In this document: piece after piece, positions 1 through 35,348 of the stretch | How the letters are laid out: each line of letters begins with the position of its first letter | Numbering within the stretch: the first letter of the stretch is position 1 | Origin: a virus | Virus record (IMG/VR): IMGVR_UViG_3300009161_002770 | Span: 1 to 35,348 of that record | Reading direction: 5' to 3' (one strand) | DNA: 35,348 nucleotides | Position numbers and translations under genes: made by a program | Notes under the pieces: model-generated | Database searches by the model: none | Told to the model about the DNA's origin: nothing | What the model saw: only the letters and a program-made list of their open reading frames with translations

Positions 1-3000
1 CCCATTACTGGAAAAATGCAGCCAAGCGAACGCGGTGCTCCTGGCGCTACTAGCGCCCCATCCATGATGGCTTCTGCAATGCGAAACCCGATTCAAACCT
101 TAAGGGGCCTTAAAGAGGGTCTGGTTGACCCTAGATCTGTTAAGGGCTGGGAAACAGGTACTAGCGCGCAACAAATGTTTGCTAGAGCTCAAATTGGTAT
201 GCAAGATGCTCAGGCAAAATATGGTAAAAGCATGGAGCGTTTTCAAACAGCGTTTGACAAAGGAAGAATTTCTGAAGAAAGACTGAATCATCTAAAAGAC
301 CAAGCCTATAAGCGACTCCTAAAAGAGCAGTCAGCTATTGCTACTGGTGGCTATGGCCAAAAATTTGCTGAAGAGATTGGTAAGTCTGGGTCCATTGCAA
401 AAGAGAATGGACGTCTTATGGGGGAAAGCTTTAAGGCGATGGGGAAAAACATTCGAAGCGCTGGGATAAACATTGCTGCTGCTGGTGGAAGGCTGCTTGG
501 TTCAGTAGGAATGATGGTTGCTTCTCCTATGGGAGCCATATTAGCTGCTACGGCTATATACAGCACTGCAAGAAGCATCCAGCAAAAAACTGGCGAGGGC
601 GCGAAGGCAGAGTTAAACGCAAATAATCTATCCCAGTATCAACAGGCTGCTGGGCAGTCTGGTACTGGCGGGGTAAAGCTAAAAGACCTGCTCAAGGCAG
701 AGTCTCAAAGCAATGCGAAATTAGACCAAGACTGGTCAAAAATTAGCGAGTCCGACACTGCGTTTGCTCAAAAAAATCCAGGTATGACCGATAAACGGTT
801 GATTGGAGCTAGTCAAACTAGCGCCTTGGCGTTTTTGCGTACAAATGTTGGAAAGACTGAAGGAAACGAAAAGGTACTTTCGCAAATTTCTGCGGACCTT
901 GTTAGGCAATTTGGCGCAACAGCTGCGCAGGGGATAGTAGATTCCTTTAAAAACAAGAGCGACGCAACTTTCGAAGATTATCAAAATCTAGCTCAACTGC
1001 AAAAAAGAGAATTTGACCGTTCAGGATACTTTAACCGGAACTCTGGATTTGGTAGCGCTCAGGGTTTGCAGGCATTAATCAGCGGTAATCTAAACTCGAT
1101 TGAGCAAAGAGCTGGAAATGTTGGCAGCGTTTATGGAACCGAAACAGGCTCTGCTTACCGCGCTCAACAAATGAACGCAGCTACTGGGATGCTGGCAGGA
1201 GGAGGCACTAATGCCTCTGGAGTGCGTGCGCTTGGGGAGGGCGCGCTAGCTCTTACAGGTGTTGGGTCTGCTTTTATAGGAAAAGACGCAAACCAATCAA
1301 ATACTGCTTACAACAACGCGCAAGCAAATATTTTTAAGGGATTTGGACTGCAGGGTAGGTACGCGCAAAGCAATCAAGAATACCAATCTTATTTCAGAAA
1401 ATTAGAAGACGAGTATGGTGGCGGAGCACGCCTTGGATATAGCTACTCAGGTTTAATGAATTATGCCTCGGGTAAGGAACTTGACTTAAACAAGCAGGAA
1501 GACAAACAAAAGGCTATTCAGGGATATATTGCTGATCGTGGTGGTAGCAGAGGTAAAGACATTGTTAATCAGGTGTGGGGTGAATATGCCGGAATGTCTT
1601 CTGCCGATTTGGACGCAAAAGTCAAGGATGGTCTCTCTAAAACCCCGAAGGCCGAAAACAACGAAGTTTTTAAGAATCAGGTTGCCCTAGTTGGAAAGCA
1701 GTACGGAGGAGATGGAAAAGACGTATCTACTTCTGTATTGCAAAATACAAAGGCAATATCGGCTCTTACCGAGCAGGTAGGAAACGCTGCCGTTCAGTTT
1801 AGTGCTGCCGGATCTTTAGCTGCTGACGCTGTTAAAAAGGCGGGAGGGGATTTTGACAAGGCTGCCGGAATCCTGCAGGCTATGGCAGCAACCACTGGTA
1901 ATCCAGCGGCTCAAGAACTTTACAACCAGACAGTATCTCAAATACGGCAAATCAAAAATATTCAGGGTCCAGTTCAAGGTATGGCTGACAGAGGAAAGAT
2001 TGCGCAAGACGCGTTTGAATTTGAAACAAAAGTTAATTCTAAAGGCGGTCCTATATCTGATGCCAATGCAGAAAAGCTTAAAGAAGGCAGAGCTACTCAA
2101 GAAGCAGCAGCTGGAGAATTTAAGCAGTTCCTGGTAAGCGTAATTCAAACACTGCGCTCTTACAACAAGCAAGTTAAGCGCTCAAACGAAGACTTTAGCC
2201 TCCAGCAAGAACGAGCAAGACTTGCTTTTGACAAAAATATCAAGCGCCAAATTGAAGATATGGCTAGTTCTCTGGCTGATCCTTATTCGCGAATACCTGC
2301 TCGCAGCACTCAAAGCACGTCAGCTATTGGCCAAAACATTGACGAGCAGAACCAAGTTTTCGACACTCAAAACAAAAACCTTAAAAAGGCAGAACAACTT
2401 GGTTTGGATAAAAAGACTATCCAATTCCTTGATTTGGCTAACCCAGAAAAAGCTCAACAACTTGCTCGTATAGTTGACGAAGCTGGGACCGATCCTAAGT
2501 CTGTTCAGCGCCTTAATAACTCGGTAAAAGAGCGTTTGCGTATTGTCGAAGAATCCCTAAAGAGCGGCTATAACAAGGTCTATGACCGTGCCGTTGAAGA
2601 CTTCAATCTGGCTATGCAGCAAGGAGCTGATGACTTTAACAAAGCTATGGAGCGTTTAGCCACTGACGTCAAAGATAATTTTACTGAAATTACAGGTGGT
2701 TATGACAAGTTAATTGGTGAGATTAAGCGCTTGGGTGGAGATGCAATTGGAGTAATGAAGCGTATTGATGCTTACTGGGCAAAATCCAAATTTCTACGAG
2801 GGGACGCAGAAGTCAGTGATCCAGGCACACCGACTGATCCTCCGAAAAATCAGACTACGAAGACAACGAATCCGCCTACTCCACCTCAGTGGAACAGTAA
2901 AGGTCAGATAGTTGACCCTGCTCCAACCCCTCCTGGTGATCAAAAAGATTCTGATGGGCGTTCAGTAGTAAACCCTGTTGGCTTGTACGGTTTTGCCAAC

Positions 3001-3534
3001 CCCCCTTCCGCAGATTGGGTAAAAAGAAATACATTTGGGTGGTCACCAAATAACCCGCCATTTGGGGAATACAACGAAACTGGAAAGTGGGTCCAGTTAA
3101 CGTCAACAGGTATGGGCAAGAACTGGATTTGGTTTGACTATGACCAATCTCCAGATAAATTTGACCAAGTAGACGCTGACGGAAAAATGCTTAAAGTAGC
3201 AATACACAGGGCATACGGCGGTTCTTTGAGCGCGGGTAATTCTTACGTTGTAGGGGAAAAAGGACCCGAGCTTCTCCAAGGCGTATCTGGCCATATAGTG
3301 CCCTCCACGTCCTTCCAGAGCTCCGTAGCGCGTGAGACGGTACAGATGATGCGGGTAGCTGGTTTCCAGACTCCTGCGGCCTACCAGGGGCCTCAGAGCA
3401 CCAATGTAGATAACTCCACCAAGATCATGGGCGGACAGTTCACTGTGGTGTCTGGAGACCCTGATGAGATGGGGCGCAAGCTCAAGGGCAAGGATCGCTT
3501 AGATCGCCTACGCGGAGTAGTAAAAAACGGCTAA
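1..3534 (+). CDS. Tail tape measure protein, 5' end off window
   Basis: Long tail protein that sets tail length and is threaded through the tail tube. The frame is open from base 1. An ATG at 16 gives 1172 residues, but it has no good SD, so the true start probably lies upstream of the window. The sequence is Ala/Gln/Lys-rich and helical. A hydrophobic stretch (about residues 160-180 from the ATG: LLGSVGMMVASPMGAILAAT) resembles tape measure membrane segments. Long coiled-coil-like parts lie at about 690-930. Near the C-terminus is the block YGGSLSAGNSYVVGEKGPEL, typical of actinophage and Siphoviridae tape measure ends. A Pro/Thr-rich linker (about 935-985) separates the helical part from the C-terminal domain. 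The gene ends facing the leftward block across a terminator. Assignment is by length, composition and the C-terminal motif. Confidence 0.85.
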   Translation, partial: PITGKMQPSERGAPGATSAPSMMASAMRNPIQTLRGLKEGLVDPRSVKGWETGTSAQQMFARAQIGMQDAQAKYGKSMERFQTAFDKGRISEERLNHLKDQAYKRLLKEQSAIATGGYGQKFAEEIGKSGSIAKENGRLMGESFKAMGKNIRSAGINIAAAGGRLLGSVGMMVASPMGAILAATAIYSTARSIQQKTGEGAKAELNANNLSQYQQAAGQSGTGGVKLKDLLKAESQSNAKLDQDWSKISESDTAFAQKNPGMTDKRLIGASQTSALAFLRTNVGKTEGNEKVLSQISADLVRQFGATAAQGIVDSFKNKSDATFEDYQNLAQLQKREFDRSGYFNRNSGFGSAQGLQALISGNLNSIEQRAGNVGSVYGTETGSAYRAQQMNAATGMLAGGGTNASGVRALGEGALALTGVGSAFIGKDANQSNTAYNNAQANIFKGFGLQGRYAQSNQEYQSYFRKLEDEYGGGARLGYSYSGLMNYASGKELDLNKQEDKQKAIQGYIADRGGSRGKDIVNQVWGEYAGMSSADLDAKVKDGLSKTPKAENNEVFKNQVALVGKQYGGDGKDVSTSVLQNTKAISALTEQVGNAAVQFSAAGSLAADAVKKAGGDFDKAAGILQAMAATTGNPAAQELYNQTVSQIRQIKNIQGPVQGMADRGKIAQDAFEFETKVNSKGGPISDANAEKLKEGRATQEAAAGEFKQFLVSVIQTLRSYNKQVKRSNEDFSLQQERARLAFDKNIKRQIEDMASSLADPYSRIPARSTQSTSAIGQNIDEQNQVFDTQNKNLKKAEQLGLDKKTIQFLDLANPEKAQQLARIVDEAGTDPKSVQRLNNSVKERLRIVEESLKSGYNKVYDRAVEDFNLAMQQGADDFNKAMERLATDVKDNFTEITGGYDKLIGEIKRLGGDAIGVMKRIDAYWAKSKFLRGDAEVSDPGTPTDPPKNQTTKTTNPPTPPQWNSKGQIVDPAPTPPGDQKDSDGRSVVNPVGLYGFANPPSADWVKRNTFGWSPNNPPFGEYNETGKWVQLTSTGMGKNWIWFDYDQSPDKFDQVDADGKMLKVAIHRAYGGSLSAGNSYVVGEKGPELLQGVSGHIVPSTSFQSSVARETVQMMRVAGFQTPAAYQGPQSTNVDNSTKIMGGQFTVVSGDPDEMGRKLKGKDRLDRLRGVVKNG

Positions 3535-3553
3535 GCAAGCGGTTTTGGGCAAA

Positions 3554-3583
3554 TAAAAAAAGCCCCCACCCCCCGAAGGGGGC
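3554..3583 (-). terminator. Rho-independent terminator of the leftward block
   Basis: Read on the minus strand, a GC stem (GCCCCC/GGGGGC, or five C-G pairs around a TTCG loop) is followed by seven T residues. It lies just beyond the stop of the last leftward gene and between convergent genes, so it should end leftward transcription before the tape measure gene. There is no T-run on the plus side. Confidence 0.85.
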
Positions 3584-3593
3584 AGGGACTCCT

Positions 3594-4001
3594 TTACTTA
3601 GCTTGTGCAAATACAGCAGGGTTTGGCTTTACGCCTTCAATGCTAGAACAGCACTCTTTCGCGCTTTCTTTTGCGTTGCCGTAGTTCTCTGAGGAATAAG
3701 AACTTCCACAGGCACCACAGAGCCACTCCTGATTATCATCTCTAGGTTGGCAATTTAGTTCTTTGACCTGAGAGTAGCAGTTAGGACATTCCCAAGTTTC
3801 CATCGGATCATCTTCTGGCTTATAGCCAATTTCATATCCGCCAGCATCTGGGTTACTGCCGTCCTCGTAAATCTTGACTTCTCTCCAATCAATTACAACT
3901 ATTTCGTAGGAAGTCCAATCATCGTTGTCCTTCCACGAGTTGCAATAGTGGCAGTAAGTCTCTTGCGTTGCATCTTCGTTACTCTTCTGAATTGCAAACA
4001 T
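3594..4001 (-). CDS. Zinc-ribbon protein of unknown function
   Basis: 135 residues. Three Cys pairs are visible: CHYC near residue 17, CPNC near 73 and CGAC near 95, with a further CC near 117. Spacing fits one or two zinc ribbons. The protein is acidic and soluble with no membrane segment. Start choice is supported by AAGGAG a few bases before the ATG. It is the last gene of the leftward block and overlaps the upstream gene by 23 bases, so the two are probably translated together. Function is unknown; a nucleic-acid or host-protein binding role is possible on the zinc ribbons alone. Confidence 0.75.
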   Translation of the reverse strand: MFAIQKSNEDATQETYCHYCNSWKDNDDWTSYEIVVIDWREVKIYEDGSNPDAGGYEIGYKPEDDPMETWECPNCYSQVKELNCQPRDDNQEWLCGACGSSYSSENYGNAKESAKECCSSIEGVKPNPAVFAQAK

Positions 4002-4623
4002 GCCTCATCTCCTTTGTTAAAGCGTGGCCTAACGACATACCCGATAGGAACAGCATTTGCTCTTCTTCTGTGCTGCACAGGGTAGATAGGGCCGTCTCCT
4101 TGATAAATACGGCTGTTTCGTTGGTAATCATGTTGGAGAGGTTTTCGATGATTCTGTCAAACTTGGCAGATCCACTTTCTTCATCTCCAGCAACTGTCTT
4201 AAACACTCTGACAAAATCTTCGGGGGTGATCTTGTTTTCCTCCACCGATCCTTCGTCAATGCGTCCAGCCAAATAACCGTGGTACACGAACAGGGGGATG
4301 GTTCGGATCATCAGAGCAAGAATCACTTCGTCGTTTTTCAAGAAGTGCTCTTTGTCAACCGTGTCTTCCCCTGCCGCCATAGCCTGAAGGTTAAGGTCCT
4401 CAAGCGATGTCTCCAAGCTATTGCTGGTTAGTTCTCCTGCCCACTTCGCCAATGTCTCTAAGTCAAAGACATCTGAGATTACTTCCTCAGTTGTATCTGA
4501 GGTTTCAGATATAGACCTATCGGCTAAATCTGCTTGCTTAACATTTAGCCTGTCGGCTACTTGTTCCATGAGCATGGAAGATGCTCTAGAGAGTTTAATC
4601 AAGGTTTGCATTTCGCTACTCAT
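3979..4623 (-). CDS. Hypothetical acidic helical protein
   Basis: 214 residues, Glu/Asp/Ser/Thr-rich and predicted mostly helical, with no recognised motif. A central hydrophobic patch (ILALMIRTIPLFVYHGYLAG, about residues 125-144) could be a buried helix or a weak membrane segment. The start overlaps the stop of the preceding gene (ATGA) and lacks a strong SD, so translational coupling is likely. It belongs to a four-gene run (3594-5233) with overlaps or gaps of a few bases. Confidence 0.7.
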   Translation of the reverse strand: MSSEMQTLIKLSRASSMLMEQVADRLNVKQADLADRSISETSDTTEEVISDVFDLETLAKWAGELTSNSLETSLEDLNLQAMAAGEDTVDKEHFLKNDEVILALMIRTIPLFVYHGYLAGRIDEGSVEENKITPEDFVRVFKTVAGDEESGSAKFDRIIENLSNMITNETAVFIKETALSTLCSTEEEQMLFLSGMSLGHALTKEMRHVCNSEE

Positions 4624-4859
4624 TTGGTGGTAACCACTTTCTCTAGATTTGATGTAATCTCGTTTTTATCGTTTGCTTTTAGCGCGTTGTTCTTGATTAA
4701 CGAAATTGCCGAAGTGGCTACTACGCCCATTACGGTCCTGGCCTCGTGAGCTAGATACTTGGAGAGAGTCATTTCGGACTCAACTCCGTTGATGTTAACT
4801 CGTACTACTTGAGATCCAATCTGGCTAGCAATCTCTGTTAATCTCGAAGCGTCTTTCAT
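4620..4859 (-). CDS. Hypothetical small protein
   Basis: 79 residues with no recognised motif. The middle (ARTVMGVVATSAISLI, about 40-55) is hydrophobic but short for a membrane helix. GGAGTAACC precedes the ATG, giving a normal SD. The gene sits two bases after the upstream gene and overlaps the downstream one by four bases, consistent with one operon. Confidence 0.65.
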   Translation of the reverse strand: MKDASRLTEIASQIGSQVVRVNINGVESEMTLSKYLAHEARTVMGVVATSAISLIKNNALKANDKNEITSNLEKVVTTK

Positions 4860-4861
4860 GG

Positions 4862-5233
4862 TTACTCCATTTCGTTGTTATCTTCCATAGCGAAACGAAC
4901 CGTGATTGATCCGTTCCTAACCAGTGCTGCAAGGAACTCCGTTGTTTCAACCGCAACGGTGAAGTCTGGGTTACCAGCTCCGTTTGGATCCTCATTTGTA
5001 GGTGCGCTTTCTGTGCCCCAGATGATTCCCGCCGCAAAGAAATTAAAAGCAATCGCGGAAAAAACATGGTTCATTGCGTTTTCGTCTTCGTCAGTGGCAA
5101 GGTCTGTTACATCCTCAATAGCCTGACTAACAAATTGGTCAAGAACCTCTAGGAACTGCTGGGTTTGTTCGTGGTTGAACATTTGCTTTGATACTTCGTC
5201 TGCCAATTCGACAGCACTTGATATGCCGATCAT
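4862..5233 (-). CDS. Hypothetical protein
   Basis: 123 residues, acidic, with a hydrophobic centre (VFSAIAFNFFAAGIIWG, about 58-74). A strong AAGGAG lies eight bases before the ATG at 5233. It is the first gene of a tight four-gene run (3594-5233) just downstream of the two tRNAs in the direction of transcription. Its central hydrophobic helix resembles the neighbouring gene's, so the four products could act together; this is inference. Confidence 0.65.
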   Translation of the reverse strand: MIGISSAVELADEVSKQMFNHEQTQQFLEVLDQFVSQAIEDVTDLATDEDENAMNHVFSAIAFNFFAAGIIWGTESAPTNEDPNGAGNPDFTVAVETTEFLAALVRNGSITVRFAMEDNNEME

Positions 5234-5261
5234 TTTTTCTCCTTATTGTTTGTTGTTGGCG

Positions 5262-5334
5262 TGCGCCTGGTTGGATTCGAACCAACGACCAACGGATTAG
5301 AAGTCCGTTGCTCTATCCTCTGAGCTACAAGCGC
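5262..5334 (-). tRNA. tRNA-Arg (anticodon TCT)
   Basis: 73-nt cloverleaf on the minus strand. The 7-bp acceptor GCGCTTG/CAGGCGC has one G-T pair. The anticodon stem ACGGA/TCCGT surrounds CTTCTAA (anticodon TCT), and the T-arm carries GGTTCGAATCC. Discriminator is A; the full CCA is not encoded. It should decode AGA/AGG, and AGA is frequent in the phage genes here. Confidence 0.93.
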
Positions 5335-5335
5335 G

Positions 5336-5409
5336 TGGGGCGACTGGGACTTGAACCCAGGACCGACGGATTATGAGTCCGCTGCTCTGACCAGCTGAGC
5401 TACCGCCCC
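5336..5409 (-). tRNA. tRNA with CAT anticodon (Met or Ile2)
   Basis: 74-nt cloverleaf on the minus strand, one base from tRNA-Arg. The acceptor GGGGCGG pairs with TCGCCCC (last pair G-T). The anticodon loop CTCATAA carries CAT, and the T-arm has GGTTCAAGTCC. The acceptor starts with a normal G1-C72 pair, so this is not an initiator. Elongator Met and lysidine-modified Ile (decoding ATA) cannot be separated by eye. Confidence 0.92.
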
Positions 5410-5415
5410 CCTCGC

Positions 5416-5880
5416 CTATACCGAGAGATTGAACATTGACACTGTAATGGGTTGGTACTCCCCAGCGTCAACAAAGGTTACTTCTGAGTTGTACAAGTAC
5501 ATCTTCTTGTCACGGAAGACGTATCTGTACAAGGAGCCATCTTCACCGCGCCAGTCCAGATATTGATCATCTGGGATGAACGGGGCTAGTGCTTGGACAA
5601 ATACATCCTCGCACATGGCTTTGTTATCGTAGTACTCAATCAGGAGGTTCAGGTCTTTGTCGTACCTGCACTCATAGCCAACCAAATCTAGAATCTCAAG
5701 AGCGCTTTCAGCAGTCTTGTGATAGTCGGCTGGCATTCCGGCAAACACCTTTTCTCCTGAGCTTAACCCAGTCTTCAAATCGTCATTTTCATTTAGACGC
5801 TTCAAAGCCTCAAACGCCCTGCCCAAATGCGCGGCAGGGATCTTGACAGTGCTGTCAGTCAACTGAACGTAGTACCCCAT
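5416..5880 (-). CDS. Conserved phage protein, MGYYVxLTDS family
   Basis: 154 residues from the ATG at 5880. This start is preceded by AAAGGAG ten bases upstream; the longer open frame lies inside the upstream gene and is not protein-like. The N-terminus MGYYVQLTDSTVKIP and the C-terminal region DWRGEDGSLYRYVF resemble a small conserved family often seen in tailed phages and of unknown function. I know this family by pattern only. It overlaps the upstream gene by 26 bases and is followed by the tRNA pair. Confidence 0.75.
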   Translation of the reverse strand: MGYYVQLTDSTVKIPAAHLGRAFEALKRLNENDDLKTGLSSGEKVFAGMPADYHKTAESALEILDLVGYECRYDKDLNLLIEYYDNKAMCEDVFVQALAPFIPDDQYLDWRGEDGSLYRYVFRDKKMYLYNSEVTFVDAGEYQPITVSMFNLSV

Positions 5881-6262
5881 GATTGCGGGCTCCTTTCGGC
5901 TCTTGGACCCTGACAACTTCCTTCTCGTAGTCAAACACTTCATCAGAAGGATTAACAGGTGCGGAAGTTGTCTGCTCCTTGAGGATGGTTGATGGTCGCA
6001 AGAAACTTTGCTGACCACCGTTGAACACTACTCCATCAACCTCGTGGCAGTAGGCAAGAACCCCAGCCCTAATCAAAGCGTCAGACAGGGTTGGGTAGAA
6101 CTCTTCCCACTCGTTGGCTACAAAATCAGTCCACGAGAGTTGGAATACGTACTCTGATGTTCCAAACATGTCGTTCTGGTGCTCGAATCGCTTGATCGTC
6201 ACACCAGTAACGTTATACAACTCAAAGAAGACAACTTCTTGAGGTCGGTTGATTTCAGACAT
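5855..6262 (-). CDS. Hypothetical protein
   Basis: 135 residues starting MSEINRPQEVVFFELYN. No recognised motif; mixed alpha/beta, acidic and soluble. The ATG is preceded by AAGGAAAAACAAGAAG. It overlaps the upstream gene by eight bases and the downstream one by 26 bases, so the three genes 5416-6461 look like one translation-coupled unit. Confidence 0.7.
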   Translation of the reverse strand: MSEINRPQEVVFFELYNVTGVTIKRFEHQNDMFGTSEYVFQLSWTDFVANEWEEFYPTLSDALIRAGVLAYCHEVDGVVFNGGQQSFLRPSTILKEQTTSAPVNPSDEVFDYEKEVVRVQEPKGARNHGVLRSVD

Positions 6263-6461
6263 CTTCTTGTTTTTCCTTCCATTCGTATCGGATGTAACTG
6301 CTGATGCGGTGTACCACGTTTGCCTGCGCTATTGCGTAAGCATCGTGGTTTTTTGTTTGGTTGCAATCTGGGTGTTCTCCATTGCAGCTGCAGGTGAAAG
6401 CAAATGGCATGAACCTTTTGCGTACTGCGTCTGCTAAGGATTCCCTATCACTTTGTTCCAT
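6255..6461 (-). CDS. Small Cys/His protein, hypothetical
   Basis: 68 residues from the ATG at 6461, starting MEQSDRESLADAVRKRF. The frame is open to 6500, but AAGGAGAGG sits right before the ATG at 6461, so I choose that start. A possible metal site is seen in CSCNGEHPDCN. The leader of this gene contains tandem hairpins (6483-6552 and 6571-6686). Confidence 0.65.
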   Translation of the reverse strand: MEQSDRESLADAVRKRFMPFAFTCSCNGEHPDCNQTKNHDAYAIAQANVVHRISSYIRYEWKEKQEDV

Positions 6462-6482
6462 TACCTCTCCTTGATAGTTGGA

Positions 6483-6552
6483 TGAGTAGTTTAGACACAT
6501 ACTCAGGTGCTTAAGAACCCCCTTTTAGATCGGGTAGTTTAGGCACATACCC
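6483..6552 (-). repeat. Two tandem hairpins with covarying stems and conserved loop
   Basis: Two copies of one element lie 48 bases apart. On the plus strand the first is GAGTA, loop GTTTAGACACA, TACTC (6484-6504). The second is GGGTA, loop GTTTAGGCACA, TACCC (6532-6552). The second base of the stem changes A to G while its partner changes T to C, so pairing is kept and the 11-base loop is nearly unchanged. Both are followed by AGGTGC. They lie in the leader of the gene starting at 6461. This pattern points to a structured RNA or a protein-binding hairpin. Confidence 0.65.
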
Positions 6553-6570
6553 AGGTGCACCAACCAACCA

Positions 6571-6686
6571 CGTTAGGCATTACCTAACGGAAGGGTTAAA
6601 AGGAGTTAAAACCCTCCTGCTGCCTAGAGAATGGGAAACCCTAGGCAGCCGCTCATGGCCTAAAGAGGCTATTTAGGCTCGCCATG
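6571..6686 (-). other. Cluster of stem-loops after the AAA ATPase gene
   Basis: Four inverted repeats lie between the ATPase stop and the tandem hairpins. They are CGTTAGG/CCTAACG (6571-6589), AGGAG/CTCCT (6601-6618), GCTGCCTAG/CTAGGCAGC (6619-6649) and CATGGC/GCCATG with an inner CCTAAA/TTTAGG (6654-6686). None is followed by a clear T-run on the minus strand, so they are not classic terminators. Together with 6483-6552 they fill the 230-base gene-free stretch. Confidence 0.55.
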
Positions 6687-6691
6687 ACGAG

Positions 6692-8188
6692 TTATCCGCA
6701 ACTCACTTCAATATCTTCAACTGCTGATTGAACGATATTGCGAAGCAAGCTGTCAAACGCAGTCTCAAAGGTGGTTGGCTCCTTCAAGCCTGCAGTGTTT
6801 GACTGCTGTTGTGCCCACTGTGCCCGAAGAGCCAAAGCAGCGTCAACCATGTCATCAGTCGAAAGCGTGAACTGAATGGCATCTGACGTGCTCCATGCTC
6901 CTGGCTGGTTTTCTTCCAACCAGTCAACCCGGTTAGACAAAGCCAAGATGCGGGCCTTGTCAATCACCTGGTTCATGTAAGCCGGTGAGTAACCTTCGCT
7001 AACAGCAAAGATTGCGTCGTAGTCCAGCTTCGGGTGGTTCTCATTGGAAGGATCTCCGAACCGTGGTCGTTCAACAGGCTTGCCCTCAACCTTGAGCTGC
7101 ACAAGACGCGTGAAGGACTCAAGGTCAAAGTCGCCCAACTGCATGAACGTGTGAATACGTCCAGCACGCAAGAACCCAGGGTCAATCTTTTCTGGGTAGT
7201 TGGTGGTCATAACGACCATAGTTGGGCGTCCCTTGGACTGCATACCATCGAACTGCTCAAGTAGGTCAGATACCTTCTGACGGTCCCTGGAGCTGGCAGC
7301 AATCTCAACGTCCTCAACGATAAGGACAGAGGGACGGCGATCTTCACCATACATGTTGACCAACTGCTTACCAGCCACGATCTCGCTAGCAGTAGCCTGA
7401 ATGACAGTGCAACCGTTCTCATTTGCGACTTGGCACAACCAAGCGATGATGGATGACTTACCAGTACCGAAGTCAGCCGAGAGAAGGGTGTTGTTCGTGA
7501 GTGGCAAATTAGCAGCCTTCACCACTTCTGGGTGCTTGACGCGAAGGAACATCTCAGCCTTGAGAGTTCTTTCGATCTCGCGACGGAACACTAGGAAGTT
7601 GGGGTTAACCGCGTTCGCAGTGTCAATGAACTCAGGATCATCCTTGGCCGTAATTGTGCGACCTCGGTAGATACTGTTTTCCTGCAGAACCTTCTGAATG
7701 GTGTCCAGAAGAAGAAGCGCCTCAGTCTCAAAGCGCTTTTGGGATACCAGAGACACGGCATAGATCATTCCGTGCTGTTCATGGCGCGAACCACCAGTGG
7801 TGATTGTTGCCTTGATCTCTGGGATGTAGATCTCGCCCCACGGGACAGTGGTGGAATCATTGACACCAGGGCCAGTCTTGATTACCACATTTGTAGCGGG
7901 GGTAGAGCCGAACATTCCAGCTTGAGGGCGCTGGAAGCCTTCGTGGTTGTACAGGTGAAGGAGAGCAAGCTTGGTAGCGTGCGCACCATCCCAAGGGCGG
8001 TAATGGTACTCCCGAACCTGCTGGAAGTCCTCCTTCTCCAAGCGGATCTTCTCTTGGAACAACTCAAGCCCTTGCTCATTTGACATGGGCTCGGGCTTGG
8101 CGATGTAGGACTCTTTCCAGTCCTGGATACCGTTCTGTGCTGTGATGGGCTTTCCATCAATCATAATTGCCTTTGGTGCTGATGACAT
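6692..8188 (-). CDS. AAA+ family ATPase
   Basis: 498 residues from the ATG at 8188, which has AAAGGAG eight bases upstream; the open frame extends 15 residues further without an SD. The N-terminal 235 residues are not recognised. The AAA module follows: Walker A in ADFGTGKSS (about 238-246, with Phe where most AAA proteins have Pro), Walker B VLIVED (288-293), sensor 1 TTN (328-330) and arginines in FLRAGRIH (340-346) suitable as an arginine finger. The C-terminal region is a helical lid. This is the pattern of FtsH/spastin/Rubisco-activase-like AAA proteins, which remodel or unfold protein substrates as hexamers. The substrate is unknown. Small membrane-type proteins lie directly upstream in the same direction. 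Confidence 0.85.
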   Translation of the reverse strand: MSSAPKAIMIDGKPITAQNGIQDWKESYIAKPEPMSNEQGLELFQEKIRLEKEDFQQVREYHYRPWDGAHATKLALLHLYNHEGFQRPQAGMFGSTPATNVVIKTGPGVNDSTTVPWGEIYIPEIKATITTGGSRHEQHGMIYAVSLVSQKRFETEALLLLDTIQKVLQENSIYRGRTITAKDDPEFIDTANAVNPNFLVFRREIERTLKAEMFLRVKHPEVVKAANLPLTNNTLLSADFGTGKSSIIAWLCQVANENGCTVIQATASEIVAGKQLVNMYGEDRRPSVLIVEDVEIAASSRDRQKVSDLLEQFDGMQSKGRPTMVVMTTNYPEKIDPGFLRAGRIHTFMQLGDFDLESFTRLVQLKVEGKPVERPRFGDPSNENHPKLDYDAIFAVSEGYSPAYMNQVIDKARILALSNRVDWLEENQPGAWSTSDAIQFTLSTDDMVDAALALRAQWAQQQSNTAGLKEPTTFETAFDSLLRNIVQSAVEDIEVSCG

Positions 8189-8199
8189 CTTGCTCTCCT

Positions 8200-8421
8200 T
8201 TAGTTTTTGTCGTCGGTTGCTAGTTGCACACATCGGGGGCAGGCGCCATCCGTTGCGTCGTGCTGGTGCTGTCCTACAGTGACTTCGCTTCGGTCGTCTG
8301 AAGCGTCGTACTTGTTCTGGATAAATCCCCAGATGTATGAGTAGATATCCTCATTGATGCTTTGCAGATCCTCGGACTTGAAGTGCTGTCCGACATCAAT
8401 TGTGATGCGCTGTGTTGCCAT
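8200..8421 (-). CDS. Hypothetical small protein
   Basis: 73 residues starting MATQRITIDVGQHF. One CPRC pair lies near the C-terminus with two His a few residues before it (QHQH), so a single metal site is possible. AAGGAAGAAGC precedes the ATG. It lies 11 bases upstream of the AAA ATPase gene and is probably co-transcribed with it. Confidence 0.65.
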   Translation of the reverse strand: MATQRITIDVGQHFKSEDLQSINEDIYSYIWGFIQNKYDASDDRSEVTVGQHQHDATDGACPRCVQLATDDKN

Positions 8422-8455
8422 GCTTCTTCCTTCTTTCTTGGTTGGTTTTGGAAGA

Positions 8456-8498
8456 GGGGAAGGTCCCGTTGCTCATCCCAGAAAACAGGACCTTCCCC
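8456..8498 (-). other. Strong intergenic stem-loop
   Basis: An 11-bp perfect stem (GGGGAAGGTCC with GGACCTTCCCC) and a 21-base loop lie between two leftward genes. On the minus strand it is followed by TCTTCC, not a T-run. It may be a transcript-stabilising or processing hairpin, or a weak terminator. Confidence 0.6.
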
Positions 8499-8510
8499 GG
8501 ACTGTGGGTG

Positions 8511-8870
8511 TTACATCGCCGCCATGTAGATAGCGAGGCGATTAACAAATGCGTCATCGCACTTGGTTAGCGCGTTGAGCACCTTGTTGCGGTAGTCATC
8601 CTCATCGCCCTTGTAGTACGACGAGCTGATGAAGCGACCGCCCTGTGTGTTGTCGTGAACAAAGCGGGCAATCTGGTGGAGCTGCTTGCCCTGAAGCGTT
8701 CCGACTTTGGTTGCCAGCTGGATGCGTGGGTCAACCTTTGAGTTCTCAACTGCTTCAAGCGATGCTGCCTGAGCGGCTGCGATGATGGCTCCAACTGCCG
8801 TGAGCGCACCGATTGCGGTGACTTTGGCAACGCTGGACAAACGTGATGTGGTGCTTTCTTGCTTGGACAT
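8511..8870 (-). CDS. Hypothetical protein with N-terminal membrane segment
   Basis: 119 residues. An Ala-rich hydrophobic segment (VAKVTAIGALTAVGAIIAAA, about 14-33) follows a short polar N-terminus and fits a single membrane helix. The rest (about 45-119) is soluble and helical, ending in LAIYMAAM. AAGGAG precedes the ATG by seven bases. With the 55-residue membrane protein upstream and the AAA ATPase downstream it forms a possible functional group. Function unknown. Confidence 0.7.
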   Translation of the reverse strand: MSKQESTTSRLSSVAKVTAIGALTAVGAIIAAAQAASLEAVENSKVDPRIQLATKVGTLQGKQLHQIARFVHDNTQGGRFISSSYYKGDEDDYRNKVLNALTKCDDAFVNRLAIYMAAM

Positions 8871-8892
8871 CTTGTTCTCCTTGATGGTTGTT

Positions 8893-8931
8893 TTGTGGAA
8901 GCGAGCCTTTTAACCTCATGCTCAGGAAGTG
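8893..8931 (-). repeat. Leader repeat, copy 1 (pair with 9430-9468)
   Basis: 39-base element that recurs at 9430-9468 with 34 of 39 bases identical; all five differences are transitions. Each copy lies in the leader of a small leftward gene. On the minus strand it contains TGAG/CTCG (CGAG/CTCG in the other copy) around an A-rich loop, and at its 5' end CACTTCCT, which resembles the 3' tail of 16S rRNA. Confidence 0.65.
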
Positions 8932-8938
8932 TTGCTGG

Positions 8939-9106
8939 TTACTTCTTGGCGCTGTTGAGGGATGCCTCAATAGCCTTATGGTCAACTTCATCAAAGATGC
9001 GACCATAAATGAGCTCGGTACCCTTGCGGACACCGTGAAGAGCAAGTCCTCCAACTACGAGAACTGCGGTCTTTGCAACGAACACTCCAGCTTTGCTTGC
9101 TAACAT
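8939..9106 (-). CDS. Small single-pass membrane protein
   Basis: 55 residues, starting MLASKAGVFVAKTAVLVVGG and ending NSAKK. A hydrophobic stretch at about 7-24 should span the membrane, followed by a charged tail. An unusually strong SD, AAGGAGAT, sits six bases before the ATG at 9106. The coding frame is uninterrupted and codons match the neighbours. Nothing recognised by family. Its leader holds three stem-loops (9140-9247). Confidence 0.7.
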   Translation of the reverse strand: MLASKAGVFVAKTAVLVVGGLALHGVRKGTELIYGRIFDEVDHKAIEASLNSAKK

Positions 9107-9139
9107 GTCTATCTCCTTCTTGTTTGGTTGATGAAATGA

Positions 9140-9247
9140 CTAAGCGGGAGCCATCACCACTTGTATGGTGACAACTCCCGCTTAGGGGTGGGTTAGTCAA
9201 ACGCAAGTAAAGCTAACCCGTTCTTACCGACTCGTGGGCGGTAAGAA
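9140..9247 (-). other. Three successive stem-loops in a leader
   Basis: Inverted repeats CTAAGCGGGAG/CTCCCGCTTAG (9140-9185, with an inner TCACCA/TGGTGA), GGGTTAG/CTAACCC (9190-9219) and TTCTTACCG/CGGTAAGAA (9221-9247) fill the 149 bases between two small genes. The first stem sequence is identical to part of the stem at 9654-9703. No T-run follows it on the minus strand. Confidence 0.6.
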
Positions 9248-9255
9248 ATTTGATG

Positions 9256-9408
9256 TTACTTGTCTTGCTTTGCAGAGTCAATCCGAGTCTGTGCCTTGGA
9301 TGTCAGTGACTCGGCTCGCTTGGTGAAAACCTTGGCAATAGCCAGGTTGAGCTTGGCCTCGTTCGCGTTGATCTGCGCACGAGCTAGATCTATTTGTTGC
9401 TGGTTCAT
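9256..9408 (-). CDS. Small helical protein, hypothetical
   Basis: 50 residues, MNQQQIDLARAQINANEAKL at the start and DSAKQDK at the end. Ala/Lys/Gln-rich with leucine spacing that suggests one long amphipathic helix. AAAGGAG lies before the ATG at 9408. No family recognised. The leader contains the second copy of the 39-base repeat, whose CACCTCCT could pair with this SD. Confidence 0.6.
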   Translation of the reverse strand: MNQQQIDLARAQINANEAKLNLAIAKVFTKRAESLTSKAQTRIDSAKQDK

Positions 9409-9429
9409 CTCTTTCTCCTTTGTGTTGGG

Positions 9430-9468
9430 TTGTGGAAACGAGCCTTTTAGCCTCGTACTCAGGAGGTG
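9430..9468 (-). repeat. Leader repeat, copy 2 (pair with 8893-8931)
   Basis: Second copy of the 39-base element. On the minus strand it begins CACCTCCTGAG, of which CACCTCCT is identical to the 3' end of 16S rRNA and thus can pair with the SD of the gene starting at 9408. It also contains ACGAG/CTCGT around an A-rich loop. Confidence 0.65.
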
Positions 9469-9482
9469 AAATTTGCTACAAC

Positions 9483-9626
9483 TTAGGAATAGCCTTCGTC
9501 GTCAGTAGCAACAGGATCAGCGTCATCTTCTTCAACGCCTTCTTCGTAGCAATCTACGCACATGTCGTTATCGTAGATTGGTAGGAATTTATCGCACCAC
9601 CCGCATATCTTGATGTAGTTCTCCAT
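9483..9626 (-). CDS. Small zinc-knuckle protein
   Basis: 47 residues, starting MENYIKICGWCDKFLP. CxxC at residues 8-11 and CxxC at 23-26 (CVDC) make a four-Cys zinc knuckle, followed by a very acidic tail (EEGVEEDDADP). AAAGGAG precedes the ATG at 9626. Function unknown; small zinc-ribbon proteins of this kind are common in actinophages. Confidence 0.7.
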   Translation of the reverse strand: MENYIKICGWCDKFLPIYDNDMCVDCYEEGVEEDDADPVATDDEGYS

Positions 9627-9645
9627 TTGCTCTCCTTTTGGGTTG

Positions 9646-9703
9646 GAAAAGCACTAAGCGGGAGTCAAAGACGACGGGGGATGCGCCTAAGACTCCCGCT
9701 TAG
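9646..9703 (-). terminator. Terminator-like hairpin in the 9626 gene leader
   Basis: A 13-bp perfect stem (CTAAGCGGGAGTC with GACTCCCGCTTAG) is followed on the minus strand by TGCTTTT, a short T-tract. It lies between promoter 9796-9824 and the SD of the gene at 9626, so it may terminate or attenuate the transcript. The 24-base loop contains one of two copies of ACGACGGGGGATGCG. Confidence 0.6.
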
Positions 9704-9735
9704 CGGGTCCCAATGTACGACGGGGGATGCGTACA
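9671..9735 (-). repeat. 15-base direct repeat displayed in two hairpin loops
   Basis: ACGACGGGGGATGCG occurs at 9671-9685 and 9717-9731. The first copy is in the loop of the terminator-like stem. The second is part of a small perfect hairpin (TGTACG/CGTACA, 9714-9735). On the leftward RNA both present a CATCCCCCGT loop, so a shared binding partner is possible. Confidence 0.6.
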
Positions 9736-9795
9736 AAGGGAGTTTTTGGGTCACGCGAGGCCTGTATTCGGACATGGCTACCGCGCTATGGCTAA

Positions 9796-9824
9796 ATTAT
9801 AGCACCTTTTGCTGGCTAGTGCAA
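9796..9824 (-). promoter_or_regulatory. Sigma-70-type promoter, leftward
   Basis: On the minus strand TTGCAC, 17 bases, TATAAT. The -35 box lies directly after the stop codon of the gene ending at 9825. The transcript would start near 9789 and have a leader of about 160 bases before the ATG at 9626. Confidence 0.75.
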
Positions 9825-10307
9825 CTACCAACTAGAGGCGTATGTGTAGTGCTGGTAGAAGTTACCCTTGGGGGCTGTTGGGTCCATTTCGGCCAGCAGA
9901 TCCTCGAGTTCCTTCTTTGTTCTATCTAGGACACTCCAGTAGCGTTCGTCTAAGTCCGCTGAGCCAAAGAAGAGGCCAGACGCAGGCGGCAGTAAGGTCA
10001 AAGCCCTTTCAGCGCCTAACGTTAAGCTTTTGTCTTTAGCGTCCAGTATGACTGTAACTACGGATAAAAGGGAACTTATATCGTCTCTATTTACGAGATA
10101 CGTGCCACAGTTATCCTCACCATTCTGGACGTTATTAACGAACCATCTGTGAATCTGGTTTGCTTTTCGCCAGTAGATCATGCTCTCAGTGATGCTCTTA
10201 ACCCGATCATTCTTGATGTTAACGGGCATCACAGCGGCATCTCTAGCATCTTCGTTAGAGGTGTCGTAGAACATGGTCACGCGGTCTAGGTACATATCAA
10301 GGCCCAT
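9825..10307 (-). CDS. Conserved phage protein, MGLDMYL family
   Basis: 160 residues. The N-terminus MGLDMYLDRV and the region YWRKANQIHRWFVNNV with DNCGTYLV are the signature of a small family widespread in phages, with no known function as far as I know. Acidic and soluble. Its ATG overlaps the stop of the upstream gene by one base (TAATG), so translation is coupled. Confidence 0.75.
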   Translation of the reverse strand: MGLDMYLDRVTMFYDTSNEDARDAAVMPVNIKNDRVKSITESMIYWRKANQIHRWFVNNVQNGEDNCGTYLVNRDDISSLLSVVTVILDAKDKSLTLGAERALTLLPPASGLFFGSADLDERYWSVLDRTKKELEDLLAEMDPTAPKGNFYQHYTYASSW

Positions 10308-10663
10308 TAGACGACCTCAACATCTACTGGCTGATCCCAAACTGACTCGTATTCGCTCTCGTCCCAAGAGAACTCTTGAAACGCGCCTATTACGATGTGT
10401 GTGTCAGAAAGGGACATAACATGCTCAACAGCCTCGTCAGTGACTACTGGGATATCCCTGGCCGTTGGCAGCCACTCGTTCTCAAAGTCCAGCTTGGCTA
10501 AGGTGACGTTGTTGCAGAGCGTGTTCAGGCTGTTTCCTTCTGGATCTGAGTAAACCAAGACTGGATTGTCTGGGTTGGCTCCACTCTTAATCAGCGAGTC
10601 ACACAGGCTCGCTAGATCTCTTAGCGTCAAGACGCTTGTTGGTACTTGGATATCTTCTGACAT
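10307..10663 (-). CDS. Hypothetical acidic protein
   Basis: 118 residues starting MSEDIQVPTSVLTLRDLASL. Contains NPDNPVLVYSDPEGN, a pattern seen in small phage proteins of unknown function. Strongly acidic. AAGGAGATAGCA precedes the ATG at 10663. It is the first gene after the leader RNA and terminator at 10686-10845, and is coupled to the MGLDMYL gene. Confidence 0.7.
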   Translation of the reverse strand: MSEDIQVPTSVLTLRDLASLCDSLIKSGANPDNPVLVYSDPEGNSLNTLCNNVTLAKLDFENEWLPTARDIPVVTDEAVEHVMSLSDTHIVIGAFQEFSWDESEYESVWDQPVDVEVV

Positions 10664-10685
10664 TGCTATCTCCTTATTTTGGGCA

Positions 10686-10718
10686 ACAAAAAAGGCCCCA
10701 GAACTGTTCTCTGGAGCC
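10686..10718 (-). terminator. Rho-independent terminator/attenuator ahead of the 10663 gene
   Basis: On the minus strand GGCTCCAGA, a 7-base loop, TCTGGGGCC (nine pairs, one G-T), then six T residues. It ends about 20 bases before the start codon at 10663 and lies downstream of promoter 10852-10880. It could end a small RNA or act as an attenuator for the two genes beyond. Confidence 0.85.
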
Positions 10719-10845
10719 TGCTTTAAATCAACCTAGTTCGGAAGTGTCTCCCGGCGACCGGGCCTTCTGACCGTATTTCGGTTGAAACGTGTTAGCTACG
10801 TGCTTACCAGAAGCTTCACTAACCGTGTGCGAGTTCCCTCGCTTG
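10719..10845 (-). ncRNA. Candidate structured leader or small RNA
   Basis: A 127-base gene-free stretch between a consensus promoter and a strong terminator, transcribed leftward. The RNA could form GCGAG-GGAA-CTCGC (a GNRA-type loop), CCCGG-TCG-CCGGG, a GTTAG/CTAAC pairing and a CTTCTG/CAGAAG pairing that encloses others. No open frame of note. I do not recognise an RNA family. A riboswitch-like attenuator and a free phage small RNA are both possible. Confidence 0.55.
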
Positions 10846-10851
10846 GTGATA

Positions 10852-10880
10852 AATATACCGGATTGGGAACTACTTGTCAA
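10852..10880 (-). promoter_or_regulatory. Consensus sigma-70-type promoter, leftward
   Basis: On the minus strand TTGACA, 17 bases, TATATT. The -35 box is inside the last codons (Leu-Asp-Lys) of the gene ending at 10870. Transcription would start near 10845 and pass through the structured stretch into the terminator at 10686-10718. Confidence 0.8.
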
Positions 10881-11607
10881 GTTCTAACCGGAAAATATCC
10901 TTCATAGACATACTTTTTAACCGTAATTCATTGCGTAACTCGGCTAAATCTTCCTTAGAAATGATTTCTTCGGGTATATCCATGCCATCTTTGCTGTCAA
11001 TCAGATCCAAAATCATTGGATTAATTGACTCTTGGGTGTGCTGATACATCATAATTCCCAGCAACATTTCCCTGTTCATGCATAGTTCACCGTGCAAATC
11101 TCTAACATCTTTGAGATTAAGCACTGAAACTAGGACGTCAAAGCTGAGATCAAACGCTGAGGCTTTACGCTCGCGCTCAGGGTCAATCTCAACCTCTCCA
11201 GTAATTGTACTACGAATGTCCGAAGAATAAAAGACAGGCTTGGAATTCCTGTTGTAAACCTCGCAAACGATGGATTCGCATACGTTTCGGTCTCCTTCTT
11301 CGAACTTTGCTTGCAACTCATCGCCAAAGGTGTCTCCCTCGCGGAAGGTATTCCTGCCAATAGCGATGAAATCAATGTCGTCCAGTGAAGTACCAGACTC
11401 CTTGATGAATATGCCTAACGCTCCCTTAATGGCCGGGATCATAAACTCGCTAGGCAGTTCGTCTCTAGCATCTTGCAATCTAGTCATATAAGGCATGACT
11501 TGACCGTGCATACTGACAACTATCAGCGGGAGATTCAGGTGCAACTTATCCTTAGCGATATCTACAAATACATCGTTAATTTTCTCTTTGATGATCAGTT
11601 CTTTCAT
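10870..11607 (-). CDS. Hypothetical protein
   Basis: 245 residues starting MKELIIKEKINDVFVDIAKD. Mixed alpha/beta, acidic, with no membrane segment and no motif I recognise. AAGGAG precedes the ATG at 11607. Its last codons double as the -35 box of the next promoter. It follows 11609-12070 with a one-base gap in one leftward unit (10870-12294). Confidence 0.7.
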   Translation of the reverse strand: MKELIIKEKINDVFVDIAKDKLHLNLPLIVVSMHGQVMPYMTRLQDARDELPSEFMIPAIKGALGIFIKESGTSLDDIDFIAIGRNTFREGDTFGDELQAKFEEGDRNVCESIVCEVYNRNSKPVFYSSDIRSTITGEVEIDPERERKASAFDLSFDVLVSVLNLKDVRDLHGELCMNREMLLGIMMYQHTQESINPMILDLIDSKDGMDIPEEIISKEDLAELRNELRLKSMSMKDIFRLELDK

Positions 11608-11608
11608 T

Positions 11609-12070
11609 TCATACTCCTTGTAGTGTTAATTGGTGGTTTTCGCTTTCTTGAACTGTTTGTAGCCTCCTTGCTTTCATTTCGTCGCTCATGTCTAGGTACG
11701 CTTCTTTTCTTGCAATAACAATGTCATCTACACATGTATCGCAACCTCCGCAGTCTTCTTCAAACATTCTGAGTATTTCTATCTCCAAATGCAGAACATT
11801 ACTGCTTAATACGCGAGGTGTTATAGCGTCCAAGATGTAATCAAGCGACTTTTCTTTGAGCAGCCTTTCGGTATTTGCGTAATACCTAGGGGATGAATTA
11901 GCCAAGTAGTCTAATTCGTATTCAGCTACGTGCAGTATCACTTCGGTTGATAGATGCACTCCTGTGTAGCAGTCTTTTAGACTATCTGAATACATCTCTC
12001 TGTAAATATCTTCAGATAGCTTTTTGATAGCAGCATCGATGAATTTTCTGCGCTCTACTGATACAGCCAT
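11609..12070 (-). CDS. Hypothetical helical protein with CxxCxxC
   Basis: 153 residues, predicted mainly helical, starting MAVSVERRKFIDAAIKKLSE. A Cys cluster CGGCDTC (about 113-119) could bind metal or form disulfides. No known family. The start overlaps the end of the upstream gene by 16 bases, so translational coupling is likely. Confidence 0.65.
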   Translation of the reverse strand: MAVSVERRKFIDAAIKKLSEDIYREMYSDSLKDCYTGVHLSTEVILHVAEYELDYLANSSPRYYANTERLLKEKSLDYILDAITPRVLSSNVLHLEIEILRMFEEDCGGCDTCVDDIVIARKEAYLDMSDEMKARRLQTVQESENHQLTLQGV

Positions 12071-12294
12071 GATGCAAACTCCTCATCGTAATCTGGATCG
12101 CCAGGAGTAAGGATTCCATTTTCGTAATCCCAAATCTTGGCCATCGTAACCTCTTCGTCATCTTTTTCCCTAAAGAAATCTAGGCGCTCTTTTACAAGAG
12201 ATGACGTTTTTTCTAGAACAGCCAAAGTGCGGGCCATTTGTAGTTTTAGCGTTTCACTCCGTTCTACTAGCTCTAACTGTATTCGTAAATCCAT
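12055..12294 (-). CDS. Hypothetical small coiled-coil protein
   Basis: 79 residues, heptad-like N-terminal half (MDLRIQLELVERSETLKLQM) and a very acidic C-terminus (DPDYDEEFASWLYQ). GGAAGGAGTTCC precedes the ATG. First gene of a leftward unit whose leader has a promoter (12396-12424) and terminator-like hairpin (12312-12358). Confidence 0.65.
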   Translation of the reverse strand: MDLRIQLELVERSETLKLQMARTLAVLEKTSSLVKERLDFFREKDDEEVTMAKIWDYENGILTPGDPDYDEEFASWLYQ

Positions 12295-12311
12295 TGGAAC
12301 TCCTTCCTGAC

Positions 12312-12358
12312 ATAAAAAGACCAGGACCGCCTAATGGGTAATTAGACGATCCTGGTCT
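12312..12358 (-). terminator. Terminator/attenuator ahead of the 12294 gene
   Basis: On the minus strand AGACCAGGA pairs with TCCTGGTCT (nine perfect pairs), with a second inner stem CTAAT/ATTAG, then five T residues. It lies between promoter 12396-12424 and the SD of the gene at 12294, leaving a predicted short RNA of about 75 bases. Confidence 0.8.
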
Positions 12359-12395
12359 GGTTTTAGACATAGCTGTTGCAATGTCTGATGTGTAT

Positions 12396-12424
12396 ATTTT
12401 ATCATATTTTTACCGCTATTTCAA
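12396..12424 (-). promoter_or_regulatory. Sigma-70-type promoter, leftward
   Basis: On the minus strand TTGAAA, 17 bases, TAAAAT. The -35 box overlaps the stop codon of the gene ending at 12421. The start site should be near 12389, about 30 bases before the terminator-like hairpin. Confidence 0.75.
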
Positions 12425-12717
12425 CAGTGATCTAACGTGATCCTGTCCCACGTCTCGTCGGAGACTAATCCATCAAGATGTAAGGACTGGATCAAATCGC
12501 CAATGCACACTGCTTGTAATTTGCCACCCAAGCGCTCGCTTGTTTCAAACCAGTACTCGTCTTCAGTTGTGACTACCGTGTCTTCAAGGTCAGCGCCTTG
12601 CTCTAACCAGAACAGGGCAGTGACAGAAGCTTTTACGAGTTCTTCTGAATCAACTGAAGGCCAGAAGTTGCTACGAAAATGCGATCTAATAGTGCTTTCG
12701 TAGCCATCCTCAGACAT
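12421..12717 (-). CDS. Hypothetical acidic protein
   Basis: 98 residues starting MSEDGYESTIRSHFRSNFWP. Acidic and Trp/Phe-containing, with no recognised motif. Its ATG overlaps the stop of the upstream gene (TAATG). Last gene of a leftward unit (12421-14352), followed at once by a promoter for the next unit. Confidence 0.65.
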   Translation of the reverse strand: MSEDGYESTIRSHFRSNFWPSVDSEELVKASVTALFWLEQGADLEDTVVTTEDEYWFETSERLGGKLQAVCIGDLIQSLHLDGLVSDETWDRITLDHC

Positions 12718-13046
12718 TACTTCTTACCGAAGGTAATGCCGCTCTCAATAGCCCGCTGGATTGCTTCGTGGCCAGCTGCAGAGCGACGTCCCTTGCCTGG
12801 CTTAGCCAAGCCCTTCTCAATCAAATAGGCGTGCTCACTTTCGTAGTGCGTCTTTTGATCTACTTGCGTTTCATTTTGCTGTGTTGATTCCATTACCTTT
12901 TCCTCTCGTTGGCTGTGACATGGGCATTCACAGACTCTTGTTGTAATTAGATCTTTGTCCAGAAATGAAGTTATTTCAACTGGACAGTTTTCGTGGTAGC
13001 CGGTTAAGCACCAGCCGGTCAGTTTATTCGCCATAACTTGAGTCAT
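12717..13046 (-). CDS. Small Cys/His-rich putative zinc protein
   Basis: 109 residues from the ATG at 13046, which has GGGAGGAG six bases upstream; the open frame continues upstream but lies inside the previous gene. The N-terminal half holds WCLTGYHENC and CECPCHS, a Cys/His pattern able to bind zinc and familiar from small actinophage proteins. The C-terminal half is basic (KPGKGRRSAAGHEAIQRAIE). A second ATG with an SD-like GAGGAAAAGG precedes MESTQQNETQ, so a shorter product of 58 residues may also be made. Confidence 0.65.
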   Translation of the reverse strand: MTQVMANKLTGWCLTGYHENCPVEITSFLDKDLITTRVCECPCHSQREEKVMESTQQNETQVDQKTHYESEHAYLIEKGLAKPGKGRRSAAGHEAIQRAIESGITFGKK

Positions 13047-13560
13047 ATAGCTCCTCCCAATCAACAGAAAGAAGCTTTGTCCACATTGTTTTACCAGTCG
13101 CAGACAAACCATCTTCGTTCTTGTGGTTCCACCCATCAGCCCTAGCCTGCTCCCACGCTTCTTGGGTTAACTGCAGGGTCAGGCGGGTTGTGTGGGTGTC
13201 CCCATACTCACCTGCTGGGCATATCGCAGAGAAACACTCGGTAAGCACAAAACCAGTGCGTACCTGCTCGTCCCAGCGCTGTGCGTAGTGATTCGGGGGA
13301 GCATCTTCATCCATGTCCTGCTGCTCCATGAACTCAACCTCCCCGATAACTCGGCAGAAGATAAGCAGATCTGTGTCACCAGTCTGCGCTACCACAGAGG
13401 CATTTAACCAATAGGTACTCTCTGGCTTGAGAGCGTCCTGTAGCTTTCCAACTAAATTAGCGTTAACCGCTGCTTTTTCGTTCTCAATTAGTTCTTCTAG
13501 CCATGCGATTGTTTTTACACTAGTTTCGTTTGACGCTAGCGTTCTCTTAATGTCGATCAT
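13024..13560 (-). CDS. Hypothetical protein
   Basis: 178 residues starting MIDIKRTLASNETSVKTIAW. Acidic alpha/beta protein with many Trp and Glu, no motif recognised. AAGGAGGAATAAG precedes the ATG and lies inside the end of the upstream small gene. Its 3' end overlaps the next gene by 23 bases. Confidence 0.7.
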   Translation of the reverse strand: MIDIKRTLASNETSVKTIAWLEELIENEKAAVNANLVGKLQDALKPESTYWLNASVVAQTGDTDLLIFCRVIGEVEFMEQQDMDEDAPPNHYAQRWDEQVRTGFVLTECFSAICPAGEYGDTHTTRLTLQLTQEAWEQARADGWNHKNEDGLSATGKTMWTKLLSVDWEELYDSSYGE

Positions 13561-13561
13561 C

Positions 13562-13720
13562 TTATTCCTCCTTATAGATCTGGTAGATGCATTCTCTAGC
13601 CATTCTGAGTAGATCCTTTTTTGGTATCGGATAAGGCGTGCGGGGATTGATTTTCTCTCCCAGCCATTCAGCCAACCGCGTCTCTGTTTCGCTGTATACC
13701 CTTACATTTTCTTCGTTCAA
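13562..13720 (-). CDS. Small basic protein with TTG start (putative)
   Basis: 52 residues if translation begins at the TTG that overlaps the TGA of the upstream gene (TTGA at 13717-13720). The product runs LNEENVRVYSETETRLAEWL through PYPIPKKDLLRMARE to IYKEE. The frame fills the gap between two clear genes exactly, and its end carries the SD of the next gene. No ATG or GTG exists near the 5' end, and the SD is weak, so coupling to the upstream gene would be needed. Confidence 0.5.
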   Translation of the reverse strand: MNEENVRVYSETETRLAEWLGEKINPRTPYPIPKKDLLRMARECIYQIYKEE

Positions 13721-14352
13721 CTGTTATTCGCCACCCACTCTTGGAACCTAGTAGTGATTGGACCGATCTTTTCTGTGTTAGCAGCAATGCGAGCAGTTGA
13801 GGACTCGATTGTTGCGACATCAAGGTTGTTGAACCCATTGCCAGCCGCAACTGCTGCATCGCCTGTGTCGCGCAGAACCGTGCCCATATCGCGCAGGATA
13901 GCGGCAAGCTCTGGGTCTTCGCATACCTTAGATTCGCTCAGGATGCCATCAGCAGCCGCAGCGATCTGATTACCAGCCGAAATAACACCGTCTGGGTCTT
14001 GGTTGCCAGCAGCCGTAGAAACGGCCTCCGCGCCGTCTACAGCAGCCGAGATCAGGTTCTTAACCCTCTCGGCCCCACCACTTTCTACCCAAACCTGGGA
14101 ACCGGAAGCGGTGGGCTCCGCAGGAGCCGGAGCGCTATTCTCAGAACCCTGCGGGGGAGCTACGGTGTTGCTAGAGCCGCAGGCTCCGGCAAATACCAGC
14201 ACGGCAATAAAAATGCCTATTCCAATAAGAATAGGCTTCTTTTTACTCTTTTTCTTTACCGGGATAGATATCCAATCTGAACCATTCCAGTAGGCATTTC
14301 CATCTGGCCTTGTCTTGACTTGATTTGTTGTTATTTCTTCATTATTACTCAT
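13717..14352 (-). CDS. Membrane-anchored protein, possible lipoprotein
   Basis: 211 residues. An N-terminal cytoplasmic part contains RPDGNAYWNGSDW, resembling the short Trp-rich domain (DUF2510-like) of many actinobacterial membrane proteins. Basic residues (PVKKKSKKK, 31-39) precede a hydrophobic segment (40-57). It ends in AGAC at Cys58 followed by GSSN, like a lipobox although position -3 is Ala, not Leu. A Pro/Ala-rich linker and a helical extracellular domain (about 90-210) follow. AGGAGATTAA precedes the ATG. Surface-exposed phage proteins of this form can act in superinfection exclusion; that is inference. Confidence 0.75.
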   Translation of the reverse strand: MSNNEEITTNQVKTRPDGNAYWNGSDWISIPVKKKSKKKPILIGIGIFIAVLVFAGACGSSNTVAPPQGSENSAPAPAEPTASGSQVWVESGGAERVKNLISAAVDGAEAVSTAAGNQDPDGVISAGNQIAAAADGILSESKVCEDPELAAILRDMGTVLRDTGDAAVAAGNGFNNLDVATIESSTARIAANTEKIGPITTRFQEWVANNS

Positions 14353-14362
14353 TTAATCTCCT

Positions 14363-14407
14363 AATAAAAATAGCCCCAAATCCGTTAAAATAACAGAAAT
14401 GGAGCTA
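14363..14407 (-). terminator. Terminator/attenuator ahead of the 14352 gene
   Basis: On the minus strand TAGCTCCA pairs with TGGGGCTA, extended by an inner stem TCTGTTA/TAACGGA, then TTTTTATT. It lies between promoter 14444-14472 and the SD of the gene at 14352. Same arrangement as at 10.7 and 12.3 kb. Confidence 0.75.
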
Positions 14408-14443
14408 TAAATTGGCAGGCTAAAGATTTTTACCTGTGTGAGT

Positions 14444-14472
14444 ATTATAAACTATAAATCAGTTTTTTACAA
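14444..14472 (-). promoter_or_regulatory. Sigma-70-type promoter, leftward
   Basis: On the minus strand TTGTAA, 17 bases, TATAAT. The -35 box is inside the last codons of the 49-residue gene ending at 14459. Predicted start near 14437. Confidence 0.7.
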
Positions 14473-14608
14473 GTGCCCAGATGGAATGTTCCAAATGAAC
14501 CACTGAAAGGTCCTCATCTATAGCTACAAGATCACCAGGTTGATAACTACCGCCACAGACATGACATGTCCCTGGCGTATCAGCAATAACAGGTCCTCCT
14601 GCATACAT
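14459..14608 (-). CDS. Small zinc-knuckle protein, probably leaderless
   Basis: 49 residues starting MYAGGPVIADTPGTCHVCGG and ending WALVKN. One CxxC pair (15-18) and two His near residues 38 and 41 could form a metal site; similar short CxxCG proteins occur in actinophages. There is no SD before the ATG. Instead, a promoter (14615-14643) places the predicted transcription start on the A of the ATG. It is the first gene of the leftward block. Confidence 0.65.
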   Translation of the reverse strand: MYAGGPVIADTPGTCHVCGGSYQPGDLVAIDEDLSVVHLEHSIWALVKN

Positions 14609-14614
14609 ACTTTA

Positions 14615-14643
14615 ATGATACATCTAGGTCTTTTCAGGTGCAA
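14615..14643 (-). promoter_or_regulatory. Promoter giving a leaderless mRNA, leftward
   Basis: On the minus strand TTGCAC, 17 bases, TATCAT. Seven bases past the -10 box is 14608, the first base of the ATG of the 49-residue gene. Leaderless mRNAs are common in actinobacteria, which agrees with the missing SD. Confidence 0.65.
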
Positions 14644-14651
14644 TAGATTTT

Positions 14652-14664
14652 TGAGATAATCTCA
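14652..14664. promoter_or_regulatory. Palindrome, possible operator
   Basis: TGAGATAATCTCA is a perfect 13-base palindrome with a central A/T. It lies eight bases upstream of the -35 box of promoter 14615-14643, where an activator or repressor dimer could bind. No second full copy was seen; a partial ATAATCTCA occurs near 24515. Confidence 0.45.
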
Positions 14665-14866
14665 GGAACTTTCATAGCTTTCAAATTTGGTGGGCAGGCT
14701 TGAAGTAGAGGCCCGCAGCCTCTAAAAAGAAAATATATGCCCCAGGTGCAACATTCTACTGGCGTCTTCGGCCTTTATCCAAGGTCCTAAAGCAAGGGTG
14801 TTCCCTCTCCCGGATCTTTCTTTCCGGGTCTTATCCAGCCTTTACTCACGTTGGGGTTGTGTGGCG

Positions 14867-14895
14867 AACATAATGCATATCTGGTACCGTGTCAA
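14867..14895 (-). promoter_or_regulatory. Strong sigma-70-type promoter, leftward
   Basis: On the minus strand TTGACA, 17 bases, TATGTT. It points toward the leftward block and would make a leader of about 250 bases before the first gene at 14608, including the CCCGGA/TCCGGG hairpin. Confidence 0.7.
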
Positions 14896-14961
14896 CTCTG
14901 GTTGGAAGTGCTCACTAACCAGCTCGACCCCTCGCTTATCACAAGTGCCTTCACCCCCCAC

Positions 14962-14992
14962 TTGACAAGATAGGCGGGGGGTCAACTAATGT
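14962..14992 (+). promoter_or_regulatory. Candidate promoter, rightward, for the replication genes
   Basis: TTGACA at 14962-14967 and TAATGT at 14987-14992, spaced by 19 bases, which is longer than ideal. The spacer is very G-rich and lies within an ACCCCCC/GGGGGGT inverted repeat. It is the best rightward candidate ahead of the helicase gene at 15029. Confidence 0.4.
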
Positions 14993-15028
14993 ACTCCAAC
15001 CGAGCACAAGCTACCAAGGGAGAAGGCC

Positions 15029-16288
15029 TTGCAACGCATAAGTAATGAGGCGTGTCTAATAAACGCGCTTCTACACACAGAGAACCCAGAAGCCGCGAAA
15101 CTACGCGGGATTCAACCGGAGATGTTCGTAGCCTTCAAGAGCGAATACCGCTGGCTACTGAACTACAAAGAGATATATAACTCCACCCCGAGTATCAATA
15201 CGGTTCTGACTAAATTCCCAGCCTTTCCGGTCCAAGATGAAAGAGATGTGGATTTCTACTGCGATGAGGTGCGATATGCCTACACCACGCGTGAACTATC
15301 CAGAACCCTCAATACCGCCGCCCAGCATCTATCTCAAGATGATCTGGAGTCGGCGGTTTTTACTGTCTCGGCATTTACCCCGCCTTCACAAAAAGGCGTT
15401 CCGCTGACCAATACGCTGGTGGACGAGTCATTCCTAGAGAACTGGGATACCGCAGAGGAAACCTACAGAGTTCCTTGGCAGACCCTTGACGATGCCACTG
15501 GAGGTCTCCACAAGGGAGATCTGTGGTATGTGGCGGGAAGACTGGGGCAAGGTAAGTCTTGGAGCCTTGGAGCCTTCGCTAGGACCTTGGCTCTATCAGG
15601 CAAGCGGGTATTGTTCGTTTCGCTGGAAATGAGCGAGCGTCAGGTGCAACAGCGCCTACACATCATGCTGGGTAATACCTTGGGTAGCAAGATCACCCAC
15701 AGCGACCTACGGAACAGGAACATCACTCCCCTGCAGTATTCGGAGCTGATGTCCACTATCCGCGAGAAGGTAACCGGGTCTGTATCGGTGCTGGATTTCT
15801 CCAGAGGACCAGTTACCCCAGCCAAGATTCAATCCATGATTAAGGACTACGACGCAGCAATCATTGACTATGCCGGTCTGCTGTCTTCATCCCTTGGGTC
15901 TAGAGCAGTTGAGGACTGGCGCACAATGGCTGCCATTTCCAACCAATTGAAGGAAGTAGCCGTAGCAACAGATGTTCCAATCGTCTCTGCTGCCCAAATC
16001 AACCGTGAGGGTGATACTTCGGGGTGGAAGCCACCGAAGGTGAAGAACCTCTCCCAGTCGGACGCGCTTGGTCAGGACGGTGATGTAGTGTTGACCCAGA
16101 AGCAATACGGTAAGGCTAATATGGTTTACAGCATAGAAAAGAACAGGCACGGAGAAGGACAGCAGTTGTTCTTCACCGAGTTTGGCCCGAACCAAGGAAA
16201 GTTTGAAGAAGTATCGGCTCAGGTAGCCAAAAGATCATACGAGCAATACAGGATAAATGAAGCGAATAATGATGACAATTACGCATAG
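15029..16288 (+). CDS. dnaB: DnaB-like replicative helicase
   Basis: 419 residues. Hexameric 5'-3' helicase that unwinds the fork. The N-terminal 120 residues match the small helical DnaB N-domain. The RecA-like C-domain follows: GGLHKGDLWYVAGRLGQGKS contains Walker A (GRLGQGKS, 170-177), then LFVSLEMSE (195-203), then Walker B in AAIIDYAG (277-283). SAAQINREG and later DALGQDGDVV are typical of the DnaB motif order. Translation starts at a TTG with GGGAGAAGG upstream. It opens the rightward block and is followed 12 bases later by the primase. Somewhat shorter than bacterial DnaB, as in many phages. Confidence 0.93.
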   Translation: MQRISNEACLINALLHTENPEAAKLRGIQPEMFVAFKSEYRWLLNYKEIYNSTPSINTVLTKFPAFPVQDERDVDFYCDEVRYAYTTRELSRTLNTAAQHLSQDDLESAVFTVSAFTPPSQKGVPLTNTLVDESFLENWDTAEETYRVPWQTLDDATGGLHKGDLWYVAGRLGQGKSWSLGAFARTLALSGKRVLFVSLEMSERQVQQRLHIMLGNTLGSKITHSDLRNRNITPLQYSELMSTIREKVTGSVSVLDFSRGPVTPAKIQSMIKDYDAAIIDYAGLLSSSLGSRAVEDWRTMAAISNQLKEVAVATDVPIVSAAQINREGDTSGWKPPKVKNLSQSDALGQDGDVVLTQKQYGKANMVYSIEKNRHGEGQQLFFTEFGPNQGKFEEVSAQVAKRSYEQYRINEANNDDNYA

Positions 16289-16299
16289 AAAAGATAAAA

Positions 16300-17106
16300 A
16301 TGGCAACTTTAGAAGAAGTTATAACGTTCGGACACGGTGTAGAAAGACCGTTCAACTGTCATGTACACGACGACGCAAACGCATCAGCCAGAGTTAATGT
16401 AGATAAAGGCGTTTGGTTTTGCTACGGCTGTGGAGCAAAAGGGCGTGTCGGTAATGAAGACGAGCTTCCGGACTTTACTTTTTTCCACAAGCAAATAGAA
16501 AGAACCCTTAAAAAAGCACCAGAGGTCTATCCAGAGACCTGGCTTGATCTATTTGATGCCGGACCAGTTAACAAGTACTGGCTGGGCAGATTTGGCGAAG
16601 AGGCTTGCCGAGAGTTCAGGCTTGGATACGACGCAACCGTAGATAAGCCCTGCTACCCGCTGAGATACCCAAACGGGGATGTGGCTGGTGTGGTCCACCG
16701 AAGCATCAACGGCGAAGAGCCAAAGTATCGATACCCATACGGGGTAGATATCAGCAAAATGCTGTTTAACTACAAGAACTATGTTGTAGATGAATTGTGG
16801 CTCGTAGAAGGAGCTATGGATGTAATCGCTCTGCATGAGGCGGGTATTACTGCCTTCGGCATATTTGGCTCAAGACTTAAGTACGCTCAGGTTGAATTAA
16901 TTGCCAGATGCGAACCTAAGAATATTGTCCTATGTTTTGACAAAGACTCCGCAGGAGCCAAGGCCAGGATAGATGCTGCGGATATGCTGTGGAGCAAAGG
17001 TTTTAATCTATCTACGGCTAAATGGGACTCAGAAAAAGGTAAAGACCCCGGAGAACTTGCATTAGAAGAACGATGTAGTATCTTGGTCGAACCTCTTATC
17101 AGATAA
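16300..17106 (+). CDS. dnaG: DnaG-like DNA primase
   Basis: 268 residues. Makes RNA primers at the fork. An N-terminal zinc-binding domain shows CHVH (Cys20, His22) and CYGC (41-44), in the manner of the CHC2 finger. The TOPRIM domain has ELWLVEGAMDVIAL (Glu170) and VLCFDKDSAG (DxD at 214-216). The middle part (LRYPNGDVAGVVHRSI) is the usual primase catalytic-core strand pair. The family's helicase-binding C-terminus is missing, so it is a compact phage form. Start has no strong SD (GATAAAA). Directly downstream of the helicase. Confidence 0.9.
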   Translation: MATLEEVITFGHGVERPFNCHVHDDANASARVNVDKGVWFCYGCGAKGRVGNEDELPDFTFFHKQIERTLKKAPEVYPETWLDLFDAGPVNKYWLGRFGEEACREFRLGYDATVDKPCYPLRYPNGDVAGVVHRSINGEEPKYRYPYGVDISKMLFNYKNYVVDELWLVEGAMDVIALHEAGITAFGIFGSRLKYAQVELIARCEPKNIVLCFDKDSAGAKARIDAADMLWSKGFNLSTAKWDSEKGKDPGELALEERCSILVEPLIR

Positions 17107-17128
17107 TCAAAGAATAGAATGGATAAAA

Positions 17129-17536
17129 ATGAGCGACGAACAGATTATAAACGAATTAGCCACGATTGAGCGGGCTGCCTATAAGACTATGAAAGAGGCA
17201 GAGCTCCTGCACATCAAGGCAAAACGAGCACTTTGTGAAGAAATTGAATCCCGCGGAGTTAGCGTGGTTGAATGGGGCGACCAAGTTATTTCAAGAATCG
17301 CCAGCGAGCGCGTCAAGATCGACGAGGCCAAGTTCAAGGAACTGGTCAGCGCTGATACTTGGGACAGAGTGGTTGTTGAGAAAGTGGACAGCAACTCCGT
17401 GCGCGAGCTTATTCTCTCAGGAGACATATCCTCAGAGGTAATTGATTCTGCTATAGAAATCACGACTTCCTCCCCTTACCTACGATATGGAACTTTAGAG
17501 GTGGAAGGTGAAAAGAAAGATCAGTCCAACGACTAG
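17129..17536 (+). CDS. Hypothetical protein
   Basis: 135 residues. The first 45 residues form a likely helix or coiled coil (MSDEQIINELATIERAAYKT), followed by a mixed region and an acidic tail. A helical start plus location between primase and DNA-binding genes suggests a replication accessory role, but no family is recognised. The same GATAAAA precedes the ATG as for the primase. The end overlaps the next gene by 29 bases. Confidence 0.7.
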   Translation: MSDEQIINELATIERAAYKTMKEAELLHIKAKRALCEEIESRGVSVVEWGDQVISRIASERVKIDEAKFKELVSADTWDRVVVEKVDSNSVRELILSGDISSEVIDSAIEITTSSPYLRYGTLEVEGEKKDQSND

Positions 17537-17936
17537 ACTTCTTCGCGGTGTCGCAGGCGAGTTCTACATTGTCCGCGAGGTAGCCGAGAAGACAGGCATC
17601 AGCGAAACAGCGATCCGCAAGTCAATACGTAGCGGCGTAGTGGAAATGATGCCCAGCAAAACAACTGCAAATGGAAAAATCTATCTCTTCACACCAGAAG
17701 ATATAGAGCGGATGTCAAAGTACTATGCGGAAAAGAACGCTCCAAAAGACTTTGACCACGGCTCTCATCGCTTCGGAAGACCGAGGAAGTTCACGGACGA
17801 AGAGCGAATAGAGAGATCAAGGCTTCACTCCCAAGGAAACTATTGGAAGCGAAAAATCAAAGAAGCCAATACAGAAGAAGACAGAAAAATGGCAAAAATT
17901 AAATACGAAAGAATAAGGAGCCAATTAGATGAGTAA
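17508..17936 (+). CDS. MerR-like HTH protein with AT-hook
   Basis: 142 residues from a GTG with GAGGTGG upstream. Residues 19-72 (FYIVREVAEKTGISETAIRK then KIYLFTPEDIERM) fit a MerR/excisionase-type winged helix. RFGRPRKF (88-95) is an AT-hook core that binds the minor groove of AT-rich DNA. The C-terminus is a basic helix. A DNA-binding role is well supported; whether it regulates transcription or aids replication is open. It overlaps both neighbours, so expression is coupled. Confidence 0.8.
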   Translation: MKRKISPTTRLLRGVAGEFYIVREVAEKTGISETAIRKSIRSGVVEMMPSKTTANGKIYLFTPEDIERMSKYYAEKNAPKDFDHGSHRFGRPRKFTDEERIERSRLHSQGNYWKRKIKEANTEEDRKMAKIKYERIRSQLDE

Positions 17937-18165
17937 AGAAAGTCTGCTAAGCGCAGGTGACACAGTTGAAGTAGGAGTTACTCACGAAATTGTGATTGGG
18001 CGAGAAAAGTCCTGGATCAAGTTCGGTGTAACCACAAAGGTTCGCGAAGGCGAAACTGGAGAGGATGCTTCAGACAGAGCATCAACGCAAATGCAAAATG
18101 AAGTAGCAACTTTAATAAAGGATGTTGTCGCTCAAGTTGAGCGCATCGAAAATGGAGGAAAATAA
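17929..18165 (+). CDS. Conserved small protein of unknown function
   Basis: 78 residues. The strand-rich middle GVTHEIVIGREKSWIKFGVT and the helix MQNEVATLIKDVVAQVERIE resemble a small protein often found beside ssDNA-binding protein genes in actinophages; I cannot name it. AAGGAG precedes the ATG. The stop overlaps the ATG of the ssDNA-binding gene (TAATG). Confidence 0.7.
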   Translation: MSKESLLSAGDTVEVGVTHEIVIGREKSWIKFGVTTKVREGETGEDASDRASTQMQNEVATLIKDVVAQVERIENGGK

Positions 18166-18773
18166 TGAAGTTCGGAGTAGCAGTTAAAGACAAGCCGTTT
18201 GGCGAATCATACGGATCAGATAGCGCAGATTACTTGCGCACTCTCAAAGAAGGCCAGTCCCTAGTTAGATTTATCTACCCACTTGATGGAGATAACTGGA
18301 TTGGATACTACGAGCACTTCAACCCAATCAACAAGCGGTCCGTCCCTTGCTTAAGAGACGCCGATGGATCAACTGCAAACTGTGGAGCGTGCAACAGCGA
18401 CTCCAAGGATTTCCGTTATGCAGGACGCAAGGTTGCTACGAATATCCAGCTTGTTGACAAGGGAATCACCATGCCCCTGAAGATGAGCCAGCGACTGTTT
18501 GAGGCTATTGAGCGTAGAGCCGAGCGAGATGGCGGAGACGTCACTAAGCGCGACTACCTTATTACCCGCTCCGGCAAGGGCACAGACACCACCTATGACG
18601 TGGATCGCGAAGATGCCTACGACGCAGACCTTAAGGCGCTGCAGAAGGAAGCTGTTGACGTTAGAGAGATCCTTCGCGGTCAGTACGAAGAATACTGGTC
18701 TAAGTTCGGCGAAGAAGAACTGGTGACTGCCGTTAAGAAGGCTGACCCAAAGCTGGACGTACCGGATTTTTAA
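18165..18773 (+). CDS. gp32-like single-stranded DNA-binding protein
   Basis: 202 residues in frame 0. Coats ssDNA at the fork. The core has LKEGQSLVRFIYPLDGDNWI and YYEHFNPINKRSVPC, then CGAC. His51, Cys62, Cys73 and Cys76 give H-x10-C-x10-C-x2-C, close to the T4 gp32 zinc site (H-x12-C-x9-C-x2-C). The frame ends DVPDF at a run of five T residues without the acidic tail expected of SSB and gp32 proteins. Such a tail is encoded in the -1 frame just after (18770-18940). GGAGG precedes the ATG. The gp32-like call rests on the zinc spacing, length and context. Confidence 0.75.
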   Translation: MKFGVAVKDKPFGESYGSDSADYLRTLKEGQSLVRFIYPLDGDNWIGYYEHFNPINKRSVPCLRDADGSTANCGACNSDSKDFRYAGRKVATNIQLVDKGITMPLKMSQRLFEAIERRAERDGGDVTKRDYLITRSGKGTDTTYDVDREDAYDADLKALQKEAVDVREILRGQYEEYWSKFGEEELVTAVKKADPKLDVPDF

Positions 18774-18940
18774 GTGGCTCGTCACAAGAAGAAGAAGTTG
18801 AAATCACCGAGGACAACCTCAGAAAAATGTCTGAAAGTGATATTGACGAGCTATTTCGTTTATCGGGGCTTGAGGTACCTGAAACAAAACGAGAAGAAAA
18901 AATAGACGCACTAATCAAACTGCTTGGAAGCGAGGAATAG
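18770..18940 (+). CDS. Acidic C-terminal extension of the ssDNA-binding protein in the -1 frame
   Basis: 56 codons that can be joined to the preceding gene by a -1 shift at TTTTTAA (GAT TTT TAA read again as TTT TTA). It encodes LSGSSQEEEVEITED and then SESDIDELFRLSGLEVPE, ending GSEE; 17 acidic against 7 basic residues. Its second half resembles a small SAP/LEM-like helical fold. The only internal ATG (18827) has no good SD. The stop overlaps the GTG of the next gene (TAGTG), which argues that this frame is truly translated. Alternatives are a missing T in the assembly, or a small separate gene. Confidence 0.6.
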   Translation, partial: LSGSSQEEEVEITEDNLRKMSESDIDELFRLSGLEVPETKREEKIDALIKLLGSEE

Positions 18941-19170
18941 TGGAAAGGTTTCCGGTTCCTACGGAGATAGATGTAACGCTTGCCACTGCCGAAGGAGATC
19001 CAGAAACTCTGGTTGTTCTTATTGTTTCCACTCCAGTTGGAGAAAGCCACTATTTCTTATCCGCTGAAGGCGCTAAATACATCGGGGAAGCTTTGACCCG
19101 AGCAGCGACAGATGCGCAAGATGGTGGTATCGTTCCAATCAAGAACCAGTTGATTATTCCGCCTGGTTAG
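18940..19170 (+). CDS. Hypothetical small protein
   Basis: 76 residues from a GTG that overlaps the preceding stop (TAGTG), with GCGAGGA as SD. MERFPVPTEIDVTLATAEGD and the strand pair VVLIVSTPVGESHYFLS suggest a compact beta protein; GEALTRAATDAQ is a helix. Unknown family. It lies between the ssDNA-binding and polymerase genes. Confidence 0.65.
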   Translation: MERFPVPTEIDVTLATAEGDPETLVVLIVSTPVGESHYFLSAEGAKYIGEALTRAATDAQDGGIVPIKNQLIIPPG

Positions 19171-19197
19171 AAATGCCCACAATTAAATAAGGACTAT

Positions 19198-19251
19198 GCC
19201 CTTCGGGGCTCCCCTAATGGTTGTATCTGGGTTCGATTCCTAGAAGGGGGC
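19198..19251 (+). other. tRNA-like minihelix and UUCG hairpin at the polymerase start
   Basis: GCCC-TTCG-GGGC (19198-19209) forms a tight UUCG hairpin. Next, CCCCT (19211-19215) pairs with AGGGG (19245-19249) like an acceptor stem. Inside lies a T-arm: CTGGG, TTCGATT, CCTAG (19227-19243). TAATGG after the acceptor strand recalls a D-loop, so this looks like a tRNA that has lost its anticodon arm. Its 3' strand (GAAGGGGG) is also the only SD-like stretch for the GTG at 19252. Confidence 0.5.
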
Positions 19252-21957
19252 GTGAAGATAAAAATACGGTTAAACACCGCACCCAAAAATAATCCAGAGC
19301 GATTCTGGAGCCTGCACACGCACTCTCGTTTTAGCGTCAATGACGCTATGAGTGACGTAGGCGAGATTGTCAACACGGTAGCCGATATGGGACAGCGCGC
19401 TATTGGTCTAACTGACCACGGCAACATCGCTGGATCCGTGCAGCTTTACCGAGCGTCTCGAAAAAGAGATATCGTTCCTTTCCCTGGAACCGAACTGTAT
19501 GTGTCCTATGACCGAAAGACCAGAAAGGTCTTTCACATGATTGTCACGGCATACACAACTGAGGGATATGCGAACCTAGTAAAACTATCCTCTTTCGCCC
19601 ACAAGAACTTTTACTACAAGCCTGTAGTTGATCTGGCGGATCTAGCCTCTATGCACGAGCAAGGCCTGCTAAAGGGCCTAGCCGCTACCTCTGGTTGCTA
19701 TTTCGGGATTACATCCCAGTGGATAGCCCAAGATAAGATGGACACCGCTGTGTCTATCACGGCAACAATGGCTAAGTGGTTCAATCCTTTCTTTGTCGAA
19801 CTACAGAACCACAACATCGTTGAGAACGACATCAGCGATGCAGATAGGTCAAAGAAGCTGATAGAACTGGCTGACGAATTAAGCCTGCCGGTGGTTATCA
19901 CTCAAGACTCCCACTACTGCCACCAGCACCAAAAACCAGCACATGAGACCCTAAAGCGCCTTGTTGCTTACGGTGACGACGCTGATGATGCGGTATTCCC
20001 CGGTGATGGATTCCACCTAGCAGATGATGCTTGGATCAGGGACCACCACGAGCCAGCACACTATGAGCGGGGTATGGAGGGGCTTGAGCACCTACTCAGC
20101 CTCAACACCCTAAAGATCCCACAACTAGATAACTACTCTTACAACATTCCATTTACCGTAGATGATCCAGATGCTGCGCTTAGAACTAAGTGCGCCAAGA
20201 AGCTGGCAGAACTTGGTCTTGACAGTAAAAAGGAATATGTAGACAGACTAGACACAGAACTATCCATTATTGCCGACACAGGTATGGCTGGATACATCAT
20301 CTTGGTAGCCGAGGTAACTGACTGGTGCCAAGCCCAGGGAATCTTCTACCAAGCCAGAGGATCTGCCTCCGGCTCTATTGTCTGCTGGCTTGCTGAAATC
20401 ACCCAATCTGACCCAATCAAATGGAATCTAATATTTGAGCGGTTCATTAGCCGTGACCGGACTAAGCCACCGGACATTGACCTTGACGTAGAGCATGAGC
20501 GCCGAAAGGATCTTGTTGACTGGCTACACAGCAGATTTGTTGTTCACCACATCGGGACTTGGATGGAGTATTTCCTAGACAGCGATGAAGAGGCTGACGG
20601 TAAGGGATCCCTAAAGGTTAAGTATTACTCGTCACTGCGTAAGCAGGGCAAGGATCTTCCTAAGTGGAACGAAATACCAGAAGAGGAGAGAAAACTCCTT
20701 ATGGAACTGTCGCGCGTAAAAGACGGCGATTACAAGCGACCAGGAGCGTTTTACGCCTTTGGTACCCACCCAGCAGGAATGGTGCTAACTACAACCGACG
20801 AAGAGTTCGACTCTTTGGTGCCCGTTATGAAGATCGCCTCATCCGACACATACGTAACTCAGTATGAAATGGACGACATTGAAGCTCTTGGATTAGTCAA
20901 GCTTGATGTTCTGGGGCTCAAGACCCTAACGATCCTGCACAAGACAATGGAGTTCCTAGGCAGGGACGTTTTTGAAGGGCTGGACTGGATACCGCTCAGT
21001 GACTCAAAGACGTTCAGAATGATCTCCAAGGGAAGCACTGAAGGCGTATTCCAACTCGAGGGGTTCACATCTAAGCGGGGGTGCCGGAACCTAAAGCCGA
21101 CAACCGTGAAGGATGTAATCGCCGCAATGGCTTTGTTCCGTCCGGCAACTATTTCCTCGGGAGCAACTGAGTCCTATATTGCCAGAAAGCACAAGGACGA
21201 GGAAGTACCAGAGCGCCACCAGATCATTGCTCGCCATGTTGGAAGTACCTACGGGATCATGCTTTTCCAAGAGCAAGTAATTGCAGTATTGCGGGATCTT
21301 GGGATGAACCCAGACGACCTAACCTCCTTCCTGAAGGCTGTTAAAGCGTCAAACGAATCCATCGGCAGTGCTGGGGACGTTATTTCCGGTTACCAGAAGC
21401 AAGTATTTGCTATGGCCAACGAAATAGGGATGACTGAAGAAGACCTGTCGTGGCTCTGGGAGGCTATTGAGGGGTTTGCCAAGTATGGGTTCAACCAAGC
21501 ACATTCGACCGCTTACGGACTAACTGCGTACCGATGCGCCTACTTAGCCGCTAACCATCCTGTTGAGTTCTTTTCAGCTCTTCTTAACGTGGCAGCGGGC
21601 AACCCAGATAAAGAGCCGGATTATATTAGGGCTGCAAGAGAAAGAAAGCTACGCATCTATTCTCCAAATATCAACGAATCTAATATCTCTTATGCCCCAT
21701 CAAGCGGATCTATTCGCAAGGGGATCACCTCAATTAAGGGCATCGGAGAAAAGACGGCTAGAGAGATTATTGAGAAAAGACCAGAAGGCGGATACACATC
21801 TGTTGAGCAATTCTGCCGAACGGTACAGGCCCGGAAGGTTACCGGTATTAGAGCGTTCATTGAAAGCAAGGACGACGGAGTTGGATCTTTTGGAAAATTG
21901 ATGGAAGCCGGAGTTTTTGACGGCCTACCTATGTGGAGCGAAGATGGCAATAAATAA
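19252..21957 (+). CDS. dnaE: DNA polymerase III alpha subunit (DnaE type)
   Basis: 901 residues from a GTG. Replicative C-family polymerase. The N-terminal PHP domain shows LHTHSRFSVNDA and LTDHGNIAG near residues 22-60. The palm carries PPDIDLDVEHERR with the catalytic Asp residues near 408-412. GTHPAGMVL and the finger region YMARK-like SYIARKHKDEEVPERH follow, then FAKYGFNQAHSTAYGLTAY. A helix-hairpin-helix (GITSIKGIGEKTAREIIEKR) is near residue 825. It ends soon after, so the OB domain and tau-binding tail of bacterial DnaE (about 1100-1200 residues) are absent. The start must lie before the PHP motif, which favours this GTG; its SD is only one or two bases away, within a tRNA-like structure. 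Confidence 0.93.
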   Translation: MKIKIRLNTAPKNNPERFWSLHTHSRFSVNDAMSDVGEIVNTVADMGQRAIGLTDHGNIAGSVQLYRASRKRDIVPFPGTELYVSYDRKTRKVFHMIVTAYTTEGYANLVKLSSFAHKNFYYKPVVDLADLASMHEQGLLKGLAATSGCYFGITSQWIAQDKMDTAVSITATMAKWFNPFFVELQNHNIVENDISDADRSKKLIELADELSLPVVITQDSHYCHQHQKPAHETLKRLVAYGDDADDAVFPGDGFHLADDAWIRDHHEPAHYERGMEGLEHLLSLNTLKIPQLDNYSYNIPFTVDDPDAALRTKCAKKLAELGLDSKKEYVDRLDTELSIIADTGMAGYIILVAEVTDWCQAQGIFYQARGSASGSIVCWLAEITQSDPIKWNLIFERFISRDRTKPPDIDLDVEHERRKDLVDWLHSRFVVHHIGTWMEYFLDSDEEADGKGSLKVKYYSSLRKQGKDLPKWNEIPEEERKLLMELSRVKDGDYKRPGAFYAFGTHPAGMVLTTTDEEFDSLVPVMKIASSDTYVTQYEMDDIEALGLVKLDVLGLKTLTILHKTMEFLGRDVFEGLDWIPLSDSKTFRMISKGSTEGVFQLEGFTSKRGCRNLKPTTVKDVIAAMALFRPATISSGATESYIARKHKDEEVPERHQIIARHVGSTYGIMLFQEQVIAVLRDLGMNPDDLTSFLKAVKASNESIGSAGDVISGYQKQVFAMANEIGMTEEDLSWLWEAIEGFAKYGFNQAHSTAYGLTAYRCAYLAANHPVEFFSALLNVAAGNPDKEPDYIRAARERKLRIYSPNINESNISYAPSSGSIRKGITSIKGIGEKTAREIIEKRPEGGYTSVEQFCRTVQARKVTGIRAFIESKDDGVGSFGKLMEAGVFDGLPMWSEDGNK

Positions 21958-22300
21958 CAAGGTTAGAGAAGAGATATATAAGAGATCAGACAAACAGTGC
22001 GAGGCTATGGTTCTAGTTGATGTCATTTGGACTAGATGCGGTATTTCCCCTATAGAAATACACCATATGCTCAAGCGGTCGCAAGGAGGCAACACGCTAG
22101 ACGAAGTTGGCGAGACGTACCACCTGATCGCCTTGTGCCCAGCACACCACAAGCACGCCCACACAACAGATAAAGGATATCAAGAAGAAGTCCTGATACT
22201 CGGAGACGTTATTTGGGACAACATAGAACACAGACCGGTATATAGAGGACCAGATCCAACCCTTTCCAAAAGATATCCACCAACCCAGGAGAAAAAATGA
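21944..22300 (+). CDS. HNH endonuclease
   Basis: 118 residues from the ATG at 21944, overlapping the polymerase gene by 14 bases. MAINNKVREEIYKRSDKQCE starts like many HNH proteins. The HNH core has a Cys at 19 and 32, IEIHHMLKRSQGG (His40-His41) and YHLIALCPAHHKHAH (60-73), giving the beta-beta-alpha metal fold. Could be a DNA-processing nuclease in replication or a free-standing homing-type enzyme; the snug overlap with neighbours favours a regular phage function. Confidence 0.85.
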   Translation: MAINNKVREEIYKRSDKQCEAMVLVDVIWTRCGISPIEIHHMLKRSQGGNTLDEVGETYHLIALCPAHHKHAHTTDKGYQEEVLILGDVIWDNIEHRPVYRGPDPTLSKRYPPTQEKK

Positions 22301-23079
22301 CCAGCCTAAAAGATTTGATAAAGGCAGTAAATGAAGAAAAGCCAGTCACCGTAAGACACGAGAGCTGGCTTGAAAAGAATGCTGATCCTACTTATTCCCC
22401 TGAAGCGATTGCTTTCGCTGCAGCCGAACTAGCCGGAACAGAGAACTCAAACAGCGGTCCTAAAGTTCGGATGTTCAGGGCTTCTGGAATGAACGGCTGT
22501 ATGCGCCAGCGCATATTCCAAAGAAGCGGTATGGAGCAACAAACTCCTCCTAACGCTAGAACAGCAAATATCTTCCACACAGGTAACTTCATCCACCTGA
22601 AGTGGCAAATGGCTGGCATTACCGAAGGATGGCTAGCACAGCCAGAAGTTGCTATGGAGTGCGAAGACCTACAGCTTCGAGGTCACACCGATGGAATCCT
22701 GTTTGACGGATCACTCCTAGAGATCAAGTCAATCAACTCCAGAGGTTTTGACCGTGTTTACAAAGATGGGGTAAAAGAAGATCACAAGATGCAGGCGACT
22801 GCGTATCTGTATATGCAGGATAAAAAGTCCATATCGTTTATTTACGAGAATAAAGACAACCAAGAGTGGTACGAGATTAGATACACGAGAAATAGCAAAG
22901 ATGAAGACGAAATGCTGAAGCAGATGAAAACTTTGGTTCAGTATTGGGAGGATGACAGATTGCCTCGTATTCTCTCTTCTTGCGAAAGAAAAGAAGGAAC
23001 TAACTACAATTACTGCCCATTTAAGAAAGAATGCGCTGCTTTGCACGCAGTAGAAGACGAGGGATTCACGCATGGCTAG
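22297..23079 (+). CDS. Cas4/RecB-like exonuclease
   Basis: 260 residues. PD-(D/E)xK nuclease: RGHTDGILFDGSLLEIKSIN carries Asp132, Glu142 and Lys144. A Gln-containing helix follows (HKMQATAYLYM). One Cys in FRASGMNGCMRQRIF (Cys68) and three near the C-terminus (Cys229, Cys240, Cys246) match the four Cys that bind an iron-sulfur cluster in Cas4 and AddB. No other CRISPR genes or array are present, so this is the phage recombination type. AGGAG precedes the ATG; it overlaps the HNH gene by four bases. Confidence 0.85.
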   Translation: MTSLKDLIKAVNEEKPVTVRHESWLEKNADPTYSPEAIAFAAAELAGTENSNSGPKVRMFRASGMNGCMRQRIFQRSGMEQQTPPNARTANIFHTGNFIHLKWQMAGITEGWLAQPEVAMECEDLQLRGHTDGILFDGSLLEIKSINSRGFDRVYKDGVKEDHKMQATAYLYMQDKKSISFIYENKDNQEWYEIRYTRNSKDEDEMLKQMKTLVQYWEDDRLPRILSSCERKEGTNYNYCPFKKECAALHAVEDEGFTHG

Positions 23080-23473
23080 TGTAAAGATAAGAAGATCAAC
23101 GGACAGGGATGTTCAGTCTTCCAGGAGCCTTATAGCGGTTCCGGTAGGGGAAGGACTGCCCGCAGTGCAGGAACTGTGGGACGAAATAGCCACATATATG
23201 GATATTCTTCTGGGAAGAATAGAGCCTCCGGTAGATTCTCCTTACCTTTTGCTGATGGAGGTATCTACCGCCTATTACGCTAGAGGACTCGAAATAGACG
23301 CTCTAATCCACCATGAAGAGCGCGAAATGAGAGTATTGAGGGGTAGCCCGCACTATAAGTTTAGGACCGGAGAGCTGAGGGACTTTATTGAACTTGCGAA
23401 GAAGACTGCCGAACTAGGCAGCAGAAGGCTGACTCAAGAGCAAATCCTTGCTGAGCAGCGTCGTTCTATCTAA
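23072..23473 (+). CDS. Hypothetical helical protein
   Basis: 133 residues starting MASVKIRRSTDRDVQSSRSL. Predicted all-helical with charged C-terminal part (RDFIELAKKTAELGSRRLTQ). No motif recognised. Overlaps the nuclease gene by eight bases and is followed nine bases later by the Rpf-like gene, so it sits at the junction of replication and lysis/structural genes. Confidence 0.65.
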   Translation: MASVKIRRSTDRDVQSSRSLIAVPVGEGLPAVQELWDEIATYMDILLGRIEPPVDSPYLLLMEVSTAYYARGLEIDALIHHEEREMRVLRGSPHYKFRTGELRDFIELAKKTAELGSRRLTQEQILAEQRRSI

Positions 23474-23481
23474 GAGGATCA

Positions 23482-24000
23482 ATGAAGCGTTTAGTGATAC
23501 TGACGGTTGTAATTTTCTCAATAATCATCGGAATGATAGTTTGGGAAAACACAAGAACAGAACAGACCGCTCCTAAGCCACAGGCAAAGGTAGCCAAGCA
23601 AGAGAAGAAGACAAGTAGAAGCAAGCAGCGAGTTATAAAGAATAAAGTTATCCGCAAGACTGTGCACAAATCTGTGCATAAGACTAAACACAAAAAGCAC
23701 GTATCTAGGTCTTATAAGAGAAAGCCGGGCTTAGATCTAAGGAACCGCGAACTATGGATGCTTATCCACAAGTGCGAAGGAAGCTGGACAGACAACAGCA
23801 ATTTCGAGGGTGGACTACAGTTTCTCCACTCCACTTGGGTAAGCGCAGGAGGCAGAGCATTTGCTGAGCACGCCTATCAGGCTACTCCAGAGGAGCAGAT
23901 CACCGTTGCTAACTGGTACAGCAGTGGAGGCTCCTGGTTGGCTCCTTGGCCCACCTGTGGACGTAGAGCGGCTAAGGTACTAGGGTTGGAGTTTCCATGA
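23482..24000 (+). CDS. Rpf-like muralytic protein with membrane anchor
   Basis: 172 residues. Cleaves peptidoglycan by analogy with resuscitation-promoting factors, whose fold is lysozyme/transglycosylase-like. Residues 3-20 form a signal or anchor helix; 30-82 are a long Lys/Arg/His-rich linker able to bind wall polymers or DNA. The Rpf domain is at 88-170: LWMLIHKCEGSW with the catalytic Glu at 99, NFEGGLQFLHSTWVSAGG, then PWPTCGRRA. Cys98 and Cys159 can form the usual disulfide. Rpf domains are typical of actinobacteria and their phages. It could be a lysin or a virion-associated entry enzyme. AGAGGATCA precedes the ATG. Confidence 0.85.
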   Translation: MKRLVILTVVIFSIIIGMIVWENTRTEQTAPKPQAKVAKQEKKTSRSKQRVIKNKVIRKTVHKSVHKTKHKKHVSRSYKRKPGLDLRNRELWMLIHKCEGSWTDNSNFEGGLQFLHSTWVSAGGRAFAEHAYQATPEEQITVANWYSSGGSWLAPWPTCGRRAAKVLGLEFP

Positions 24001-24194
24001 CACCAGAAGAGCATTTAGACAGAGCAGAGAAGCTGGCTAGTTCGGCTTCCGAAATGTCAATACGAGACCCGTTGCACAAGGGCGTGGTTATGAACCTTAG
24101 AATGGCTATGATCCACGCGTCTTTGGCAGCAGCAGGGTTCGCAAAAGAAAACCTTAAACTATTAGAAGAACTAAGAGAAACGGAAAACAAATGA
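23997..24194 (+). CDS. Hypothetical small helical protein
   Basis: 65 residues, MTPEEHLDRAEKLASSASEM at the start, all-helical. It resembles short actinophage proteins with a MTPEEHL-type N-terminus whose role is not known. The ATG overlaps the previous stop (ATGA) and the end overlaps the next gene by four bases. Confidence 0.7.
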   Translation: MTPEEHLDRAEKLASSASEMSIRDPLHKGVVMNLRMAMIHASLAAAGFAKENLKLLEELRETENK

Positions 24195-24502
24195 ATCCCA
24201 CATTGTTCCAATTTTGCGGTTACATTACCCACCTTGACGCCAAGACTGGCCGAATTGAGATGGCTCTAGACCTTGGCTTCAACAGGTCAGAATCTAGAAC
24301 TTTTAAGATGCACGGACTCGGCAAACTCACCCTTGATCAAACCGCGCTTGCTTCTAAGTGGCTACAGTCTAATAACGGAGCGATGGTTCGGGTAGAAACC
24401 CGTAAGATTGGCAACGATGAGTACAGTGCCGTTGTCTATGGTCTTTCTGGGCCAATGAAGGGCCTGGCTCTTAACGACCAGATTAGTCTCGCTAGCGTCT
24501 GA
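24191..24502 (+). CDS. Hypothetical beta-rich protein, possibly SNase-like without active site
   Basis: 103 residues. IEMALDLGFNRSESRTFKMHGL recalls the staphylococcal-nuclease OB fold (a DLGF strand, then RLYGI). The Asp, Arg and Glu residues needed for catalysis are not in place, so I do not call a nuclease. Overlaps the upstream gene by four bases. Fold suggestion is weak. Confidence 0.55.
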   Translation: MNPTLFQFCGYITHLDAKTGRIEMALDLGFNRSESRTFKMHGLGKLTLDQTALASKWLQSNNGAMVRVETRKIGNDEYSAVVYGLSGPMKGLALNDQISLASV

Positions 24503-24555
24503 CAGGACTTAGACGATAATCTCAAAGTGACGGATTATTAGCGGAGGTCGCTCAT

Positions 24556-26403
24556 ATGGCACGCCCAAACTTGGTAGCAGCTATTGATTTTGCTTACTTT
24601 GGCACTCAGTACGAAGCCGGAGATGCATTCCCTACTGTGGGTCTTAACGACCTTGCCGTAAAGCGCTTGCTAGACAAGGGATACATAACTGCCGAGGGAA
24701 GCGGTGGTGGAGGCGTAACCGGCCCCACCGGCCCCACCGGTCCAACGGGATTAGACTTTGAAGTCTCCTCTCAATACCGCGCGGGTACAGGACAGGTTGT
24801 CAAATTTGACGATCCGACAAAACAGTCTATTATCGCCGCCCCAGATGCAACAGATAGTTACCCAACTGCCCAAAGATTAGTCGTGCAGGGTCCAAACGGA
24901 TTCCTCAACAGTGATGGAGAGGGCGGCGATGTTTACCTGTGGGCTGGTAACGGAGCTGCTACCAACGGATCTGGCGGTGACATTAAAGCTGATGGTGGCC
25001 AAGGATCTGGATCGGGCGAGGGTGGGAGCGTAAAGGTTAGAGGTGGCTATTCCCCATCGGGAACCGGAGGATTTGTGCAGGTAATCTCTGGATCCTCAAC
25101 CAACGGAGATGGCGGATATTTAGAGTTAAAATCCGGGTATTCAGACTCAGCTAGCGGTGGATCAGTAGAGATTCACTCCGGTCACAGCTCCGGTGGCGAC
25201 GGTGGAGACGTTAATATATACACCGGGTTTGGGACCAACGGAAACGCTGGAGACATTAATATATACGGTGGCCAGGGAACCACTGGAGACGGCGGAACGG
25301 TCACAATTTCCGGAGGAGACACCACTGGTGGTACTGCGGGAGACGTCCAACTACAAACTTACTCTGGCGGAAACATTATTCTTGTTGGTGACGGCGGAGA
25401 GTTCCTTAACGACGCAACTGATCCTGATAACCAGATTGCAACTATGGGAGACATAGCAGCTGGACCAACAGGACCAACCGGCGCTACTGGAGCAACTGGA
25501 GACCCAGGAACGGCTGGAGCCACTGGCGCTACTGGATCAACTGGAGCAACTGGATCAACAGGCACAACCGGAACGGCTGGAGCAACGGGTGCGACAGGAG
25601 CAACTGGAGCAACCGGTGCGACAGGAGCAACTGGAGCAACCGGATCGAACGGAAATAATTACCCAGGCGAGCCAACAGTTGATACTTGGACATTTAGAAC
25701 TGCGACCGGATCAACCGGATTGGCTTCTGGCGATATTAGATTCGATAGCGCAACTGTGTCCGGGGCTCCAGGAACCGGAATTGGAAACCTATACGTACAC
25801 GCAAACGCAAGTAGCGCAACAGATAGAGCAACATTCTTTACTAACGCCGCTATTGGCGACATCATCACCGTTAGATCAACCACAACGCCGACTTCTTTCT
25901 GGAAGTTCAAAGTAGTAGCTGCCGCTTCATCAGCGAGCTCGATAGTTACAGTCCCAGTAGTTGCAGTATCTGGCCCAGCCGTAGCAGGGTTTGCGGATAC
26001 AACAGTGACCGTAGCCCTGTACCAAAGCATTGGGCACAAATCAATATCGTTCTCTATTACTGGAATACTTTTAGTTGCCGATGGTTCAATGGACCACAAG
26101 ACTAAGTGGTACAACGATACTGGGGAACCAATTGTTATTACAAAGGTTAGAGCCGCTTTTGCAACCGCTCCAGTAACGACTGCTACAACCTTAGACGTAT
26201 TCAAAAACGGATCAGCAGGAGCGACAGTGTTATCCGCAGTGGTTTCAGTTGCTGCCGCTGCCACCACCGCTACACAAACAGCGTCTTCTACGCGAACGGC
26301 TACTTATCTAATATCTGGAACTGACTATTTGACGATGAAGGTTCCTTCTGTTGGCTCTGGTGGTGGCGGTAGAGAACTAGTTCTGACGGTTTGGTACGTT
26401 TAA
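24556..26403 (+). CDS. Tail fibre with collagen-like and Gly-rich repeats
   Basis: 615 residues. Likely trimeric host-binding fibre. Order: an N-terminal anchor (about 1-50), a short collagen run ([10 protein letters not shown] near 57-66), and a domain of repeated Gly-rich strands at about 115-285 ([32 protein letters not shown]) that suits a beta-helix or stacked beta fibre. A long Gly-x-y collagen run (about 302-370; GATGATGATG) follows, then a C-terminal head of about 240 residues with beta-rich, Thr/Ala-rich sequence. GCGGAGG precedes the ATG. Repetitive DNA here is prone to length change. Downstream genes start directly after its stop. Confidence 0.85.
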
Positions 26404-26874
26404 ATGCCGGAAATTAAAGACTTTTCAGGACTGCCGTGGAGAACTAATATATCCGGCGACTACATGGGGCCTAGCTCTGAGTGCCTTGAGTTTATTACAG
26501 CCAACTTTTACGGAAAATGTCTGAATATCGGAACCGGTGAAGGATTCTCTATTAAGGCAATGATTGACAGTGAAGCGGTGACTAGCGTTACCACTATGGA
26601 TTTAATTCCAGAGTTTCAGCAACTACCACAAGAACTAATTGACAGCGAAATTGTCTCTAGCGTTGAATACAACCCAATTCTGGAAGAAACTTTTGACTGC
26701 GTTTTTATAGACCATTTTGACGATCGTATTTACGCCGCTAATCATTACTTCAATAAAGGTTACTACGTAGTAATAGACGATATGGTCCAGCAGAATATTG
26801 ATTTGTGCTTGGAATACGGCCTAAATGTAGAAATACACCAAGACTCTTTGAGAAATTTTGGGGTGGTGATTTAG
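26404..26874 (+). CDS. Class I methyltransferase-like protein
   Basis: 156 residues. CLNIGTGEGFSIKAMI (39-54) looks like the SAM-binding motif I, with VTTMDLIPEF (62-71) as the acidic end of the second strand. FDCVFIDHFDDR and KGYYVVIDDM resemble motifs IV and V. Short and without a recognisable substrate domain, so catalysis is uncertain. The ATG follows the fibre stop with no gap, and the next gene follows its stop directly. A role in modifying virion or sugar components is inference. Confidence 0.6.
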   Translation: MPEIKDFSGLPWRTNISGDYMGPSSECLEFITANFYGKCLNIGTGEGFSIKAMIDSEAVTSVTTMDLIPEFQQLPQELIDSEIVSSVEYNPILEETFDCVFIDHFDDRIYAANHYFNKGYYVVIDDMVQQNIDLCLEYGLNVEIHQDSLRNFGVVI

Positions 26875-27543
26875 ATGGCAACTTTTTATGCGCCGATGGA
26901 GGGATATTCTGGGTCGAAAATAGGTGAGCGTTATTTCACTACCTCCGGCTCTCCAACTTACAGCAGCACATATTCCCAATACGGAACCACGTCCGGTGTT
27001 TTTACCAACAGCCAGTACCTAGTAAGGTCTCCTGGCGGTATTGGAGGAACAACAACGTGGTTTCAGGGTTACACAAAGATTGCTGCCCTGACTGCTAACG
27101 CAGGTGTATGGCTAGCCACCATGACTCCATATGACATCACCGGACTGGTAGCTACAGCGAACGGCGGAGGAACCGCAGTAACATTTGCGCACGCAAACGC
27201 GTTCTACAGCACCACTTACGTAAACGTATCAACAACTACACACCCAATAGGCGCAGGTGCTGCGTGGTTTAGGTGGCAGTATAGAAATGGTCCTACAGAC
27301 TCTACCTATAATATTTTTATTGGCGCTAATATTAATGGAGCAACTCCAGATATTACAGCCACAACCTCAGCCGCCAATTACTTCGGAAGCGGCGGTGCCG
27401 CTCACTCCTTTAATTATCGGCATGAAGGGGCGGGAACACACACTGTTTATTACGATAATTTGGTTACATCTGGCACTCAGCCACCAGTAGCTGACCCTTC
27501 ATACGTTCCTTTCTCATCAGTTGGAATGATTAACGGACTTTGA
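26875..27543 (+). CDS. Probable virion protein, lectin-like beta fold
   Basis: 222 residues, rich in Gly, Thr, Tyr and Ser with very few charged residues, starting MATFYAPMEGYSGSKIGERY. The composition and TVYYDNLVTSG near the end resemble the jelly-roll domains of phage tail and capsid proteins (the latter line is typical of concanavalin-like domains). No enzyme motif. Starts one base after the preceding stop. Likely surface-exposed tail or head protein. Confidence 0.6.
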   Translation: MATFYAPMEGYSGSKIGERYFTTSGSPTYSSTYSQYGTTSGVFTNSQYLVRSPGGIGGTTTWFQGYTKIAALTANAGVWLATMTPYDITGLVATANGGGTAVTFAHANAFYSTTYVNVSTTTHPIGAGAAWFRWQYRNGPTDSTYNIFIGANINGATPDITATTSAANYFGSGGAAHSFNYRHEGAGTHTVYYDNLVTSGTQPPVADPSYVPFSSVGMINGL

Positions 27544-27549
27544 TACAGT
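27521..27549 (+). promoter_or_regulatory. Candidate promoter for leaderless glycosyltransferase mRNA
   Basis: TTGGAA, 17 bases, TACAGT at the end of the upstream gene. Seven bases past the -10 box is 27556, the first base of the ATG. No good SD precedes that ATG, which fits a leaderless transcript. Box matches are only moderate. Confidence 0.4.
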
Positions 27550-27555
27550 TAGGCT

Positions 27556-28611
27556 ATGAAAATAGCCGTATATTCCATAGCGAAGAATGAAGCCAAACAC
27601 GTAGAGCGCTGGGCACAATCTGCCAGCGAGGCAGATGTTCTTGTGGTCCTTGATACAGGGTCAGAGGATAAAACTGTGTCCATCGCTCGCTCTTTGGGTA
27701 TAACTACGGTAGCTAAGCAATATGAGCAGTTTGAGTTCCATAAAGCTCGAAACGATGCTATGGATGCCATCCCAGAAGATGTGGACTATTGCATCAGTAT
27801 GGATATGGACGAGGTATTACTGCCTGGGTGGCGGGAAGAATTAGAAAAGACGATCAAAGAGCACCCATTAGCCACACAGTTCAGATACACCTTTATTAAC
27901 TCCCGCTTACCTAATGGAGAGCCATTACAGACGTGGGACAGGTCTTGCATCCACGCTAGGCGCGGGGCAAGGTGGCGGTGGCCAATCCACGAGATCCTTG
28001 AGACCAACCCACAGATACTTGTACGAACCAACCTTTTAATGGAACACAAGCAGGATAAATCTAAGTCCCGCTCCCAATACATACAAATGCTCAAGCAAGC
28101 CACACTGGACATGCCGGAAGACCCACGCATGTCCTTTTATTATGGGCGGGAACTGTGGTACGAAAGGAAGCTACATGCTGCCGCCGAAGAGCTTATTAGA
28201 TCCCTCACGCTCGAAGGCTGGACCTATGAACGATCTTCATCTATGTGCATCATTGCTGACTGCCTGCCAGATCAGGCGGAAATATGGCTATTAAGAGCCT
28301 GTGCGGAAACACCCGACAGGCGGGAGCCATTTGTTGATCTAGCCGAGTTGTATTACCAAGAAGGAAGATATGCCTGTGGATTAGGTATGGCAGTTAGGGC
28401 CATAAGTATGGCTAATAAGAATCCATCCTATGTAAGTGAGGACGGGGCTTGGAATTATCGACCATACGACATTGCCGCAATATGTGCATACAACATAGGC
28501 GCGAAAGATCTATCTTTAGAGTATGGTATAAAAGCACTAGAGTTATCACCAGATGATAAAAGATTACAAGACAACATAAATTGGTATAAAGGAAAGGAGA
28601 GTGCCTCATAA
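27556..28611 (+). CDS. Family 2-like glycosyltransferase with TPR-like tail
   Basis: 351 residues. Transfers a sugar from a nucleotide donor. MKIAVYSIAKNEAKHVERWA and VLDTGSEDKT (about 31-40) are the GT-A nucleotide-binding start; SMDMDEVLLP (81-90) has the DxD-type metal motif. WRWPIHEILE is typical of this glycosyltransferase group. After about residue 200 the protein becomes helical with repeat-like segments (FYYGRELWYERKLHAAAEEL; VDLAELYYQEGRYACGLGMA) consistent with TPR units. It follows tail genes, so modification of the virion or host surface is possible. Confidence 0.85.
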   Translation: MKIAVYSIAKNEAKHVERWAQSASEADVLVVLDTGSEDKTVSIARSLGITTVAKQYEQFEFHKARNDAMDAIPEDVDYCISMDMDEVLLPGWREELEKTIKEHPLATQFRYTFINSRLPNGEPLQTWDRSCIHARRGARWRWPIHEILETNPQILVRTNLLMEHKQDKSKSRSQYIQMLKQATLDMPEDPRMSFYYGRELWYERKLHAAAEELIRSLTLEGWTYERSSSMCIIADCLPDQAEIWLLRACAETPDRREPFVDLAELYYQEGRYACGLGMAVRAISMANKNPSYVSEDGAWNYRPYDIAAICAYNIGAKDLSLEYGIKALELSPDDKRLQDNINWYKGKESAS

Positions 28612-28633
28612 CTACTAAATAACTGGAAACAAG

Positions 28634-29125
28634 ATGTTGTTACGGTTGCCCCCTGTATGGGGAATAGACCTAGGCGCTAGGTCATGGCATGCTGCGCGGA
28701 TAGAAGACGGTCAACACACCGTCTATTCCTGCGTTATTAAGCCTAAAAAGACTGAAGAGCGTGCAAAGATACTTAGAACGCTTAGTGTTGAGCTAGCCAC
28801 CCTGTTAGATGGAGCCGATCCGGTATACATCGAAGAGCCTGTTGTAGCCGGGGTCAGGAACCTAAGAACCTTCCTAATGCTAGCCCAGACATCTGGAGCC
28901 CTTATGTCGCGCATCAGCGGTCCAGTCACCCTTGTGCCTGTATCCAGTTGGAAGAAGGAAGTCTGCGGTCATGGTGGCCTTGCTAAGCCCGATATAGCCA
29001 TATGGCTGAAGGTACACCAGCCTATGTTCTTTGATAACTGCTTAGATGACCAGAATAAGATAGACGCTACTTGTATCTCAATGTATGGGATTACCCAGGA
29101 ATACATTAAGGCTGCTAATGCCTGA
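28634..29125 (+). CDS. RuvC-like Holliday junction resolvase
   Basis: 163 residues. RNase H-fold nuclease that resolves branched DNA before packaging. VWGIDLGARSWHAA carries the first Asp (Asp12), VYIEEPVVAG the Glu (67/68), and LDDQNKIDATCIS the last acidic residues (138-144), in the RuvC order. Also contains WKKEVCGHGGLAKPD, similar to the RuvC K.. loop. GGAAAC precedes the ATG. Next to a terminase-like gene, which suits a role in clearing DNA for packaging. Confidence 0.8.
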   Translation: MLLRLPPVWGIDLGARSWHAARIEDGQHTVYSCVIKPKKTEERAKILRTLSVELATLLDGADPVYIEEPVVAGVRNLRTFLMLAQTSGALMSRISGPVTLVPVSSWKKEVCGHGGLAKPDIAIWLKVHQPMFFDNCLDDQNKIDATCISMYGITQEYIKAANA

Positions 29126-29573
29126 TCAAGATAAAGCGTGGGTATCAGCAGAGGTATTGGTCTGGTTAGACGATGAATTAGATATATTTGAGGAAGGTGA
29201 TGACGAGCCACGAATAGCCATACTGGGAGACTGGTATCCAGAGTGGCATGCTAAAGCCGCCTGCTTGGGAGAGTATGAAGCTGCGGATAACTTCTTTTAT
29301 GGTCAAGATGAGCGGGGAATAAGACCCAGCCTAAGCGCGGGACAGATTAAAAAGGCTAGGGAGTTCTGCGCTAGATGTGAAGTAGTTACTGACTGCCTAC
29401 GCACAGCCATCTCCAGTAGAGAGAAATACGGAGTATGGGGCGGGACAACAGGCAGGTTCCGCAGACAACTATTTGTAATGATAGAGGAAGGGTACTTAGA
29501 CCTAGAGGGAGCAATCAAGGAATGCCTGACTATGCTCCTAGGATCTAAGACGGGTAAAAAGTATGAGCTCTGA
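29118..29573 (+). CDS. whiB: WhiB-family transcriptional regulator
   Basis: 151 residues from the ATG at 29118, which overlaps the stop of the RuvC-like gene by eight bases. An iron-sulfur protein that binds the host sigma factor and alters transcription. Cys49, Cys84, Cys87 and Cys93 (CARCEVVTDC) bind the cluster; GVWGGTT (105-111) is the family turn, followed by basic RFRRQ. The N-terminal 40 residues are an acidic addition. WhiB proteins are restricted to actinobacteria and their phages, so this gene is the best host marker in the window. Confidence 0.93.
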   Translation: MPDQDKAWVSAEVLVWLDDELDIFEEGDDEPRIAILGDWYPEWHAKAACLGEYEAADNFFYGQDERGIRPSLSAGQIKKAREFCARCEVVTDCLRTAISSREKYGVWGGTTGRFRRQLFVMIEEGYLDLEGAIKECLTMLLGSKTGKKYEL

Positions 29574-30000
29574 CGAACTAGAAATACCAGATGAATCAGC
29601 CAAGGCTAGGGAAGCCTATGGTCTGCACCTAATGGGCCTTGAGTGGTCCGCTATTGCTGAGCGCTTGGGATATAGCAGCGCTGACTCAGCCAGAATAACC
29701 ACTAGGCGGGTATTAGAAAGAGCAGCCCTCAATCTAGACCAAGAGCGCCTAGATGAGATGCTGGAAACTGAATTAGAGCGCCTTAATCTATTACAGGCTG
29801 CTGCCTGGCCTATGGCCCTAGCTGGGGATACTAGAAGCATAGATATCGTCCTAAAAGTGATGAATACACGTCATAAACTGCTTGGATTTGATAAGCGGGA
29901 TGAAAAGATCACCAACCAGACGCTGGTGGTTAGTGGGGAGAATTTCATTGAGATATTACAGCGGGCCGTAGATAACCGAGATAACAAATCCCTAGGTTGA
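29563..30000 (+). CDS. HTH protein, possible small terminase subunit
   Basis: 145 residues. Residues 15-55 (YGLHLMGLEWSAIAERLGYS then ARITTRRVLERA) form a helix-turn-helix. The rest is a helical bundle ending in SIDIVLKVMNTRHKLLGFDK, which is close to small terminase and related HTH proteins of actinophages (ALAGD..AID.VL.IM.RR..LLG). Position before the probable head genes supports a packaging role. A regulatory HTH protein remains possible. Overlaps the WhiB gene by 11 bases. Confidence 0.6.
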   Translation: MSSDELEIPDESAKAREAYGLHLMGLEWSAIAERLGYSSADSARITTRRVLERAALNLDQERLDEMLETELERLNLLQAAAWPMALAGDTRSIDIVLKVMNTRHKLLGFDKRDEKITNQTLVVSGENFIEILQRAVDNRDNKSLG

Positions 30001-30053
30001 CGGCATTGGGAGAATCAGATTAGTGATTTCTCTCCTACGACTTTGAGGTAGAC

Positions 30054-30482
30054 ATGCAGGACGCATTTGGTGTAGACCGTTCAGATATTTCCAAGGCAGC
30101 AATGCCGGGAGCCATTGAAAGTTCTGTTAAGTACTTCCAGGGCAGAAGAGCAGCAGCCACTTCAGCTGCGCGCGCTGGATCGCTAAGAAGCGCTGGCGGC
30201 CCTTCTCGAGTTTTGGGATCTAAGAGGCTTGGAATGCGCCGCACACGTAATGCCGCAAAACTAGAAAGCAAGATGGATACTATGCGGACAGCCCCTTACG
30301 GCACAAAGAATGCAACGTGGATAGACACCTTGGCCGGAGCCAGTAAAAAGCAGGCTAAGGACTGGAGTTACGTTACCTCTCCAAAGGGCTATGAAAGAGC
30401 TAACTGGAAGGCAGCGAAGAATGCCCTGAAGGCTAACTCAAGAAAGTCCCAAGGACCCACCACTCCAAGCCCATTTAACTAG
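30054..30482 (+). CDS. DAFGV-tagged basic protein 1
   Basis: 142 residues beginning MQDAFGVDRSDISKAAMPG. The first 14 residues match the N-terminal peptide shared by eight successive genes. The body is very basic and rich in Ala, Arg, Lys, Ser and Gly (ARAGSLRSAGG, KNALKANSRKSQ), with no membrane segment. DNA binding inside the head or interaction with scaffold would fit the charge, but this is inference. First gene of the cassette. Confidence 0.7.
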   Translation: MQDAFGVDRSDISKAAMPGAIESSVKYFQGRRAAATSAARAGSLRSAGGPSRVLGSKRLGMRRTRNAAKLESKMDTMRTAPYGTKNATWIDTLAGASKKQAKDWSYVTSPKGYERANWKAAKNALKANSRKSQGPTTPSPFN

Positions 30483-30496
30483 ACAGGGATTAAAAA

Positions 30497-32062
30497 ATGT
30501 TAGATGCGTTTGGCGTAGAACGTTCAGAAATTAGCAAGTCAATCAGTCCTAATCAACTAGCGGCGCTTAGCCGTATAGCTGGGACTGAAGGCGCAGGTGC
30601 TAAGTACGCGACCAAGAAGCTAGCTGCAGCAGCTTCTGGAAAGAAGTCTGCCGCCAGATCTCCTGCGCAAACTGCACGATGGGGTAACGTTTCGCGGAAG
30701 GGACAGAAAGAAGCAGCTAAATCAAGATCTGCTTTGTCTAGCGTTGCTAGGGAGCCAAGAGGGGGAAGCATAGGTTCTATGGAAGCATCAGCCGCAAAGG
30801 CTATTAGAAACAATAGGCCGCTATCACAGAAGTTTAGAGAAGCCGCTCAGCCAAGAGGGCAAAAGGTCCTCCAAGCTGTTGGAACAGGCAGTAGAGCCGT
30901 AGGTACCAGAGTTCGCGCAGTTGGATCAAGCGTTGGTTCAGGAACCGCTAGGGCCGCTAGAGCAGTAGGATCGGGAACTGCTAGAGCCACCAGAGCAGTT
31001 GGATCTGGAACGGCCAGAGCGGGCAGAACATTACGCGCAAGCATGACTAGAACTCCCAGAGCAGCCACTCCTACTACAGCAGCCGCCAAAGCACCCGCTG
31101 CAGCAACTGGAACAGAAGCTGGAACAGCAACGGTTAAGAATAAATCTAGATTTGGTAGAAACGCTGCCCTTATTGGTGGTGGAGCCGCAGTCGGAGCCGG
31201 TGGCATGGCGTATAGCGTAGACAGGAATAACCAGATGATGAGCAAGTCAGCATTCGGCGTAACCCATGAGGTTACTAAAGGACTTCTTCCTAAAATACCG
31301 CCGCAATTTATGGAGGGCGTTAACCCTAACTCTCCAAGGGGAGTAGCGATGCGATTAAAGATTGGCGCGGATAGGGCGACCAACAAGTCAGACACTATTC
31401 GCCGAATTAAATACGCTGATGGGAAAAAAGCAAAAGCTAAAGTTGTTTCCCGCGCCGTCTCAGAAGGAATGGACGATTTAAGACAGGGCTCTAGAAGAAT
31501 TGCTGGAAATTACTACACCAGGACTAAAAGCAAATACGTGCCTTCTGGTCACAGCACCCACACAATGGAGTCCAACGGAGGTCTTATATTCAAGCCACGC
31601 AAAATTGATTTCCGCAACACAGGCGAAGCTGTTATTCCACCTAATTACGAAAAGTTGTATGACTCAGGAATTAAGCTAACCACTGGCGCTAAGGTAGTTG
31701 GCGGATCTGCTGTTGCAGCAGGAGTAGGCGGTGGAGCATACGCATATGACAAGAAGAAGAATGTTTCTAAGTCAGCATTTGGTGTAGACCACTATGTATC
31801 AAAGGGTATATCTGCTGGTGTTATTAAACTCCCGACTCAGATACATTACCCGCGCATGGGAAACCCAACTAAGGCTGTAAACGCTTTTAAGACAGGTGCT
31901 ACAAGAGCCAAGACGGGTGGATCAGGAGTAGCTGGTCAGACCAAGAGGGGCATTGTAGGAGCGTTTAAGAGTTCCCCAGGAACCGTTATGGCTGCAGGAG
32001 CTGTAGGGGCTGGTGGAATAGGAGCCGCTGGATACGGCATGAATAGAAATAAGAGATACTAA
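30497..32062 (+). CDS. DAFGV-tagged protein 2, three-unit polyprotein-like
   Basis: 521 residues. Begins MLDAFGVERSEISKS. The peptide recurs inside at SKSAFGVTHEVTKG (249-262) and SKSAFGVDHYVSKG (424-437). Just before each internal copy lies a Gly/Ala-rich hydrophobic helix (LIGGGAAVGAGGMAYS; VVGGSAVAAGVGGGAYAY) and a charged turn. A third such helix (TVMAAGAVGAGGIGAAGYG) precedes the C-terminus NRNKRY. So the protein is three units of peptide, basic body and glycine-zipper helix. A low-complexity stretch (about 130-200; VGSGTARA repeats) lies in unit 1. The stop overlaps the next ATG (TAATG). Confidence 0.75.
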   Translation: MLDAFGVERSEISKSISPNQLAALSRIAGTEGAGAKYATKKLAAAASGKKSAARSPAQTARWGNVSRKGQKEAAKSRSALSSVAREPRGGSIGSMEASAAKAIRNNRPLSQKFREAAQPRGQKVLQAVGTGSRAVGTRVRAVGSSVGSGTARAARAVGSGTARATRAVGSGTARAGRTLRASMTRTPRAATPTTAAAKAPAAATGTEAGTATVKNKSRFGRNAALIGGGAAVGAGGMAYSVDRNNQMMSKSAFGVTHEVTKGLLPKIPPQFMEGVNPNSPRGVAMRLKIGADRATNKSDTIRRIKYADGKKAKAKVVSRAVSEGMDDLRQGSRRIAGNYYTRTKSKYVPSGHSTHTMESNGGLIFKPRKIDFRNTGEAVIPPNYEKLYDSGIKLTTGAKVVGGSAVAAGVGGGAYAYDKKKNVSKSAFGVDHYVSKGISAGVIKLPTQIHYPRMGNPTKAVNAFKTGATRAKTGGSGVAGQTKRGIVGAFKSSPGTVMAAGAVGAGGIGAAGYGMNRNKRY

Positions 32063-32307
32063 TGCAAGACGCATTCGGAGTAGAGAGATCCGATATTTCT
32101 AAAGGAATAAAGCCTGCTCACATTAACGCGATGGTTAGACATGGACAGCGAACTGGAAACGATGAACTGGTAGCTCGAGCATTGGCAGCTATGAACGGTA
32201 GGGCTGGATCTACAAGTAGGGGCTTATATTGGCGCAGTCAGACCACAAAGCCAGCAGCAGCTAAGAAAAAGGCTAAGGGCCTTCCTTACGTTAGGGGATA
32301 TAACTAA
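32062..32307 (+). CDS. DAFGV-tagged small basic protein 3
   Basis: 81 residues beginning MQDAFGVERSDISKGIKPA. After the shared peptide come a helix (INAMVRHGQRTGNDELVARA) and a basic tail (TTKPAAAKKKAKG). No membrane helix. ATG overlaps the stop of the polyprotein-like gene and its own stop overlaps the next ATG (TAATG in both cases), so the genes are joined with no spacer. Confidence 0.7.
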   Translation: MQDAFGVERSDISKGIKPAHINAMVRHGQRTGNDELVARALAAMNGRAGSTSRGLYWRSQTTKPAAAKKKAKGLPYVRGYN

Positions 32308-32603
32308 TGAAAGACGCATTTGGAGTAGAAGTCTCCAAGGCAATGTTTCCCGGAGCTGCGGCTAGAGTAATCCCAAAAACTTTAAAGTCACTTAAGCCCA
32401 GCCCTTTAGTTGCTTCTAAAGTTAGGCCACCCACTACTGGAATTAAACCTATGACTCCAACGGGTCCTAAGTCAATTAAGCGCAGCCCTTATTCGTCACC
32501 CACTACTGGAATTAAACCTATGACTCCAACGGGTCCTAGAACACCGAGTGGCACCCCAATGACAAACAATGCACGCTTCGCGTCACGAATAAACCCCAGA
32601 TAG
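32307..32603 (+). CDS. DAFGV-tagged Pro/Thr-rich protein 4
   Basis: 98 residues beginning MKDAFGVEVSKAMFPG, a shorter form of the peptide without the RSD insert. Proline-rich and basic, probably disordered. An internal repeat TTGIKPMTPTGP occurs twice, encoded by an exact 42-base repeat. Confidence 0.7.
   Translation: MKDAFGVEVSKAMFPGAAARVIPKTLKSLKPSPLVASKVRPPTTGIKPMTPTGPKSIKRSPYSSPTTGIKPMTPTGPRTPSGTPMTNNARFASRINPR
32428..32538 (+). repeat. Exact 42-base direct repeat inside protein 4
   Basis: 32428-32469 and 32497-32538 are identical and code for PTTGIKPMTPTGP in the same frame, 69 bases apart. Identity at synonymous positions shows a recent duplication. Confidence 0.85.
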
Positions 32604-32610
32604 GTAACTA

Positions 32611-32988
32611 ATGATTGACGCATTTGGAGTAGAGATCTCTAAGGGTATGCCTTCATATCTACGCGGAGCTGTAAAAGCATCTGATGCTGCCGCCAAGGGA
32701 ACCAAGGGCATGGAAATGATGTTCGCGCGTCAAAAGGCGTTACCTGGGTCTATTGGTCGTGCAACTGAAGCAACTATGTGGACTGGCTATAGATCAGCAG
32801 CTCGCACGCAACCAGCAGGAATGTACCAAGCCAATAGAATAGGGAGATACGGTGCGGGAAAAAAGGTTTCCAGCCCTGCTTCTATTAAATACTCTATTAA
32901 ATCGGGTTCTAAGGCAAAGCAAAGAGGCCTTAAATTGCAAAGTACATTAACACCATCTCCTAAGACTAGACCTCTAAGGAACATCTAA
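32611..32988 (+). CDS. DAFGV-tagged basic protein 5
   Basis: 125 residues beginning MIDAFGVEISKGMPS. Basic, Ala/Lys/Arg-rich body (SIKYSIKSGSKAKQRGLKL). Ends in PKTRPLRNI, the same C-terminus as protein 6, and the underlying bases are identical. Ends TAATG with the next gene. Confidence 0.7.
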   Translation: MIDAFGVEISKGMPSYLRGAVKASDAAAKGTKGMEMMFARQKALPGSIGRATEATMWTGYRSAARTQPAGMYQANRIGRYGAGKKVSSPASIKYSIKSGSKAKQRGLKLQSTLTPSPKTRPLRNI

Positions 32989-33298
32989 TGCAAGATGCAT
33001 TCGGTATAGATCGCACTGATATCTCTAAGGGCTTGCCTTCGCCCGCTAAAACATATCTTAAGCTTCGCTATCGCAATATGGGAGACTTCTCTAAACCACA
33101 GGTTAAAAAGCCTAAAAGTAGATATATTAATTTGAAGATGGAATCCAATAAGCACGGTAAGATTGCGCGAGATTACGGCGTACCAGGTATAGGAGAAGAG
33201 CACATCGCTCGAGGTAAATGGTGGAAAGATCTTCGCGACCAAGAATATAGTTCTGCGCTACCAGCTCCTAAGACTAGACCTCTAAGGAACATCTAATG
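32957..33298 (+). repeat. Identical 34-base gene-junction repeat
   Basis: 32957-32990 and 33265-33298 are the same: the last codons (PKTRPLRNI), the stop and the ATG of the next gene. Together with the shared N-terminal peptide they bracket gene 6 completely, as if it were a module inserted or duplicated by homologous exchange at junctions. Confidence 0.85.
32988..33296 (+). CDS. DAFGV-tagged basic protein 6
   Basis: 102 residues beginning MQDAFGIDRTDISKGLPS, the most divergent form of the peptide (Ile for Val, Thr for Ser). Very basic body with many Lys and Arg (KPQVKKPKSRYINLKMESNK). The C-terminus PKTRPLRNI equals that of protein 5 although the bodies differ, so the gene is a mosaic. No known domain. 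Confidence 0.7.
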   Translation: MQDAFGIDRTDISKGLPSPAKTYLKLRYRNMGDFSKPQVKKPKSRYINLKMESNKHGKIARDYGVPGIGEEHIARGKWWKDLRDQEYSSALPAPKTRPLRNI

Positions 33299-34807
33299 AT
33301 TGACGCATTTGGTGTTGAGATAAGCAAGGGCGTTATTCAGCGTACCTACTATGCTGCCCAAGCATCTTCAGCCAACCCAAATGCGGGAGTAAGAGATAAC
33401 GCTAAATTCATCTATAACGCTAGATTAAAGCGGGTAAATAGAGGAAATGTATCTAAGGCTGGAGGTATTCCAACCAAGCTACTTCCTGCTGCCGAAAAGC
33501 TTATAGAATCTCGGGCATTTAAAAGACTTCAGCAAAGTAACATGCACAACAAGATCACAGCGCGTCGCCAAAAGCAGATGGATAAGTGGCTACCTGAAGG
33601 GCAAGGAATGCCCTTAAAAGATGGTGGCGAACCAGCGGCATTTGTTGGGGAAAGAAAGCTTTATAAGCCGGGAGAGTTTTCTGAAACAGTGCGCCCCTCT
33701 ATAGAAAAAGATCCCAAACTACAAGAAATCGAAAATTTGGGACATAGAAGACGCCAAGCAGCGCTAAAGCTTGGCGAAGTAGCCGGTTTAAGAATTGGCG
33801 AATTTAAAGTTTCTAATGCCCAAGGGGTGAAGGGCGCTGAAGCTTTCGCTACCATTTGGCCAACTGGGAGAATAAGACCAGAAGGATTAATCGCCGAAAA
33901 AGGTGACAGGATATCTGGCCCAGCCTTACTTTCTCACTTCAATAGAAAAAACAAAGAAATAGAATCCCCGGGGATGCTTCTAAATGCAGGCATTTACTCA
34001 TCTTCCCCTAAAGAGGCAACTGGTGCAAGAGTTTGGCGTACTAAATCTCTTGATGCTAGATATATGCCAGGCAGAGGAATGGGAAGCTCTGATAAAGAAA
34101 TATTTTATAGTCGTAAAAAGCACGCTGCCGACGTAAAAAGAAATAATAGAGATAAAAATGGGAAAAAATCTGTTATTAACGCCAGAAATTTCACGTCTGG
34201 AAAAGAATTTATAACCCCTGATGGGAAAATAGTTTCCCAAAAAGATATAGACACTATGCACCACATGTCATATAAAAAAGCAATGGCCACTAGAAATCCG
34301 CATGCTGATCCCAATCCTAGTGGAAAACTTAGACTTGGCATACACGGAAGAAAATTAACGGAAGAAGAAATTAAAGGTCTTCGGGTGCACTCTATGAAGG
34401 CTAGAGTTGGCCTGGCACGTCCAAGCGATACGACTTACACGGTTAAGGTAAAAAATCCAGAAACTGGAGTAATTGAACGAAAGAAAGTTGGCTGGACTCC
34501 AGCAATGCACGAATACATGTCAAATATGTCTTGGAATGGGTATGTTAAGGGAAGAACTCCTTTTCTTACCAAGACCAAGAGAGCTACTGTCGGGGCTAGC
34601 GTTGCCGGAGCGGGTTATATAGGGGCCAATAGGGACAGCACCCCGCGTAAGGAATGGACCGAAAACGAGCACCCAAGAGGCTACGGAGGAGAGTTTAGAG
34701 TGAAGGGATACAAGAGCGCTTACAAGTCTGTTTTGGATCGCCAGCGAAAGGTGTCTAAGTCCTCTGAGGGCTCTAATCAGATAAGCTCAAACCTATGGTC
34801 GAGTTAA
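33296..34807 (+). CDS. DAFGV-tagged large protein 7
   Basis: 503 residues beginning MIDAFGVEISKGVIQ. Basic throughout. A Gly/Ala helix (ATVGASVAGAGYIGA) lies near residue 430, as in protein 2. Next is KEWTENEHPRGYGGEFRVKG, resembling the short HPR..GGEF/GRF stretches of phage minor head proteins. The C-terminus has KVSKSSEGSN, which may be a decayed internal copy of the SKSAFGV peptide. The middle (about 170-400) has mixed structure with no enzyme motif I can name. Head-associated role is inferred. Confidence 0.7.
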   Translation: MIDAFGVEISKGVIQRTYYAAQASSANPNAGVRDNAKFIYNARLKRVNRGNVSKAGGIPTKLLPAAEKLIESRAFKRLQQSNMHNKITARRQKQMDKWLPEGQGMPLKDGGEPAAFVGERKLYKPGEFSETVRPSIEKDPKLQEIENLGHRRRQAALKLGEVAGLRIGEFKVSNAQGVKGAEAFATIWPTGRIRPEGLIAEKGDRISGPALLSHFNRKNKEIESPGMLLNAGIYSSSPKEATGARVWRTKSLDARYMPGRGMGSSDKEIFYSRKKHAADVKRNNRDKNGKKSVINARNFTSGKEFITPDGKIVSQKDIDTMHHMSYKKAMATRNPHADPNPSGKLRLGIHGRKLTEEEIKGLRVHSMKARVGLARPSDTTYTVKVKNPETGVIERKKVGWTPAMHEYMSNMSWNGYVKGRTPFLTKTKRATVGASVAGAGYIGANRDSTPRKEWTENEHPRGYGGEFRVKGYKSAYKSVLDRQRKVSKSSEGSNQISSNLWSS

Positions 34808-34817
34808 AGGACGCGAA

Positions 34818-35348
34818 ATGAAAGACGCATTTGGTGTAGAGCGTATTTCTAAGGGCGCGAATCCGGCAAATCCAGCGCAAATAGTAGGACAGTTAAAATT
34901 ATTTCCGCTTAAAGGCATGACAAGAGCAACAAGAGCAAAAAGGCTCCCATATAAGCAGCCTAAGTTTAGACGAAGCCAAGAAAAACAAATAAAAGGGCAA
35001 ACATATTTATCCGTTCCAAGGGGCCGTCAATCCGGTGGTAAAGAATTTAAAATAAATTCATCCGGGCCAGGAAGAAAGACGTCTAATGCTTTATCTCCAG
35101 AGGGGCAACAAAAACTTGCAAACAAACTAAAAGAACTGGATAGAAAATATGCCGGTCGTTTTGCTTCACAGGGGCCAAAAGTATCAAGAAACGACCCCTC
35201 GGACACGACTGGTGGCCAGGGAGCGGGCGCCAGAAAAGCAGTAAACGTAATTAGATTGTCTGGAAGGCAAAGAGTCGGCAAATCTGACGCATTTGGCGTT
35301 GAGGTATCTAAAGGCGTGCCTCATTTCCCTGACTGGATGCACGCTAGG
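34818..35348 (+). CDS. DAFGV-tagged basic protein 8, 3' end off window
   Basis: 177 codons visible, beginning MKDAFGVERISKGANP, with no stop before the window end. Highly basic (TRATRAKRLPYKQPKFRRSQ). An internal copy of the peptide, KSDAFGVEVSKGVPHF, appears at 155-170, so this is a second in-frame fusion of cassette units. Nothing else recognised. A GGACGCGAA stretch before the ATG is a weak SD. Confidence 0.7.
   Translation, partial: MKDAFGVERISKGANPANPAQIVGQLKLFPLKGMTRATRAKRLPYKQPKFRRSQEKQIKGQTYLSVPRGRQSGGKEFKINSSGPGRKTSNALSPEGQQKLANKLKELDRKYAGRFASQGPKVSRNDPSDTTGGQGAGARKAVNVIRLSGRQRVGKSDAFGVEVSKGVPHFPDWMHAR

Follow-up and report, generated by a model that had tools for sequence, protein, structure and literature searches.

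A short peptide that most likely marks dozens of unrelated small proteins for loading into the heads of uncultured actinobacterial viruses

In phage T4, proteins reach the head by way of a capsid-targeting sequence (CTS), for which ten N-terminal residues suffice and in which targeting and processing reside in separate residues (PMC9026906). The T4 protease gp21 cuts both the scaffold and the cargo (IPI, IPII, IPIII and Alt) at L/I-X-E (PMC9026906). In phiKZ and SPN3US, many packaged proteins are matured at one short motif, which in phiKZ is S/A-X-E (PMC9026906, PMC10052503).

Here, we describe a peptide from a lineage of uncultured actinobacterial viruses that, judging from sequence, most likely marks dozens of unrelated small proteins for loading into the head and is later cut off. 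It was met in a 35,348-base virus record from IMG/VR, which stops within a cassette of tagged genes; this whole stretch is called the window. As with the T4 CTS, a short N-terminal peptide is common to unrelated basic proteins, and it ends in a residue pattern that is repeated in the scaffold; here, the pattern is read from sequence and the cleavage is predicted. T4 cargo genes are fast-changing (PMC9026906), which is counted as a further likeness to the tagged genes. Unlike the T4 system, the tags end in (I/V)(S/A/E)K rather than L/I-X-E, Pfam, PHROG and NCBIfam searches find no homology to IPI, IPII, IPIII or Alt, and the predicted protease is Peptidase_S78_2 (XkdF) rather than gp21. Many genes carry the tag, polyprotein-like ORFs among them, and it can also stand internally or at the C-terminus; the phages concerned are actinophages rather than T4-like phages. 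Because sequence, predicted cut residue, protease family and positional freedom all differ, the tag is not filed here as a member of the T4 CTS.

The propeptides of phiKZ and SPN3US also place one short motif on many proteins; their motif, however, ends in Glu, and these phages are jumbo myoviruses. To our knowledge, they are not a single conserved short tag on all cargo. Encapsulin cargo-loading peptides are short linear motifs that bring unrelated cargo into an HK97-fold shell; they are usually C-terminal, are uncut by a head protease, and serve cellular compartments. Most copies of the tag, in contrast, are N-terminal, and the shell is a phage capsid (Phage_cap_E). The tag would be a ready-made means of delivery to the head, a kind for which phage T4 is, as far as we know, the main example so far.

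The tag and the proteins that carry it

All eight ORFs between positions 30054 and 35348 begin with M-x-DAFG(V/I)(E/D), followed by zero to four residues and (I/V)SK (Table 1). They lie back to back, with spacings of -1 to 14 bases. An earlier note on this DNA had claimed that eight adjacent proteins share one N-terminal peptide and that their bodies are nearly all very basic. Both claims are confirmed: isoelectric points run from 10.1 to 11.9, and N-terminal (D/S)AFG is found in 8 of 133 real window ORFs, all consecutive, against 2 of 26,600 residue-shuffled ORFs, which excludes chance. The tag codons differ synonymously (GCA/GCG, TTT/TTC, GGT/GGA/GGC, GTA/GTT) under a constant peptide; selection, therefore, acts on the peptide. 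Three internal copies, two in ORF 2 and one in ORF 8, had been overlooked.

Table 1. Tagged genes, internal tags and neighbouring features (window positions unless another contig is named)
Feature	Position	Strand	Remarks
WhiB-family regulator	29085..29573	+	PF02467, E=3.9e-17
Gene directly 5' of cassette	29563..30000	+	small-terminase-like by position only; PHROG 645
Tagged ORF 1	30054..30482	+	142 aa; tag MQDAFGVDRSDISK, then A; pI 10.9
Tagged ORF 2	30497..32062	+	521 aa; tag MLDAFGVERSEISK, then S; 2 more tags inside
Internal tag SAFGVTHEVTK (in ORF 2)	31247..31279	+	MMSK just before
Internal tag SAFGVDHYVSK (in ORF 2)	31772..31804	+	NVSK just before
Tagged ORF 3	32062..32307	+	81 aa; tag MQDAFGVERSDISK, then G
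Tagged ORF 4	32307..32603	+	98 aa; tag MKDAFGVEVSK, then A
Tagged ORF 5	32611..32988	+	125 aa; tag MIDAFGVEISK, then G; C-terminus ..SPKTRPLRNI
Tagged ORF 6	32988..33296	+	102 aa; tag MQDAFGIDRTDISK, then G; C-terminus ..APKTRPLRNI
Tagged ORF 7	33296..34807	+	503 aa; tag MIDAFGVEISK, then G
Tagged ORF 8	34818..35348	+	at least 177 aa, runs off contig end; tag MKDAFGVERISK, then G
Internal tag DAFGVEVSK (in ORF 8)	35286..35312	+	RVGKS before; opens second module
XkdF protease (Peptidase_S78_2, above Pfam cut-off)	G011 527-1597		E=1.8e-18
XkdF protease (Peptidase_S78_2)	G010 4690-5892		E=7e-17
XkdF protease (Peptidase_S78_2)	G015 8838-11072		E=1.9e-13

ORF 2 is built, polyprotein-like, of three modules, with Gly/Ala-rich runs preceding each internal tag. 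In the version of ORF 8 found in contigs L003/G001, module 1 is gone and tag 1 is fused to body 2; a whole module was lost in G001 through recombination between two tags. A near-identical 39-bp DNA repeat (window 32952-32990 and 33260-33298) is the reason that ORFs 5 and 6 both end in PKTRPLRNI ahead of the next start codon. The body of ORF 7 is kin to one tagged protein of contig L178, and has zero matches among PDB sequences. Searches of the window's proteins against Pfam, PHROG and NCBIfam gave nothing above cut-off for the tag or for ORF 1.

Searching viral contigs for exact matches to the N-terminal pattern identified about 16 true relatives, several of which bear three to eight tags. With K-SAFGVxH and M-x-SAFGVxH as added patterns, the IMG/VR scans amount to about 148 non-redundant tag-bearing proteins on more than 50 contigs. 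The search beyond the window that the earlier note had suggested thus finds the peptide widely in IMG/VR, and in none of 50,697 phage records (INPHARED) under three peptide queries, whose lone matches (E of 4 and 7) are chance. The pattern DAFGVER retrieves only unrelated proteins from GTDB bacterial genomes, for example DAFGVDRAAAVCRELTK, and nothing relevant to the peptide was found in the literature.

The commoner form of the tag across relatives is M-x-SAFGV(E/D)HG..(I/V)SK. Over 152 distinct N-terminal copies, a set with a few false members in which A, F and G are fixed by the search pattern, the first position is S (.73) or D (.26). The core continues with V (.92), then E (.53) or D (.44), then H (.69) or R (.17), and the end reads (I.53/V.35)-(S.77/E.11/A.09)-K-(A.34/G.26). 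The bodies of the 148 retained proteins fall, after removal of one false group, into some 84 groups between which similarity is undetectable; 77 representative proteins can be aligned at the tag only, where A, F and G are invariant and V and K nearly so.

Besides the N-terminal majority there are internal copies, and C-terminal ones of the form SAFG(V/I)xH-stop that are without the ISK part. Internal copies are usually flanked by (V/I/M)(S/A/G)K before and (I/V)(S/A)K after, mostly with Lys immediately upstream (VSK, VAK, VGK or GKS), and a Lys stands at most six residues upstream in 37 of the 46 internal and C-terminal copies. When the other proteins of these phages were searched with a tag profile, one diverged tag was added, SPFGVDHGEISK in G025. 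The sequence MADAFGVEKEHIG (L013, L015, L017 and others) belongs to an unrelated conserved protein and was dropped from the set. Variant tags occur in contig L334, where two genes (4650-5105 and 9070-9591) carry SVWGVDHG..(I/V)SK, and in L330/L332/L333, as SAWGIEHGDAVSK; the core of the tag may drift as a set within one phage. At G007 2352-2786 (L046), an untagged gene that looks Dps/ferritin-like by eye sits in the middle of a tag cassette.

The tagged bodies carry a median net charge of +10.5 per 100 residues. Gly/Ala-rich uncharged runs are commoner among tagged proteins (67 of 148) than among untagged ones (26 of 962; p = 3e-44). The untagged cases listed include tape measures, XkdF proteins, the insert in the scaffold and a large ORF neighbouring the portal; two tagged proteins match the Pfam Gly-zipper. 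Such runs would fit ejected, membrane-active proteins. Family searches with the 77 representatives returned scattered matches only, none of them to internal head proteins. One tagged body carries DUF6321 (PF19846, 3.1e-19), a domain that aligns with the C-termini of several larger PHROG families. Finding the tag on a body known from other phage protein families means, in turn, that the bodies differ in origin.

Genes around the tag

WhiB genes are used as an actinophage marker (PMC6802176, PMC10202952), and the one in the window thus identifies the phage as an actinophage. The gene directly 5' of the cassette had been called terminase-like; its identity as a small terminase could not be confirmed, since its PHROG 645 match is labelled 'RNase E', a Pfam search gave zero matches, and its product does not resemble the protein annotated as small terminase in Arthrobacter phage Kovu. 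Elsewhere in the window, a 1177-aa ORF (1-3534) is probably the tape measure from its size and position, with no Pfam or PHROG match; a collagen-repeat protein (24556-26403) is tail-fibre-like (Pfam 4.4e-7; PHROG tail fibre); and two tRNAs, Arg(tct) and Met(cat), stand side by side on the minus strand (5261-5409). Protease, scaffold and capsid genes are all absent from the window alone.

In the near-complete contigs G010, G015, G018, G019 and G020, tags are confined to structural gene blocks, where they follow the small-terminase-like gene and lie around the genes for portal, protease, scaffold, capsid and connectors; in these five contigs no tag lies near helicase, polymerase or other replication genes. 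A few tagged genes lie 3' of the tape-measure gene, that is, outside the head block proper. The head block encodes a Portal_Mu portal, a MuF-like protein, a Peptidase_S78_2 (XkdF) protease, a scaffold-like acidic protein and a Phage_cap_E capsid protein. Here, "scaffold" is a putative name, given from position, composition and a weak Peptidase_S78 match at the C-terminus. The G010 portal is 44-48% identical to those of Arthrobacter phages Kovu, Ottawa and Salgado and contig MT835491, and its capsid protein is 41-42% identical to those of the three phages; the head modules of Kovu, Ottawa and MT835491 are without the tag.

Over 16 kb, contig G001 and the window are 99.9% identical, and an exact 123-bp overlap of ends links G001 to G011, a contig from the same sample. 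G011 carries the cassette on with more tagged genes, then lysis-like, tail-like and terminase-like genes, a portal gene (1.2e-38), a MuF gene and an XkdF gene, and stops before the scaffold. The two contigs are joined through this overlap only, and by it the window's phage very likely carries protease and portal past the contig end. The earlier note had placed the cassette before structural genes outside the window and advised looking for a head protease in the adjoining sequence. An XkdF gene does lie beside the tags, in relatives and in the joined G011, and in relatives the tagged genes sit in structural, mostly head, blocks only.

On G011, the ORF at 23406-24596 (continuing L003 15606-16249) is a cargo polyprotein in which GMPRAARA modules recur; its final module has a HExxH metallopeptidase-like motif (IIEHEKIHAKN..EEARADA) and no Pfam match. 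The ORF at 22852-23409 is a tagged body with a stretch, NGHHRLAAHKLLG, that looks ParB-like by eye and has no Pfam match.

The scaffold and the predicted cut site

A protease site of the form hydrophobic-small-Lys would be expected to be abundant in the scaffold and scarce in the stable parts of the head. The 13 scaffolds contain 106 hydrophobic-(S/A/G)-Lys triplets against 9.8 expected, an 11-fold enrichment whose pooled z-scores overstate independence because the scaffolds are homologous; the Arg version of the triplet occurs 10 times against 10.8 expected. Each scaffold has 7-9 sites against 0.5-0.9 expected. XkdF proteins have 22 against 8, the portal 0 against 11.7, the major capsid protein 7 against 15.6, and the tagged bodies, with the tag removed, 99 against 131; tape-measure proteins are also enriched, twofold. 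An unbiased scan of residue-class tripeptides in the scaffolds puts hydrophobic-small-Lys at the top and small-Lys-small second. The triplet holds 68% of scaffold lysines compared with 7.8% elsewhere, and a small residue follows it at 83% of scaffold sites and in 68% of tags, compared with 34% of other occurrences. Several of its lysines are invariant or near-invariant among divergent scaffolds. The end of the tag, ISK before A or G, is the same element as this dominant repeated triplet, as would be expected of a propeptide cleaved by a protease.

Related phages in which no tag was detected also have Lys-site-rich scaffolds. The site pattern is thus not tag-specific, and a strict coupling of tag and Lys-rich scaffold was rejected. 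In the scaffolds of Kovu, Ottawa and MT835491 the enrichment is not significant, and a search of phage records for scaffolds of this kind found none. About 11% of tags end in hydrophobic-Glu-Lys in place of hydrophobic-Ser/Ala-Lys. These ends, together with the C-terminal copies that have no SK downstream, mean that cleavage is not a universal companion of the tag.

The scaffolds also carry an element, KSAF(F/G), that is present in 9 of 13 of them and absent from all 991 other proteins without a tag; in a capsid-anchored set, 12 of 20 loci with the tag have it, and 0 of 34 without. It is followed by ..EELSK and A, an arrangement that resembles the tag. Since the tag profile scores the scaffold element below significance, kinship between the two, and with it a shared origin, is no more than suggestive. 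A strict co-evolution of tag and scaffold is unsupported: L334, with its SVWGVDHG tags, has a scaffold without the VW element. In a low-confidence structure model of the scaffold (pLDDT 62, pTM 0.24), VGKSAFF precedes the helical part, in a stretch that is itself modelled with low confidence.

At the KSAF site, the scaffolds of L314, L318, L319, L323, L349 and L049/G013 contain a basic, Gly/Ala-rich insert that resembles tagged cargo and includes a membrane-type run; in most of these scaffolds it is flanked by VGK/GK sites. These inserts are possibly cargo carried in cis. In the window's phage, two polyprotein junctions (KARGEIYK before GMPRAARA, and KARGEISK before SSVGAG) retain the K-terminated end and no longer have the AFG core.

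What the tag may do

The tag, the location of its genes, the protease gene and the site pattern shared with the scaffold are read directly from the sequences. The reading we prefer, with a probability of about 0.7, is that the peptide is a head-loading tag that the head protease trims, working as the T4 CTS does with an unrelated sequence. Capsid targeting, proposed in the earlier note, thus gains support from the structural-block location, the adjacent XkdF protease and the scaffold-like tag end, all seen in relatives.

Here, the core (D/S)AFG(V/I)(E/D)(H/R) would dock tagged proteins to a partner within the prohead, most likely the scaffold or a binder of its KSAF(F/G) element; docking may instead be to the portal or neck. 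The XkdF-type protease would cut after (I/V)SK, releasing the mature basic body in the head, and would also cleave the scaffold at many hydrophobic-small-Lys sites. The freed bodies would be packed with the DNA and probably ejected alongside it, and the Gly/Ala-rich membrane-type segment in nearly half of them suggests insertion into the host envelope. A bolder version, to which we give somewhat less than even odds, makes the tag a detached copy of the scaffold's docking-and-cut segment (K-SAF(F/G)...LSK before A), served by a Lys-specific head protease, common among uncultured actinophages and absent from cultured collections. Cargo would then travel by three interchangeable routes: within the scaffold polyprotein, as modules of cargo polyproteins, or as separate proteins tagged at either end.

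The tag might, of course, be a permanent docking peptide that is never cut, holding minor structural proteins to the portal, the neck, the inner face of the capsid or a decoration. C-terminal copies with no cut site downstream would suit this, as would the IEK/VDK ends of some tags, the mixing of tagged genes with head-tail connector genes and the position of some tagged genes after the tape measure. We consider it unlikely, because the ISK-small end of the tag is the dominant repeated element of the scaffold, and because the two polyprotein junctions retain the K-end without the AFG core. Nor is it probable, still less so in our view, that the tag sends proteins elsewhere in the infected cell (to a membrane, a replication compartment or a host protein), with the structural location reflecting late expression. 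Basic, Gly/Ala-rich, membrane-type bodies could indeed act at the host membrane, but replication and early genes are all without the tag, and the shared scaffold element and the cargo-like bodies inside scaffolds point to the prohead.

Short identical DNA does move between neighbours, as the 39-bp repeat shows, and inter-tag recombination deleted one module in G001. From this it could be argued that the genes are tandem duplicates with diverged bodies, their common start, kept by repeat recombination or for translation initiation, having no part in targeting. This is scarcely credible given that the codons vary while the peptide is constant, that the DUF6321 body indicates separate origins, and that each genome has the one tag scattered across several blocks. 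Internal and C-terminal copies would be useless for initiation, and the leader-peptide or initiation-region reading is rejected on their account.

If the head-loading reading is true, the tag is a searchable signature of head-packaged, probably injected proteins in a large group of environmental actinophages, and it supplies about 148 cargo candidates at once in genomes otherwise full of unknown genes. The principle of the T4 CTS would then reach an unrelated lineage, with another protease and a tag independent of terminus. We know of no cleavage specificity data for Peptidase_S78_2 (XkdF) head proteases; the rule predicted here for the family is a cut after hydrophobic-small-Lys, before a small residue. 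A tag functional at both ends would, further, be of practical use wherever proteins are to be loaded into phage heads. By eye, and short of significance by profile, the N-termini of several XkdF proteins (G010 4690, G019 44620, L176 and L265) themselves contain a tag-like prodomain stretch, (L)FG(D/G)xxD..EL(I/V)(S/A)K.

Follow-up and report, generated by a model that had tools for sequence, protein, structure and literature searches.

The 35,348 nucleotides of viral DNA analysed here (IMG/VR record IMGVR_UViG_3300009161_002770, positions 1 to 35,348; hereafter the window) contain a single unbroken reading frame of 521 codons (30497-32062, plus strand), in which three units, each headed by the same kind of short peptide tag, are fused in frame. 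This tag recurs on many proteins of a lineage of uncultured phages. We propose that it is a procapsid-targeting peptide, and that the 521-residue protein is a product of a modular system of tagged cargo, with [IV][S/T]K as a likely site for an XkdF-type protease; taken as a whole, this explanation has in our view an even chance of being correct.

The three units follow one layout, i.e. a tag, a body and then a Gly/Ala helix-like stretch, with the tag cores beginning at residues 3, 251 and 426. Tag 1 (DAFGVERSEISK, residues 3-14, positions 30503-30538), tag 2 (SAFGVTHEVTK, residues 251-261, 31247-31279, with MSK directly before it) and tag 3 (SAFGVDHYVSK, residues 426-436, 31772-31804, directly preceded by VSK) score 18.9, 21.9 and 27.9, respectively, against a matrix built solely from the N-terminal tags of other phages. 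The next best site in the protein reaches -11.1, and 2000 shuffles gave at most 10.5. The same ORF, 100% identical, is present in a contig of another strain (IMGVR 3300009181_003135, here L003) and is therefore not a one-off assembly error. With tag scores far above those of shuffles and an intact ORF in a second contig, the initial annotation was right in reading this protein as three tagged units in one frame.

All three units are basic (Lys plus Arg versus Asp plus Glu: 42/10, 32/14 and 14/1). Their Gly/Ala stretches (NAALIGGGAAVGAGGMAYSVDRNN, AKVVGGSAVAAGVGGGAYAYDKKK and GTVMAAGAVGAGGIGAAGYGMNRNKRY, the last written up to the stop codon) occupy residues 223-239 (31163-31213), 400-416 (31694-31744) and 497-513 (31985-32035), and each is followed by a short polar tail. 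Since the units are rich in Gly and Ala, and 7-42% of their shuffled versions yield such a stretch, its presence in one unit says little beyond composition; as a class, however, tagged proteins carry it far more often than untagged ones (33/74 versus 38/731, P = 6e-19). Two structure predictions had a mean pLDDT of 44 and 42, too poor for a structure search.

Around this gene the window carries seven more tagged ORFs, all on the plus strand, bringing the number of its tags to 11. One lies upstream (30054-30482, 142 aa, MQDAFGVDRSDISK). Downstream, the ATG of an 81-aa ORF (32062-32307, MQDAFGVERSDISK) overlaps the stop codon of the 521-aa ORF, and there follow ORFs of 98 aa (32307-32603, MKDAFGVEVSK), 125 aa (32611-32988, MIDAFGVEISK), 102 aa (32988-33296, MQDAFGIDRTDISK) and 503 aa (33296-34807, MIDAFGVEISK, with the motif WTENEHPRGYGGEF in its C-terminal part). 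The last ORF (34818-35348) is open at the contig end and contains two tags, DAFGVERISK (34824-34853) and DAFGVEVSK (35286-35312), the second being the internal tag that had already been ascribed to this gene (gene 8). No convincing match to Pfam or PHROG was obtained for any tagged protein of the window, and IMG/VR searches for homologues of the 503-aa protein, of the 521-aa protein and of its units 2 and 3 returned the second strain alone.

Several smaller features of this cassette may be mentioned. A recurrent motif, W.E..HPRG.GG[RKE]F, is present near the C-terminus of the 503-aa protein, in a product of contig L048 (921-1823) and in the head-module polyvalent and MuF proteins of contigs G011, G005 and G012. 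Near-identical 39-nt gene ends (PKTRPLRNI and stop; 32952-32990 and 33260-33298) precede two of the tagged genes and are probably a copied ribosome-binding site. The conserved C-termini RPLRNI and KRxLP were also considered as a second tag and rejected since, on sequence grounds, they appear to be better accounted for by the ribosome-binding site of the following gene (CTAAGGAACATCTAATG), which overlaps them.

Scanning of IMG/VR with degenerate DNA patterns for the tag yielded about 70 stretches and, after inspection, 43 distinct tagged contigs. GC-rich contigs contain long antisense ORFs, and genes were called by codon-position GC; many apparent internal tags in these contigs owed their position to a spurious upstream extension of the ORF and were excluded. 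The core of the tag is [S/D]AFG[V/I][D/E][H/R] (consensus SAFGV[D/E]H), with D-A-F-G-V-E-R as the variant of the freshwater group. Among the unique tags, 104 are N-terminal, about 14 internal and 13 C-terminal, the last class being made up of proteins that end in the tag or within 13 residues of it (e.g. KKSHDPRMSAFGVEH in L022 and YAKRDAVSAFGIDHSH in L016, each followed by the stop codon); one further entry in this class is a window ORF cut by the contig end. The seven residues of the core are kept at every position; the ISK part is present only where a body follows, and most C-terminal tags are preceded by KRDxx instead of [IV]SK. The scan patterns contain ISK, so that its share among N-terminal tags is biased upward; this bias does not extend to the C-terminal tags, which are without ISK and came to light solely as neighbours.

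N-terminal tags stand on mostly unrelated bodies, several per phage, encoded in or near the head module, and their carriers may well be located inside the head. In one family the tag is found at opposite ends: the proteins of L022 and L038 end in MSAFGVEH, and that of L047 begins with MRSAFGIEHGVVSK (E 1e-128). Across 162 tags, the identity of the AFGV codons is 0.93, 1.00 and 0.38 at codon positions 1, 2 and 3, respectively (0.95, 1.00 and 0.59 for the 11 tags of the window). Because third positions vary and the first two hardly do, it is the peptide that is conserved.

Searches of INPHARED (tblastn) with tagged proteins or with the tag gave no matches, the 25-aa tag query being too short to prove absence, and a scan of GTDB returned two matches only, neither of them this kind of tag. 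The isolates nearest by portal (Arthrobacter phages Laroye and Ottawa, and the faecal MT835491) have head regions without the tag, and a literature search on the letters of the tag retrieved nothing relevant and no phage paper.

Ten large tagged contigs share a head module with the order terL, portal, a large 'polyvalent' protein (1200 aa), MuF, XkdF, scaffold, decoration protein and capsid, and tagged genes lie between and around these genes. XkdF was named by PF14550 (Peptidase_S78_2), portals and capsids by tblastn to annotated isolates, and the remaining genes by sequence and order. PF14550 was matched in 13 of 20 tagged records, the misses being mainly short or partial contigs, and in ten contigs of the lineage the XkdF gene is situated near the MuF, scaffold and capsid genes. 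In G008 the portal and in G013 the MuF protein are themselves tagged; no tag was seen in scaffold or capsid proteins. The window phage belongs to the tagged lineage, since its DnaE (identity 57% with G004 and 55% with G002), DnaB, primase and terminase small subunit-like gene all match these contigs. The window contig is without a head module, and we infer from the relatives that its phage encodes XkdF. The presence of WhiB genes points to actinobacterial hosts.

The sequence next to the core resembles a protease site. A [IV]SK-like motif follows 99 of the 104 N-terminal tags, and the residue after its Lys is Gly, Ala or Ser in 65 of these 99, against a background of 35% (P = 6e-10). Outside tags, [ILV]SK[AGS] was observed 21 times in scaffold proteins versus 0.4 expected, a count inflated by ten homologues that share sites and are not independent events. 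The corresponding numbers are 12 versus 1.8 in polyvalent proteins, 6 versus 1.3 in XkdF and 15 versus 4.0 in tagged proteins; other proteins (23 versus 15.4) lie nearer expectation, and no copy was found in terminase, portal, MuF, decoration or capsid proteins. As [ILV]AK[AGS] is equally enriched in the scaffold (23 versus 0.8), the [ILV]SK[AGS] signal may partly reflect helix composition. Judged from such patterns and from the XkdF protease encoded in the head module, cleavage at [IV]SK is a tentative prediction, to which we give a little less than an even chance. A literature search found no title or abstract on the specificity of XkdF proteases. Most scaffold proteins of the ten contigs (e.g. 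L103, 5396-6223) also contain VGKSAFF; its resemblance to VSKSAFG, the internal form of the tag, raises the possibility that the tag imitates this site.

For three families of units, some phages have the unit as a gene of its own and others have it within a fusion, joined at the tag or at a VSK motif. Unit B has its own gene in L014, L031, L022, L068 and L059, and L016 (junction KNQVSK-GKRIMSDAE) and L062 (GEMSK-RIMSDAE) have it fused downstream of another unit. Unit C forms the end of the 492-aa protein of L038, after KGKVSKSAFGVDHEVSK; L016 and L024 encode it separately, with an N-terminal tag. The 270-aa protein of L029 consists of two tagged units, the second of which is a separate gene in L016 and is fused on both sides in G011. 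Single ORFs whose units are separate in relatives thus exist for these three families; no stand-alone homologue was found for any of the three units of the 521-aa protein itself.

A difference between the two strains of the window phage provides a further case. They diverge after 34857, and what distinguishes them is exactly one in-frame unit: the interval 34848-35311 (plus strand) is missing from L003, with a crossover at TCTAA (34848-34852 / 35307-35311; 459 bp, in frame), so that the first tag is joined directly to the body that follows the second tag in the window. The difference sits at a contig end and an assembly fault is possible, but the second tag at 35286 has codons unlike those of any other tag on the window contig. 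The interchangeability of fused and separate units, suggested by the initial annotation, therefore holds for the lineage (units B and C, the second unit of L029, and the strain pair), and the comparison of unit borders in relatives that it proposed did reveal split versions, though of unit families other than those of the 521-aa protein. Loss of stop codons, which it offered as one route of merging and splitting, fits only part of the data: the strain pair reflects recombination between tags, and VSK is retained at many junctions, whether or not the tag is there too. In another contig of a window-phage strain (L091, G001; 3-644, minus strand), a tagged protein contains a tandem unit duplication (MPRAARAI... 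/ MPRAARAF...), and of the tag of the second copy only EIYKG is left.

The tag is independent of position, is found on different bodies and clusters with head genes, and these properties suggest a targeting peptide, a function that on present sequence evidence we consider somewhat probable. According to our proposal, the SAFGV[D/E]H peptide would recruit proteins into the phage procapsid, and the tag would be the place at which tagged head-cargo units are reshuffled, joined or separated, the 521-aa ORF being one product of this process. The [IV][S/T]K beside the core would be the most likely site for the XkdF-type prohead protease, which would remove the tag from N-tagged proteins and cut the 521-residue chain into three basic proteins, each ending in a Gly/Ala helix. 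The released proteins may stay with the DNA in the head, and may also be ejected.

It is conceivable that the tag serves for docking to the head and is not cleaved at all, in which case the 521-residue chain would stay whole and dock at several points, as beads on a string. The occurrence of the core at either end and internally, as well as the many C-terminal tags without [IV]SK, would agree with this, and cleavage has so far only been proposed; nevertheless, nearly all N-terminal tags are followed by the [IV]SK-like motif, usually with a small residue after it, and scaffold, XkdF and polyvalent proteins show an excess of the motif that capsid, portal and terminase do not. We regard it as rather unlikely. 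The units could also be made separately from internal in-frame starts, with no polyprotein, a route absent from the initial annotation and open to only one of the two internal tags of the 521-aa ORF. Unit 2 could be translated on its own, as AGGA, 8 nt and ATGATG (31223-31240, plus strand; Met247/248) precede its tag, and comparable arrangements are found in L029, whose internal tag keeps MISAFG behind AAGG, and in L076 (GTG behind GGAGG). However, a nearby start with a Shine-Dalgarno match accompanies just 3 of the 14 unambiguous internal tags; tag 3 of the 521-aa ORF, for which there is no start codon within 15 codons upstream, the internal tag of gene 8 and most others are without such signals. 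Internal starts therefore do not explain the overall pattern, although they fit recent fusions, and nested genes are an improbable general solution.

The crossover between the two strains, together with the repeated DNA at gene starts in which the cassette is rich, might indicate that the tag is mainly a DNA recombination hot-spot for gene shuffling and that the peptide itself is inert. This seems very improbable to us: third codon positions drift yet the peptide is kept, and homologues with the tag at opposite ends are inexplicable by recombination at a gene start. There is likewise a slim chance that the tag directs its carriers elsewhere than to the head, for instance, once injected, to the membrane or nucleoid of the host, with the genes lying in the head module because their products are injected. 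Tagged proteins are basic, with Gly/Ala helices often at the end, and one of them matches a GNAT acetyltransferase model, but the tag is also borne by portal and MuF proteins, which are fixed parts of the head.

Procapsid targeting, our preferred reading, has a well-known parallel in the capsid-targeting sequence of phage T4 (IPI-III and Alt; protease gp21), which is also a short peptide common to sequence-unrelated small head proteins. Ten residues of T4 IPIII suffice for targeting, the targeting and processing positions are separate, and gp21 recognizes a very short cut motif and cuts the scaffold into multiple fragments (PMC9026906). Both systems would combine targeting residues with a short protease motif that follows them and is present in several copies in the scaffold. 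By analogy the tag may work like the T4 sequence. The two differ in several respects: no sequence similarity between them was noticed; the T4 sequence stands at the N-terminus, with additional C-terminal processing in Alt, whereas the present core can be terminal at either end or internal; the T4 cut is after Glu and the candidate site here is after Lys; and the protease of the tagged lineage is XkdF (PF14550), apparently of another family than gp21. A second parallel is that with HK97 gp4 and other XkdF-type (Peptidase_S78_2) prohead proteases: XkdF is encoded in the head module of the lineage, and the HK97 cut at K103/S104 (PMC10275583) resembles the proposed cut between Lys and Gly, Ala or Ser. 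In HK97 it is the capsid protein itself that is cut, whereas the capsid protein here is without the motif, and scaffold and cargo are the proposed substrates.

Polyvalent proteins are large and multidomain, have been proposed to be packaged in the head and injected, and sometimes include MuF, ParB or autoprotease domains (Iyer et al. 2017, PMC5512222). The 1200-aa protein of the head module is of that general kind. The 521-aa protein, in which no Pfam or PHROG domain was found, lies outside this class, which is defined by at least two enzyme or effector domains; polyvalent proteins are enzyme-domain fusions without a shared peptide, as opposed to the units described here, which are basic, mostly lack domains and share a tag. 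In encapsulins, short terminal cargo-loading peptides take different cargo into a shell of the HK97 fold. These shells are bacterial, and the peptide is C-terminal and unrelated in sequence, with no protease and no fused multi-tag chains known.

In uncultured actinobacterial viruses, the peptide has the look of a 'pack me into the head' label that has not been recorded before. In its widest form, the proposal would describe a seven-residue, position-independent head-packaging label used across an uncultured actinobacterial phage lineage on dozens of proteins, together with a Lys-specific XkdF protease and with cargo built of interchangeable units, single or in polyproteins; this we hold to be plausible, if rather less than evenly likely. 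If true, the tag would be a new transplantable code for loading proteins into phage heads, functional at either protein end, and sequence alone would suffice to predict what the virions of many uncultured actinobacterial phages carry as cargo. A given head protein could moreover be compared in its fused and separate states in a natural system, and there would be a rule of cleavage by XkdF proteases that can be tested.

Three other observations were made in the course of this study. A tagged 452-aa protein of L103 (3172-4530) includes the stretch VVRYKSGHVVPFDGNHRASARVARG, which is ParB/sulfiredoxin-like by eye and gave no Pfam match. The terminase large subunit ORF of L048 (11314-13038) contains an apparent intein. 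Finally, the window encodes a fibre-like protein of 615 aa (24556-26403) with collagen-type Gly-X-Thr repeats.
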